Below are positions 1-39,060 of a stretch of DNA of 39,060 nt, in pieces (the first letter of the stretch is position 1; the number at the start of each line of letters is the position of its first letter). The stretch is taken from positions 76,120-115,179 of the forward strand of contig JACRDP010000011.1 of the NCBI GenBank assembly GCA_016212855.1, given 5' to 3'. The position numbers were made by a program, and so were the translations under genes. The notes under the pieces are model-generated. The model had not been told where the DNA came from, ran no database searches, and saw nothing but the letters and a program-made list of their open reading frames with translations. The DNA comes from Elusimicrobiota bacterium. Its GTDB lineage: Bacteria; Elusimicrobiota; Elusimicrobia; UBA1565; UBA9628.

Positions 1-667
1 GTCCGAGCGCGAACACCCACCAGATCGACAGCGCGGTCGACAGCCACATATACATCTGCGCGAGCAGGTCGCTGCCGAGCAGCAGCGCCAAGGTGAACAG
101 CATCTCGCCGTTCTGCGGGAAATGGGTGTAGACGATGCCGGGCGGCGCGAACAGGCGCCCCTCGCGCACGTACGCCTGGGGCAGGGCCAAATGATAGACG
201 AGCGAGTCGTACTGGTGCGGCGGCACGAGGCACATCCACAGCGCCGCGATCAGCGGAAGGGCGACCGCCGCCGCGGCGAGCGGCCGCTCGCGCAGGAGGC
301 TTTGATCCGGGGCCAAGGACTCGAGCGCGGGCACGAGCTGCGAATAGCCCGAGATCCACAGCCCCGCGAGCAAGGCCGAGGCGGCCCAGGGCTTGTACAG
401 GCCGGCGGCGCCGAGAAAAAAGCCCCCGAGCGAGAGCATGCCGAGACCGAGCGTCATGCCCGCCAAGGTTTTCTGCGATTCGCTCATGTCGGACAGCCCG
501 AGACGGCCCACGAGGGCGCGCCCGGAGCCGGTGGAGAGCAGTATGGTGAGCACGAGCAGCACGAAGGGCACCACGCCGGGGCGAAGCGCTACGAACAGCG
601 AGTCCGCGGCCGACAGCGCGCCCAGCCCCGCCGTCAGCAGCGCGAACGTCGCCGCGGCGCGGCTCAT
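1..667 (-). CDS. GT-C type membrane glycosyltransferase (PMT/ArnT-like), C-terminus outside window
   Basis: The reading frame runs from an ATG at 667 to the window edge without a stop (222 residues visible). It starts with a hydrophobic segment and continues with repeated membrane-spanning stretches (LLTAGLGALSAAD, VVPFVLLVLTILL, and MTLGLGMLSLGGFFLGAAG). A polar loop contains HQYDSLVYHLALPQAYV followed by YTHFPQNGEML, the pattern seen in the first large extracytoplasmic loop of polyprenyl-phosphate-sugar dependent GT-C enzymes (DSxxYH then NFPxNxEM). Such enzymes move a sugar from a lipid carrier to an acceptor outside the cytoplasmic membrane. The ATG overlaps the TGA of the upstream GT2 gene (ATGA), so the two are translationally coupled; the GT2 partner probably makes the lipid-linked sugar donor. 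Family level is fairly sure; acceptor and sugar are unknown. Confidence 0.75.
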   Translation of the reverse strand, partial: MSRAAATFALLTAGLGALSAADSLFVALRPGVVPFVLLVLTILLSTGSGRALVGRLGLSDMSESQKTLAGMTLGLGMLSLGGFFLGAAGLYKPWAASALLAGLWISGYSQLVPALESLAPDQSLLRERPLAAAAVALPLIAALWMCLVPPHQYDSLVYHLALPQAYVREGRLFAPPGIVYTHFPQNGEMLFTLALLLGSDLLAQMYMWLSTALSIWWVFALG

Positions 668-1416
668 CTCGGGGTTTTCGGCTCGAACAGCGCGAACTTG
701 ACGACGCCGAGCCTCTGCAGAACGTACTGGCCCAGGCACCACAGCGCCGACAGGCCGTACACGCAGGAGCGGCGGAAGTTGATCGACGAGGCCTCGGCGA
801 AGTAGCGCGCCGCCACGGGCACGTCCCCCAGCCGCTGCTTCATATACGCGGCTTGGATCAGAAACTGCTGATCGAAGACGAAATCGTCGGAGTTGCCCTC
901 CCAGGGCACGGTCTCCAGGCACTTGCGCGAGTAGGCGCGCAGGCCGGAGTGCCACTCGCCCAGGTTCTGGCCGGTGACCGAGTTCTCGAACATGGTGAGC
1001 AAGCGGTTGAAGACGTACTTGTACACCGGCATCCCGCCGTCGAGCGCTTCCCAGCGCGTGCGTATGCGGTTGCCGCAGACCATGTCGCAGATGTCGTTGG
1101 CGATCAGGCCCGTCATGATGGGCACCAGGCGCGCGTCGTACTGGTAATCGGGGTGGACCATGATCACGACATCGGCGCCCTTCTTGAGCGCCTCGGTGTA
1201 GCAGGTCTTCTGATTGCCGCCGTAGCCCTTGTTGACCTCATGGACGATGACGGTCAGGCCGAGCTTTTTGGCCAAAGCGACCGTCCCGTCCTTGGACCGG
1301 TCGTCCACCAAGATGACCTCGTCCACCGACCCGGCGGGGATGTCCCGGATCGTGCGTTCGAGCGTCTTTTCCGCGTTGTAGGCGGGCATGACGACGATGA
1401 CTTTGGGCTTGGACAT
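664..1416 (-). CDS. GT2 family glycosyltransferase, DPM1/polyprenyl-phosphate sugar synthase-like
   Basis: 250 residues from the ATG at 1416. GT-A fold motifs are clear: VVMPAYNAEKTLERTI near the start, ILVDDRSKDGT (nucleotide-binding Asp pair), MVHPDYQYDARLV at the metal-binding DXD position (here HPD), and LGEWHSGLRAYSRK, typical of dolichyl-phosphate mannosyltransferase-like enzymes. The protein probably transfers a hexose from a nucleotide sugar to undecaprenyl phosphate at the inner face of the membrane. An upstream in-frame ATG at 1440 would add eight residues, but a perfect TATAAT ends 10 bases before the ATG at 1416, so translation most likely starts at 1416 on a nearly leaderless mRNA. 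It overlaps the downstream GT-C gene by 4 bases. The C-terminal ~40 residues are moderately hydrophobic. Confidence 0.85.
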   Translation of the reverse strand: MSKPKVIVVMPAYNAEKTLERTIRDIPAGSVDEVILVDDRSKDGTVALAKKLGLTVIVHEVNKGYGGNQKTCYTEALKKGADVVIMVHPDYQYDARLVPIMTGLIANDICDMVCGNRIRTRWEALDGGMPVYKYVFNRLLTMFENSVTGQNLGEWHSGLRAYSRKCLETVPWEGNSDDFVFDQQFLIQAAYMKQRLGDVPVAARYFAEASSINFRRSCVYGLSALWCLGQYVLQRLGVVKFALFEPKTPR

Positions 1417-1426
1417 AAGAATGGAG

Positions 1427-1432
1427 ATTATA
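1427..1432 (-). promoter_or_regulatory. -10 box of a leaderless-type promoter for the GT2 gene
   Basis: Perfect TATAAT on the minus strand, 10 bases before the ATG at 1416. The expected transcription start lies about 4 bases before the ATG. No -35 consensus is found at 17 bases; the nearest good one, TTGACG at 1467-1472, is 34 bases away with the G6/C6 hairpin in between. Confidence 0.5.
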
Positions 1433-1442
1433 GTTAACATCG

Positions 1443-1460
1443 GGGGGGTGGCGGCCCCCC
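1443..1460. other. G6/C6 hairpin upstream of the GT2 promoter
   Basis: Six G, loop TGGCGG, six C on the plus strand: a strong perfect stem. On the minus strand it lies after the stop of the 1562-2266 gene but has no following U-run, so it is not a classical intrinsic terminator. It sits exactly between a -35-like TTGACG and the TATAAT. Confidence 0.5.
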
Positions 1461-1505
1461 TCAGAGCGTCAAAATCCCGGCCGCCGCTCCAAGCGCCCGA
1501 GATGG

Positions 1506-1544
1506 GTTATCCACAATAGTTCAGCGCTGAACTTTCCGGATAAC
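1506..1544. other. Palindrome AGTTCAGCGCTGAACT framed by inverted GTTATCC/GGATAAC arms
   Basis: The 16-base perfect palindrome at 1518-1533 is flanked by GTTATCC (1506-1512) and GGATAAC (1538-1544), which are exact inverted repeats. The left arm continues into TTATCCACA (1507-1515), identical to the classical DnaA box. It lies 17 bases downstream of the stop codon of the minus-strand gene 1562-2266. A second site of the same plan is at 13123-13184. It could be a protein-binding site, a terminator-like hairpin or a small dispersed repeat; the sequence alone does not decide. Confidence 0.55.
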
Positions 1545-1561
1545 GTCAGGGAACCGCCGCG

Positions 1562-2266
1562 CTAGGAGCGCAGGCCGAAGCGAAGCAGAAGGATCGGCTT
1601 GACGATCCCCCACCAGTCCAGAATGGGACGGATTTTGGAGTAATTCGTGCGGGAGGGATAGTTTTTCGAGACCGCGACCTCTTTGAAATTGTAGCCGAGG
1701 GTCAGCGCTTTGTAGTGCAGATAGTATTCCAACTCGTACTTGTCGAGCCAGGGCTGGCCGATCTTGATGTTCGGGTCCTTGAGCAAAGAGAGCTTGTAGC
1801 AGCGAAAGCCGTTGGTCACGTCGGTGAGCGCGCGGCCGATCAGCGCCATCCACATCACGGTGAAGCTCTTGATCATCAGGAACCGCGCGGGCGGCAAGTT
1901 GTTGAAGGAGCCGCCCCCGAGAAACCGCGAGCCCTGCACGTAGTCGGCCTCGCCCGCGGCGACCGGCGCGATGAGCTGGGGGATCTCGGCCGGGTCGTCC
2001 TTGCCGTTGCCGGCCATGACCACGGCGGCGTCGCAGCCCTTGGCGGCGAGCAGCTCCAGCCCCTCGCGGATGGCGCAGCCGACGCCGCGACGCTCGTCGT
2101 GGCGGATGACCGTCACGGGGAAGGTCTTGAGCAAAGCCGTGGTCCCGTCGGTGGAGCCGTCGTCGACGACGACGATTTCAGCGACGAGCCCGGGGCTAAA
2201 ACGCGAGAGCACGCCGCCGATGCGGGTTTCTTCGTTATAAACGGGAATGATCGCGCCGAATTTCAT
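1562..2266 (-). CDS. GT2 family glycosyltransferase, polyprenyl-phosphate sugar transferase-like
   Basis: 234 residues. The N-terminus is IIPVYNEETRIGGVL, then VVDDGSTDGT for nucleotide binding. The metal site is in VVMAGNGKDDPAEIPQLI, a variant of the usual DADGQ found in a known GT2 subgroup. YVQGSRFLGGG and DVTNGFRCYKLSLL follow the dolichyl-phosphate mannosyltransferase-like pattern. No C-terminal membrane segment is evident, so it is a soluble or peripheral enzyme. It lies 13 bases after the sugar dehydrogenase gene, in the same operon, and likely loads a sugar from that pathway onto a lipid carrier for the GT-C proteins. Its sugar specificity cannot be read from the sequence. Confidence 0.85.
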   Translation of the reverse strand: MKFGAIIPVYNEETRIGGVLSRFSPGLVAEIVVVDDGSTDGTTALLKTFPVTVIRHDERRGVGCAIREGLELLAAKGCDAAVVMAGNGKDDPAEIPQLIAPVAAGEADYVQGSRFLGGGSFNNLPPARFLMIKSFTVMWMALIGRALTDVTNGFRCYKLSLLKDPNIKIGQPWLDKYELEYYLHYKALTLGYNFKEVAVSKNYPSRTNYSKIRPILDWWGIVKPILLLRFGLRS

Positions 2267-2279
2267 CGGACGGCTCGCG

Positions 2280-3305
2280 TCAGCGTCCCGCGACGCGAAC
2301 GCTCGCGCCGCCGCGCTTGAGCGACAGCTGCGCGGCCTCGATCACGCGCACCACCTGAAGGCCGAAGTCGCCGCCGCTGCGCGGCTTACGGCCGGTGCGG
2401 ATGGACTCGACGAAGTCGGCGCATTGCAGGGCCAGGGGCTCGCTCGAGTCGATCTTGGGGCTTAAGATGTCGCCGCTGCGGTAGGTGAGCTGGAACTCGC
2501 CGAAGGTCTTCGGGTTCTTGAGTACGCCCTGGTCGTAGATTTTGACCTTCTCGGCGCTCGCCGTGTCGTCGTAGACCAGCATTTTTTTAGATCCCGTGAT
2601 GCTCACGCGCCGCAGCTTCACCGGGGCGAGCCAGCTGACGTGATTGTGCACGAGCACGCCGCCGGGAAACTCCATCGAGACGTAGCCCACTTCTTCGATG
2701 TTTTTACGGACGAAGGAGCGCGCCTCGGCGCGAACGGAGATGGGCAGGCGGCCGAGCCAATACAGCGCGATCGAGACGTCATGCGGGCCCAGGTCCCACA
2801 GCACGTTCACGTCGGGCTGGAACAGCCCGAGGTTCACGCGGGAAAAGTCCATGTGGAACACTTCACCGAGGGCCTTCTGCTCCAGCAGCTGTTTGACCTT
2901 GAGCACGGGTGGGCTGTAGATGAAGGTATGGCCGACCATCAAGGTCAGGCCGTTCTTTTTCGCGAGCTTGATCAGAGCCGCGGCCTCGCGGCTCGACGTG
3001 GCCAAGGGCTTTTCGACGAGCACGTGCTTGCCCGCCTCGAGCGCGCGGCGGGCCAGGTCGAAATGGGTGGAAACGGGCGTGGCGATCACGACGGCGCGGA
3101 TTCGCCGGTCCTCGAGCACGTCCTCGAAGCGCCCGGTGACGCTTAAAGCCGGGTAGCGTCGCTGAGCCGAGGCCCGGCGGGCCGCCGACTTGTCGCACAG
3201 CAAAAGCATCTCGGCGTCGGGGCTCTCCGTGAACACGCGCACCTGGTTGGGACCCCAGTAGCCGTAGCCGACGATGGCGACGCCGATTTTTCCGGACTCT
3301 TTCAT
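2280..3305 (-). CDS. Gfo/Idh/MocA family NAD(P)-dependent sugar dehydrogenase
   Basis: 341 residues. The Rossmann nucleotide-binding motif GYGYWG is at residues 13-18, and the family signature EKP is at 98-100 (VLVEKPLA), its lysine being the usual catalytic residue. The second domain contains DLGPHDVSIALYWLG, with the catalytic-type His. These enzymes oxidise or reduce nucleotide sugars. The ATG overlaps the end of the acyltransferase gene by 4 bases; dehydrogenase plus hexapeptide acyltransferase is the WlbA/WlbB (WbpB/WbpD) arrangement used to make acetamido-amino uronic acids for surface glycans. No aminotransferase (WlbC type) is in the window, so this pathway assignment is inference and another sugar is possible. 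Confidence 0.85.
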   Translation of the reverse strand: MKESGKIGVAIVGYGYWGPNQVRVFTESPDAEMLLLCDKSAARRASAQRRYPALSVTGRFEDVLEDRRIRAVVIATPVSTHFDLARRALEAGKHVLVEKPLATSSREAAALIKLAKKNGLTLMVGHTFIYSPPVLKVKQLLEQKALGEVFHMDFSRVNLGLFQPDVNVLWDLGPHDVSIALYWLGRLPISVRAEARSFVRKNIEEVGYVSMEFPGGVLVHNHVSWLAPVKLRRVSITGSKKMLVYDDTASAEKVKIYDQGVLKNPKTFGEFQLTYRSGDILSPKIDSSEPLALQCADFVESIRTGRKPRSGGDFGLQVVRVIEAAQLSLKRGGASVRVAGR

Positions 3306-3904
3306 ATGTTCGAGATTCTCTTGCGCCAGGCGGCCTGGCGGTTCGACACCTTGCCGATGGCCCGGGCGGGATTGCCCGCCATCACGGTGCCGCGCGGCAC
3401 GTTCTTGGTGACGACCGAGCCGGAGCCGATCACCGAGCCCGCGCCGATGCGCACGTAGGGCAGTATCGTCGCGTTGACGCCGACCTGCACGCCCTTCTCG
3501 AGATGCGGGCCGCGCATTTTCTCGGCCGAATACTCATGGCCGGGGTACATGTCGTTGGCGATGGTCACGCCCGGAGCCAGGAAGACGTTATCCTCGAGGG
3601 TCGTGAACTGCGCCACGTAGCAGTTGCAGTGGATTTTGACGCCGTCGCCGATGCGGCAGCCGTAGTCGATCGTGGAGTTGTTCCAGAGGCGCAGGGACTT
3701 GCCGATGCGGCTGTCCTCGCGGATCACGGCGTTGTGGCCGGTCTCAAGATCCTCGCCGATGATTGAGCCGGCGTAGATCACGGTGCCGCTGCGCACCGTG
3801 GCGCCGGGGCCGAGGTCGAGCTTGGCCCCGGCCTTGGCGCGCGGCGAGCGCACGCCGATGCGGGCGCCGGGCTCAACAACGGGCTTAGATATCTTTTTAG
3901 CCAT
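3302..3904 (-). CDS. Left-handed beta-helix (hexapeptide repeat) acyltransferase, WlbB/WbpD-like
   Basis: 200 residues. Many imperfect hexapeptide units ([LIV]GxxxxI) are visible, for example GATVRSGTVIYAGSIIGEDL and NATILPYVRIGAGSVIGSG. The C-terminal half has GVTIANDMYPGHEY and VTKNVPRGTVMAGNPARAIG, the standard end of sugar N- or O-acetyltransferases that use acetyl-CoA. These enzymes are usually trimers. The WlbB/WbpD-like label rests on the adjacent Gfo/Idh dehydrogenase, with which it overlaps by 4 bases. It lies 44 bases after the stop of the upstream GT-C gene, probably in the same transcript. Some hexapeptide proteins of this kind are instead serine O-acetyltransferase-like, so the substrate is unproven. 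Confidence 0.82.
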   Translation of the reverse strand: MAKKISKPVVEPGARIGVRSPRAKAGAKLDLGPGATVRSGTVIYAGSIIGEDLETGHNAVIREDSRIGKSLRLWNNSTIDYGCRIGDGVKIHCNCYVAQFTTLEDNVFLAPGVTIANDMYPGHEYSAEKMRGPHLEKGVQVGVNATILPYVRIGAGSVIGSGSVVTKNVPRGTVMAGNPARAIGKVSNRQAAWRKRISNI

Positions 3905-3948
3905 CGGTTCTCAAAAGCTCGAGCACCACTTTACAAGATTCCCGGACG

Positions 3949-5616
3949 TCAATGCTTCAACTTCCAGACGCGCAGCCAGGGTCCCATCGTCACGCCCGGT
4001 TCATAGGGGAATTGCTTGACCAAGTCGGCGCCCGCGGCCAGTTCGGAGAAGAACGACGCCAACTCGGGCGAGCGGACCGGATCGGCGCCGAAGCTCGTGG
4101 TGACGACCCAGCGCGCGCGCACGGCGCGGACCGGATCGAGGCCCGGGCGAACGTCCAAATAATCCCCGTCGGCCTGGGACTCCTCGACGTGCTTGGGCAC
4201 GGAATACAGGTCTGCGGCCGTGCGCTTGACGCGGTACACGCGCCACCCGGCGCCGGGATGGCGCTCGGCCATGGCCCGCCACAGCCGCGCGCGCGGCGAG
4301 CCCGCCGCCGCCAGGCGCGCGGCGAGCGCGGCGCACTGTTCTTGCGACGGCGTCGCCCTCGGCGACGCGTGGACCTGATCGAGCAGGATCGTGTCGCCCG
4401 CCGGCACATTAGCGGTCATCCAATTCTCGGCCTGGGCGCGCGTGTCGGGCAGACCGAGATCGCTCACGTAGCGCGCCGACAGGAAAAGCCCGGGCGCCAA
4501 GGCGAACGCCGCGACGAGCGCGCGGCGCCGCGGGCTCGCGCCGGCGAGAACGGACAGGCCCTCGCCCGACAGAAGGGCCAGCGCCGGGAAAGCGCCCAGC
4601 AGGTAGCGCAGCCAGCCGCCGTCCGGATTCGTCGCCAGCATCGCGAAGTACGCCGCGACGGGCAGGAGCAGCAGCAGGGCCCGCCGGGTGCGCCGCCACA
4701 GCAGGACGCCGGCCCCGAGCAAGGCCGCCGCGCCGCCGATCGAGCCTTCGCCGCCGAACGTCCACAGGTTGTAGGCGACGGCCCGCGCCATCGCCGCCGG
4801 ATCGGACTCCCGCAGGCGGCCGAACTCGGCGTAGTCGTTCCAGTAGGCCGCGAAGCGTGCGTAGTCGAGCGCGATATAAGGCGACGTCAGGAAGAACGCA
4901 GCGGCCGCGAACGCGAGGGCCTGGAGCAGCCACGCCAGCGGCTCGCGTTCGTCCTCTCGCAGCAGCCATGCCAGCGGCACGACGAGCGCCGCCGGCGCCG
5001 CGGTGTACTGCGTGGAGCACGCCGCCCCGGCGCAGGCGCCCGCGGCCCACAGCCACCCGCGCCCGCCGCCCGCCTGGAAACGCAGCGCGCCGGCCCACGC
5101 CCCCGCGCAGAACAGCAGCATGAGCGAATCGGGCTTCGCCGCGTGCGCCAGTTCGACGAGCACGGGCGCCATCGCCAATATCATCGCGCCGTACGGCCAG
5201 CGCGACGCGTCCTTGCCCTTGCCCTCGCGCTCGCCGGAGGCGACGACGAGCAGGACGGCCGCGGACGCGAGCGCCGAGGCCAGGCGTGCGATCAAGTAAA
5301 ACCCCGTCGGGGCGAACCCGTACAGCGCGGCGAAATCGAGCGGCGACTTGCGCAGGCCGAACAGGGACCACAGCCCGAACCAAAGCCCGTATAACCCGGC
5401 CAAAAGCGTCGGCCACAAGGAAGGATATTTGAACGAATACGGACGCAGGCTGCCCGCGCCGAAGGACACGGCGGTGTTCACGATGTGCGGTTCGTCGGCG
5501 TTGTACGTATGGGGTAGGCCGTAGCTTAGATACGCCAGGCGCAGCAGCGCCGCCGCGGCGAACACCGCGAGCGCCGCCCGCGTCCAGGGCGAGAGCGCGG
5601 CCGGGCGCTTACGCAC
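3949..5616 (-). CDS. GT-C type membrane glycosyltransferase (PMT/ArnT-like, GT39 style)
   Basis: 555 residues with about ten hydrophobic membrane-spanning segments in the first two thirds and a soluble extracytoplasmic C-terminal domain. After the first segment comes HTYNADEPHIVNTAV, with the conserved acidic DE of the first loop of polyprenyl-phosphate-sugar GT-C enzymes, then FKYPSLWPTLLAGLY, the usual YPxxxP element. The predicted role is transfer of a sugar from undecaprenyl phosphate to a lipid, glycan or protein at the outer face of the inner membrane. The start overlaps the upstream membrane gene by 8 bases. The gene is very GC-rich and its antisense strand is largely open, a composition effect. 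Acceptor unknown. Confidence 0.78.
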   Translation of the reverse strand: MRKRPAALSPWTRAALAVFAAAALLRLAYLSYGLPHTYNADEPHIVNTAVSFGAGSLRPYSFKYPSLWPTLLAGLYGLWFGLWSLFGLRKSPLDFAALYGFAPTGFYLIARLASALASAAVLLVVASGEREGKGKDASRWPYGAMILAMAPVLVELAHAAKPDSLMLLFCAGAWAGALRFQAGGGRGWLWAAGACAGAACSTQYTAAPAALVVPLAWLLREDEREPLAWLLQALAFAAAAFFLTSPYIALDYARFAAYWNDYAEFGRLRESDPAAMARAVAYNLWTFGGEGSIGGAAALLGAGVLLWRRTRRALLLLLPVAAYFAMLATNPDGGWLRYLLGAFPALALLSGEGLSVLAGASPRRRALVAAFALAPGLFLSARYVSDLGLPDTRAQAENWMTANVPAGDTILLDQVHASPRATPSQEQCAALAARLAAAGSPRARLWRAMAERHPGAGWRVYRVKRTAADLYSVPKHVEESQADGDYLDVRPGLDPVRAVRARWVVTTSFGADPVRSPELASFFSELAAGADLVKQFPYEPGVTMGPWLRVWKLKH

Positions 5617-6775
5617 GCCGGCGACTCAACAGCCGGCTCAGCCCCAAAGCCGCGAGCAGGCACAGAAACGGCTCGAGCGGCATGCGGTAGCGCAAGGACG
5701 TGAAGAACACCGAGTGCACGACGCTTAAGTAGGCGAACAGCGCCCACACCGGCGCCCAGTCCGGGTTCGACCAGACCGTCCGCGCGCCGAACAAGGCCAT
5801 GGCGAACAGAATCGTGAAGTACGCGCTCAACGCGTACCGCTGCCACCACGTGTGCGGCTCGTACGGCCACGGCCGCCAATACAGCAGGGCCTTGCCCGCC
5901 ACGATGCGCGCCGCCTCAAGCGGATTCTCGCGCGCGAACGCCTTCGTCTTCGCCATGAAGTATTTGCCGGTCGCGATCGGATCGCCGTACACGCCCGCGA
6001 CCCGCGCCTCGTCCGCCATCTCATCCGGCCGGCGCCGGATCACCTCGCGGTCGGTGCTGAATCCCTCATAGATGTTCCAACCCATCACGTCCAGGTGATT
6101 CTGATGGCCGTATTTCCGCTCGTTGCGCTTGCTCCAGATGAACGACGGCGCCAGCCAGCCGATCCCCATGACCGCGCAGAACACGAACGCTTTCGCCAGT
6201 CCGCGCGCGCGCCACAGCGCCAAAAAAAGAAACGCGGGATAGCCGCCGAGCACCGAGCGGCACATCACCGTCAGCCCGCCCCACAGCCCGACCGCGGCGA
6301 GCCGCGGCGAGGGCTTGCGCTTGACCTCGTCGAGCAGCCAGATGAAAAACGCCAGCTCCATCGCCACGAACAAAGTCTCCGTCGCCAGCTGGGGCGTGAA
6401 GAAGATCAGGCCCGGATCGACCGCGACCCACACGGCGGCCCAGCGCGCCGTTTTCTCGTCGCACAGCCTCTTGCCGGCCCAGTACGTCATCGGCACGCTC
6501 AGCGCCCCCAGCACGCACTGGACCAGCATCACCGGCAAGGGATTGGCCGAGCGGAAAAAGCCCAGCACGGCGGCGATCATCGCGGTGTACAGGGGCGGGT
6601 GCGTCGCGTCGTAGGCGAAAGGCGGCGCCCAGCCGAGCCACGACAGCGCCAGGTTGTAATACAGATCGCGGCCGTAGGTCGCGTCCATGCCCCGCCACAT
6701 GAACAGGGCGGTAAAACCAAGCCGGAGGGCCAAGGCCAAGGCCGCCGCGCCGAGGGCGAAGCGGCGGGAATTCAT
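5609..6775 (-). CDS. GT-C type multipass membrane glycosyltransferase-like protein
   Basis: 388 residues with eight to ten hydrophobic segments. After the first segment come TYGRDLYYNLALSWL (first-loop acidic residue) and YDATHPPLYTAMIAAVLGFF (the HPPLY element), both usual in ArnT/PMT-like proteins. It lacks the large soluble C-terminal domain of its neighbour and ends with an Arg-rich cytoplasmic tail (LLSRRRA). The ATG overlaps the stop of the Spx/ArsC-like gene (ATGA), and its own end overlaps the next GT-C gene by 8 bases, so three genes are translationally coupled. It could be an active transferase or a non-catalytic GT-C relative. Confidence 0.75.
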   Translation of the reverse strand: MNSRRFALGAAALALALRLGFTALFMWRGMDATYGRDLYYNLALSWLGWAPPFAYDATHPPLYTAMIAAVLGFFRSANPLPVMLVQCVLGALSVPMTYWAGKRLCDEKTARWAAVWVAVDPGLIFFTPQLATETLFVAMELAFFIWLLDEVKRKPSPRLAAVGLWGGLTVMCRSVLGGYPAFLFLALWRARGLAKAFVFCAVMGIGWLAPSFIWSKRNERKYGHQNHLDVMGWNIYEGFSTDREVIRRRPDEMADEARVAGVYGDPIATGKYFMAKTKAFARENPLEAARIVAGKALLYWRPWPYEPHTWWQRYALSAYFTILFAMALFGARTVWSNPDWAPVWALFAYLSVVHSVFFTSLRYRMPLEPFLCLLAALGLSRLLSRRRA

Positions 6776-7122
6776 TTAAACGCGGCCGTCCATTCGTCTT
6801 CTTTGAAACCGACAAGCCCGCGGTTCTTTAATAAAACGAACGGGCGTTTGATGAGCTTGCCGTTCTTGGAGAGCAGGGCCAGGGCCTCGGCTTCGGTCAT
6901 CGATTTGAGCTTTTCAGCGATGCCGAGCTCGCGGTACTGAATGCCGGAGGTATTGAACATCCGCCTGAGGCCGACATACCCCAACATTGCCTTGAGTTCG
7001 GTCACGGACGGGGGCGTGTCCACGATCGGAACGGCGGTGAACTCTATTTTACGGCCCGCGAGAAACCGCATGGCCGTTTTACATGTCGAACACTTGGCGT
7101 ACTCATAAATCCGTACGTTCAT
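6772..7122 (-). CDS. ArsC/Spx family thioredoxin-fold protein
   Basis: 116 residues, the usual length of this family. The N-terminus IYEYAKCSTCKTAMRFL has a CxxC pair at Cys11 and Cys14, as in Spx-type proteins. NTSGIQYRELGI and KNGKLIKRPFVLL match the conserved middle and C-terminal parts (classical ArsC has an NxR/KRP(I/L) pattern there). Members are arsenate reductases, Spx regulators, or YffB-like proteins of unknown role. The CxxC suggests redox activity rather than classical glutaredoxin-coupled ArsC, but function is not settled. It is the first gene of the minus-strand glycan operon and has a TATAAT only 9 bases before its ATG. Confidence 0.8.
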   Translation of the reverse strand: MNVRIYEYAKCSTCKTAMRFLAGRKIEFTAVPIVDTPPSVTELKAMLGYVGLRRMFNTSGIQYRELGIAEKLKSMTEAEALALLSKNGKLIKRPFVLLKNRGLVGFKEDEWTAAFK

Positions 7123-7131
7123 ATGCTCGTG

Positions 7132-7137
7132 ATTATA
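7132..7137 (-). promoter_or_regulatory. -10 box of a leaderless-type promoter for the glycan operon
   Basis: Perfect TATAAT on the minus strand, 9 bases from the ATG at 7122, so the transcript should start about 3 bases before the start codon. No good -35 match lies at 16-18 bases. Confidence 0.5.
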
Positions 7138-7247
7138 GCCCTATGCCGTTATATTAGGAAGAGGGGGTCCAAGGGCCCGCCCCGGGAGGGGCTAAAGAAG
7201 CCCTGATCTTGGGACCTCCGGCCCCCGTCGTTTCCCCCGTGAATGGC

Positions 7248-7253
7248 TACACT
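7248..7253 (+). promoter_or_regulatory. Possible -10 box (TACACT) directly before the protease fusion gene
   Basis: TACACT ends 6 bases before the ATG at 7260, which would place transcription start at or next to the ATG. No convincing -35 is seen. It is weaker than the other leaderless-type sites but has the same position. Confidence 0.3.
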
Positions 7254-7259
7254 GGGATC

Positions 7260-9788
7260 ATGAGTCCGTTGCGCCGCACCGTCTCCGTCCTGCTCGCCGC
7301 CGCCCTTCTCCTGGGCGCCGCCCCGCAAAGCTCCTTCGCCCAGGTCGCGCGTGTCGCCGTCGGCGAAACGGGCTCGATGCCGGTCACTCCCGTCGGGAAC
7401 GCCGCCGTTTTGACAGGCATGGCCCCGGCGCTCAACCTCGGCGCGGCGAGCCTCGACGGCTCCTTCTCCCCCTCTATCGCCCCCGCGCCGAGCGCCGTCG
7501 GCGCCCCGGTCGGCGCCAGCGCCGCTTCCGGCCAGGTCAATCCGGCCGGCCCCGCCCTGGCTTCTCCGCTGGCCGCCGCCGCCAAGCCCGAAGACAACCT
7601 CCCGACCGCCCCGAAGGCCGCGGCCCCCTCCGCCGCCCGCAAGTCCTGGTCCGAGCGCATCGGTTCGTGGCTCGGCCGCAAGCCCGCCGCTCAGACCCAG
7701 GAGCCGAAGTCCGGAGAAGCCGCCAAACTCGACGCTGACGCCTTGTTCGACGGCCTGAAGGAGCGTCCCGAGGCCAACGACGGGGTGGCCGCCTCCGCGG
7801 GCGACATCGAGATCACCCGCCGGAGCCTTCAGTCCAGAATTTCCGGCCGTCTTGCGGCTTCGCACGCCCAATCGCGTTCACATGTCGACGAATTCGGCGG
7901 CCCGCTCGCCGAGCCCATGAACTTCAAGCAGCGCGTGGGCTACGGCCTGCGCCAAGGCCTCAACCTCGTCGGCATCGGCGCGATCCTCGAAGTGACGCTC
8001 AAGCCCGTTCTCAATCTTTTCCCGTGGCCTCAGTATCTGTCCGATCAGACCTTGCGCGGCTTCGGGCGCGTCGCCCTCCTCACCAAGTACGGCCCCGGCG
8101 ACATCGCCACGGGCCTGGCCGAGCACCCGGCCACCTTCCTCGGCCTCAACCTCCCCATGGCAGTCACCATGGAAGAGATCACCTATCGTCTCCTCGGCTT
8201 CGGCCTCACCTTCCTCATCCTGGCGGCGATCCGCCCGTTCTCGCGCTGGGTCGCCTCCATGATCGGCGGCCTGCCCGACGCGGCCGGCGCCGTCGGCGGA
8301 ACGAAGAAAGTCCTGCGCATCGGAGACTTCATCTCGCATTTCGCCTTCCCCATCGCTGCGGTCTTGTCCTCCTTTAATTTTGCCGTGGCGCACTTCGCGA
8401 CGTGGGGCTTCAGCCCGTTCATCCTCGCTCTCAACGCCATTTTGGGGCTTTTCCTCGCCCACACCGCCTACAAGAGCCGCAGCCTGACCTCGCCGATCCT
8501 CGCCCACCTCGTCTTCAACCTCGTCACCATGGGCGCGATCCTCGTCGGCCTCTCCTTCTCCCCCCTCGCCGCGAACGCCTACGTCATCATCGCGGGCCTG
8601 CTCGGCGTCGCTTCCCTGATCTACGGCTACCTCATGAACCGGAAGATCAAGAAGCACCGCGTCGGCCTCGGCGGCAAGGCCCTCGTCGCCCTCATGATCG
8701 CCGGCGCCTCGCTCTTCGCCTTCAACGGCGGGAACACCGGCTCCGCCAATCTCGCCTCGAACCGCGCGACCGTTTCAGCGGCCATTGTGCAGGTCCAGAG
8801 CAAGACTGAGACGGCCCCGGCGGCGGTCCGCGCCGACACGACCAAGGCCGCTCCCGCCGATTCCGCCGCGATCGAGTCCGTCGCGGACATGGTCGCGCGC
8901 GTAAAGCCCGCCGTCGTCAACCCGATCATCCACATGGGCCAGGGCTACGCGCTCGGCTCGGGCTTCATCCTGAGCCCCGACGGCGTGTTCGTCACCAACG
9001 GTCACGTCGTCGGCTCCAAGCAGCCCGGCGAATTCATCAACGCCCGCGTTCCGGGAATTCCCGGCGAACTGAAGGCCAAGGTCCTCGCCGTCAACCACGA
9101 CAAGGATCTCGCCATCGTCCAGCTTCAGCCCCGCCCCGACGGCAAGCCCTGGCCCACCGTCAAGCTCGCGTCGCAGGCTCCCCGCGAAGGCGAGGAAGTC
9201 ATCGCGATGGGCTATCCGCGCGGCCTGGGCTTCTCCGTCTCGGCCGGCGTGCTCAGCGCGCTCGACGGACGCGGGAACATGTACGTGAAGCACCTCCAAA
9301 CCGACGCGGCGATCAATCCGGGCAACTCGGGCGGCCCCCTGTTCAACCGCAAGGGCGAGGTCATCGGCGTCAACACCCAGATCTACACGCAAAGCGGCGG
9401 CTCCGAGGGCCTCGGCTTCGCCATCCAGGCGCCCGAGGTGGCCCACATCATGGCCCAGTTCGCCGCCACCGGCAACATCGCCACGGCGTCCTTGGGCATC
9501 ATCGCCAATCTCTCCGACCCGCAGGCTCCCGAAGCGGGCCTGGAAATCGAGTACGTGCGCCACGGCTCCGCGGCCGAGAAGGCCGGCCTGCTGCGCGGCG
9601 ACCTGATCATCGGCGTGGGCGACGCGACGATCGAAGAGGGCGGCCAGGAAGCCGCCGGCCACATCGCCGCCGCGCTCTCCAAGATGGTCCCCGGACAGAA
9701 GGTCACGGTCGTCGTCCTGCGCGGCGACTCCCCGAAGTCCTTCGAGTTGGTCGCCGACGCGAAGGCGACCGTCGCTCCCAGCCACTAG
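7260..9788 (+). CDS. Fusion of CPBP intramembrane protease and HtrA-like serine protease with PDZ
   Basis: 842 residues from the ATG at 7260. Order: signal peptide ending SSFAQ (~1-28), an Ala/Pro-rich linker to ~residue 200, a multipass CPBP (Abi/Rce1-type) domain with EEITYR near 304, FNFAVAH and AHLVFN carrying the putative metal-binding Glu/His residues, an internal hydrophobic segment (GKALVALMIAGASLFAF) preceding a linker, then a trypsin-like HtrA domain and a C-terminal PDZ. The HtrA triad is His582 (TNGHVV), Asp616 (KDLAIVQL) and Ser690 (NPGNSGGPL). CPBP proteins are membrane metalloproteases; HtrA proteins degrade misfolded envelope proteins. The fusion would place the serine protease outside the membrane. 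A start 17 codons upstream is possible but the signal peptide begins at 7260. Domain calls are strong; joint function is inferred. Confidence 0.88.
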   Translation: MSPLRRTVSVLLAAALLLGAAPQSSFAQVARVAVGETGSMPVTPVGNAAVLTGMAPALNLGAASLDGSFSPSIAPAPSAVGAPVGASAASGQVNPAGPALASPLAAAAKPEDNLPTAPKAAAPSAARKSWSERIGSWLGRKPAAQTQEPKSGEAAKLDADALFDGLKERPEANDGVAASAGDIEITRRSLQSRISGRLAASHAQSRSHVDEFGGPLAEPMNFKQRVGYGLRQGLNLVGIGAILEVTLKPVLNLFPWPQYLSDQTLRGFGRVALLTKYGPGDIATGLAEHPATFLGLNLPMAVTMEEITYRLLGFGLTFLILAAIRPFSRWVASMIGGLPDAAGAVGGTKKVLRIGDFISHFAFPIAAVLSSFNFAVAHFATWGFSPFILALNAILGLFLAHTAYKSRSLTSPILAHLVFNLVTMGAILVGLSFSPLAANAYVIIAGLLGVASLIYGYLMNRKIKKHRVGLGGKALVALMIAGASLFAFNGGNTGSANLASNRATVSAAIVQVQSKTETAPAAVRADTTKAAPADSAAIESVADMVARVKPAVVNPIIHMGQGYALGSGFILSPDGVFVTNGHVVGSKQPGEFINARVPGIPGELKAKVLAVNHDKDLAIVQLQPRPDGKPWPTVKLASQAPREGEEVIAMGYPRGLGFSVSAGVLSALDGRGNMYVKHLQTDAAINPGNSGGPLFNRKGEVIGVNTQIYTQSGGSEGLGFAIQAPEVAHIMAQFAATGNIATASLGIIANLSDPQAPEAGLEIEYVRHGSAAEKAGLLRGDLIIGVGDATIEEGGQEAAGHIAAALSKMVPGQKVTVVVLRGDSPKSFELVADAKATVAPSH

Positions 9789-9801
9789 GGGAGAGTCTCC
9801 C
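9789..9801 (+). terminator. Small hairpin after the protease fusion gene
   Basis: GGGAG, loop AGT, CTCCC directly after the TAG stop. It has no T-run, so it is at most a weak or Rho-assisted end signal. Confidence 0.25.
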
Positions 9802-9807
9802 GCAACC

Positions 9808-9836
9808 TTGACACCCCGGAAGGTCGCGGCTATAGT
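9808..9836 (+). promoter_or_regulatory. Sigma70-type promoter TTGACA-17-TATAGT
   Basis: Exact TTGACA at 9808-9813, a 17-base spacer, and TATAGT at 9831-9836. The ATG of the cytochrome peroxidase gene at 9847 begins 10 bases after the -10 box, so the mRNA should have only about 4 untranslated bases. This is the best promoter in the window. Confidence 0.75.
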
Positions 9837-9846
9837 GGGTAGCGAC

Positions 9847-10869
9847 ATGCGCTTACTTCTGGCGTTTTTTCTTCTCCCGGCCTTCGCCCACGGCGCTCCC
9901 GGCACGGGCACCAAGATGGAGGGCGAGGGCTACTTCCCGGACGCCCACGGCGCGGCTCTGGAGCTCGGGGGGTATTTCCAATTCCTCCGGCGGTCCACGG
10001 CGACCGCCGAGGAGGTGGAGCTGGGCCGCGAGCTGTTCTTCGATCCAAGGCTCTCGCGCAACGGCAAGATGAGCTGCGCCACCTGCCACAAGCCCGAGCT
10101 CAACTGGACCGACGGCCTCGCCCGGGCCCGGGGGAAAGACGCGCAGGAGCTGACGCGGAACACGCCGAGCCTGCTCACCGCGCACGACGGCCGGTTTTTT
10201 TTCTGGGACGGCCGCGCCGCTACCCTCGAGGAAGCGGCCTTGACGGCCATCCAGAACCCGAAGGAAATGAATCAGGACCTCGAGGGGCTCGTCGCCAAAC
10301 TAAAAAAGATTCGCGGCTACCGTGAGCGGTTCGCGCTGCTCGATAAAAACGCGCCCCTCACCGCCGGACGGGCGGCCAAGGCCATTTCCGAATTCGTCCT
10401 GGCGATCCCGCGGTCGGAAGACAGCGATTTCGACAAGTTCATCAAGACCGGCGCGGGGCTCAGTCCGCAGGCGAAGCGGGGTTGGCTGGTGTTCTCGGGC
10501 CCGGGAAACTGCCGGACCTGCCATTTCTCGAGCAACCATTTTCACAACGTCGGATTGAAGGAGCGGACGCCGCCCGACCTCGGACGCTACGCGATCGATC
10601 CCAAGCAGGACAACTGGAAAGCCTTCAAGACTCCTTCTTTAAGAAACATAGCTCGGACGGCGCCCTACATGCACGACGGGAGCTTGGCCACGTTAAGGGA
10701 CGTCATCGAATTTTATGTTCGCGGCGGCGACGAGCACCGGTACGAGGACGCCAACATGCACGCTCTGAAGCTCAGCGCGGCCGACAAGGACGATCTCGAA
10801 GTCTTTCTGAATTCCTTCACCTCGACGGTGGGCACAGTCGCGCCCCCCCGTTTGCCGCCCGATGAATAA
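9847..10869 (+). CDS. Di-heme cytochrome c peroxidase / MauG family protein
   Basis: 340 residues. A signal peptide (MRLLLAFFLLPAFAHGA) sends it to the periplasm. The first c-type heme site is CATCH at 77-81 and the second is CRTCH at 222-226, the usual two-heme layout. LGRELFFDPRLSRNGKMSC, TRNTPSLL, FFWDGRAATLEEAAL and TPSLRNIARTAPYMHDGS are family signatures; the Met in PYMHDG is a typical heme ligand region. Members reduce hydrogen peroxide using cytochrome c electrons, or oxidise protein side chains (MauG). An earlier in-frame ATG at 9808 lies inside the -35 box, so 9847 is preferred. The end overlaps the next gene by 8 bases, suggesting a functional partner. Confidence 0.9.
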   Translation: MRLLLAFFLLPAFAHGAPGTGTKMEGEGYFPDAHGAALELGGYFQFLRRSTATAEEVELGRELFFDPRLSRNGKMSCATCHKPELNWTDGLARARGKDAQELTRNTPSLLTAHDGRFFFWDGRAATLEEAALTAIQNPKEMNQDLEGLVAKLKKIRGYRERFALLDKNAPLTAGRAAKAISEFVLAIPRSEDSDFDKFIKTGAGLSPQAKRGWLVFSGPGNCRTCHFSSNHFHNVGLKERTPPDLGRYAIDPKQDNWKAFKTPSLRNIARTAPYMHDGSLATLRDVIEFYVRGGDEHRYEDANMHALKLSAADKDDLEVFLNSFTSTVGTVAPPRLPPDE

Positions 10870-12085
10870 CCGGGCTTGGCTCGCCGCGGCCGTTTTACTT
10901 CTGCCGGGCTCGGCCCGGGCGGCGAACATCGGCGCTCTCGAGGCGCGATCGGCCGAGATGGAATCCGGCGCGCAGCGGATGTTCTCGGAGCTCGAGCGCT
11001 CGCTGAAGGCGCTCTCGGACGGAAAACCGTTCGGGATCCGGGCGGACGACGATTGGGTCGCGCCCGAGCGCTCCCGCGATTATTGCGCGCAGAACCTCTG
11101 GCCGCTCGACGCGGTGAAGAGCCCCGCCCGCATCTATTACATGTGCAAAGCCGTCGCGGCGGTCGATCCCGCCGTCTGCTACGAGATGGGGCCCAATTCG
11201 CGGGTCTCGATTTTCTTCAAGCACAGCGACTGCGTGCGGGGCTACTGGAACCTGCGCCTCTCTCACGCCCTCATCTCAAAGAGCAAGGATCTGGAGGAGA
11301 TCTGCCGTAACCATGAGGATTTCAAGGTCGAGTTCACCGAGAACGACCGGCGCGTCATCTGCGGCTCGCTGCGAAACGGCTCGCCCACGTCCTTATGCGA
11401 GCTTCTCCAGCGCGACTATCCCGATCAGTTCCGGCATCCCGACCTGAAGGACTGCGTGACGGACAACAACGCCTTTTGGGGCGTCAACGACGACTGCGAG
11501 GCCTTCGGCTCGACCGGTTACGAATTCATGGAGGAGCAGCTGTGCATCGCCTCCTCCCGCTACCGCAAAGCGCGCGCCGCCTCGGATCCGCGGCTGTGCA
11601 AGAACTCGTCTTTGTGCCGGGCGCTCATGGGCGACACGAAGGCCTGCGACGAATCGATGACCGCTTTGAGGGCCGACGCCTGCAAGGCGGAGGGTTCGCC
11701 GCGCCGGTCTTCAACGAGCAGCGCCCGCGCGCAGCGCATCGGCGCGGAGATCGACGGCGCCTTGACGGCGACTTTGCGCCGGCCCATGACGCCGGCTGAA
11801 ATAGAGGCGGCGAGGCGCCTGCATGAGGTGATGACGGGTTCCCAGCCGGTCGATCCGTCCGTCGTCGCGGACGTCGTGCTCTTGAGAATGGGCGGGCTGG
11901 GCGATCTCGTGACCCGGGGCGAAACGATCTGCACGGCCATCTCGGACGAATCGAGCTCCTGCCGGTCGCGCCTCGAGCGTCTCCGGAAGCTTCAAGCGCG
12001 TTCCGAGAAAGCCGTCGCGGATTTCGGGCGGGAGACCGGGCTTTCGCTCGACGTCAAAGCGTATCGCGAGCTATTTGCGCAATGA
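10862..12085 (+). CDS. Cys-rich secreted protein of unknown function
   Basis: 407 residues with a signal peptide (MNNRAWLAAAVLLLPGSARA). The mature part has about 16 cysteines spread over residues ~70-380, in recurring contexts such as YMCKAVAAVDPAVCYEM, DPRLCKNSSLCRALMG and DTKACDESM, suggesting repeated disulfide-stapled helical pairs. No known domain is recognised. The ATG overlaps the end of the cytochrome peroxidase gene by 8 bases, so the two are co-translated; this protein could be a structural partner or a substrate of the MauG-like enzyme. Its 3' end overlaps the convergent lipoprotein gene by 15 bases. The coding call is strong (signal peptide, coupling); the function is unknown. 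Confidence 0.75.
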   Translation: MNNRAWLAAAVLLLPGSARAANIGALEARSAEMESGAQRMFSELERSLKALSDGKPFGIRADDDWVAPERSRDYCAQNLWPLDAVKSPARIYYMCKAVAAVDPAVCYEMGPNSRVSIFFKHSDCVRGYWNLRLSHALISKSKDLEEICRNHEDFKVEFTENDRRVICGSLRNGSPTSLCELLQRDYPDQFRHPDLKDCVTDNNAFWGVNDDCEAFGSTGYEFMEEQLCIASSRYRKARAASDPRLCKNSSLCRALMGDTKACDESMTALRADACKAEGSPRRSSTSSARAQRIGAEIDGALTATLRRPMTPAEIEAARRLHEVMTGSQPVDPSVVADVVLLRMGGLGDLVTRGETICTAISDESSSCRSRLERLRKLQARSEKAVADFGRETGLSLDVKAYRELFAQ

Positions 12086-12439
12086 GCCGGCGACGCGGGT
12101 GAACGTCGTCGTCGAGCCGTCGACTTCCCGCAACACGAAGCGACTGCCCGAGGTCTCGAGGATGGGGTTGATGTCCTCTTTTCCCGGCTGGAAGTCGTAG
12201 ATCCAAACGAGCGCTCCCTCCCGCACGAACCATTGCCCGACTTGCCTGCAGTCCTTGATTTTCACGCAGGTCCCTTCATACCGCCCGTTCATCCCCATGA
12301 CGACCTTGCTCAGCGGACCGTGGACCGAGTTGCGGCTCGTCCAGATGCCGGCGTAACGCGGGTCGATGGTCACCACCACGGGTTCGGGCGAGCAGGCAGC
12401 CGTCAGCAAAACGGCGAGGAGAGTGGCCCGGAAGGTCAT
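12071..12439 (-). CDS. Small putative lipoprotein
   Basis: 122 residues. The N-terminus FRATLLAVLLTAACSPEP is a lipoprotein signal with lipobox LTAAC, so Cys16 would be lipidated. The mature part looks like a small beta-rich lipocalin-type fold: YAGIWTSRN, GMNGRYEGTCVKIKDC, GQWFVREGALVWIYDF and SRFVLREVDGSTTTFTRV, similar in style to proteins that test whether a value exceeds a threshold, but no family is assigned. Two further cysteines (TCVKIKDC) may form a disulfide. It is alone in its transcription unit, with a TATAAT 8 bases before the ATG, and it converges on the Cys-rich gene with a 15-base tail overlap. Confidence 0.7.
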   Translation of the reverse strand: MTFRATLLAVLLTAACSPEPVVVTIDPRYAGIWTSRNSVHGPLSKVVMGMNGRYEGTCVKIKDCRQVGQWFVREGALVWIYDFQPGKEDINPILETSGSRFVLREVDGSTTTFTRVAGSLRK

Positions 12440-12447
12440 CGACCTGT

Positions 12448-12453
12448 ATTATA
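12448..12453 (-). promoter_or_regulatory. -10 box of a leaderless-type promoter for the lipoprotein gene
   Basis: Perfect TATAAT on the minus strand ending 8 bases before the ATG at 12439; the expected mRNA leader is 2-3 bases. No clear -35. Confidence 0.45.
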
Positions 12454-12484
12454 AATCAGGGAGCCGGGGGAGACCCTGACCTTT

Positions 12485-12516
12485 TTTGGTTCTTTGCTTT
12501 AAAGCAAAGAACCAAA
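12485..12516. repeat. 32-base perfect palindrome
   Basis: Each half-arm is TTTGGTTCTTTGCTTT followed by its exact complement, with no spacer. It lies between the pilin-like gene stop (12536) and the lipoprotein start. The flanks GGGGGA(GA)CC and GGTCCCCC can partly extend the stem. On the minus strand it would form a strong hairpin just after the pilin gene, but the following bases are A-rich, not U-rich. Confidence 0.7.
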
Positions 12517-12535
12517 TAGGAAGCGGGTCCCCCGC

Positions 12536-12976
12536 CTAGAGATCTTTCCAGACCATCTTCCGCCGGACCTCGCGGTGCGTGCAGTTGATGAAGACCAGAC
12601 CGTACTCGGGGCTTTTCGGATCGTTCACGTAGCCCCAGCCGCCCAGGTCGTCCGCCGACTTCACCGAGCCGAAGTGGCGGATCTTCATCATGTCCTCGCG
12701 CGTGTGCACGCGCATGACGCCGCGCCCCGGAACGTTCGCGTACACGGCGAAGACGCGCGGCGGACGGGGCATGTACTTGGGATCGGCGATGACCCGCTCG
12801 AGCTTGTCGGGATATTTGCCCTCCATGTCCCCGTAGTAGATCGACATCGCCGCGCGGATCGAGCCGAGCTGGGTTTTGAGGTCTTCGGTCTCGTTCGCGG
12901 CCACGCGGCCGTGGTAGGCCGTGGGCGCGACCAGGATCGCCACGAACAGGAGCTCGATGATCAGCCATTTCTTCAT
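12536..12976 (-). CDS. Type IV pilin/pseudopilin-like protein with degenerate leader
   Basis: 146 residues. The start MKKWLIIELLFVAILVAPTA resembles a class III signal: a short basic leader, a hydrophobic helix, and Glu in the +5 position of the usual FTLIEL. The Gly before the cleavage site is replaced by Lys and the Phe by Trp, so prepilin peptidase cleavage is doubtful. LKTQLGSIRAAMSIYYGDM and YPDKLERVIADPKYMP follow the pattern of GspG/pilin-like proteins (helix, then a Tyr-Pro turn). GGWGYVNDPKSPEYGLVFINC is the C-terminal strand region. No secretion or pilus assembly genes are adjacent. It may be a minor pilin or a retired pilin now anchored by its helix. Confidence 0.7.
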   Translation of the reverse strand: MKKWLIIELLFVAILVAPTAYHGRVAANETEDLKTQLGSIRAAMSIYYGDMEGKYPDKLERVIADPKYMPRPPRVFAVYANVPGRGVMRVHTREDMMKIRHFGSVKSADDLGGWGYVNDPKSPEYGLVFINCTHREVRRKMVWKDL

Positions 12977-13122
12977 GCTGAATCTACTTTCGAAGCGGCT
13001 TTAAACTTTCACGCTCCGGCTTCTTAGAAGCCGCGGTTTTTCGCCGGGGCGCTCGCGCCAGCGGAGTTCTTTGACGGCTTCCCAGCGCGTCGAAGGGGAT
13101 TTCATTTGCGGAGGATTCCCAT

Positions 13123-13184
13123 GTTATCCACAAGCTTACGATTTAGTGTTGTCGACAACACTTGGAGGCGCGCTTGTGGATAAC
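13123..13184. other. Palindrome AGTGTTGTCGACAACACT framed by 13-base inverted arms with DnaA-box-like sequences
   Basis: GTTATCCACAAGC (13123-13135) and GCTTGTGGATAAC (13172-13184) are exact inverted repeats, and each contains the DnaA-box sequence TTATCCACA. Between them at 13145-13162 is an 18-base perfect palindrome. The right arm is 8 bases past the stop of the metallophosphoesterase gene on the minus strand. The layout matches the smaller site at 1506-1544. The rest of the gap to the pilin gene (13001-13122) holds only a weak inverted repeat at 13018-13032 and no convincing gene. Confidence 0.65.
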
Positions 13185-13192
13185 GTGGCGCG

Positions 13193-14437
13193 TCAGTGAA
13201 GCGGGTAAGAGGCGCCGTCCGCTTCGTGGACGGTCTCGCTAAGCCCGTCCGGCCCGGCCTCGATCGACAGCCAATGGTGAAGCTTGCGCTTGACCGGGCC
13301 CGGGAACAGCGGCGAGCCGCCGCCGCCGGTGAGCACGTACTTCACGCCGCCGCGCTCAAGCACGCCCAGGCCGTGGATGTGGCCCATGTACACGCGCGAA
13401 ACTTTTCGCGCGGACATCAGCATCATGAACTCGACGGCTCCTTCTTTAAAGCCCCCCGCCCCCTTGAAGCGCCCCCAATCCGTCCACTCCGAGAGGGGCG
13501 CCGGCGGGATGTGGGTGAAGACGACGGTCGGCGTTTTACCGTCGAGGACCGAGGACAGCCAGTCGAGCTGGGGCTTCGTGATCCGCCCCGCGCTCGAATC
13601 CACGACGACGAACCGCCAGCCGCCGCGTTCGAAGACGTAGTTCGGCGAACCGAAGGTGGCCTGGTACACGACGGAGTTGGTGACCCCGTGCGGCTTGAAG
13701 CGGTCGTGGTTGCCCAGGACGGTCAGATACGGCGCACGCAGGCCCGACGCGACGAGCTCGCGGAGGAAGGACCAGAAGTTGAGGACGGTGCCGCGACTGA
13801 CCATGTCGCCGAGCTGAAGGATGAAGTCCGGCGAGGAGACGTTCGCCCGCGAGAGCAGGCGCCAGAACACGCCCGGCTCATTGAAAAGCTTGCGCGAGAT
13901 CCAAAAGCGGCCGGGCTCGGCGTCGCCGATCACCGCGAATTTGACCGTGGACCCCGCCGGCTTGGCCGCGAGCTTGGCGAGCTGCTCGTCCGTGCGCCAA
14001 GGCCGGGCGTGCTTCTGCAGAACGCCCAGGACGCCCGGCCGCTGAGGCGGGGCCGGAGCCACGACGAGATTTCCGCGGCCGACGGCTTCTTCGATCGAGG
14101 CGTGCGGCGCCCGGCCGTCCCACAGTTCGAGCTTCGCGGGAATCGGCGTCGCCGCGCCGCCGGGAGCGACGGCGTGGGCCAGGCCGGTCGCGGCGACGAG
14201 GGCTTTGGCCGCCTCGATGTGGGCGGGCGTGACGTCCGGAGCGGGAACGCCCAACACCCGCACGCTCAGCGCCGCGGGCGTCAGCGGCGAGAATTCGAGA
14301 GAAGGCGCCGACATCAGCGGCGCTATCGCGGAAGGCACGACGGCCGGCGCGGAAGGCGCGGCCCGGAAAGACGTCACCTGCGAAAAAGCCGCGCCGGCGA
14401 TCCAGGCGAGCATCGCCGGCGCGTATCCGACTATCAT
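13193..14437 (-). CDS. Secreted-type calcineurin-like metallophosphoesterase
   Basis: 414 residues from the ATG at 14437 (an ATG at 14413 is also possible). A short hydrophobic start (MLAWIAGAAFSQ) looks like a signal sequence and is followed by an Ala/Pro-rich stretch. Phosphoesterase motifs from the first ATG: FAVIGDAEPG (Asp172; the usual DxH is DxE here), LQLGDMVSRG (Asp211), LGNHD (Asn243, His244), FTHIPP (His309) and GHIHG (His353, His355). These ligands bind two metal ions and hydrolyse phosphoesters; substrates range from nucleotides to phospholipids and proteins. The gene starts 13 bases after the MoxR stop and is in the same operon as the Bat fusion. The DxE variant may change the first metal site. 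Confidence 0.85.
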   Translation of the reverse strand: MIVGYAPAMLAWIAGAAFSQVTSFRAAPSAPAVVPSAIAPLMSAPSLEFSPLTPAALSVRVLGVPAPDVTPAHIEAAKALVAATGLAHAVAPGGAATPIPAKLELWDGRAPHASIEEAVGRGNLVVAPAPPQRPGVLGVLQKHARPWRTDEQLAKLAAKPAGSTVKFAVIGDAEPGRFWISRKLFNEPGVFWRLLSRANVSSPDFILQLGDMVSRGTVLNFWSFLRELVASGLRAPYLTVLGNHDRFKPHGVTNSVVYQATFGSPNYVFERGGWRFVVVDSSAGRITKPQLDWLSSVLDGKTPTVVFTHIPPAPLSEWTDWGRFKGAGGFKEGAVEFMMLMSARKVSRVYMGHIHGLGVLERGGVKYVLTGGGGSPLFPGPVKRKLHHWLSIEAGPDGLSETVHEADGASYPLH

Positions 14438-14450
14438 GGTGTCGTAATGT

Positions 14451-15917
14451 TTACGGCTTGACCAAACGAGCGGCCGTCGGAACACGGGGGCGAGGCACCG
14501 GAACCTTCGCCAAGATGCTGTCGATGACCATGTCCGTGGTCATGTTGTTCGCCTGGAAGCTGAGCACGATGCGGTGGCGCAGCACGCGCTTGGCGACCGC
14601 GCGGACGTCTTCGGGACCGACCCACGCGCGGCCTTCCATGAGCGCGTTGATCTTCGCGGACTTGAGCAGGAAGATCGCCGCGCGCGGGGAGGCGCCGTCG
14701 GTGATGACGTCCTTGGCGGCGACGCCGTACTGCGTCGGGTTGTGGGTCGCCTCGACGAGGTTGAGGATGTAGTCCTGCACGGACTCATCGACGTAAACCT
14801 GCTCGGCGACCTTGCGCATCTCGACCATTTCGTCGAGTGAGGTGATTTTCCCCGCCTTCGGTTGGTTGTCTTTCGTGCTGAAGCGGTTCATGATCGTTTT
14901 AAGCTCGCTCATGGCCGGGCGGGGGACCAAAACTTTGAACATGAAGCGGTCCTGCTGCGCTTCGGGGAGGCGGTAAACGCCTTCCTGCTCAATGGGGTTC
15001 TGCGTGGCGAGGACCATGAAGGGCTTGGGCAGCTCGAGCGTGTTGCGCCCGATGGTGCTGCGGCCTTCGGCCATCGCCTCGAGGAGCGCGGCCTGGGTCT
15101 TCGGCATCATGCGGTTGATTTCGTCGACAAGCAATATATTCGTGAAGACAGGGCCTTTCTCCAACTTGATGGCTTTCTGGCCGGTGGCGGGATCTTCTTG
15201 GAGGATCTCGGCGCCCAGAAGGTCGCTCGGCAGCTTGTCGGGCGTGCCCTGCACGCGCTGGAACTGGCCCTCGACCGCGTCGGAGAAGGCCTTGACCGTC
15301 TGCGTCTTGGCGACGCCGGGGACGCCTTCAAGAAGAACGTGCTCGGAGGCGATCATCGCGTTAATGATGGAGCCGATCATCTCTTCCTGGCCGACGATGA
15401 CCTTGGCGATCTCGGCGCGGATCTTGGCGATGATCGCGGCCTTCTCGGTGACGGCCTGCGCCGTTTCGGCGGAAGCGCCGGAGGCGAGAGCGGACGGAGC
15501 CTCGGCGACGGAGGCCGCGGACCGCTCGCCGGTCAGCGCGAGTTCGAGCGCGGTGCCCGCGCCGCGCGAGTCGGCGGCGGAGGCTTTGCCGAAGTCGGGC
15601 AGAGCGGCCACGGCCGCGTTGACGGCGACCATGCGCGATATAGCGGAAAAAGCTTCCGCGCGCAGCGCGGGAGCCGGGGTCGCGACGAGCGCGCTCGGAG
15701 CAAGCGCGGGAGTCAGGGACAGGGCCGCGGGGCCGAACGCGGGAGCCGCGAGCGGGGCGCCGAGGCCTGAGCCGATCGTCGGGACGATCGCGGCGGAGCC
15801 GCCGGGGACCGCGACGCGGCCGGTGACGGTCTGCGCTGAGGACGCGAGGGGCGTGAACGCCATCGTGGCGGCCAGACCGAGTTTCGCGAGCTTCGAGAGG
15901 CAGGGGACATTCTTCAT
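14451..15917 (-). CDS. moxR: MoxR-type AAA+ ATPase with signal-peptide-like N-terminal extension
   Basis: 488 residues. The C-terminal ~330 residues are a standard MoxR ATPase: VIVGQEEMIGSIINAM, Walker A GVPGVAKT at 198-205, Walker B ILLVDEINRM (Asp265, Glu266), ALLEAMAEGRSTIG, and ATQNPIEQEGVYRLPEAQQD. MoxR proteins act as chaperones that insert metals or remodel VWA-domain partners. Unusual: residues 1-29 look like a signal peptide (LAATMAFTPLASSAQ) and ~30-155 are an Ala/Ser/Pro-rich linker. The start is supported by a strong AAGGAG 4 bases upstream, so the extension is probably translated. The gene follows the Bat fusion gene by 8 bases, its natural partner. Confidence 0.92.
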   Translation of the reverse strand: MKNVPCLSKLAKLGLAATMAFTPLASSAQTVTGRVAVPGGSAAIVPTIGSGLGAPLAAPAFGPAALSLTPALAPSALVATPAPALRAEAFSAISRMVAVNAAVAALPDFGKASAADSRGAGTALELALTGERSAASVAEAPSALASGASAETAQAVTEKAAIIAKIRAEIAKVIVGQEEMIGSIINAMIASEHVLLEGVPGVAKTQTVKAFSDAVEGQFQRVQGTPDKLPSDLLGAEILQEDPATGQKAIKLEKGPVFTNILLVDEINRMMPKTQAALLEAMAEGRSTIGRNTLELPKPFMVLATQNPIEQEGVYRLPEAQQDRFMFKVLVPRPAMSELKTIMNRFSTKDNQPKAGKITSLDEMVEMRKVAEQVYVDESVQDYILNLVEATHNPTQYGVAAKDVITDGASPRAAIFLLKSAKINALMEGRAWVGPEDVRAVAKRVLRHRIVLSFQANNMTTDMVIDSILAKVPVPRPRVPTAARLVKP

Positions 15918-15921
15918 AACG

Positions 15922-15927
15922 CTCCTT
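15922..15927 (-). promoter_or_regulatory. Shine-Dalgarno AAGGAG fixing the moxR start
   Basis: AAGGAG on the minus strand overlaps the TAA stop of the Bat fusion gene and ends 4 bases before the ATG at 15917. It supports the long, signal-bearing form of MoxR and coupled translation. Confidence 0.75.
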
Positions 15928-18900
15928 AGGGCTTGAACGGCTGCTTGGCTTTGGGATGGAAGCTCTGCTCGAGAGTCTCGAGCGGGTCTCCCTCGGTGGA
16001 AATCGAAATCGGCGTGATGTGAGAGGCTTCAAAAGCGGCTTCGACGGCGGCCTCGCGGCGCGAGACGTTCGAGGCGGCCTCGGCGCGGCCGGCGCGCGAC
16101 GAGGTGTCGAGCATGCGCGTCACGCCGGTCTCGGCGTCGACGACGGGCAGAAGGCCCACGTCGGGCAGCGGGCTCAGCTCGGCGGGGTCGGTCACGCGGA
16201 TGGCGCGCACGTCGTGGCGCGCGGCGAGCGAGCCGAGCGCGTCCTTGAAGTCGGGAGCGATGAAGTCGGAGAGCACCGCGACCATGGAGCGCGCGCCGAG
16301 CAGCTTGCCCGCGGTCATCAGGCCGGGCTTGAGGTCGGTGGACGTGCCCGAAGGCTCGGCCTTGAGCATGGCGTCGATGATGGTCATGGCGTGGCGCGAG
16401 CCGCCGCGCGCGGGGAAGACCTGCTCGACGCGGTCGGAGATGAAGACGGCGCCGACGCGGATGGTGGAGTGGGCGGCGGCCAGGGCGAGCACCGCGGCGG
16501 CGTCCTCGATGGCGGTGCGCTTGTCCGCGCCGCGCGTGCCGAAGCGGCCGGAGCGGGAGACGTCGATGACGAGCATGAGCGGCATGTCGCGCTCGAGCTC
16601 GAATTTCTTGACGAAGAGCTCGTCCTTCTTCGCGCTGGTCTTCCAGTCGACGTCGCGGCGGTCCTCGCCGGCGTAGGGCCGGGCCTCGGCGAAGTCCGTT
16701 CCCCCCGCGCCGATGAAGCGGGAGCGGAAAGCGCCGCCGTTGACGGCGGTGGCCATGCGGCGGGCGACGAGCTCGATGCGGCGGTGGCGAGAGAGGATGA
16801 CGCCCGGGATCGCCTCGCGGGCTTCGGGCTCGGAAGAAACGTCTTCTTTGGACGCGAGCAGCTTCCAGATCAGGTAGGCCGAAGCCAGGCCGAGGACGGT
16901 GAAGAGCATCCACGGCGCGAGCGCGGGAAGCGCGGCGGTCAGCATGAGCGGGGCGAAGCCGTGGAGCTTCTTGGGCGCGTCGAAGCCGGCGAGGGCCTCG
17001 TCGGCGGCGGCGATGGCGTCGCGGAGGATTTCCTTCTCGTCGTCCTCGAGAGCTTTCGCCGTGCCGTCGCTCTCCCAGCCCTGACCGGAGTCGAGCGTGG
17101 CCTTCAGCCAGGCGCGGATGGCGGCGACTTCGACGCGGGTGTAGGCCTGCTGATGGTCGCCGACCGAGGTGCCGGCGTTTTGGTCCATGAAGCCCTTTTC
17201 CTTGAGCTTATCGTTGAACACCGAGCCCGGGAACTTCGCGTAGCCGGCCTGGAGGGCGGGATTGAGGATCTCGGCGGCGGCGTCGGCGGGCGAGTCGCCC
17301 GGCGTGACGCCCGCGGCGACACCCATCGTCTCGAGGGCCGGCAGGACGGAGCGCGCGCGGGCGACGGCGGCTTTCTGAGCGGCGTTGAGCGGCTTGCCGC
17401 TCGCCTGGGCCTTCGCGGCGGCGGCGTTGACGGCCTTGAGCAGCGCCGCGTAGTGGCGCAGCTTGAACTCGGAGCGCCAGGCGTACTCGCTCTCGCGCAG
17501 GCCGGAGCGCGTGATCGCCTTCTTGAAGGAGTCGCCGAAGGCCGCTTCGCCCTGCTCGGCGAGCGCGAGGATGGTGAGGTCGGCTTCCTTCTTGGCGGCG
17601 TCCTTGAGCGAAGGCGTGGTCTTGAGCGCGTCGGCGAGCGCGGCGGTCGCCTTGGCCTCATCGGAAGAGCCGCGCAGGACGTCGCGCACGCGGATGAGGA
17701 CGCCGCCGGCGTTGGCCGTGTCCACGCCGCGGGCGGCGAGCTTGATCAAGGTCTCCTGGGCGGACAGCGCGAAGGCGTGGTCGCGCGGGCGCGCCTCGAC
17801 GGCGAACGCCAGGCGCGCCATGGCCAGGTTTTCCTCGCCGGGGCGGAGCACGGAATCGAGCAAGGACGCGGAGACCGTGGCCGCCGGGCCGCCGAGCTTG
17901 GCGATGGCCGCGTCGACGCGGTCGAGGGCCTTGGCGAGATAAATCTTCTCATCCCAAGTCAGCGGCTTGCGGGCGGCGTTGCCGTCCCAGCCCTGGCCGG
18001 ACAGGACGATCGCCTTGAGCCAGGCGCGGATGGCCTGCGCTTCGGCCAAGGTGTAGCTCTGCTGATAGTCGGCCATCGTGTTGCCCTTGCCGGGCATCAG
18101 GTTGGAGGCGCGCAGGGCTTCGTTGAACGAAGCGCCGGAGAACAGGCGGTAGCCCTCGAGCAAGGTCCCGTTGATCTTGTCGGCGGCGATCTCCGCCGGC
18201 GAGTCGCCCGAGGGAGCGCCCGCGGCGGCGGCGAGGCTCTCGAGCCCGGCCAAGGTCTTGACGGAGCCGAGCGCCGCCGTCTGCTCGGGCTTGAGCGGGC
18301 CGCCGGCCTTGGCCTTGTCGGCGGCGGTCGTGATCGCCTCCGCCGTGGCGCGGTAGTGGCGCAGCTTGAGGTCCGAGCGCCAGCCGTAGGTGCCTTCTCG
18401 CACACCCGCGGCGACGAGCTCGTCTTTCAGGTTCTGGACGCTGAAGGCCTTCTCCGCCGCTTCGGCGATCTTGATCATGCCGGCGTTGGCCCGCGCGCGC
18501 GCCGCCGGGGCGAGGGCCGCGCCGTTGGGGCCCTTGAGCGCGACGGAGAGCGAGGCGAGGGCGGCGGCCTCGCGCTCGGTGCCGGCGACCACGCCGAGAA
18601 TCTGGGTGATGACCTGGCCCGCGTCGGCGGCGTCCACCGGGCCCTTGGCGAGCTTCTCGATCAGGATCTTCTCGGCGGCGAGCGCGAACTCGGCGTCCTT
18701 GGGGTGCGCGGTGATCTCGAGGGAAAGCTTGGCCAAGGACAGCGACTCCAAGTTCGCCGTGGCCAGCGCCGGGGCCTCGGGGAAGTTCTTGAGGCGCGCG
18801 GCCTGGACCTTGTCGAGTATGTTGACCAGGTACAGCTTCTCGGACCAGGTCAGGTCGCGGGGCTTACCTTCATAGTCCCAGCCCTTGCCCGAGGCCACGA

Positions 18901-21900
18901 TCCCGGCCAGGAGGCCGTGCAGCTGGGCGAGCTGGTCGGCGCTGAGCGATTCGGGGTAGGCGAGCGTGCCGGAGTAGTCGCCGACGGACGGCGCCAGGCC
19001 GTTCTCGCGCAGGACGCGCAGGAAAGCGTGGTTGGTGAACGCGGCCTCGCCGGCGCGCAGGTCGGGCAGGAGCTGCTCCGCGGCGATCTCGCCGGCCGAG
19101 CCCCCTTGGAGCATGCCCGCCTTGACGCCGGTCTCGAAAGCCTTCTCGAGCGTGGGCTCGACGCGGTCGAGCAGCTCGCGCAGGGCGGCGTTCTCCTTGG
19201 TCGGCTCACCGGCCAAAGGCGCGCCCATCTCCGCGATGGCCTTGCCGAGCGCCTCGAGGTGGGCGAGCTTGTACGCGTCGCGGTAATTGCTCTGAGTGAC
19301 ACTCGAGCCGCCGCCGCGTCCGCCGAACCAGCCGCCGTGGCCGTGGTAGTCGTCGTACTCGTCGCCGTAGCCGCCGTAGGAGTTCTGCGTGTCGGGCAGG
19401 ACGACGCCGTCCTTGATCAGGCGCTCGTGCAGGCCGGGGATGAGCTTCTCCGCATCTTGGATCAGAGCGGTCGTTGCCTTGGTCACGAAATAGCGGGCCG
19501 CGCCGGAGAGCGGCGCGGGCGCGTTGCCGTCGCCCTGCATGCGGTCGGCGATATTCAGGAGCATCGCGACCATGGACGGCGGCGCCTGGACTTCCTGGTC
19601 GGGCGGCGTCTGCGCGTAGATCGCGGCGCGCACGCCGTCCAGGCGCCGGGCGTTGGTGAGCGAGACGTCGAGGAAGGCCTTGGCCTTGACCAGGTCGGCC
19701 TCGGTGACGTTCGGCTCGGCCAGGCGGCGGAAGGCGAAGGACGCCGTCCACAGCTGGAGCATGGGATCGTTGGCGTGCTTGGCCTGGACCACGAGGAGGT
19801 TGTCGTAGAACTTTTTGCCGTCGTCGCGGGACAGGTGGGCGTACAGGATGCCGGCCGCCGCCTGCTGGACCTGCTTGTTCGGGCTCTTGAGCACGCGGAA
19901 CATCTGGGTGATCGCCTTCTCGTTGCCGGACTCGACGCCGAGCACCACGAGCTTGACGAGCAGGCGGGCCGAGGCCTCGTCGGAGCGGGACGTCGCGATG
20001 AGCTGGTCCATCGACTCCCACACCGCGTCGTTGTCGCGCTCGATCAGGGTCAAGAGCATGATGCTCTCGCCCTTGCCGGTCAGCGGCAGGACGCCGGCGC
20101 GGCGGAAGATCGCGATGAGGATGTTGTCGGCCTTGGGATCGGGAGACTCGCGGAGGATGGTCAGCGCGCGCTCGAAATCCGAGCCCGCGGTCTTGGGCGA
20201 CTCGGTCCAACGTTTAAGGGCCGGGAGGACTTGTTCCGGAATGCGCGAGTCCACGTAGCGGTCGGTGAAGATGAACAGGTCCTCGGAGTAGAACAGCTTC
20301 GTCGACATCTCGGCGGCGACGCGCTGCTCCTCCTGGAACTTGACGGTGCCGATGGAGGACACCGCGGTGAGGCCGATCATTAAGGAGAGAATCGCGACCG
20401 TGCCGCCGCGCTTGACCCGCGCCCAGAGACCGAGGGGTTTGGGCGCCACCCACGCGCCCGCTTCGAAAGCGAGGGGTTGCCCGGCGGCGGCGGCCTCGAG
20501 CGCGGCGACGCGCTCGCGCGCGACGCTGTGGTCCATCCAAGAGATGTCGGCCTTGCGAGCGGCGATCCGGTCGGTGATCGGCTTGAGCGGCTCCAGGCGC
20601 GTCTTGCTCGTGCGGCGCAGAGCGCTGAGGATCTTCTCGAGCGTCTCGGGCGCGGCGCCGGAGAGGTACACGGCGGTGAGCTTCTCGCGCCACAGCGCCT
20701 CGTCGTGCGCGGCGACCGTGATCAAGGTGTCGCGCAGCGACTCCTTGCTCTCCTGCCAGCCTTTGACGAAGTGAGCGAGACGGCGCTCGTCGGCCTCGCG
20801 CAGATCGTAAAGATGAATCAGGTCCTTCGAAACGCCCTTCTCGACCGCGCCGTGCCAGTTCTGCCAGGTCTCGCGGATGCGCCGGGTGACGGCCCCGCCG
20901 GTCCACGAGTCGGCGGCGAGGTAGCCCGCGACGGCGGTCGCGAGCAGAACGAAGGGCAGAATCTGCGGCCAGGCGCCGAGCGGAATCAACGCCATGCCCA
21001 TCAGGGCCCCGCCCTTGCCTGTCGTCTTGGGCTTGTCCTTCGCCTCGGGCTTCACGGACGCCGACGCGCGCTTGAGCAAAGAACGGCCGGGCAGGAGCAG
21101 ATCGAGCAGGAGCAGCGCCAATGCGGGCCAGAGGAGCCACACGCCGACCGGGCGCGGCGACTTGATCGAGTCGCCCTTGTGGCCCTTCTCGAGGCGGGAC
21201 ACTTCGCCCAAAATGTTGTCGATCGAGGTCTTGCCGTCGGCGCGGAAGTAGGCGCCGCCGGTGCGCTCGGCCAGCTGGCGCAGGGGCGCCTCGTTCAAGC
21301 GCGTGATCGCGGGAGCGCCGGTCTTGCTGTCGATGATGTACTCGGTGCCGGTCCCGTCGGCGGTGGGCACCTTGATCTTGGTGCCCTCGGGCTTGCCCAC
21401 GCCGATGGCGTACACGGTCACCCGGTGCTCGGCGGCGGCGGCGATCGCGGCGGCGAGCTCCTTATCGTCCACGTCGCCGTCGGAGATGACGATCAAAATG
21501 CGCTGACGGTCCCCGAGCTTCTTCGCGGTTTCGAAATGGTTCGCCGAGAACTTGATCGCCGAGGCGAGGTCGGAGCCTTCATTAAGTCCGCGCGCTTCCA
21601 CATCAAGCCGATTGATTTTAAATTCGAAGTTGCCGTAGTCGATCGAAATCGGCGACGCGGTGCGAGACTGGCCGGCGAAAACGATCAGGCCGACGCGGTC
21701 GGTGCCCTGCAGGCGCGTGATGAAATCATTCAGCTCCTTCTGCGTGCGCTCCATTCGCCCGTCCTCGGCGTACACCATGGAGTGGGAGCCGTCCACCGTG
21801 ACGACGATGTCCTTGCCGCCGAAGTTGACGCGCTCGTCGGTCATCCCGCCGCGCGGGTCGCCGGCGGCGAGGCCCAACAGGCCGGCCGCGGCCAAGGCGA

Positions 21901-24900
21901 TCGCGGACTTACCCAGGAAGCGGCGCGCCCCCCACCAGGACTTGAACGTCTTGGGCGCGGTGCCGGGAGAAAGTTTCTTCGCGGCGTCCATGCGCTTCTT
22001 CAAACCGTACGCGAGCAGCAGCGCCAAAACCGGGAGACCGATGCCGACGGCCCACAGGAACGCCGTCGAAGAGAACACCAGGCCGTGACCCGCCATCGCC
22101 AGCGGCAGCGCCGCCATGCCCCAGACCCCGGAGCCCTTGCGCGTGATGCCCTTGCGCGCCTCGCCCTTCTCCTTGCCTTCCTGCTCGCCCAGCGCCTCGC
22201 CGAGCTTGTCCGCCCCTTTATCGGGATTGGGCTTCACTTCGCCGGGCTTGGGTTTGCCGTCGCCCGGTTTACCGTCGCCGGGCTTGCCGTCGCCGGGCTT
22301 CCCGTCGCCGGGTTTGCCGTCGCCCGGTTTGCCGTCGCCGGGCTTGCCGTCGCCGGGCTTGCCGTCGCCCGGCTTGCCCTTCTGCTTGCCGGGCTGGCCC
22401 TTCTTCGAATCCTTGCCCTGCTTGCCTTCCTTCTGCTCCTGCTCCTTCTGCGCCTGCTTGAGCGCCTCGAGGTTCCACTTCGCGTCCATGTTGGACGCGT
22501 CGCGGCGCAGGGCCTCCTTGTAGAGTTCGACGGCCTTCTCCGCGTCGCCGGCGGCCAAGGCGGAGTTGCCGAGGTTGAAAATGGTCTGGGACTGCTTCTT
22601 CGCATCCTGCGTCAGCGACAGGTACTTCTGCCACGCGGCCTCGGCCTTCGCCGTCTCTCCCAGCCGGAGATACGAGTCGGCCATGTTGAAGTAAATCTCG
22701 GGAACGTCGGGATGCCGCTCGATCGCCTCGCCGTACTTCTTGAGCGCCTCGGCGAAACGGCCCTGATTGTAAAGCTTGTTTCCCTCGATGACTTCCTCGG
22801 GCACCTTCTCCGTCGGCGAGCCCGTCGTCGGGCGCGGGTCGTTGACCTGGGCCGTCATCTCGATCGCGACGGGGTTCCGGGTGCCGAGAATCTCCATCAT
22901 CGGCACCTGCGTTCCGCTGAGGCCCATGACCAAGGCCATCCCGTACAACGTGCGCAGGCGGGTGTTCGCGAGCAGCAGTTCGCCGCCGAGCATCAGGAAC
23001 GCGAGGAGCGCGAGCAGGCTGGTGTAATCCTTGATCGACACGCTCGACACGATCTTGGCCGGGCTCTTTTCCAGGCGCGAGATCTCGAGCAAAACCGAGC
23101 GCATGCCGTCGGCGTCGCCGGCGCGGTAGAACTTGGCTCCGGTCTTCTCGGCCACGGTGCGCAACGTCGCTTCGTTAAATCCTTCGTTGGGGCCCGCGAT
23201 ACCCACGCCGTACACCTTCACGCCGAGCTGGGCGGCGATATCGGCGGCTTCCTCGGGCTTGATGCCGGCGTTCGAATCTCCGTCCGTGAAAATCACGACG
23301 ATCTTGGCCCGCTCGGGCTGCAGGATCTTCGCCATCAGGTCCGGGTACTGCTTGGCGTAGGCCAGAGCCGCGGACAGGCCCTGGTCGCGCAGCAGCTTCT
23401 GGACCTCGAGTGCGCGCGGGTCGGCCTTGCCGTCGAGATCAAGGGCGTTCAGCTCCAAGAAGTGGGCGATCGCCGTCAGCATGGACTTGCCGATCGCGGT
23501 CGAGCCGGTGGTCTGGAGCTCCTTTAAGTGAGAGATCAGGGCGTCGTAGTCGGTCGTCAGCTTCACGTCTAAGTACGAGTTGTCCGAGAAGGTCACCATG
23601 CCGACGCGGTTCTCGGTGCCTCTTCGCTGCTCCTCGACGTAGCCCTTCACGGCCTCGCGCACGCCCTCGAGCTTGGCGCCGCTCATCGAGCCGGACAAAT
23701 CGATCGAGACCATGGTGTCGGTCGACGGAATAAAAGTTTCCGAGCGCTGAGTGCCGATCATGGGGCGCGCGAGCGCGACCAGGATCAGGCCGACGGCGGC
23801 CAGGCGCAGGACGCGGGGCAGGCCCGCGAAGCGCTCGCGCAACGTGCGCTTGGCGGGCGTCTGCGCGGCCGACGACAAGGCGAAGCGCTCGGTCTTGGCC
23901 TTCGACGCGCGCCACGTCCACAGCACGTAGGCCGCGTACGGGATCAGCAGGGCCAAAACCCAGGGGCTGCCGAAGGTCAAACCGGCGGCTCCGGGGAGCA
24001 AGGCCAGCGGCATGAGCCCGTTGAGTCCGCCGTTCTTGGGCTTGGCCTCTTCCTTGCCGGCCTTGCCGGCCACGCTCTCCACGAGCGCCTCCAAGCGCGC
24101 GAGCATGCGGCCGCGCTCGGTGACGTCCTTCTCGTTACCGGAGAATCGCGCGACCTCGGCCTGGGCGGCCAAGCGCGCGGCCACTTCGGACTGGCCGTCG
24201 GCGTAGAAAGACTTGGCCAAATCCTTGTGGAACGTGCGGGCGTCGCGGGCGGCCTTGGGCATGCCGGCGAAATCCACCATGAAGCCGGTGACGAGGTCCT
24301 GGTAGCGGGCGTAGAAAGACTTCGTGTCGAGATTTTCGGATTCCGCCTTCAGGCGCTCGATCTCGGCCTCGGTGGAGGCGAGCAAGGAGATGCGGTTGGC
24401 GTCGAGCTTGGGGTACAGCTTGCGCATCGCGACCAGGCGCTTCACGCCGACGAGCAAGAGCAATCCGAGCGGGATCGCGGCGAGCCACATCCAGTTCGGG
24501 CCGTTGCCGCGCTGCACGCCGACGATGTCGCGCAGGCCCTTCTTCTTCCAGTCGGCGGTCAACGTCGGCTTGACCTCGAGCGTCGTCTTGGGCAAAACGA
24601 TCTCGATGCCTTCGGGGTACTGCGCGATCTCGCCGACGGTCACGACGGCGATGCCGCCGTCAAGGGTCAAGGTCCCGGTGCCGAAGGGGATCGCTTCGTA
24701 GGTGACGGTCTTGGACTCGCCGGGAGCCAAGGTGATGGGCTGTTCCGCCTCTTTACCTTGGATCTCGAGGTCGGCGGGCACGGAACCCTGCAGGCCTTGG
24801 CGCAGATTCGTCAGCGTGATGGGCTTGTCGGACGTGTTCTTGATCGTGAAGGTCAGGTGGACGCGCTCGCCGACGGTCACGCCCTGGCGGTCGATGCTCG

Positions 24901-25705
24901 CTTCCGCCTGAATCGGCCGGGGCAGCTCGACGCGGGCCTCGACGGTGTCGCTCGCCGCCGGGTTGGCCGGGGGCGGCGCGACCTGGGCGCCGTTCTGCGC
25001 CTGCTGGGCAGCCTGGGCCTGCTTGATGGCCTCCTCAATCTGCTTCTTCAGCGCCTCGGGGATATTCTGTCCGCCCTTCTTGAGCGGAGCCTGCTGGGCG
25101 ACGGGCGGCGGGCCCTGGTGAGGCACGGTCTGGGCCTGCGCGGCGTTCTGCGAGAGCATCATGCCGGCGGACAACGTCAAAATCGCGAGTCCCTTCTTCA
25201 GCGCGCGGCCGATGCCGCCGAACACGGGCGTCTCGAGCTCCGCAACCTTCTTGGCGCTGGAGCCGTCGAACATCGCGCCGGTCTGCGCCATCTTCTCGGG
25301 GGCGCTCGCGGCGGGCATCGCAGCGGTCAGAGCGGTGGGCATCGCTTCGGCGGCCTTCGCGGCGGCGGCCGCGGGCTGAGCTACGGCGGCCTGGGCGCCG
25401 ACGGCGGCAGGCACGGCGACGGAGAGCGCTCCGACGGGAATGGCCCTTGCCTCGGGCGTGATCGCGGGCGCGGACAAAGTCAGCGCGGGACCGGCCAGCA
25501 CCGACGGATTCAGAGAGGGAATCGGGGAATTCAGGGTCGCGGCGTTGATCGCGGGGACGACGCGTCCTGCGGCGCCGGCTTCAGCAGACGCGCCGGCTCC
25601 GATGGACTGGGCGGCGGCGTTGTACGCGGGGTAGCCCGGGGCGCTCGCGACGATGAGCAGCGAGAGGAGGGCCGACAGCGCGCGGCTCAGGGGGAAGCGC
25701 CTCAT
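15926..25705 (-). CDS. Giant Bat (aerotolerance) fusion: BatD-like, BatA VWA, BatC TPR, BatB VWA, helical repeats, DUF58
   Basis: 3259 residues from the ATG at 25705 (a TTG four codons upstream is less likely). Order: signal peptide to ~35; Ala/Pro linker; second signal-like helix ~168-193 ending AQAQ; BatD-like Ig-type region from ~254 with a membrane helix ~403-425; BatA-type membrane segments and VWA domain (MIDAS DLSGS, Asp669); TPR region ~977-1076 (BatC); Gly/Lys/Pro/Asp repeat 1111-1150; BatB membrane segments and VWA (DGSHS, Asp1305); more membrane segments; helix ~1769-1787; HEAT-like region ~1800-2010; Gly/Tyr/His-rich patch ~2106-2134; tandem ~300-residue repeats ~2137-2906; membrane helix ~2916-2949; DUF58 with DVSRSG (Asp3048). 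These are normally separate genes next to moxR, which here follows immediately. Likely an inner-membrane scaffold remodelled by MoxR. Confidence 0.9.
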   Translation of the reverse strand: MRRFPLSRALSALLSLLIVASAPGYPAYNAAAQSIGAGASAEAGAAGRVVPAINAATLNSPIPSLNPSVLAGPALTLSAPAITPEARAIPVGALSVAVPAAVGAQAAVAQPAAAAAKAAEAMPTALTAAMPAASAPEKMAQTGAMFDGSSAKKVAELETPVFGGIGRALKKGLAILTLSAGMMLSQNAAQAQTVPHQGPPPVAQQAPLKKGGQNIPEALKKQIEEAIKQAQAAQQAQNGAQVAPPPANPAASDTVEARVELPRPIQAEASIDRQGVTVGERVHLTFTIKNTSDKPITLTNLRQGLQGSVPADLEIQGKEAEQPITLAPGESKTVTYEAIPFGTGTLTLDGGIAVVTVGEIAQYPEGIEIVLPKTTLEVKPTLTADWKKKGLRDIVGVQRGNGPNWMWLAAIPLGLLLLVGVKRLVAMRKLYPKLDANRISLLASTEAEIERLKAESENLDTKSFYARYQDLVTGFMVDFAGMPKAARDARTFHKDLAKSFYADGQSEVAARLAAQAEVARFSGNEKDVTERGRMLARLEALVESVAGKAGKEEAKPKNGGLNGLMPLALLPGAAGLTFGSPWVLALLIPYAAYVLWTWRASKAKTERFALSSAAQTPAKRTLRERFAGLPRVLRLAAVGLILVALARPMIGTQRSETFIPSTDTMVSIDLSGSMSGAKLEGVREAVKGYVEEQRRGTENRVGMVTFSDNSYLDVKLTTDYDALISHLKELQTTGSTAIGKSMLTAIAHFLELNALDLDGKADPRALEVQKLLRDQGLSAALAYAKQYPDLMAKILQPERAKIVVIFTDGDSNAGIKPEEAADIAAQLGVKVYGVGIAGPNEGFNEATLRTVAEKTGAKFYRAGDADGMRSVLLEISRLEKSPAKIVSSVSIKDYTSLLALLAFLMLGGELLLANTRLRTLYGMALVMGLSGTQVPMMEILGTRNPVAIEMTAQVNDPRPTTGSPTEKVPEEVIEGNKLYNQGRFAEALKKYGEAIERHPDVPEIYFNMADSYLRLGETAKAEAAWQKYLSLTQDAKKQSQTIFNLGNSALAAGDAEKAVELYKEALRRDASNMDAKWNLEALKQAQKEQEQKEGKQGKDSKKGQPGKQKGKPGDGKPGDGKPGDGKPGDGKPGDGKPGDGKPGDGKPGDGKPKPGEVKPNPDKGADKLGEALGEQEGKEKGEARKGITRKGSGVWGMAALPLAMAGHGLVFSSTAFLWAVGIGLPVLALLLAYGLKKRMDAAKKLSPGTAPKTFKSWWGARRFLGKSAIALAAAGLLGLAAGDPRGGMTDERVNFGGKDIVVTVDGSHSMVYAEDGRMERTQKELNDFITRLQGTDRVGLIVFAGQSRTASPISIDYGNFEFKINRLDVEARGLNEGSDLASAIKFSANHFETAKKLGDRQRILIVISDGDVDDKELAAAIAAAAEHRVTVYAIGVGKPEGTKIKVPTADGTGTEYIIDSKTGAPAITRLNEAPLRQLAERTGGAYFRADGKTSIDNILGEVSRLEKGHKGDSIKSPRPVGVWLLWPALALLLLDLLLPGRSLLKRASASVKPEAKDKPKTTGKGGALMGMALIPLGAWPQILPFVLLATAVAGYLAADSWTGGAVTRRIRETWQNWHGAVEKGVSKDLIHLYDLREADERRLAHFVKGWQESKESLRDTLITVAAHDEALWREKLTAVYLSGAAPETLEKILSALRRTSKTRLEPLKPITDRIAARKADISWMDHSVARERVAALEAAAAGQPLAFEAGAWVAPKPLGLWARVKRGGTVAILSLMIGLTAVSSIGTVKFQEEQRVAAEMSTKLFYSEDLFIFTDRYVDSRIPEQVLPALKRWTESPKTAGSDFERALTILRESPDPKADNILIAIFRRAGVLPLTGKGESIMLLTLIERDNDAVWESMDQLIATSRSDEASARLLVKLVVLGVESGNEKAITQMFRVLKSPNKQVQQAAAGILYAHLSRDDGKKFYDNLLVVQAKHANDPMLQLWTASFAFRRLAEPNVTEADLVKAKAFLDVSLTNARRLDGVRAAIYAQTPPDQEVQAPPSMVAMLLNIADRMQGDGNAPAPLSGAARYFVTKATTALIQDAEKLIPGLHERLIKDGVVLPDTQNSYGGYGDEYDDYHGHGGWFGGRGGGSSVTQSNYRDAYKLAHLEALGKAIAEMGAPLAGEPTKENAALRELLDRVEPTLEKAFETGVKAGMLQGGSAGEIAAEQLLPDLRAGEAAFTNHAFLRVLRENGLAPSVGDYSGTLAYPESLSADQLAQLHGLLAGIVASGKGWDYEGKPRDLTWSEKLYLVNILDKVQAARLKNFPEAPALATANLESLSLAKLSLEITAHPKDAEFALAAEKILIEKLAKGPVDAADAGQVITQILGVVAGTEREAAALASLSVALKGPNGAALAPAARARANAGMIKIAEAAEKAFSVQNLKDELVAAGVREGTYGWRSDLKLRHYRATAEAITTAADKAKAGGPLKPEQTAALGSVKTLAGLESLAAAAGAPSGDSPAEIAADKINGTLLEGYRLFSGASFNEALRASNLMPGKGNTMADYQQSYTLAEAQAIRAWLKAIVLSGQGWDGNAARKPLTWDEKIYLAKALDRVDAAIAKLGGPAATVSASLLDSVLRPGEENLAMARLAFAVEARPRDHAFALSAQETLIKLAARGVDTANAGGVLIRVRDVLRGSSDEAKATAALADALKTTPSLKDAAKKEADLTILALAEQGEAAFGDSFKKAITRSGLRESEYAWRSEFKLRHYAALLKAVNAAAAKAQASGKPLNAAQKAAVARARSVLPALETMGVAAGVTPGDSPADAAAEILNPALQAGYAKFPGSVFNDKLKEKGFMDQNAGTSVGDHQQAYTRVEVAAIRAWLKATLDSGQGWESDGTAKALEDDEKEILRDAIAAADEALAGFDAPKKLHGFAPLMLTAALPALAPWMLFTVLGLASAYLIWKLLASKEDVSSEPEAREAIPGVILSRHRRIELVARRMATAVNGGAFRSRFIGAGGTDFAEARPYAGEDRRDVDWKTSAKKDELFVKKFELERDMPLMLVIDVSRSGRFGTRGADKRTAIEDAAAVLALAAAHSTIRVGAVFISDRVEQVFPARGGSRHAMTIIDAMLKAEPSGTSTDLKPGLMTAGKLLGARSMVAVLSDFIAPDFKDALGSLAARHDVRAIRVTDPAELSPLPDVGLLPVVDAETGVTRMLDTSSRAGRAEAASNVSRREAAVEAAFEASHITPISISTEGDPLETLEQSFHPKAKQPFKP
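16990..19295 (-). repeat. Coding tandem repeat, ~300 residues per unit, two full and one partial
   Basis: Within the Bat fusion gene, the phrase YGWRSDLKLRHY recurs as YAWRSEFKLRHY and, more diverged, as NYRDAYKLAHL, at about 18352-18393, 17451-17492 and 19258-19295. The phrase GDSPAEIAADKI recurs as GDSPADAAAEIL and GGSAGEIAAEQL. Both series have a period of about 900 bases. The third unit stops about half way, before the last membrane helix. No named family is recognised. Confidence 0.75.
22256..22375 (-). repeat. Eight tandem 15-base coding repeats (GKPGD-type)
   Basis: Eight consecutive 15-base units, differing only at a few positions, encode a Lys-Pro-Gly-Asp-Gly repeat at residues 1111-1150 between the TPR region and the second VWA part of the Bat fusion. 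It is a charged flexible linker and a likely spot for copy-number change. Confidence 0.9.
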
Positions 25706-25735
25706 TTGTTGATCCAAATCAATAACATCAATTGG

Positions 25736-25744
25736 ATTATGGCA
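25736..25744 (-). promoter_or_regulatory. Possible extended -10 promoter of the Bat fusion operon
   Basis: TGCCATAAT on the minus strand (TGn plus CATAAT, one mismatch to TATAAT), 30 bases before the ATG at 25705. No -35 match. GGATCA a few bases before the ATG is a weak ribosome-binding candidate. Confidence 0.3.
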
Positions 25745-26071
25745 GACCTATATAAGGATGGTCGTGGGCCTATGGGGTTGGAGTGGAAAGGCAGTCGGCC
25801 TAGGTAGGTATGGGCCTGAAGTTAGGGCCGCCTGGGCCTCATGTCCGGTGCCGGAGTTTAAGGGTTGAAGGGTGGGGTTTTCTTGCGGGGAGCTGTCACG
25901 AGGGGTCGAAGTGGGCTTGGCGAGGTGCGGTCTATCACGGTGACAGGCGTCGTCATGCGATCCTGGAACCTCAGTTCAAACTGGCCTGATTATACGGGGT
26001 GACGTCAGGGGAGACGTCATGAGCGGCAAACGGATTAACGACAGAATGGGGCGCCCAGAACCAAGCTGGCG
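25745..26071. other. Gene-free stretch at the island border
   Basis: No credible gene. It contains three copies of TGGGCCT (25765, 25811, 25833), and an inverted pair TGACGTC (26000-26006) / GACGTCA (26013-26019), which could be an operator. Base composition changes from GC-rich to mixed across this stretch, so the left end of the acquired segment probably lies here. No direct-repeat attachment site was found by eye. Confidence 0.4.
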
Positions 26072-26099
26072 TTGATTGTGCGACCAGATTATCTACAAT
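26072..26099 (+). promoter_or_regulatory. Possible promoter TTGATT-16-TACAAT for the island genes
   Basis: TTGATT (26072-26077), 16-base spacer, TACAAT (26094-26099). The leader to the ATG at 26152 would be about 46 bases and contains AGGTGG at 26137-26142, 9 bases before the start. This ordinary leader contrasts with the leaderless-type promoters of the host genes. Confidence 0.4.
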
Positions 26100-26151
26100 T
26101 TGTCATTCTTCACCCTTCCAATGACCGCTGCGGAATAGGTGGGGCCCTGCC

Positions 26152-27369
26152 ATGATTACCCACCTACAGATCGCATCTTTTAAATCTCTCGAAAATGTCG
26201 AACTTGAACTAGGCCAAGTTAATGTTTTCATTGGGGCCAACGGAAGTGGCAAGAGCAACCTTTTAGAAGCAATCGGCGTCCTGGGCGCAGCAGCTTTCGG
26301 CCGCGTCGATGATGAATCGCTGCTAAGGCGCGGTGTCCGCCCCGGCGTGCCCAAGCTCTACAAATCAGCATTCCCACACAAACCTCACGAAAGACGTCCC
26401 CATATTTTTTTCGGAGCGCGGAAGGAAGACGCAGCGTACGAAGTTGCTTTATTCAATCCGTTGAACGATCCTAAACCGGCATGGCGTTACATGTCCGAGA
26501 ATTTCGAAGGTCCAACGGGAAAAATCGTCGGGCGTTCACCATTCAAGAAGCAGGAGCTTGGTCCCGGAAAAGGATTAAACCCTGAACAGGGTTATGCGGC
26601 ACTTAAGTCCGTCGAACTTAAACCTGGGGACTCAGCTCTCGATCTGTTGGACGGCCTCCGCAACTACTGTATTTACTCTGCCAACACTGCAACACTCCGC
26701 GGACTTGCACCTGATCAACAGCAGCGCGAACCCGTCGGCCTTTCCGGCGGTCGCCTTCCCGAAGCTGTCTTAGAACTACTGCAATCGCGCAGGAAAGAAG
26801 GCCACGCTTGGCTAAACGACAAGGTCGCAGAGATTCTGCCCCTTATTGATTGGGCGAAAACATTTGGCTCAGGGCCTTCCAGTGCGATGCCGCTGTCACC
26901 GTCTGCTGCGGCATCAAAGTATGTGGTGCGCTTTACGGATCGATATATGGCAGACAAGCGCAACATTCTCACCGGATACGACGCAAGTGAGGGCGCACTA
27001 TACGTTCTTTTTGCGGCGGTCATCGCCCTCCACCCGAAATCCCCAAGCTTCTTTGCCGTAGACAATCTTGATCAAGCAATAAATCCCCGTCTCGCGAAGC
27101 GGCTCACGCAGGCTTTTTGTAGTTGGATTTTAGATTCCCAAACAAGTCGGCAGGTTATTCTAACTGCACACAACGCGGCAGTGCTTGATGGCCTTCCTCT
27201 AAAAGACGACCGAGTCCGACTCTTTTCTGTTGATCGCGACAATCTCGGGCACACGGTAGCGCGCCGAATTATATTGAGTGAAAAGCTGCTCGCTAAGGCC
27301 GCCCAAGGATGGACTTTATCCCGTCTCTGGATGAATGGATTAATTGGTGGCGTCTCCACTACCCTCTGA
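26152..27369 (+). CDS. SMC/RecF-like AAA ATPase, probable defence component
   Basis: 405 residues. The start LQIASFKSLENVELELG is the typical opening of AAA_15/AAA_21 (OLD/RecF-like) ATPases; Walker A is GANGSGKS at 28-35. A signature-like GLSGGRLPEAV is near 200. Walker B is FFAVDNLDQAINPRL, with DN in place of the common DE, followed by the switch segment VILTAHNAAVLDGLPL. Such ATPases work with nucleases or toxins in anti-phage systems (OLD, Gabija, PARIS, Septu, RloAB). The next gene overlaps by 26 bases and encodes a TOPRIM-like protein, so this looks like a two-gene OLD/PARIS-style unit. No fused nuclease domain is visible in this protein. Specific system not identified. Confidence 0.82.
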   Translation: MITHLQIASFKSLENVELELGQVNVFIGANGSGKSNLLEAIGVLGAAAFGRVDDESLLRRGVRPGVPKLYKSAFPHKPHERRPHIFFGARKEDAAYEVALFNPLNDPKPAWRYMSENFEGPTGKIVGRSPFKKQELGPGKGLNPEQGYAALKSVELKPGDSALDLLDGLRNYCIYSANTATLRGLAPDQQQREPVGLSGGRLPEAVLELLQSRRKEGHAWLNDKVAEILPLIDWAKTFGSGPSSAMPLSPSAAASKYVVRFTDRYMADKRNILTGYDASEGALYVLFAAVIALHPKSPSFFAVDNLDQAINPRLAKRLTQAFCSWILDSQTSRQVILTAHNAAVLDGLPLKDDRVRLFSVDRDNLGHTVARRIILSEKLLAKAAQGWTLSRLWMNGLIGGVSTTL

Positions 27370-28051
27370 GCCGCTAAGAATTGCGCTCGTGGGAGAAGGC
27401 CCCACGGATAGGGTCGTAATTGAAGCAGCCATCACCAAGCTGTTGGGTGACCGGCACTTTATCCTCCAACAGCTCCAACCTGAGGATTCACTTGCCTTTG
27501 GATCGCTGGGAACAGGCTGGGGTGGCGTTTACCATTGGTGCGCCCAATCTATTAGTCGCGCAGGGGGCTCGCTTCGTAGTGACCCGCTTTTTGACACTTT
27601 CGATCTGCTCATATTGCATCTCGATGGGGATGTGGCCAACAAACAATATGCTGATTACGGCATTATAGACACGGCAAACGACCTCCCCTGTGATCGGCCC
27701 TGTCCACCCGCATCCGCATCAACGAACAAACTCCGTGAAATTCTTCTCCGATGGGGTGGTGAAACCGATTTGCCACCTAAAACCGTTCTTTGCACACCAT
27801 CGAAAAATTCTGAAACTTGGGTATTAACGGCATTATTTCCATCAGATAGCGCCGTCGCATCTGGAAACACAGAGTGTTTTTCAGATCCGGAGGCTCGCCT
27901 TAGCTTGCAGCCCAAAAAAAATAGAATCCGTAAATCCGTATCTGACTACCGGAACTGTCTTCGTGACATCAGCAATGCTTGGCCAGTTGTACGTTCCAAC
28001 TTAAGTGAGGCCGAGCGATTTAGCATCGATTTTCTCGCTGCCATACCATAA
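27344..28051 (+). CDS. TOPRIM-like/DUF4276-like partner of the AAA ATPase
   Basis: 235 residues if started at TTG 27344; GTG at 27347 is an equal alternative, and no ATG is suitably placed. The N-terminal strand RIALVGEGPTDRVVIEAAI has the conserved Glu of TOPRIM domains (EGxTD), and FDLLILHLDGDVANK supplies the DxD acidic pair. This is the pattern of TOPRIM nucleases paired with AAA_15 ATPases (OLD family, PARIS AriB, and DUF4276 or RloB proteins). The rest (KTVLCTPSKNSETWVLTAL) resembles the usual second half of such proteins, where a Trp-containing Glu motif follows. It overlaps the ATPase gene by 26 bases, implying fixed stoichiometry. Nuclease activity is inferred. Confidence 0.7.
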   Translation: MVASPLPSEPLRIALVGEGPTDRVVIEAAITKLLGDRHFILQQLQPEDSLAFGSLGTGWGGVYHWCAQSISRAGGSLRSDPLFDTFDLLILHLDGDVANKQYADYGIIDTANDLPCDRPCPPASASTNKLREILLRWGGETDLPPKTVLCTPSKNSETWVLTALFPSDSAVASGNTECFSDPEARLSLQPKKNRIRKSVSDYRNCLRDISNAWPVVRSNLSEAERFSIDFLAAIP

Positions 28052-28106
28052 GTTAAGAGTTGTCGAAATTGTGGGCGGGGGGTGTCGAACCATTGGATTG
28101 GCCAGC

Positions 28107-28141
28107 CGGCGGCTCGGTGAGGAATAGACCCGTAGCCGCCG
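28107..28141. other. Stem-loop between the ATPase/TOPRIM pair and the next gene
   Basis: CGGCGGCT (28107-28114) and AGCCGCCG (28134-28141) form an 8-base-pair stem with a 19-base loop. There is no T-run. It may end the ATPase/TOPRIM transcript or be structural RNA; nothing else supports a choice. Confidence 0.35.
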
Positions 28142-28171
28142 CTGATCATCCTCATCGCTAGCCATACCTAC

Positions 28172-28885
28172 ATGAGATACCCATCGAAATTAAATCTTTC
28201 TCGTAGTGCTCGGGCCGCGCTGATAGGCGGTAGCATCGGCTTGTTGTACGGCACTGCTTTTGTAGTCAACAAGGCGATGCAAGATATCCGTTCATCAAGC
28301 ATGGAAGAGCAGGTGCGCTCGAAATACACAGATATGAACGGCGGGGATTATATTTGCAAAAGCGCCTATTTCGAAAGCGAATGCCTTGCGCGCGTAAGCA
28401 AGTCCCGACAGTGCGTAGAAAGCATTCAAAACCTGATTGGAAAGCCCCTTAAATACCCACGAGTCGTGGAAGGTCTAGCAGTACCGTCTCTGGCCGGCTT
28501 AGAACAATCCGTCCTCTCTGCTAAATTCTGTGAAATCACGCCCCCAGTTTCTCTATTTAGCTGGTTTGCCAATGAATCAGCAGAAACTATTCTTGCCCCT
28601 CTTCTGGCTTTCCTCCTGGGTGGGATGATCGTTGGTGTTCCGTGTCTGCTAATTCTTTGGATTCTTGATTATCCACATCTAGGTTGGCGACGCCTCATTG
28701 TGGTATCAGCTCCCGTTATCGGAGTAATTGGAGGGCTGCACCATCATTCGCAGAGAGAGTCCTTTCTAGAGTCCATTTGGTTTGGTTTGACGATCACCGT
28801 AATGAGTGCGATTGTTCTCGTCGTAGGCCGAGAAGCATTCCTGTGGGTAAGAGACGGATTTCACAGCGAGGCCAAGAATGGTTAA
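28172..28885 (+). CDS. Multipass membrane protein of unknown function in the island
   Basis: 237 residues. Hydrophobic segments: AALIGGSIGLLYGTAFVV near residue 15-32, ILAPLLAFLLGGMIVGVPCL around 145-165 running into LLILWIL, LIVVSAPVIGVIGGL near 178-195, and IWFGLTITVMSAIVLVVG near 205-225. The segment between the first and second helices (about 110 residues) is polar, with cysteines (YICKSAYFESECLARV, RQCVESI), and is probably extracytoplasmic. No known domain is recognised. No strong ribosome-binding site precedes the ATG. It could be a membrane effector or immunity protein of the defence island; that is a guess from context. Confidence 0.6.
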   Translation: MRYPSKLNLSRSARAALIGGSIGLLYGTAFVVNKAMQDIRSSSMEEQVRSKYTDMNGGDYICKSAYFESECLARVSKSRQCVESIQNLIGKPLKYPRVVEGLAVPSLAGLEQSVLSAKFCEITPPVSLFSWFANESAETILAPLLAFLLGGMIVGVPCLLILWILDYPHLGWRRLIVVSAPVIGVIGGLHHHSQRESFLESIWFGLTITVMSAIVLVVGREAFLWVRDGFHSEAKNG

Positions 28886-28965
28886 CCATTCTGCTGACCG
28901 TCGCCTTATTGGGTGGGTAATTTAAGCGGGGGCAGCGGATCGCCTGCGCTAGATATCCCGATTCC

Positions 28966-29700
28966 ATGAAAGCGAAGCCAAAACGAATGACCGCCTGGGA
29001 AATTCAAAGGATGCTTCACGATCATGGGATTTCCTTGGTGCCCCGAGAAGATACTCAGGAAGAAGAACTGACGCGGCGCCTTGAGCTCCGCAAGGGTACC
29101 TCACGCGATCTGATATCCGTAATGATGCCGGACTCAATTGAAGTACCCGATGAAGTCACTGGCATGCTCTCCATGCTTGGGATATGGATTGAGCGAGTAT
29201 CCGATTCGGAACACGGATATGAGGTGTCCGCTCGGGAGCCCGATTTTGAATATCTGCAGAATCACAGTCGCGGCAAAGCTGCCAACAACAATGGCAGATT
29301 AAGCGAGAAGGATTTCCGCTCTTGGTGCTTCAAGCGGGGCTATCTGTATTTGAAAACAAAATATCTGCCCGCGCACTTCCGGAAGCAACCTCGGACCCCG
29401 GACAAGGGGTTCTGGAAAATATTTGGTGTAGGCGTCTCGCATATCTCGAAGCCGACACTGGCCGCCATACAGCGCTATACGCGGAAACACGGGTTTGGAA
29501 TTTACGGGGAGATTTCGGGCATGGCGGATTATTATGTAATTCGCGAAAAACGAAAGCGCGATCAGTTCTTTGTTGAGGTGAAGGCGCACTCACGGATCAA
29601 GCTGAGCGAATCCCAATTGAGCGCTATTGCGTATTTTAAACGGAACGGCGTGAAAACGAAAATATGGCGGGCTGACGCCGGTGGGTTTGACGGGGAATAA
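28966..29700 (+). CDS. PD-(D/E)XK (VRR-NUC-like) nuclease
   Basis: 244 residues. The C-terminal 65 residues carry a compact restriction-endonuclease fold pattern: ISGMADYYVI with Asp188, then FFVEVK with Glu204 and Lys206, then KLSESQ with Gln217, which is the D-x(15)-E-x-K ... Q arrangement of VRR-NUC domains (G-x-PD, EVK, LSxxQ). The last strand VKTKIWRA closes the fold. The N-terminal ~110 residues are unrecognised and helical. VRR-NUC proteins cut branched or damaged DNA and occur in phages and defence loci. The next gene starts 3 bases later, so it is co-expressed with the membrane-anchored GIY-YIG protein. Nuclease activity is inferred from motifs. Confidence 0.68.
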   Translation: MKAKPKRMTAWEIQRMLHDHGISLVPREDTQEEELTRRLELRKGTSRDLISVMMPDSIEVPDEVTGMLSMLGIWIERVSDSEHGYEVSAREPDFEYLQNHSRGKAANNNGRLSEKDFRSWCFKRGYLYLKTKYLPAHFRKQPRTPDKGFWKIFGVGVSHISKPTLAAIQRYTRKHGFGIYGEISGMADYYVIREKRKRDQFFVEVKAHSRIKLSESQLSAIAYFKRNGVKTKIWRADAGGFDGE

Positions 29701-29703
29701 CTT

Positions 29704-31455
29704 ATGAGACTACTTCTGATTGCTGCAAGCGTATTCGTATTTCTGTCCGGAGCCCCGCTCCAAAGCTCGGCTCAGCAGGCAATTAAAAATACTCCCTCTT
29801 CGGGGCGCATTCTTGTTTTCGACGCAAAATCTCTCACGAATCAACCACCGCTACGAAAGCCCTCCGCCTTCAGTTCCGAAGGCGATCCCCTTGCCCCGGA
29901 GCAGACCTTCGGCAAGAAGGCGAAAATTGCAGGCATTCTCTCGAATGAAGAGGGCACATATCTCGTTGCCGACATGGTCGGCACTAACGAGCGCATCTAT
30001 TTCTTCTATGGCGGCACCATAGATGGGAATAGAATTCCCTTGCCGCCAGGAACCCACCTTGAAAGCGCTCCTGTGTCGGCGAAACCCATCATAGCTGATG
30101 GGAAGAAGGCCGCGGTCCCCCCCACGCAGTTACCGCCTATTGCACAGCCAAAGGATAGCAGTGCCGGCGCGAATCTAACGGGGTGGGCACTCGCGGTATT
30201 TTTTTCACTATGCGCAGGCGTTCTTGGAACATGGTATCGCGAAGCGCGCAGCCAGCTTGAGCAATATAAGCCGCTCATAAATATCGACATGGAACTCGTC
30301 ACCCGGCAAAAGGCGGTTTCAATCGCGCAGTCTAGGGAACAAGAGATCTTAAAGAGCCTTGCCGAGAGCCAGGCCCAGCTTGCAAAGTTAGCTTCGGACA
30401 TCGCCATCCTCACGGACGATCACGATTTGTTGTCGGCCGGCTTCTACAAGCCGCGATATGCATTCGCCGACGCCAAACAATATGCCGAACGTCTTGAAGA
30501 AATCAGAGATCGTCAGAAAAGGATGATCAAGGAGAAGACGGCCATTATCTGTAGCACGGAGTGGAGCGTTGGAAACTCTAGGGCCGAAGGAAAGAAGATG
30601 ACAGATCGAACCATTAAACTCGGCCTTGCCGCCTTCAACGTCCAATGCGACAACGAGATATTCTCCGTTCGTTTCGATAACATCGACCGCTCAGAGCTGA
30701 AGATGGCGAAAATACGGGAGAACGTGGACCGTCTTCTTGAGCCCAATCGCTGTAAAATTGTGGAACCTTTCTTTAAGTTGAAGCTGGAGGAACTCTACCT
30801 CGCATACGAATACGAGGAACAGCGCGAGAAGGAAAAGGAAGAGCAGCGCATGCTTCGCGAGCAGATACGCGAAGAGGAAAAGGCCCGCCGCGAAGCGGAG
30901 CGTGCGGAAGTGGACGCCAGGCGCGAAGAAGAGCGGTTTGCCAAAGCGCTGGTAAAAGCCAAGGAGGAGCTCGAGGAGAAATCCGGCGCCGAACGGGAGG
31001 CGCACGCGACCAAAGTCGCCGAGCTCGAGGCGCTACTCCAGGCCGCGAATGAGAAGAAGGCTCGGGCCAAATCTCTTGCCGAGCAGACACGCATGGGTCA
31101 TGTTTACATCATCTCCAACATCGGCTCGTTCGGAGAAAACGTCTTTAAGATTGGGATGACTCGGCGCTGGGATCCGATGGACAGAATCTGGGAGTTGAGC
31201 GACGCATCTGTTCCGTTTGATTTCGATGTCCACGCCCTAGTGAAATCGGATGATGCGCCTGCGTTGGAACGAAAGCTTCATATGGCGTTTATCAATCACC
31301 GAATCAATAAGGTTAATGAGCGTAAAGAATTCTTTAAGGTCAGCCTCGAGGAAATCGCGGAAGAATGTCGGCGACATCATGGGTCTGAGTTGGAGCTTAC
31401 GCTTATCGCCGAAGCAAAGGAGTATCGCCAAACTGTCGCTCTAGCATCGAGCTAG
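29704..31455 (+). CDS. Membrane-anchored DUF4041 / GIY-YIG (T5orf172, Mug113) protein
   Basis: 583 residues. A signal peptide-like start (MRLLLIAASVFVFLSGAPL, cleavable after SSAQ) is followed by ~130 polar residues, a membrane helix near 157-178 (GWALAVFFSLCAGVLGTWY), a coiled coil, a DUF4041 domain about 249-365 (FADAKQYAERLEEIRDRQK; AIICSTEWSVGNSRAEGKKM), a long charged coiled coil to ~460, and a C-terminal T5orf172-type GIY-YIG domain starting GHVYIISNIGSFGENVFKIG and including MTRRWDPMDRIWELSDASVP and ALERKLHMAF. DUF4041 plus this GIY-YIG domain is common in phages and defence loci, usually as a soluble protein. Here the nuclease-like part would face the cytoplasm if the helix crosses once after a cleaved signal. 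Catalysis is inferred. Confidence 0.85.
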   Translation: MRLLLIAASVFVFLSGAPLQSSAQQAIKNTPSSGRILVFDAKSLTNQPPLRKPSAFSSEGDPLAPEQTFGKKAKIAGILSNEEGTYLVADMVGTNERIYFFYGGTIDGNRIPLPPGTHLESAPVSAKPIIADGKKAAVPPTQLPPIAQPKDSSAGANLTGWALAVFFSLCAGVLGTWYREARSQLEQYKPLINIDMELVTRQKAVSIAQSREQEILKSLAESQAQLAKLASDIAILTDDHDLLSAGFYKPRYAFADAKQYAERLEEIRDRQKRMIKEKTAIICSTEWSVGNSRAEGKKMTDRTIKLGLAAFNVQCDNEIFSVRFDNIDRSELKMAKIRENVDRLLEPNRCKIVEPFFKLKLEELYLAYEYEEQREKEKEEQRMLREQIREEEKARREAERAEVDARREEERFAKALVKAKEELEEKSGAEREAHATKVAELEALLQAANEKKARAKSLAEQTRMGHVYIISNIGSFGENVFKIGMTRRWDPMDRIWELSDASVPFDFDVHALVKSDDAPALERKLHMAFINHRINKVNERKEFFKVSLEEIAEECRRHHGSELELTLIAEAKEYRQTVALASS

Positions 31456-31462
31456 GCAACCT

Positions 31463-31927
31463 ATGAAACCAATCGATATTCTCCGAGAGGATTTCGCGCA
31501 AACCCTTGGCTTTATCGACAAGTGCGATGACCACATATTCAAGATCAAGAACTGGGCCCTTCTCACCTCTTCAGCTGTAATCGCCTTCGCTGTCGCACAA
31601 GATCATGACTCTTTTGCTCTAGCCAACCTTGTGCTGCTGCTTGCCTTCCTCTATCTGGAACTGATTTACAAGTCTTTCCAGGACACGGCCATAGAACATA
31701 CCACCGACATATCGAAACGTATTGATAAATACCTGGCTGATCCTTCGAATGCCAACCTGCTCGCGGGCTACAGGCATGGCTTTGGCCGAAAACTCCGCTA
31801 TCCCTCAGTCTATCGAGTATTCAGCATTCTCCCCGACCCAGACCACGGGCATTTCAGAAACTTCTATGGCCTTCTTGCAGTGTTCTCAATCGGTGCGTTT
31901 GTAGTGGCACGTTATGTTTCTAAATAA
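31463..31927 (+). CDS. Small membrane protein with SLATT-like layout
   Basis: 154 residues. Two adjacent hydrophobic stretches follow the basic N-terminal helix (WALLTSSAVIAFAVAQ and LANLVLLLAFLYLELIY), then a soluble loop with SVYRVFSILPDPDHGHFRNF, then a last helix (FYGLLAVFSIGAFVVARYV). This helix-pair plus soluble part resembles small pore-forming effector types (SLATT/2TM) of nucleotide-signalling defence systems, but no nucleotide cyclase is present and the match is by layout only. It starts 7 bases after the GIY-YIG gene, so it is in the same operon; it is the last gene of the island. Confidence 0.65.
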   Translation: MKPIDILREDFAQTLGFIDKCDDHIFKIKNWALLTSSAVIAFAVAQDHDSFALANLVLLLAFLYLELIYKSFQDTAIEHTTDISKRIDKYLADPSNANLLAGYRHGFGRKLRYPSVYRVFSILPDPDHGHFRNFYGLLAVFSIGAFVVARYVSK

Positions 31928-32003
31928 CCGACACAGCCGCCCTGCGTTTTATACCGTGCCGTTAGATCGAGGATAAGGTGGGATTTTGAGCGTGGCCAGC
32001 GCC

Positions 32004-32020
32004 GCGCGAGATGCTCGCGC
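32004..32020 (-). terminator. Hairpin at the end of the minus-strand housekeeping operon
   Basis: GCGCGAG, loop ATG, CTCGCGC: a perfect 7-base-pair stem whose edge touches the stop codon of the membrane gene. No T-run follows on the minus strand. It lies between two convergent transcription units. Confidence 0.35.
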
Positions 32021-32958
32021 TAAACTTTAAGCCGCGCCGTTAAAAACGCGAGCGCAAACAGCGCCCGCGTAGGCAGGTCAATCAAGACGGAGAACATCCC
32101 CTCCGTGCGCGCTGAGTTGAGGTCCTCTCCGAGCCACAAAATCAGCAGCAGCGACCCCGCGAACCGCCACACAGCGGCGATCTTCGCATTGCGCGAGTCC
32201 GCAAGAGCCGTCGAGTCGAAATACGCGCGCTCCTTCCAGAGCCGCCAACTCACGACCCCGAAAGCCGCCGTCCAAGCCCCCACGAAGAAATACATCAGAA
32301 TGGAGGGCAGTTCGATGAGCATGCACAAGCGCGCGACGATGCGCGCCCCGGGAAGCCAAATCGAAAAAGCCGCGACGGCCCACATCCAATCCGACCGGTC
32401 CCCCTCGCCTTCTTCTGAGAGATGGAGGACGCGACGCGAAAGCTTCCAGGCCCCCCAAGCGAAAAGGAGATCGGCCAAAAGCCACGTCGCCCCCAGCATG
32501 CGCTCGGCCCGGTAGAAGTTGAAGGCAGTGTGAACGCCGTAGACGACCAAGGAAGCGCCCAACCCGAAGGCGAGAAAAACGACCGTGACCAGCGGCGGCT
32601 CAGGGTTATCCTCCGTACGCGGCACCACCCGAGCGGCCAAATGCGAGCCGAGAACCGCGATCATCCCCCAATCGAACAGCGCGCAAGGAACCGAGAGCCA
32701 GTCGATGCCCAAGGGATGGAATCCGTGCTGAAGGTCCTTGGAGTAGATTCCGCCGTAGAACAGGCCCAGAGCGGCGCCGGCCGTGAAAAGAACGGCGTCA
32801 TCGACCTTACGCCTATGTCGAAGCGCCTCCAACAACAAGAAGAACCAAAAGTACGGAAAGACCAGGTGCCACGGCTGTACCGCGTCCCACCCGAGACGCA
32901 CCGCGTCGCCGCTGATGAGCAGCGCCAGCAAGGCCGCGACCGCGGCCCGCGCGTACAC
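32020..32958 (-). CDS. Multipass membrane protein of unknown function
   Basis: 312 residues from a GTG start. About eight hydrophobic segments, for example AAVAALLALLISGDAVRLGW, VFPYFWFFLLLEAL, FTAGAALGLFYGGIY, VTVVFLAFGLGASLVVYGV and FFVGAWTAAFGVVSWRLW. Aromatic and charged residues flank the helices; no transport or enzyme motif is recognised. The GTG overlaps the TAG stop of ridA by one base (TAGTG), so it belongs to the end of the same operon. Base composition is that of the host, unlike the neighbouring island. Function unknown. Confidence 0.7.
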   Translation of the reverse strand: MYARAAVAALLALLISGDAVRLGWDAVQPWHLVFPYFWFFLLLEALRHRRKVDDAVLFTAGAALGLFYGGIYSKDLQHGFHPLGIDWLSVPCALFDWGMIAVLGSHLAARVVPRTEDNPEPPLVTVVFLAFGLGASLVVYGVHTAFNFYRAERMLGATWLLADLLFAWGAWKLSRRVLHLSEEGEGDRSDWMWAVAAFSIWLPGARIVARLCMLIELPSILMYFFVGAWTAAFGVVSWRLWKERAYFDSTALADSRNAKIAAVWRFAGSLLLILWLGEDLNSARTEGMFSVLIDLPTRALFALAFLTARLKV

Positions 32959-33359
32959 TAAGATCTAACCGCGATCGCGTCGATCTCGACTCCCGCGCCC
33001 TTGGGGAGAGCCGACACCTGCACGGTCGCCCGCGCCGGAAACGGCGAGCGAAACCGCTTCGCGTACGCTTCGTTCATCTCGGCGAATTTCGAGAGGTCGG
33101 TCATGTACACGGTGGTTTTAACGACCGCATCCATGGTCAGCCCCGCGCCGAGAAGAACCTCGAGGACGTTCTGCAGGCATTGCGCCGTCTGATCCGCGAC
33201 GGACCCCGTGACGAGGGAGCCGTCGGGCTTGAGCGGCGTCTGCCCCGACACGAACACGTGATCGCCGGCCGAGATGCCCTGAGAGTAAGGCCCGATCGCC
33301 GTCGGCGCCTTGGCCGTGATGACCGGGACGATCTTTTTCTCGGAAAGTCCGTCGCTCAT
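32958..33359 (-). CDS. ridA: RidA family reactive enamine/imine deaminase
   Basis: 133 residues, close to the usual ~128. APTAIGPYSQGI is the N-terminal family signature, followed by FVSGQTPLKPDG, DQTAQCLQNVLEVL, VVKTTVYMTDLSKFAEMNE and FPARATVQVSALPKGAGVEIDAIA, which contains the key Arg (PARATV) and Glu (VEIDAIA) of active RidA. The enzyme removes reactive 2-aminoacrylate and related imines formed by PLP enzymes. It forms trimers in the cytoplasm. The ATG overlaps the rho stop (ATGA). Confidence 0.93.
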   Translation of the reverse strand: MSDGLSEKKIVPVITAKAPTAIGPYSQGISAGDHVFVSGQTPLKPDGSLVTGSVADQTAQCLQNVLEVLLGAGLTMDAVVKTTVYMTDLSKFAEMNEAYAKRFRSPFPARATVQVSALPKGAGVEIDAIAVRS

Positions 33360-34516
33360 TTCAGGGACTCCAGAAGCGCCTTGTTGGTTTTGTACACGCG
33401 CATCATTTCAGTGAGGTGCTTAATGGCCTCGATGTCGCCCATGCCCGCCACGAGACGACGAAGCTTGTACACGCCTTCCAGGTACTCCGGCGGGAACAGC
33501 TTTTCTTCTTTGCGGGTGCCGCTGTCGCGAACCTTCAGCGCCGGAAAAATGCGCTGCTCGGCCGCCTGGCGATACAACACCAGCTCCATGTTGCCCGTGC
33601 CTTTAAACTCCTGGAAGATGATGTCGTCCATCTTCGAGCCCGTGTCGACGAGGATCGTCGCGAGGATCGTCAGTGATCCCGCCCCCTCGAGCTTACGAGC
33701 CGCGCCGAAGAAGCGGCGCGGAATTTCCATGGCGCGAGAGTCGAGACCGCCGGACATGGTCCGTGAGCCCGTCGCGAACTGGTTGTACACGCGCGCCAGG
33801 CGCGTGAGCGAGTCGAGCAGGATGAACACGTCCTCACCCGCGACGACCTTCTCAAGAGCCGTGCGGAACAGGTCCTCGGCGATTTTCTTGTGCTGCTGAT
33901 AAGTCTGGTCGGAAGAGGACGCCCAGACCTCGGCCGGCACGGAGCGCTTGAAGTCGGTGACTTCTTCCGGGCGCTCGTCGACGAGAAGGCAGTACTGACG
34001 GACCTTCGGATCGAACTCGTGGATCGCGTTCGAGACTTGTTTGAGGAAGGTCGTCTTACCCGCCTTGGGAGGAGCCACGATGAGGCCGCGCGTGCCCTTG
34101 CCGATAGGCGCCAACAAATCGAGCGCGCGCATCGACGGGTCGGTGGAGCCCTTTTCAAGCTGGAACCACTGATAGGGATCGACCGGGATGAGAGCGGAGA
34201 AGGCCTGCTCGACATCGGAGCGAACGGGAGCCTGCGGGACCTGCGGAGGCCGCTGGCCGCCGCCGTTGGGAGGACGGTTGTAGTGCTGGCCGCCCTGGCG
34301 CTGCTGCTGGCCGTGCTGCTGCTGGCCGCCGCCGCCTTGGCCGCCGCTGCGGCCGCGTCCGCCGCGGCGACGTCGCCGCCGGCGTCCGCCGTCGCCCTGC
34401 CCCTGGCCGCCTTGGCCCTGAGGCTGGCCGCCCTGATGGGCGTGCTGGCGCGGAGGCTGGTCGCCCTGAGGCGCTCCCGAATCTCCGGTTTGTCCGTTCG
34501 TCTCTTCGTTCATCAT
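33356..34516 (-). CDS. rho: Transcription termination factor Rho with low-complexity N-terminus, OB domain apparently missing
   Basis: 386 residues. The ATPase core is unmistakable: KGSTDPSMRALDLLAPIGKG, Walker A APPKAGKTT at 148-156, LLVDERPEEVTDFKRSV, Walker B VFILLDSLTRLARVYN, and the Q- and R-loop regions LATILVDTGSKMDDII and GTGNMELVLYR. Rho is a hexameric RNA helicase that ends transcription. Residues 1-100 are Gly/Gln/Arg/Pro-rich (an Arg run at 45-51) and pass directly into the core; the usual cold-shock/OB primary RNA-binding domain between N-terminus and core is not visible. The start could be either of two adjacent ATGs (34516 or 34513); GAGAGG lies just upstream. It starts 6 bases after the preceding gene. 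Confidence 0.93.
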   Translation of the reverse strand: MMNEETNGQTGDSGAPQGDQPPRQHAHQGGQPQGQGGQGQGDGGRRRRRRRGGRGRSGGQGGGGQQQHGQQQRQGGQHYNRPPNGGGQRPPQVPQAPVRSDVEQAFSALIPVDPYQWFQLEKGSTDPSMRALDLLAPIGKGTRGLIVAPPKAGKTTFLKQVSNAIHEFDPKVRQYCLLVDERPEEVTDFKRSVPAEVWASSSDQTYQQHKKIAEDLFRTALEKVVAGEDVFILLDSLTRLARVYNQFATGSRTMSGGLDSRAMEIPRRFFGAARKLEGAGSLTILATILVDTGSKMDDIIFQEFKGTGNMELVLYRQAAEQRIFPALKVRDSGTRKEEKLFPPEYLEGVYKLRRLVAGMGDIEAIKHLTEMMRVYKTNKALLESLK

Positions 34517-34522
34517 CTCTAT

Positions 34523-35110
34523 TTAACCTCTCGAAATTTTAGCGCCCGACCACATCTCTTCGGCCCCGGGAAATTCCCCGGGCCAGCGGCTGTCAAGCGC
34601 CTTGAGCGCGTGACCAAGGAAAACGGCGGCGGCGGGAAGGACCTCTTCGGCCTTGCGTCCCGGCCGCGTCGCTTCGGCGAAGACGTGGCCCCAAGGAAGG
34701 CCCTGGGCCGAGCCGCGGGCGAAATCGGCGACGGAGCCCAGCACGGCCTCGATGGCCGCGGCGGGAACGTCGTAGGCTTCGCCCCGTTCGCGCAGGCGCA
34801 CGCTCGGCCAATGCGTTTCCCAGTCCGGATCCTGGAGCTCGGAAAGCGCCGCGACGGCGCGCGACGTCGAGTCTTTTTCGGAAACCCAGCGCATCATGAG
34901 GCAGATTTCGGCGAGGCCGCGGAGGATCGGCAGGGCCTCGTTGGCGAGCCCCCTTTCGGATAAAGCCATCACCGCGTTGGCCTGCGCGATCGCGCGGGCG
35001 GCCATGATCATGAGGGCCCGGTCGGCCGGGTCGTTGGGCGACAGCTTGCGCCCGACGCGCGAGAAGCCCGCGTCGACGCGAGTTTTGGCGAGACCCGTCA
35101 GGGCGATCAT
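34523..35110 (-). CDS. DUF5677-like protein of unknown function
   Basis: 195 residues from the ATG at 35110, 5 bases after the murI stop; a longer frame upstream runs inside murI and is rejected. The predicted structure is all-helical. ANAVMALSERGLANEALPILRGLAEICLMMRWVSEKD resembles the helical pattern of DUF5677 proteins, but is given here only as its parts (ANEALPILRGLAEICLMMRW is the core). No catalytic residues can be named. It sits between murI and rho in a conserved-looking housekeeping operon. The family match is by pattern and uncertain. Confidence 0.6.
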   Translation of the reverse strand: MIALTGLAKTRVDAGFSRVGRKLSPNDPADRALMIMAARAIAQANAVMALSERGLANEALPILRGLAEICLMMRWVSEKDSTSRAVAALSELQDPDWETHWPSVRLRERGEAYDVPAAAIEAVLGSVADFARGSAQGLPWGHVFAEATRPGRKAEEVLPAAAVFLGHALKALDSRWPGEFPGAEEMWSGAKISRG

Positions 35111-35115
35111 GTCTT

Positions 35116-35928
35116 TCAATCGAATTTGTGGAGCTTGACCTTGGAGACCGGGGTGCCGAGCATGCGGCGAGCCAGGCGGCCGAAGCGCTCGGGCGCGTCG
35201 GAGGCGTAGAACTCGCGGCGGCCCTTGCGGCCGCGCGGCGCGCGCAGGCCGAGCTTGCAGAGGACGCTCTCGGTCTCGCGCGCGATTTCTTCGGCGGAGT
35301 CGATGAGGCGCACGCGCGAGCCCATCACTTTCGCCAGAACCGGTTTGAGGTACGGATAGTGGGTGCAGCCCAGGATGACGGTGTCGACCTTCGCCGCCCT
35401 GAGCGGAGCGGAGTATTTCTTCGCCACGGCCTCGACGACCTCGCCCGTCCACCAGCCTTCTTCGACGAGCGGAACGAACAGCGGGCAGGCGGCGGAGGAC
35501 ACGCGCGCTCCCTTCCTAAGCTTCTTGATCGCCTTCACGTACGCCTCGGACTTCACCGTGGCTTCCGTGCCGATGACGCCGATGCGCCCGCCGCGGGAAA
35601 CGCCCAAAGCCGCGCGCGCGCCAGGTTCGATGACGCCGACGACGGGGATCTTCACCACCTTGCGGATGGCGGGAAGCGCCCAGGCCGAGGAGGTGTTGCA
35701 GGCGACGACGAGAAGCTTGATACCCCGGCCGGCGAGGAACTTCGCGACTTCGGAGGAGAAGCGCGCGATCGCCTCCGGGGATTTCGAGCCGTACGGAACG
35801 TGGGCGGTGTCACCGAAATAGATGAGCGATTCCTCGGGCATGCGCCGCGCGAGGACTTTGAAGACGGTCAGGCCGCCGAGGCCCGAGTCGAACACGCCGA
35901 TGGGCGCGGTTTTCTTCATTCGAGCCAT
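35116..35928 (-). CDS. murI: Glutamate racemase
   Basis: 270 residues. VFDSGLGGLTV (Asp14, Ser15), FGDTAHVPYG, VVACNTSSAWAL with catalytic Cys77, GVIEPGARAAL, GVIGTEATV, CPLFVPLVEEGWW and GCTHYPYL with catalytic Cys188 are all present. The enzyme makes D-glutamate for peptidoglycan in the cytoplasm. The start at 35928 is preferred because GGAGG lies 5 bases upstream; an ATG at 35919 would instead overlap the amidase stop as ATGA. Adjacent to a cell wall amidase, which fits its role. Confidence 0.95.
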   Translation of the reverse strand: MARMKKTAPIGVFDSGLGGLTVFKVLARRMPEESLIYFGDTAHVPYGSKSPEAIARFSSEVAKFLAGRGIKLLVVACNTSSAWALPAIRKVVKIPVVGVIEPGARAALGVSRGGRIGVIGTEATVKSEAYVKAIKKLRKGARVSSAACPLFVPLVEEGWWTGEVVEAVAKKYSAPLRAAKVDTVILGCTHYPYLKPVLAKVMGSRVRLIDSAEEIARETESVLCKLGLRAPRGRKGRREFYASDAPERFGRLARRMLGTPVSKVKLHKFD

Positions 35929-37418
35929 CCCTGCCTCCGCGCGTAGTCCGCGATGCCGGCCGCCACGCCCTCGGCCATGGTGCGCCGGAAGCGGCGCGAG
36001 GCGAGGCGGGCTTCGTCTTTGACGTGGCTGACGAAGGCCATTTCGACGAGAATCGCGGGGGCGTGCGTGCCCCGGAGAACGTAGAAGCCGGCCTGCTTCG
36101 CCCCGCGCGCGGCGACGTCCACGCGCTTGCCGATGGCTTTTTCCGAGAGCGCCGAGAAAGCGGCCGACTCGTTGATCATCTCGGTCTTGGTCATGGCGAG
36201 GAGGATGGCCTTGGCGGTTTCGTCCTGCGGATTCTTGCCTTCGAGCTCGAGCACCGAGTTTTCCGCGTCCGCGATCGCCTCGGCCGCGGGATCGGAGGCG
36301 GTCTCGGACACCGAGTACACTTCAAAGCCGTTCTCGTGCTTGTTGCTCGCGGCGTTGCAATGGAGGGACACGAACAGGTCCGCGTTTTTCTCGTTCGCCA
36401 GCTCGGAGCGCTCGGATAGAGGAATGAACACGTCCTCGTCGCGCGTCATGACCACGTCGAAGTCGCCGCGCTCCTTGAGGACGTTCGCCAACTCATGAGC
36501 GGCGGCCAAGTTGACGTCTTTCTCGCGCGTGCCGTGGCCGCCCGTGGCGCCGGGATCCTTGCCGCCGTGGCCGGGGTCGATGACGATCAAGCGCCGTTTC
36601 TTCTCGCCCGATGGCTGGGCGGCCTTGGCGGGGGCCGGTATTTTCGCGGCCGCCACGGGGGCCTCGTCCGAGATCTCCGCGCCGGGAGCGTACACGTCGA
36701 GGGCGACGCGACGGGGATCGGTCAGCTCGACGGCGCGCCATTTTTGGCCGTTCACGGCGAAGCGAATGGAGAGCCGCACGAGCTTGGCTTCCTGCTTGAA
36801 GGCGTAGGAGGCGACGACGCCGTCGTCGATCTCGGTCTTCTCGTCGCCCTCGGCGACGCCGTAGTCGAAGACGAGCTCCGCGCCGCCGGTGCCGCGCGCG
36901 GAGGCCCGGTAAACGGCGTCGGGCGCCAGTTCGACGGCCAGGCGCGTGCGTCCCTTGTAGGAGAAGACCCGGGGCGAGCCGATCGTCCCGGTCTTTTCGA
37001 CTACGACCGTTTTCATGCGCTCGTCGTAGCGCGTCTGGAAGCCGCTCCAGGCCGAGAAGTCGGCGCCGGACAGGAAGGAGAGCGGAATGAAGGCGCGCGA
37101 GGTCCGCACGAGCAGGGGCTCGCCCATCTTGAATTCCTGGTCGCCGGCCTTGACCGTCTTCGACTCGGCGACGAACTGCAGGGCGCGCCCGCGCAGGCTC
37201 AGCTGCACGCGTCCCGACACGGCGTACCAGTATACCTGGCCGCCGTACAGCGCGCCGGCGCTTTTCGCGTCGAGGAACAGCTTCCCGTCGGCCCGGTACG
37301 TCTCGGCCGCGTCCTGCGGCTTGCCGGCGACGACGACGGCGACCTCGTCCGCTCGGGACCCCATGGGTCCCGCGCAAAGAGTGAACAACGCCGCCGACAC
37401 AAGGACGAGTTTCTTCAT
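35916..37418 (-). CDS. N-acetylmuramoyl-L-alanine amidase (Amidase_3) with AMIN-like N-terminus
   Basis: 500 residues with a signal peptide (MKKLVLVSAALFTLCAGPMGS). Next a copper amine oxidase N-terminal-like domain (~25-140: FLDAKSAGALYGGQVYWY, FIPLSFLSG), an AMIN-like beta domain (~145-245: RVFSYKGRTRLAVELAPDA), a linker, and the catalytic Amidase_3 domain: IVIDPGHGGKDPGA (zinc His), GTREKDVNL (zinc Glu), FVSLHCNAA (zinc His) and ILVEMAFVSH (catalytic Glu). It cleaves the peptide from the glycan chain of peptidoglycan, usually in cell separation; AMIN domains target such enzymes to the envelope. The ATG directly follows the TAA of the RNase E/G gene with no gap. The 3' end overlaps murI by 13 bases. 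Confidence 0.93.
   Translation of the reverse strand: MKKLVLVSAALFTLCAGPMGSRADEVAVVVAGKPQDAAETYRADGKLFLDAKSAGALYGGQVYWYAVSGRVQLSLRGRALQFVAESKTVKAGDQEFKMGEPLLVRTSRAFIPLSFLSGADFSAWSGFQTRYDERMKTVVVEKTGTIGSPRVFSYKGRTRLAVELAPDAVYRASARGTGGAELVFDYGVAEGDEKTEIDDGVVASYAFKQEAKLVRLSIRFAVNGQKWRAVELTDPRRVALDVYAPGAEISDEAPVAAAKIPAPAKAAQPSGEKKRRLIVIDPGHGGKDPGATGGHGTREKDVNLAAAHELANVLKERGDFDVVMTRDEDVFIPLSERSELANEKNADLFVSLHCNAASNKHENGFEVYSVSETASDPAAEAIADAENSVLELEGKNPQDETAKAILLAMTKTEMINESAAFSALSEKAIGKRVDVAARGAKQAGFYVLRGTHAPAILVEMAFVSHVKDEARLASRRFRRTMAEGVAAGIADYARRQGWLE
35934..35938 (-). promoter_or_regulatory. Shine-Dalgarno GGAGG deciding the murI start
   Basis: GGAGG on the minus strand, inside the end of the amidase gene, 5 bases before the ATG at 35928. 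It favours this start over the ATG at 35919. Confidence 0.6.
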
Positions 37419-39060
37419 TTACTCGAGGACGATGTGATAGTCCTCCCACATGAGGTTCGGATCGGAGTTGATGCGGATCGAGCGCTGGACGTTCTTCTCG
37501 ATGATCTGCTGCTGCGAGCGGAAGGTCTCCGCTACCGAGGGGTGAAGCGAGACGCGCACGGAGCCGCCGGGGCGGCCGCCCGTCATCTCGAAGATCTCGC
37601 GCTGTATCTTGATCCGAAGGGTTTCGGGCGAAAGCACCCGGCCCGACGCCCGGCACTGAGCGCACTCGGCCGTGAGCAAAGCCGCGGTGGACATGCGTTT
37701 GCGCTCGCGCGTGAGCTCGATGAGTCCCAGGCGCGTGATGGGAAGGATGCGGATCTTAGCCCGGTCCCCCCGGCACGCGTCGGCGAAGGCCTCCATGACC
37801 TTGGCGCGGTTGCTGGCCTTGCGCATGTCGATGAAGTCGACGACGATGATCCCGCCGATGTTGCGCAGGCGTATCTGCTGAGCCACCAAGGTCGCCGCCT
37901 CGATGTTCGTCGCCGTCACCGTTTCTTCTTGAGACTTCGAGCCCGTGAAACGGCCGGTGTTCACGTCGATGGCGCACAGCGACTCGGCTTCCTGGATCAC
38001 GATCGAGCCCCCATTGGGCAGGGGAACCTTGGTCTCGCGGATGGTCTCGATCTGTTTTTCGATATTAAAGGCCTTGAAGATCGGCGTCTTGGCCTCGTAG
38101 AGCTTGATGCGGTCCTTGAGCTCGGGCGCGAAGCCCTCGACGAACTCGACGACCTGCTTCTGCGACTCCTTGCTGTCGAGCATGTACACGTAGACCTGGT
38201 CGGAGAGGATGTCGCGCGCGATCTGCATCGCGAGCCCGAGGTCCTGGTGCAGGATGGCCGGGTTCGCCGGCTCGGCGTATTTCTTCTGGACGGTGGCCCA
38301 GAGGTTCTGGAGATACTTCACCTCGCGCTCGAGCTCTTCCTCGGTGGCGCCTTCGGCCTCGGTGCGCACGACGACGCCCTTGCCGCCCAGGTGCGCCTTC
38401 ACGAGCTTATCGACGATCTTCTCGAGGCGCTGACGCTCCTCGGGCTCGGCGATGTGCTTGGAGATGCCCACGTACTCCTGGTAGGGAGTGAAGACGAGGT
38501 AGCGGCCGGGCAAGGACACATCCATCGTGACCTTGGGGCCCTTGGTGCTGATCGCCTCCTTGGCGACCTGCACCATGACGGTCTGGCCCTTTTTAAGGGT
38601 CTGATCGATCGGCGCGTTTTTGTCGCCGAGCACGTCAGAAATGTACAGGTAGGCGTTCTTCTCGAAGCCGATGTTCACGAAGGCCGAGGAGATGCCGGGG
38701 AGCACGTTCTCGACCGTGCCCTTGTACACGTTGCCGACGATGTTCTGGGAGCTCTTGCGCTCCCAGTGCAGCTCCGAGAGACGGCCGTTTTCCAAAATGG
38801 CGATGCGCGTCTCTTCGAAGTTGGTGTTGGCCAGGACCTCGCGCTTGACGGGCGCGCGCGGGTTCTTGCCCGTGTTGGTCCGCTCTTGGGATCGCCCGGT
38901 TTCGTGGCCGTCATGTCGTTCGTGCCGTTCATGACGGTCCGAGCGGTTGCGGTCGCCGCGTCCGCGGCCTCCGTCCCGACGGTTCTCGTCGCGTCCGCGG
39001 CCGCCGTGGCGGCCCTGGTCGCGGCGCGCGGGATCACGGCGATCGCCGCGATCGCGTCCG
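37419..39060 (-). CDS. Ribonuclease E/G with Arg/Gly/Asp/His-rich N-terminal extension, 5' end outside window
   Basis: The frame is open to the window edge, so at least 546 residues. A short TTG-initiated version at 38795 is not the true start, because the family's first strand continues upstream (REVLANTNFEETRIAIL then ENGRLSELHWERK). The S1 domain is at GNVYKGTVENVLPGISSAF; catalytic Asp residues lie in AIDVNTGRFTG and VVDFIDMRKA; the zinc-link cysteines are CAQC. Before the core at least 80 residues are rich in Arg, Gly, Asp, His and Asn (for example GRGRDENRRDGGRGRGDRN and RHERHERHDGHE). The enzyme cuts single-stranded RNA in rRNA maturation and mRNA decay. RNase G or E cannot be separated without the full N-terminus; the short C-terminus favours RNase G-like. 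Confidence 0.92.
   Translation of the reverse strand, partial: GRDRGDRRDPARRDQGRHGGRGRDENRRDGGRGRGDRNRSDRHERHERHDGHETGRSQERTNTGKNPRAPVKREVLANTNFEETRIAILENGRLSELHWERKSSQNIVGNVYKGTVENVLPGISSAFVNIGFEKNAYLYISDVLGDKNAPIDQTLKKGQTVMVQVAKEAISTKGPKVTMDVSLPGRYLVFTPYQEYVGISKHIAEPEERQRLEKIVDKLVKAHLGGKGVVVRTEAEGATEEELEREVKYLQNLWATVQKKYAEPANPAILHQDLGLAMQIARDILSDQVYVYMLDSKESQKQVVEFVEGFAPELKDRIKLYEAKTPIFKAFNIEKQIETIRETKVPLPNGGSIVIQEAESLCAIDVNTGRFTGSKSQEETVTATNIEAATLVAQQIRLRNIGGIIVVDFIDMRKASNRAKVMEAFADACRGDRAKIRILPITRLGLIELTRERKRMSTAALLTAECAQCRASGRVLSPETLRIKIQREIFEMTGGRPGGSVRVSLHPSVAETFRSQQQIIEKNVQRSIRINSDPNLMWEDYHIVLE

Follow-up and report, generated by a model that had tools for sequence, protein, structure and literature searches.

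Genes for MoxR-type AAA+ ATPases and von Willebrand factor A (VWA) proteins recur together in several described systems, of which the MoxR-Bat (Bacteroides aerotolerance) operon is the closest to the locus reported here. Bat genes fuse repeatedly, as with batBC in Leptospira biflexa and cases in other spirochaetes and Francisella (PMC3557215, PMC5700661), and BB0170 of Borrelia combines BatD, TPR and SH3 (PMC5700661). These partial fusions comprise two or three modules, and the accounts drawn on here mention neither a VWA-VWA-DUF58 chain nor a helical-repeat part. In the NorQ/NorD pair, a MoxR hexamer works with one MIDAS-bearing VWA adaptor, which has been modelled as plugging the hexamer and whose MIDAS is required for activity (PMC9976466). 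The MoxR-vWA ternary conflict systems likewise join MoxR and vWA to variable parts, and are defined in that work by VMAP, iSTAND, FtsH or beta-propeller components (PMC7159879). Very large proteins also occur in the same corner of the tree, in Omnitrophota and Elusimicrobia; these reach 85,800 aa and carry transmembrane (TM) helices and carbohydrate-degradation domains, with no mention of Bat modules in the portions used (PMC12057145).

Here, we describe a gene in a 39,060-nucleotide stretch of an Elusimicrobiota genome (the window) in which five Bat modules and a large helical part appear to form one giant membrane protein, beside its own ATPase, in some uncultured bacteria. We found no Bat fusion of this extent in the literature, although partial ones are already published.

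A single giant reading frame and its distribution

A preliminary description had reported an uninterrupted frame without giving its strand. Translation of open reading frames in the window places it on the minus strand, at 15926-25717 if read from a TTG and to 25705 from an ATG (3259 aa, an expected ~340 kDa), and the plus-strand translation of 15926-25705 contains stops. The ATG methionine is invariant in 13/13 aligned giants. Homologous frames without interruption are present in 12 other genomes (29-70% identity to the window giant), and each of the 13 giant segments has pN/pS values below 1 (0.08-0.88; 5 giants, five pairs), so the frame is more than a chance opening.

The same architecture, which the preliminary description had proposed to seek in related genomes, was found in 24/340 Elusimicrobiota genomes: as a single intact frame of 2753-3414 aa in 13, cut by contig ends in 10 and with broken frames in one. 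Its occurrence is patchy (10/19 genomes in the genus). The broken giant (G011; six tblastn pieces in shifting frames) is what one might expect if separate genes had been joined by an assembly or annotation artefact, but it lies in a single-contig genome rated 83% complete, which fits indel errors without proving them. Given 13 intact frames in different genomes, conserved order and selection, we consider such an artefact to be of negligible probability, and misassembly is ruled out short of raw reads. Outside Elusimicrobiota, a non-exhaustive scan with two peptide patterns gave no such fusion: plus-strand frames over the match were ≤1,166 aa at ten loci, and one locus (L092) had no plus-strand frame of 300 aa over the match.

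Bat modules of the giant

Motifs and domains named in the preliminary description, namely two VWA motifs (DLSGS and DGSHS), a TPR region and a DUF58 with DVSRSG, are all present in the translated frame (Table 1). Its expectation of Pfam support held for DUF58 (186 bits), for VWA (124 bits, in 3 stretches) and, with several models, for TPR; scores for BatD (20.4 bits versus a cut-off of 24.1) and the BatA N-terminal family PF07584 (18.1 versus 25.9) stayed below the cut-off. NCBIfam models of Leptospira BatA, BatB and BatC match the expected stretches, below curated cut-offs. All three MIDAS-type motifs are invariant among the aligned giants (n=13).

In a VWA tree of 13 giants, 14 ordinary BatA and 13 ordinary BatB (hand-chosen cut limits; L049, L052, L053, L059 and L064 gave neither, L058 lacked BatA, and L066 and L068 lacked BatB), giant VWA1 grouped with ordinary BatA and VWA2 with ordinary BatB (split 99/97), each giant set forming a single clade at 100/100. 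This supports orthology of the giant's VWA domains to BatA and BatB, as judged from sequence. The insert in VWA1 was compared between 8 giants and 6 ordinary BatA. The N-terminal module aligns with the short BatD-like operon gene X across 275 columns (hhalign 99.4%) but with long BatD only in the tail; the BatD-like region previously described thus stands as a short X-type module and not as long BatD, no BatD match exceeding the Pfam cut-off. Together, tree, profile and motif tests identify the putative module order as short BatD-like, BatA, BatC (TPR), BatB and DUF58. A stoichiometry fixed at one each and a rigid platform for MoxR had also been envisaged as possible consequences; to rigidity, the Lys/Gly/Pro-rich linker and the poor predicted structure of BatA-TPR-BatB (pLDDT 61.5, pTM 0.34) lend nothing.

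Table 1. Features of the giant gene and adjoining genes (window positions)
Feature	Position	Strand	Basis or remark
Giant gene	15926..25705	minus	3259 aa from ATG 25705; stop 15926-15928; TTG at 25717 possible
Signal-peptide-like N-terminus with conserved P-G motif (aa 1-33)	25607..25705	minus	P23, G24, A30 invariant; pN/pS 0.10-0.47
Ala/Pro-rich linker (aa 34-160)	25226..25606	minus	Alignment, pN/pS
Second signal-like hydrophobic stretch (aa 161-200)	25106..25225	minus	Sequence; not above averaged hydrophobicity threshold
Short BatD-like module, Ig-like + TM + helical tail (aa 255-562)	24020..24943	minus	Homologous to operon gene X, hhalign 99.4%; PF13584 below cut-off
BatA module, VWA1 with ~45-aa helical insert (aa 562-930)	22916..24022	minus	Pfam, NCBIfam, tree, model, insert comparison
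MIDAS 1 DLSGS (D669, S671, S673)	23687..23701	minus	T736 and D808 invariant too
TPR, BatC-like (aa 961-1096)	22418..22825	minus	Pfam, NCBIfam, model
Lys/Gly/Pro-rich linker (aa 1097-1185)	22151..22417	minus	Sequence, alignment
BatB module, VWA2 (aa 1186-1545)	21071..22150	minus	Pfam, NCBIfam, tree; matches solved BatB 3ibs
MIDAS 2 DGSHS (D1305, S1307, S1309 invariant)	21779..21793	minus	Giant alignment
M1: hydrophobic stretch, segment without known family, TM (aa 1546-1790)	20336..21070	minus	Pfam, hydrophobicity scan, hhalign
M2: helical segment without known family (aa 1790-2010)	19676..20338	minus	hhalign, model, Foldseek
Repeat R1 (aa 2010-2310)	18776..19678	minus	hhalign R1/R2 99.93% over 230 columns
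Repeat R2 (aa 2311-2610), inside discordant-history segment	17876..18775	minus	hhalign; tree tests
Repeat R3 (aa 2611-2925), inside discordant-history segment	16931..17875	minus	hhalign; tree tests
Hydrophobic segment ahead of DUF58 (aa 2926-2960)	16826..16930	minus	Hydrophobicity scan, 13/13
DUF58 domain (aa 2961-3259)	15929..16825	minus	Pfam 186 bits
MIDAS-type motif DVSRS (D3048, S3050, S3052 invariant)	16550..16564	minus	Giant alignment
moxR2, AAA+ ATPase with ~165-aa signal-peptide-like + Ala/Pro-rich N-terminus	14451..15917	minus	Pfam, locus comparison, reading of relatives
Calcineurin-like phosphoesterase with similar kind of N-terminus, downstream	13193..14485	minus	Sequence, neighbour comparison

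The giant shares BatA, BatB, TPR, DUF58 and MoxR modules, MIDAS motifs and membrane segments with the ordinary operon, which runs MoxR-DUF58-short BatD-BatA-BatB-TPR-BatD-BatE, often here with BatB fused to TPR. The ordinary operon has separate genes, whereas the giant is one chain in a different module order and adds a helical-repeat part. The suggestion that all these modules were present does not hold, as long BatD and BatE (TPR+SH3) are absent, with no SH3 family among the 25 Pfam families listed for the giant. Moreover, the giant is a second copy: an ordinary operon, whole or partial, lies elsewhere in 23/24 carriers, although none was found in the window's own genome (73% complete). Because that operon is kept and the module order differs, the earlier view of a Bat operon collapsed into one gene is not supported; what remains of it is that Bat modules share one polypeptide beside a dedicated moxR.

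A helical-repeat part, with a discordant history in one lineage

Approximately 1,380 residues of the giant are unrecognizable as Bat, comprising two segments of no known family (M1 and M2) and three tandem repeats of ~300 aa. This region (aa 1546-2925), overlooked in the preliminary description, does not contain the best stretch of any Pfam family. In the carrier G006 the arm is short, with 348 residues instead of 756. M1 and M2 are not diverged X or BatD (hhalign probability <1%). The structural model of the helical part (pLDDT 85.4) predicts an alpha-solenoid for the repeats where modelled. Foldseek returned generic helical-repeat proteins (best E 2.9e-4) rather than a known fold, with both TM-scores at 0.05-0.21 among the 50 matches listed, and the best match in a PDB sequence search with the repeats was no stronger than E 0.037.

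Identity was profiled along the gene for two pairs. Compared segment by segment, the close relatives L031 and L032 are 91% identical over BatA-M2 and 93% over DUF58, but only 53% over R2-R3 (M3), where L032 and L033 share 76%. In M3 trees of 8/13 giants, the AU test rejected L031+L032 (p 6.5e-52); outside M3, it rejected L032+L033+L034 (p 0.0004) and did not reject L032+L033 (p 0.053), the groups having been chosen after the identities were seen. Hence, in this one pair, R2-R3 and the remainder of the gene have different histories. The rise in pS there is only modest, and no donor was found; the M3 nearest to that of L031 is the window's (54%).

Such discordance, together with the patchy presence of the giant and two defence-model matches adjoining the gene in this window, might point to a conflict or recognition system comparable to the MoxR-vWA ternary systems, with repeats selected by phages or neighbours and unrelated to Bat function. 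Yet neither the giant nor MoxR2 matched any PADLOC model (0 families), and in the giant Pfam shows no VMAP, iSTAND, FtsH or beta-propeller domain, nor any other family of a third component (neighbouring genes were only sampled), making this explanation quite unlikely.

The partner MoxR and proposed topology

The moxR gene described 8 bases after the giant's stop was confirmed (14451-15917, minus), and MoxR2 scores 184 bits for AAA_3 and 48 for bpMoxR (cut-off 27). MoxR adjoins the giant in 10/12 relatives' loci too, with none within 2,443 bases after the giant at L044. Walker A, the D-E of Walker B and an E-A-[QA]-x-D-R-F motif occur in 11/11 partner MoxRs.

On balance, we lean towards the giant being a lineage-specific MoxR/Bat paralogue, in which short BatD, BatA, BatC, BatB, a new helical-repeat arm and DUF58 would form one inner-membrane polypeptide with a dedicated MoxR. 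We infer that both MIDAS VWA domains, TPR and the arm would face the periplasm, and the short-BatD tail, M1 and DUF58 the cytoplasm, where a MoxR ring could dock onto DUF58. Coupled through the membrane helices to the ATP cycle of MoxR, the VWA domains may then remodel an envelope client selected by the arm, and swapping of R2-R3 could alter what the arm recognizes.

Charges flanking the hydrophobic segments agree with this topology, and the hydrophobic segments of ordinary separate genes fit it: BatB::TPR has an extra one ahead of TPR (4/4), X has a signal and one strong TM (2/2), and DUF58 has no TM (2/2). The VWA of Borrelia BB0173 has been placed in the periplasm by experiment (PMC5700661). 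However, a hydrophobicity scan gave 11 strong peaks after signal and linker which, counted as single passes, would leave both VWA domains and TPR cytoplasmic. The proposed topology therefore requires double-pass hairpins at the junctions at ~aa 567-597 and 1556-1598, for which flanking charge and the ordinary genes are the only evidence.

A further conflict with cytoplasmic docking arises from MoxR2 itself, whose start resembles a cleavable export signal in 11/11 partners (an internal Met being taken as the start in L037), with a further TM, by the author's judgement, in only two (L038 and L042), where it would return the ATPase to the cytoplasmic side. Such an N-terminus was not seen on ordinary MoxR. 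An alternative is that giant and MoxR2 are secreted or periplasmic, as an ATPase outside the cytoplasm or an ATP-independent scaffold. Signal-like starts on 16 giants as well as the 11 MoxR2 are consistent with this, as are similar N-termini on a trypsin-like protease, endonuclease I, a mechanosensitive channel and the phosphoesterase. A search of the window's own genome with the MoxR2 N-terminus returned only itself, giving no sequence family for the Ala/Pro-rich N-terminus. The MoxR2 signal and linker also have pN/pS of 0.18-0.61 in 9/10 comparisons; the tenth (signal, L036/L034, 24 codons) gave 0.99. To our knowledge, there is no ATP in the periplasm, and the intact active-site motifs, the extra TM of two MoxR2 and the lack of one in ordinary DUF58 also argue against export, which we regard as unlikely. 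Still less do we favour an envelope-spanning single-chain AAA+ machine with an exchangeable periplasmic arm setting its target and MoxR itself exported as a motor outside the cytoplasm, which is very unlikely.

The chain might instead be a polyprotein, cut at Ala/Pro-rich, Lys/Gly/Pro-rich and hydrophobic junctions into Bat-like subunits whose functional complex is unfused. The short junction at aa 931-960 differs in length between relatives; in 11 of them it is 15-33% identical to the window's, and L042 lacks it. Also in line with cleavage are the second signal-like stretch (aa 161-200) and the low model confidence (pLDDT <50) of the Lys/Gly/Pro-rich linker and of large parts of the hydrophobic junctions. 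The Lys/Gly/Pro-rich linker nonetheless has a low pN/pS (0.08-0.26) and is 81-86% identical to the window's in L031-L034, and cleavage seems improbable.

If the inner-membrane paralogue is correct, a natural single chain would show together which of the five modules adjoin one another and in what relative numbers, and is a candidate construct for cryo-EM. The discordant repeats point to the part that may select the target, and a MoxR with a signal would, were its export real, run counter to what is generally expected of AAA+ ATPases. By eye, the hydrophobic stretches at four module junctions look alike.

Reading frame and conservation of the giant

The single-chain Bat-like protein (the giant) had been described from sequence as one uninterrupted frame with moxR starting 8 bases past its stop, and both observations were confirmed. 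Residues are counted here from the ATG at 25705 (alignment A1), with Pfam positions, counted from the TTG, being 4 higher. Long frames of 1,475 and 1,016 aa are also open on the opposite strand, which is unsurprising given the high G+C (0.643 for the window, 0.686 for the gene). Frame length is thus insufficient as proof of the giant, which comes from conservation. The BatA-TPR-BatB stretch was matched somewhere in 57 of 58 genomes searched (own genome counted), and the same architecture was found in relatives as a closed homologous single frame of 2,753–3,414 aa in 12 other genomes. Across five pairs compared, pN/pS was 0.16–0.29 for BatA, 0.11–0.32 for TPR, 0.22–0.27 for BatB, 0.19–0.42 for DUF58, 0.10–0.47 for the signal region, 0.52–0.82 for aa 161–200 and 0.60–0.88 for the repeats.

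Features of the window and sites of the recurring N-terminus
Feature	Position	Strand	Remark
Giant	15926-25717	-	3,263 aa (TTG start) or 3,259 aa (ATG start)
moxR (MoxR2)	14451-15917	-	
P-G motif of giant, aa 22-32	about 25610-25642	-	
AAA_21 ATPase, divergent neighbour	within 26152-31455	+	PADLOC PDC-M31A, 517 bits
T5orf172/DUF4041 protein, divergent neighbour	within 26152-31455	+	PD-Lambda-1, 505 bits
Recurring N-terminus, in window	7209-9788	+	
Recurring N-terminus, in window	13193-14485	-	
Recurring N-terminus, elsewhere	L126:512-2911		800-aa ORF without Pfam hit
Recurring N-terminus, elsewhere	L128:27-1751		
Recurring N-terminus, elsewhere	L129:14669-16012		
Recurring N-terminus, elsewhere	L133:14124-15467		

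Distribution and relation to the ordinary operon

Some match to the giant occurred in 322 of 340 genomes searched across the phylum. Carriers, defined by a best E value <1e-130 in the per-genome table, numbered 24 (next best, 2e-48): 10/19 genomes in the window's genus, 7/25 others of the family, 6/12 others of the order, 1/179 others of the class and 0/105 others of the phylum. Thirteen have complete frames, ten are cut by contig ends (fusion visible for the present part only) and one, G011, is in pieces. Named carriers are Elusimicrobiota/Elusimicrobia MAGs; two of 15 carrier records (L079, L082) are titled just 'bacterium'. Since six genus members that are at least 90% complete (G002, G008, G010, G012, G017, G018) lack the giant, it is an accessory gene. 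In the single-contig genome G011 (CP096137.1), giant matches form six pieces with shifting frames, a pattern that may reflect sequencing indels or decay; the moxR frame there is intact.

The ordinary gene order in the phylum is MoxR-DUF58-X-BatA-BatB-TPR-BatD-BatE, X being a short BatD-like gene, with BatB and TPR frequently fused (a BatB::TPR frame of 447–962 aa in 20/24 carriers). G056 has a long BatD plus the TPR part, and in G005 and G013 MoxR-DUF58-X is followed by the contig end. With this operon present, in whole or part, in 23/24 carriers, the giant is a second version there; in the window's own assembly (73% complete) a search found none, and the giant may or may not be a second version in that genome. 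Hence, the interpretation of a Bat operon fused into one was partly right: Bat modules do share one chain, but in those 23 carriers the ordinary operon remains.

Searches of open-licence PMC papers found no description of a chain of this extent, and no paper on MoxR together with Elusimicrobiota. No such chain was seen in PMC3557215, PMC5700661, PMC12057145, PMC7159879, PMC9976466 or PMC12204202; PMC12204202 deals with different VWA force transducers. The giant is a variant of the known Bat/MoxR type, and a precedent may exist elsewhere.

Identity of the Bat modules

In a tree of 53 VWA domains, the giant's VWA1 clusters with ordinary BatA, apart from both BatB sets (support 99/97), and each giant VWA set forms one clade (100/100). 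VWA2 matches the solved BatB structure 3ibs. Residues 255–562 match X (hhalign, 99.4% over 275 columns), which comprises a signal, an Ig-like domain, a transmembrane segment and a helical tail, while long BatD is matched in the tail only. Invariant in 13 giants are D669, S671, S673, T736 and D808 (VWA1), D1305, S1307 and S1309 (VWA2), and D3048, S3050 and S3052 (DUF58). VWA1 carries a ~45-residue insert, placed after the MIDAS threonine and ahead of the later MIDAS aspartate, in 8/8 giants versus 0/6 ordinary BatA compared, predicted to be helical (block pLDDT 80–87, in a model poor overall at 61.5). Separately, records of Kiritimatiellae, Kiritimatiellales and Lentisphaerae (L085–L087) hold a DVSRSM motif inside 927–944-aa frames across the match, which suggests further partial Bat fusions.

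Membrane topology and the MoxR partner

A hydrophobic scan gave 13 peaks, of which 11 remain after the signal (aa 18) and linker (aa 61). If each were one pass from a periplasmic start, both VWA domains and TPR would be cytoplasmic and the repeat arm (R1–R3) outside; this count would also put the Lys/Arg-rich loops 597–634 and 1234–1262 outside. If the junctions at ~567–597 and ~1556–1598 are double-pass hairpins, VWA1, TPR, VWA2 and the arm would all lie outside, with M1, DUF58 and the tail of the BatD module on the inner side. We prefer the putative double-pass topology, which agrees with flanking charge and with ordinary proteins; the latter have an extra hydrophobic segment ahead of TPR, as do 11/13 giants (aa 928). 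It also agrees, as a prediction, with the VWA of Borrelia BB0173, measured as periplasmic (PMC5700661). By eye, similar Leu/Ala/Pro-rich hydrophobic stretches recur at four junctions (aa ~567, 1196, 1556, 2926) and could be membrane hairpins.

A moxR frame adjoins the giant in 10/12 relatives; the L040 contig ends 409 bases past the giant, and L044 has no MoxR within 2,443 bases. All 11 partner MoxRs (window plus 10 relatives) begin with a signal-like hydrophobic stretch; they also have a long, mostly Ala/Pro-rich part and an AAA+ domain whose motifs are intact. Those of L038 and L042 have one more strongly hydrophobic segment, scoring 2.1 and 2.3 on the scale applied; others reach up to 1.9 within their Pro/Gly-rich linkers, in peaks judged not transmembrane. 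Ordinary MoxR has ≤23 open residues upstream in 22/27 matches and 56–471 in five (L049, L051, L052, L064, L148), where the parts inspected appear Arg/Gly/Pro-rich by eye, with no signal-like start beside the gene. An exported AAA+ ATPase would be strange, which is the main conflict with the favored model. By analogy with NorQ/NorD (PMC9976466), a VWA domain would plug the MoxR ring while its MIDAS holds the client. That complex combines six NorQ with one or perhaps two NorD, so the one-each stoichiometry proposed for the subunits in the preliminary description is unlikely to hold for MoxR.

Repeat arm and its discordant history

Every Pfam family matched has its best stretch outside aa 1546–2925. 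Three tandem repeats of ~300 aa were found by hhalign (R1/R2, 99.93% over 230 columns; R2/R3, 100%; R1/R3, 99.94%), with no homology between them and the M2 start. An AlphaFold2 model of aa 1790–2620, a span without M1 and R3, is helical (pLDDT 85.4, pTM 0.65), with a small beta-hairpin near the ends of R1 and R2; Foldseek gave generic helical-repeat likeness only (TM-scores 0.05–0.21). The aa 2170–2925 region ranges from 348 to 817 residues among 13 giants.

Comparing the giants of L031 and L032 in 60-residue blocks from residue 241 on, identity was 71–98% outside blocks 2281–2880 (L031 numbering) and fell to 26–70% within them; the Ala/Pro linker near 121 was likewise low (53%). Outside M3, the section holding R2–R3, L031 is the nearest kin of L032 (91–93%), whereas within it L033 (76%) and L034 (73%) are closer to L032 than L031 is (53%). 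In M3, the AU test rejected L031+L032 (P = 6.5e-52); outside M3, it rejected L032+L033+L034 (P = 0.0004) but not L032+L033 (P = 0.053). From aa 284–2223 to R2–R3, L031/L032 pN rises from 0.01–0.08 to 0.19–0.41 and pS from 0.17–0.31 to 0.28–0.42; L032/L033 pN is 0.05–0.14 and 0.11–0.19, respectively. In our reading, a diverged version has probably replaced R2–R3 in the lineage of L031. Its donor was not found, and there is a small probability that this lineage instead diverged very fast. From this one case, we infer that swapping of R2–R3 may be a habit.

Neighbors and recurring N-terminus

The divergent neighbors look like defense genes by their sequence matches. A signal peptide with an Ala/Pro/Ser/Leu-rich linker recurs on otherwise unrelated proteins of the window's genome; in a sample, 6/369 called ORFs, the giant among them, passed a crude filter that did not pick up MoxR2 or the phosphoesterase. 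Behind its signal core, the giant has a conserved P-G followed a few residues on by Y/H/W, and a similar T-P-G...Y opens the L126 ORF.
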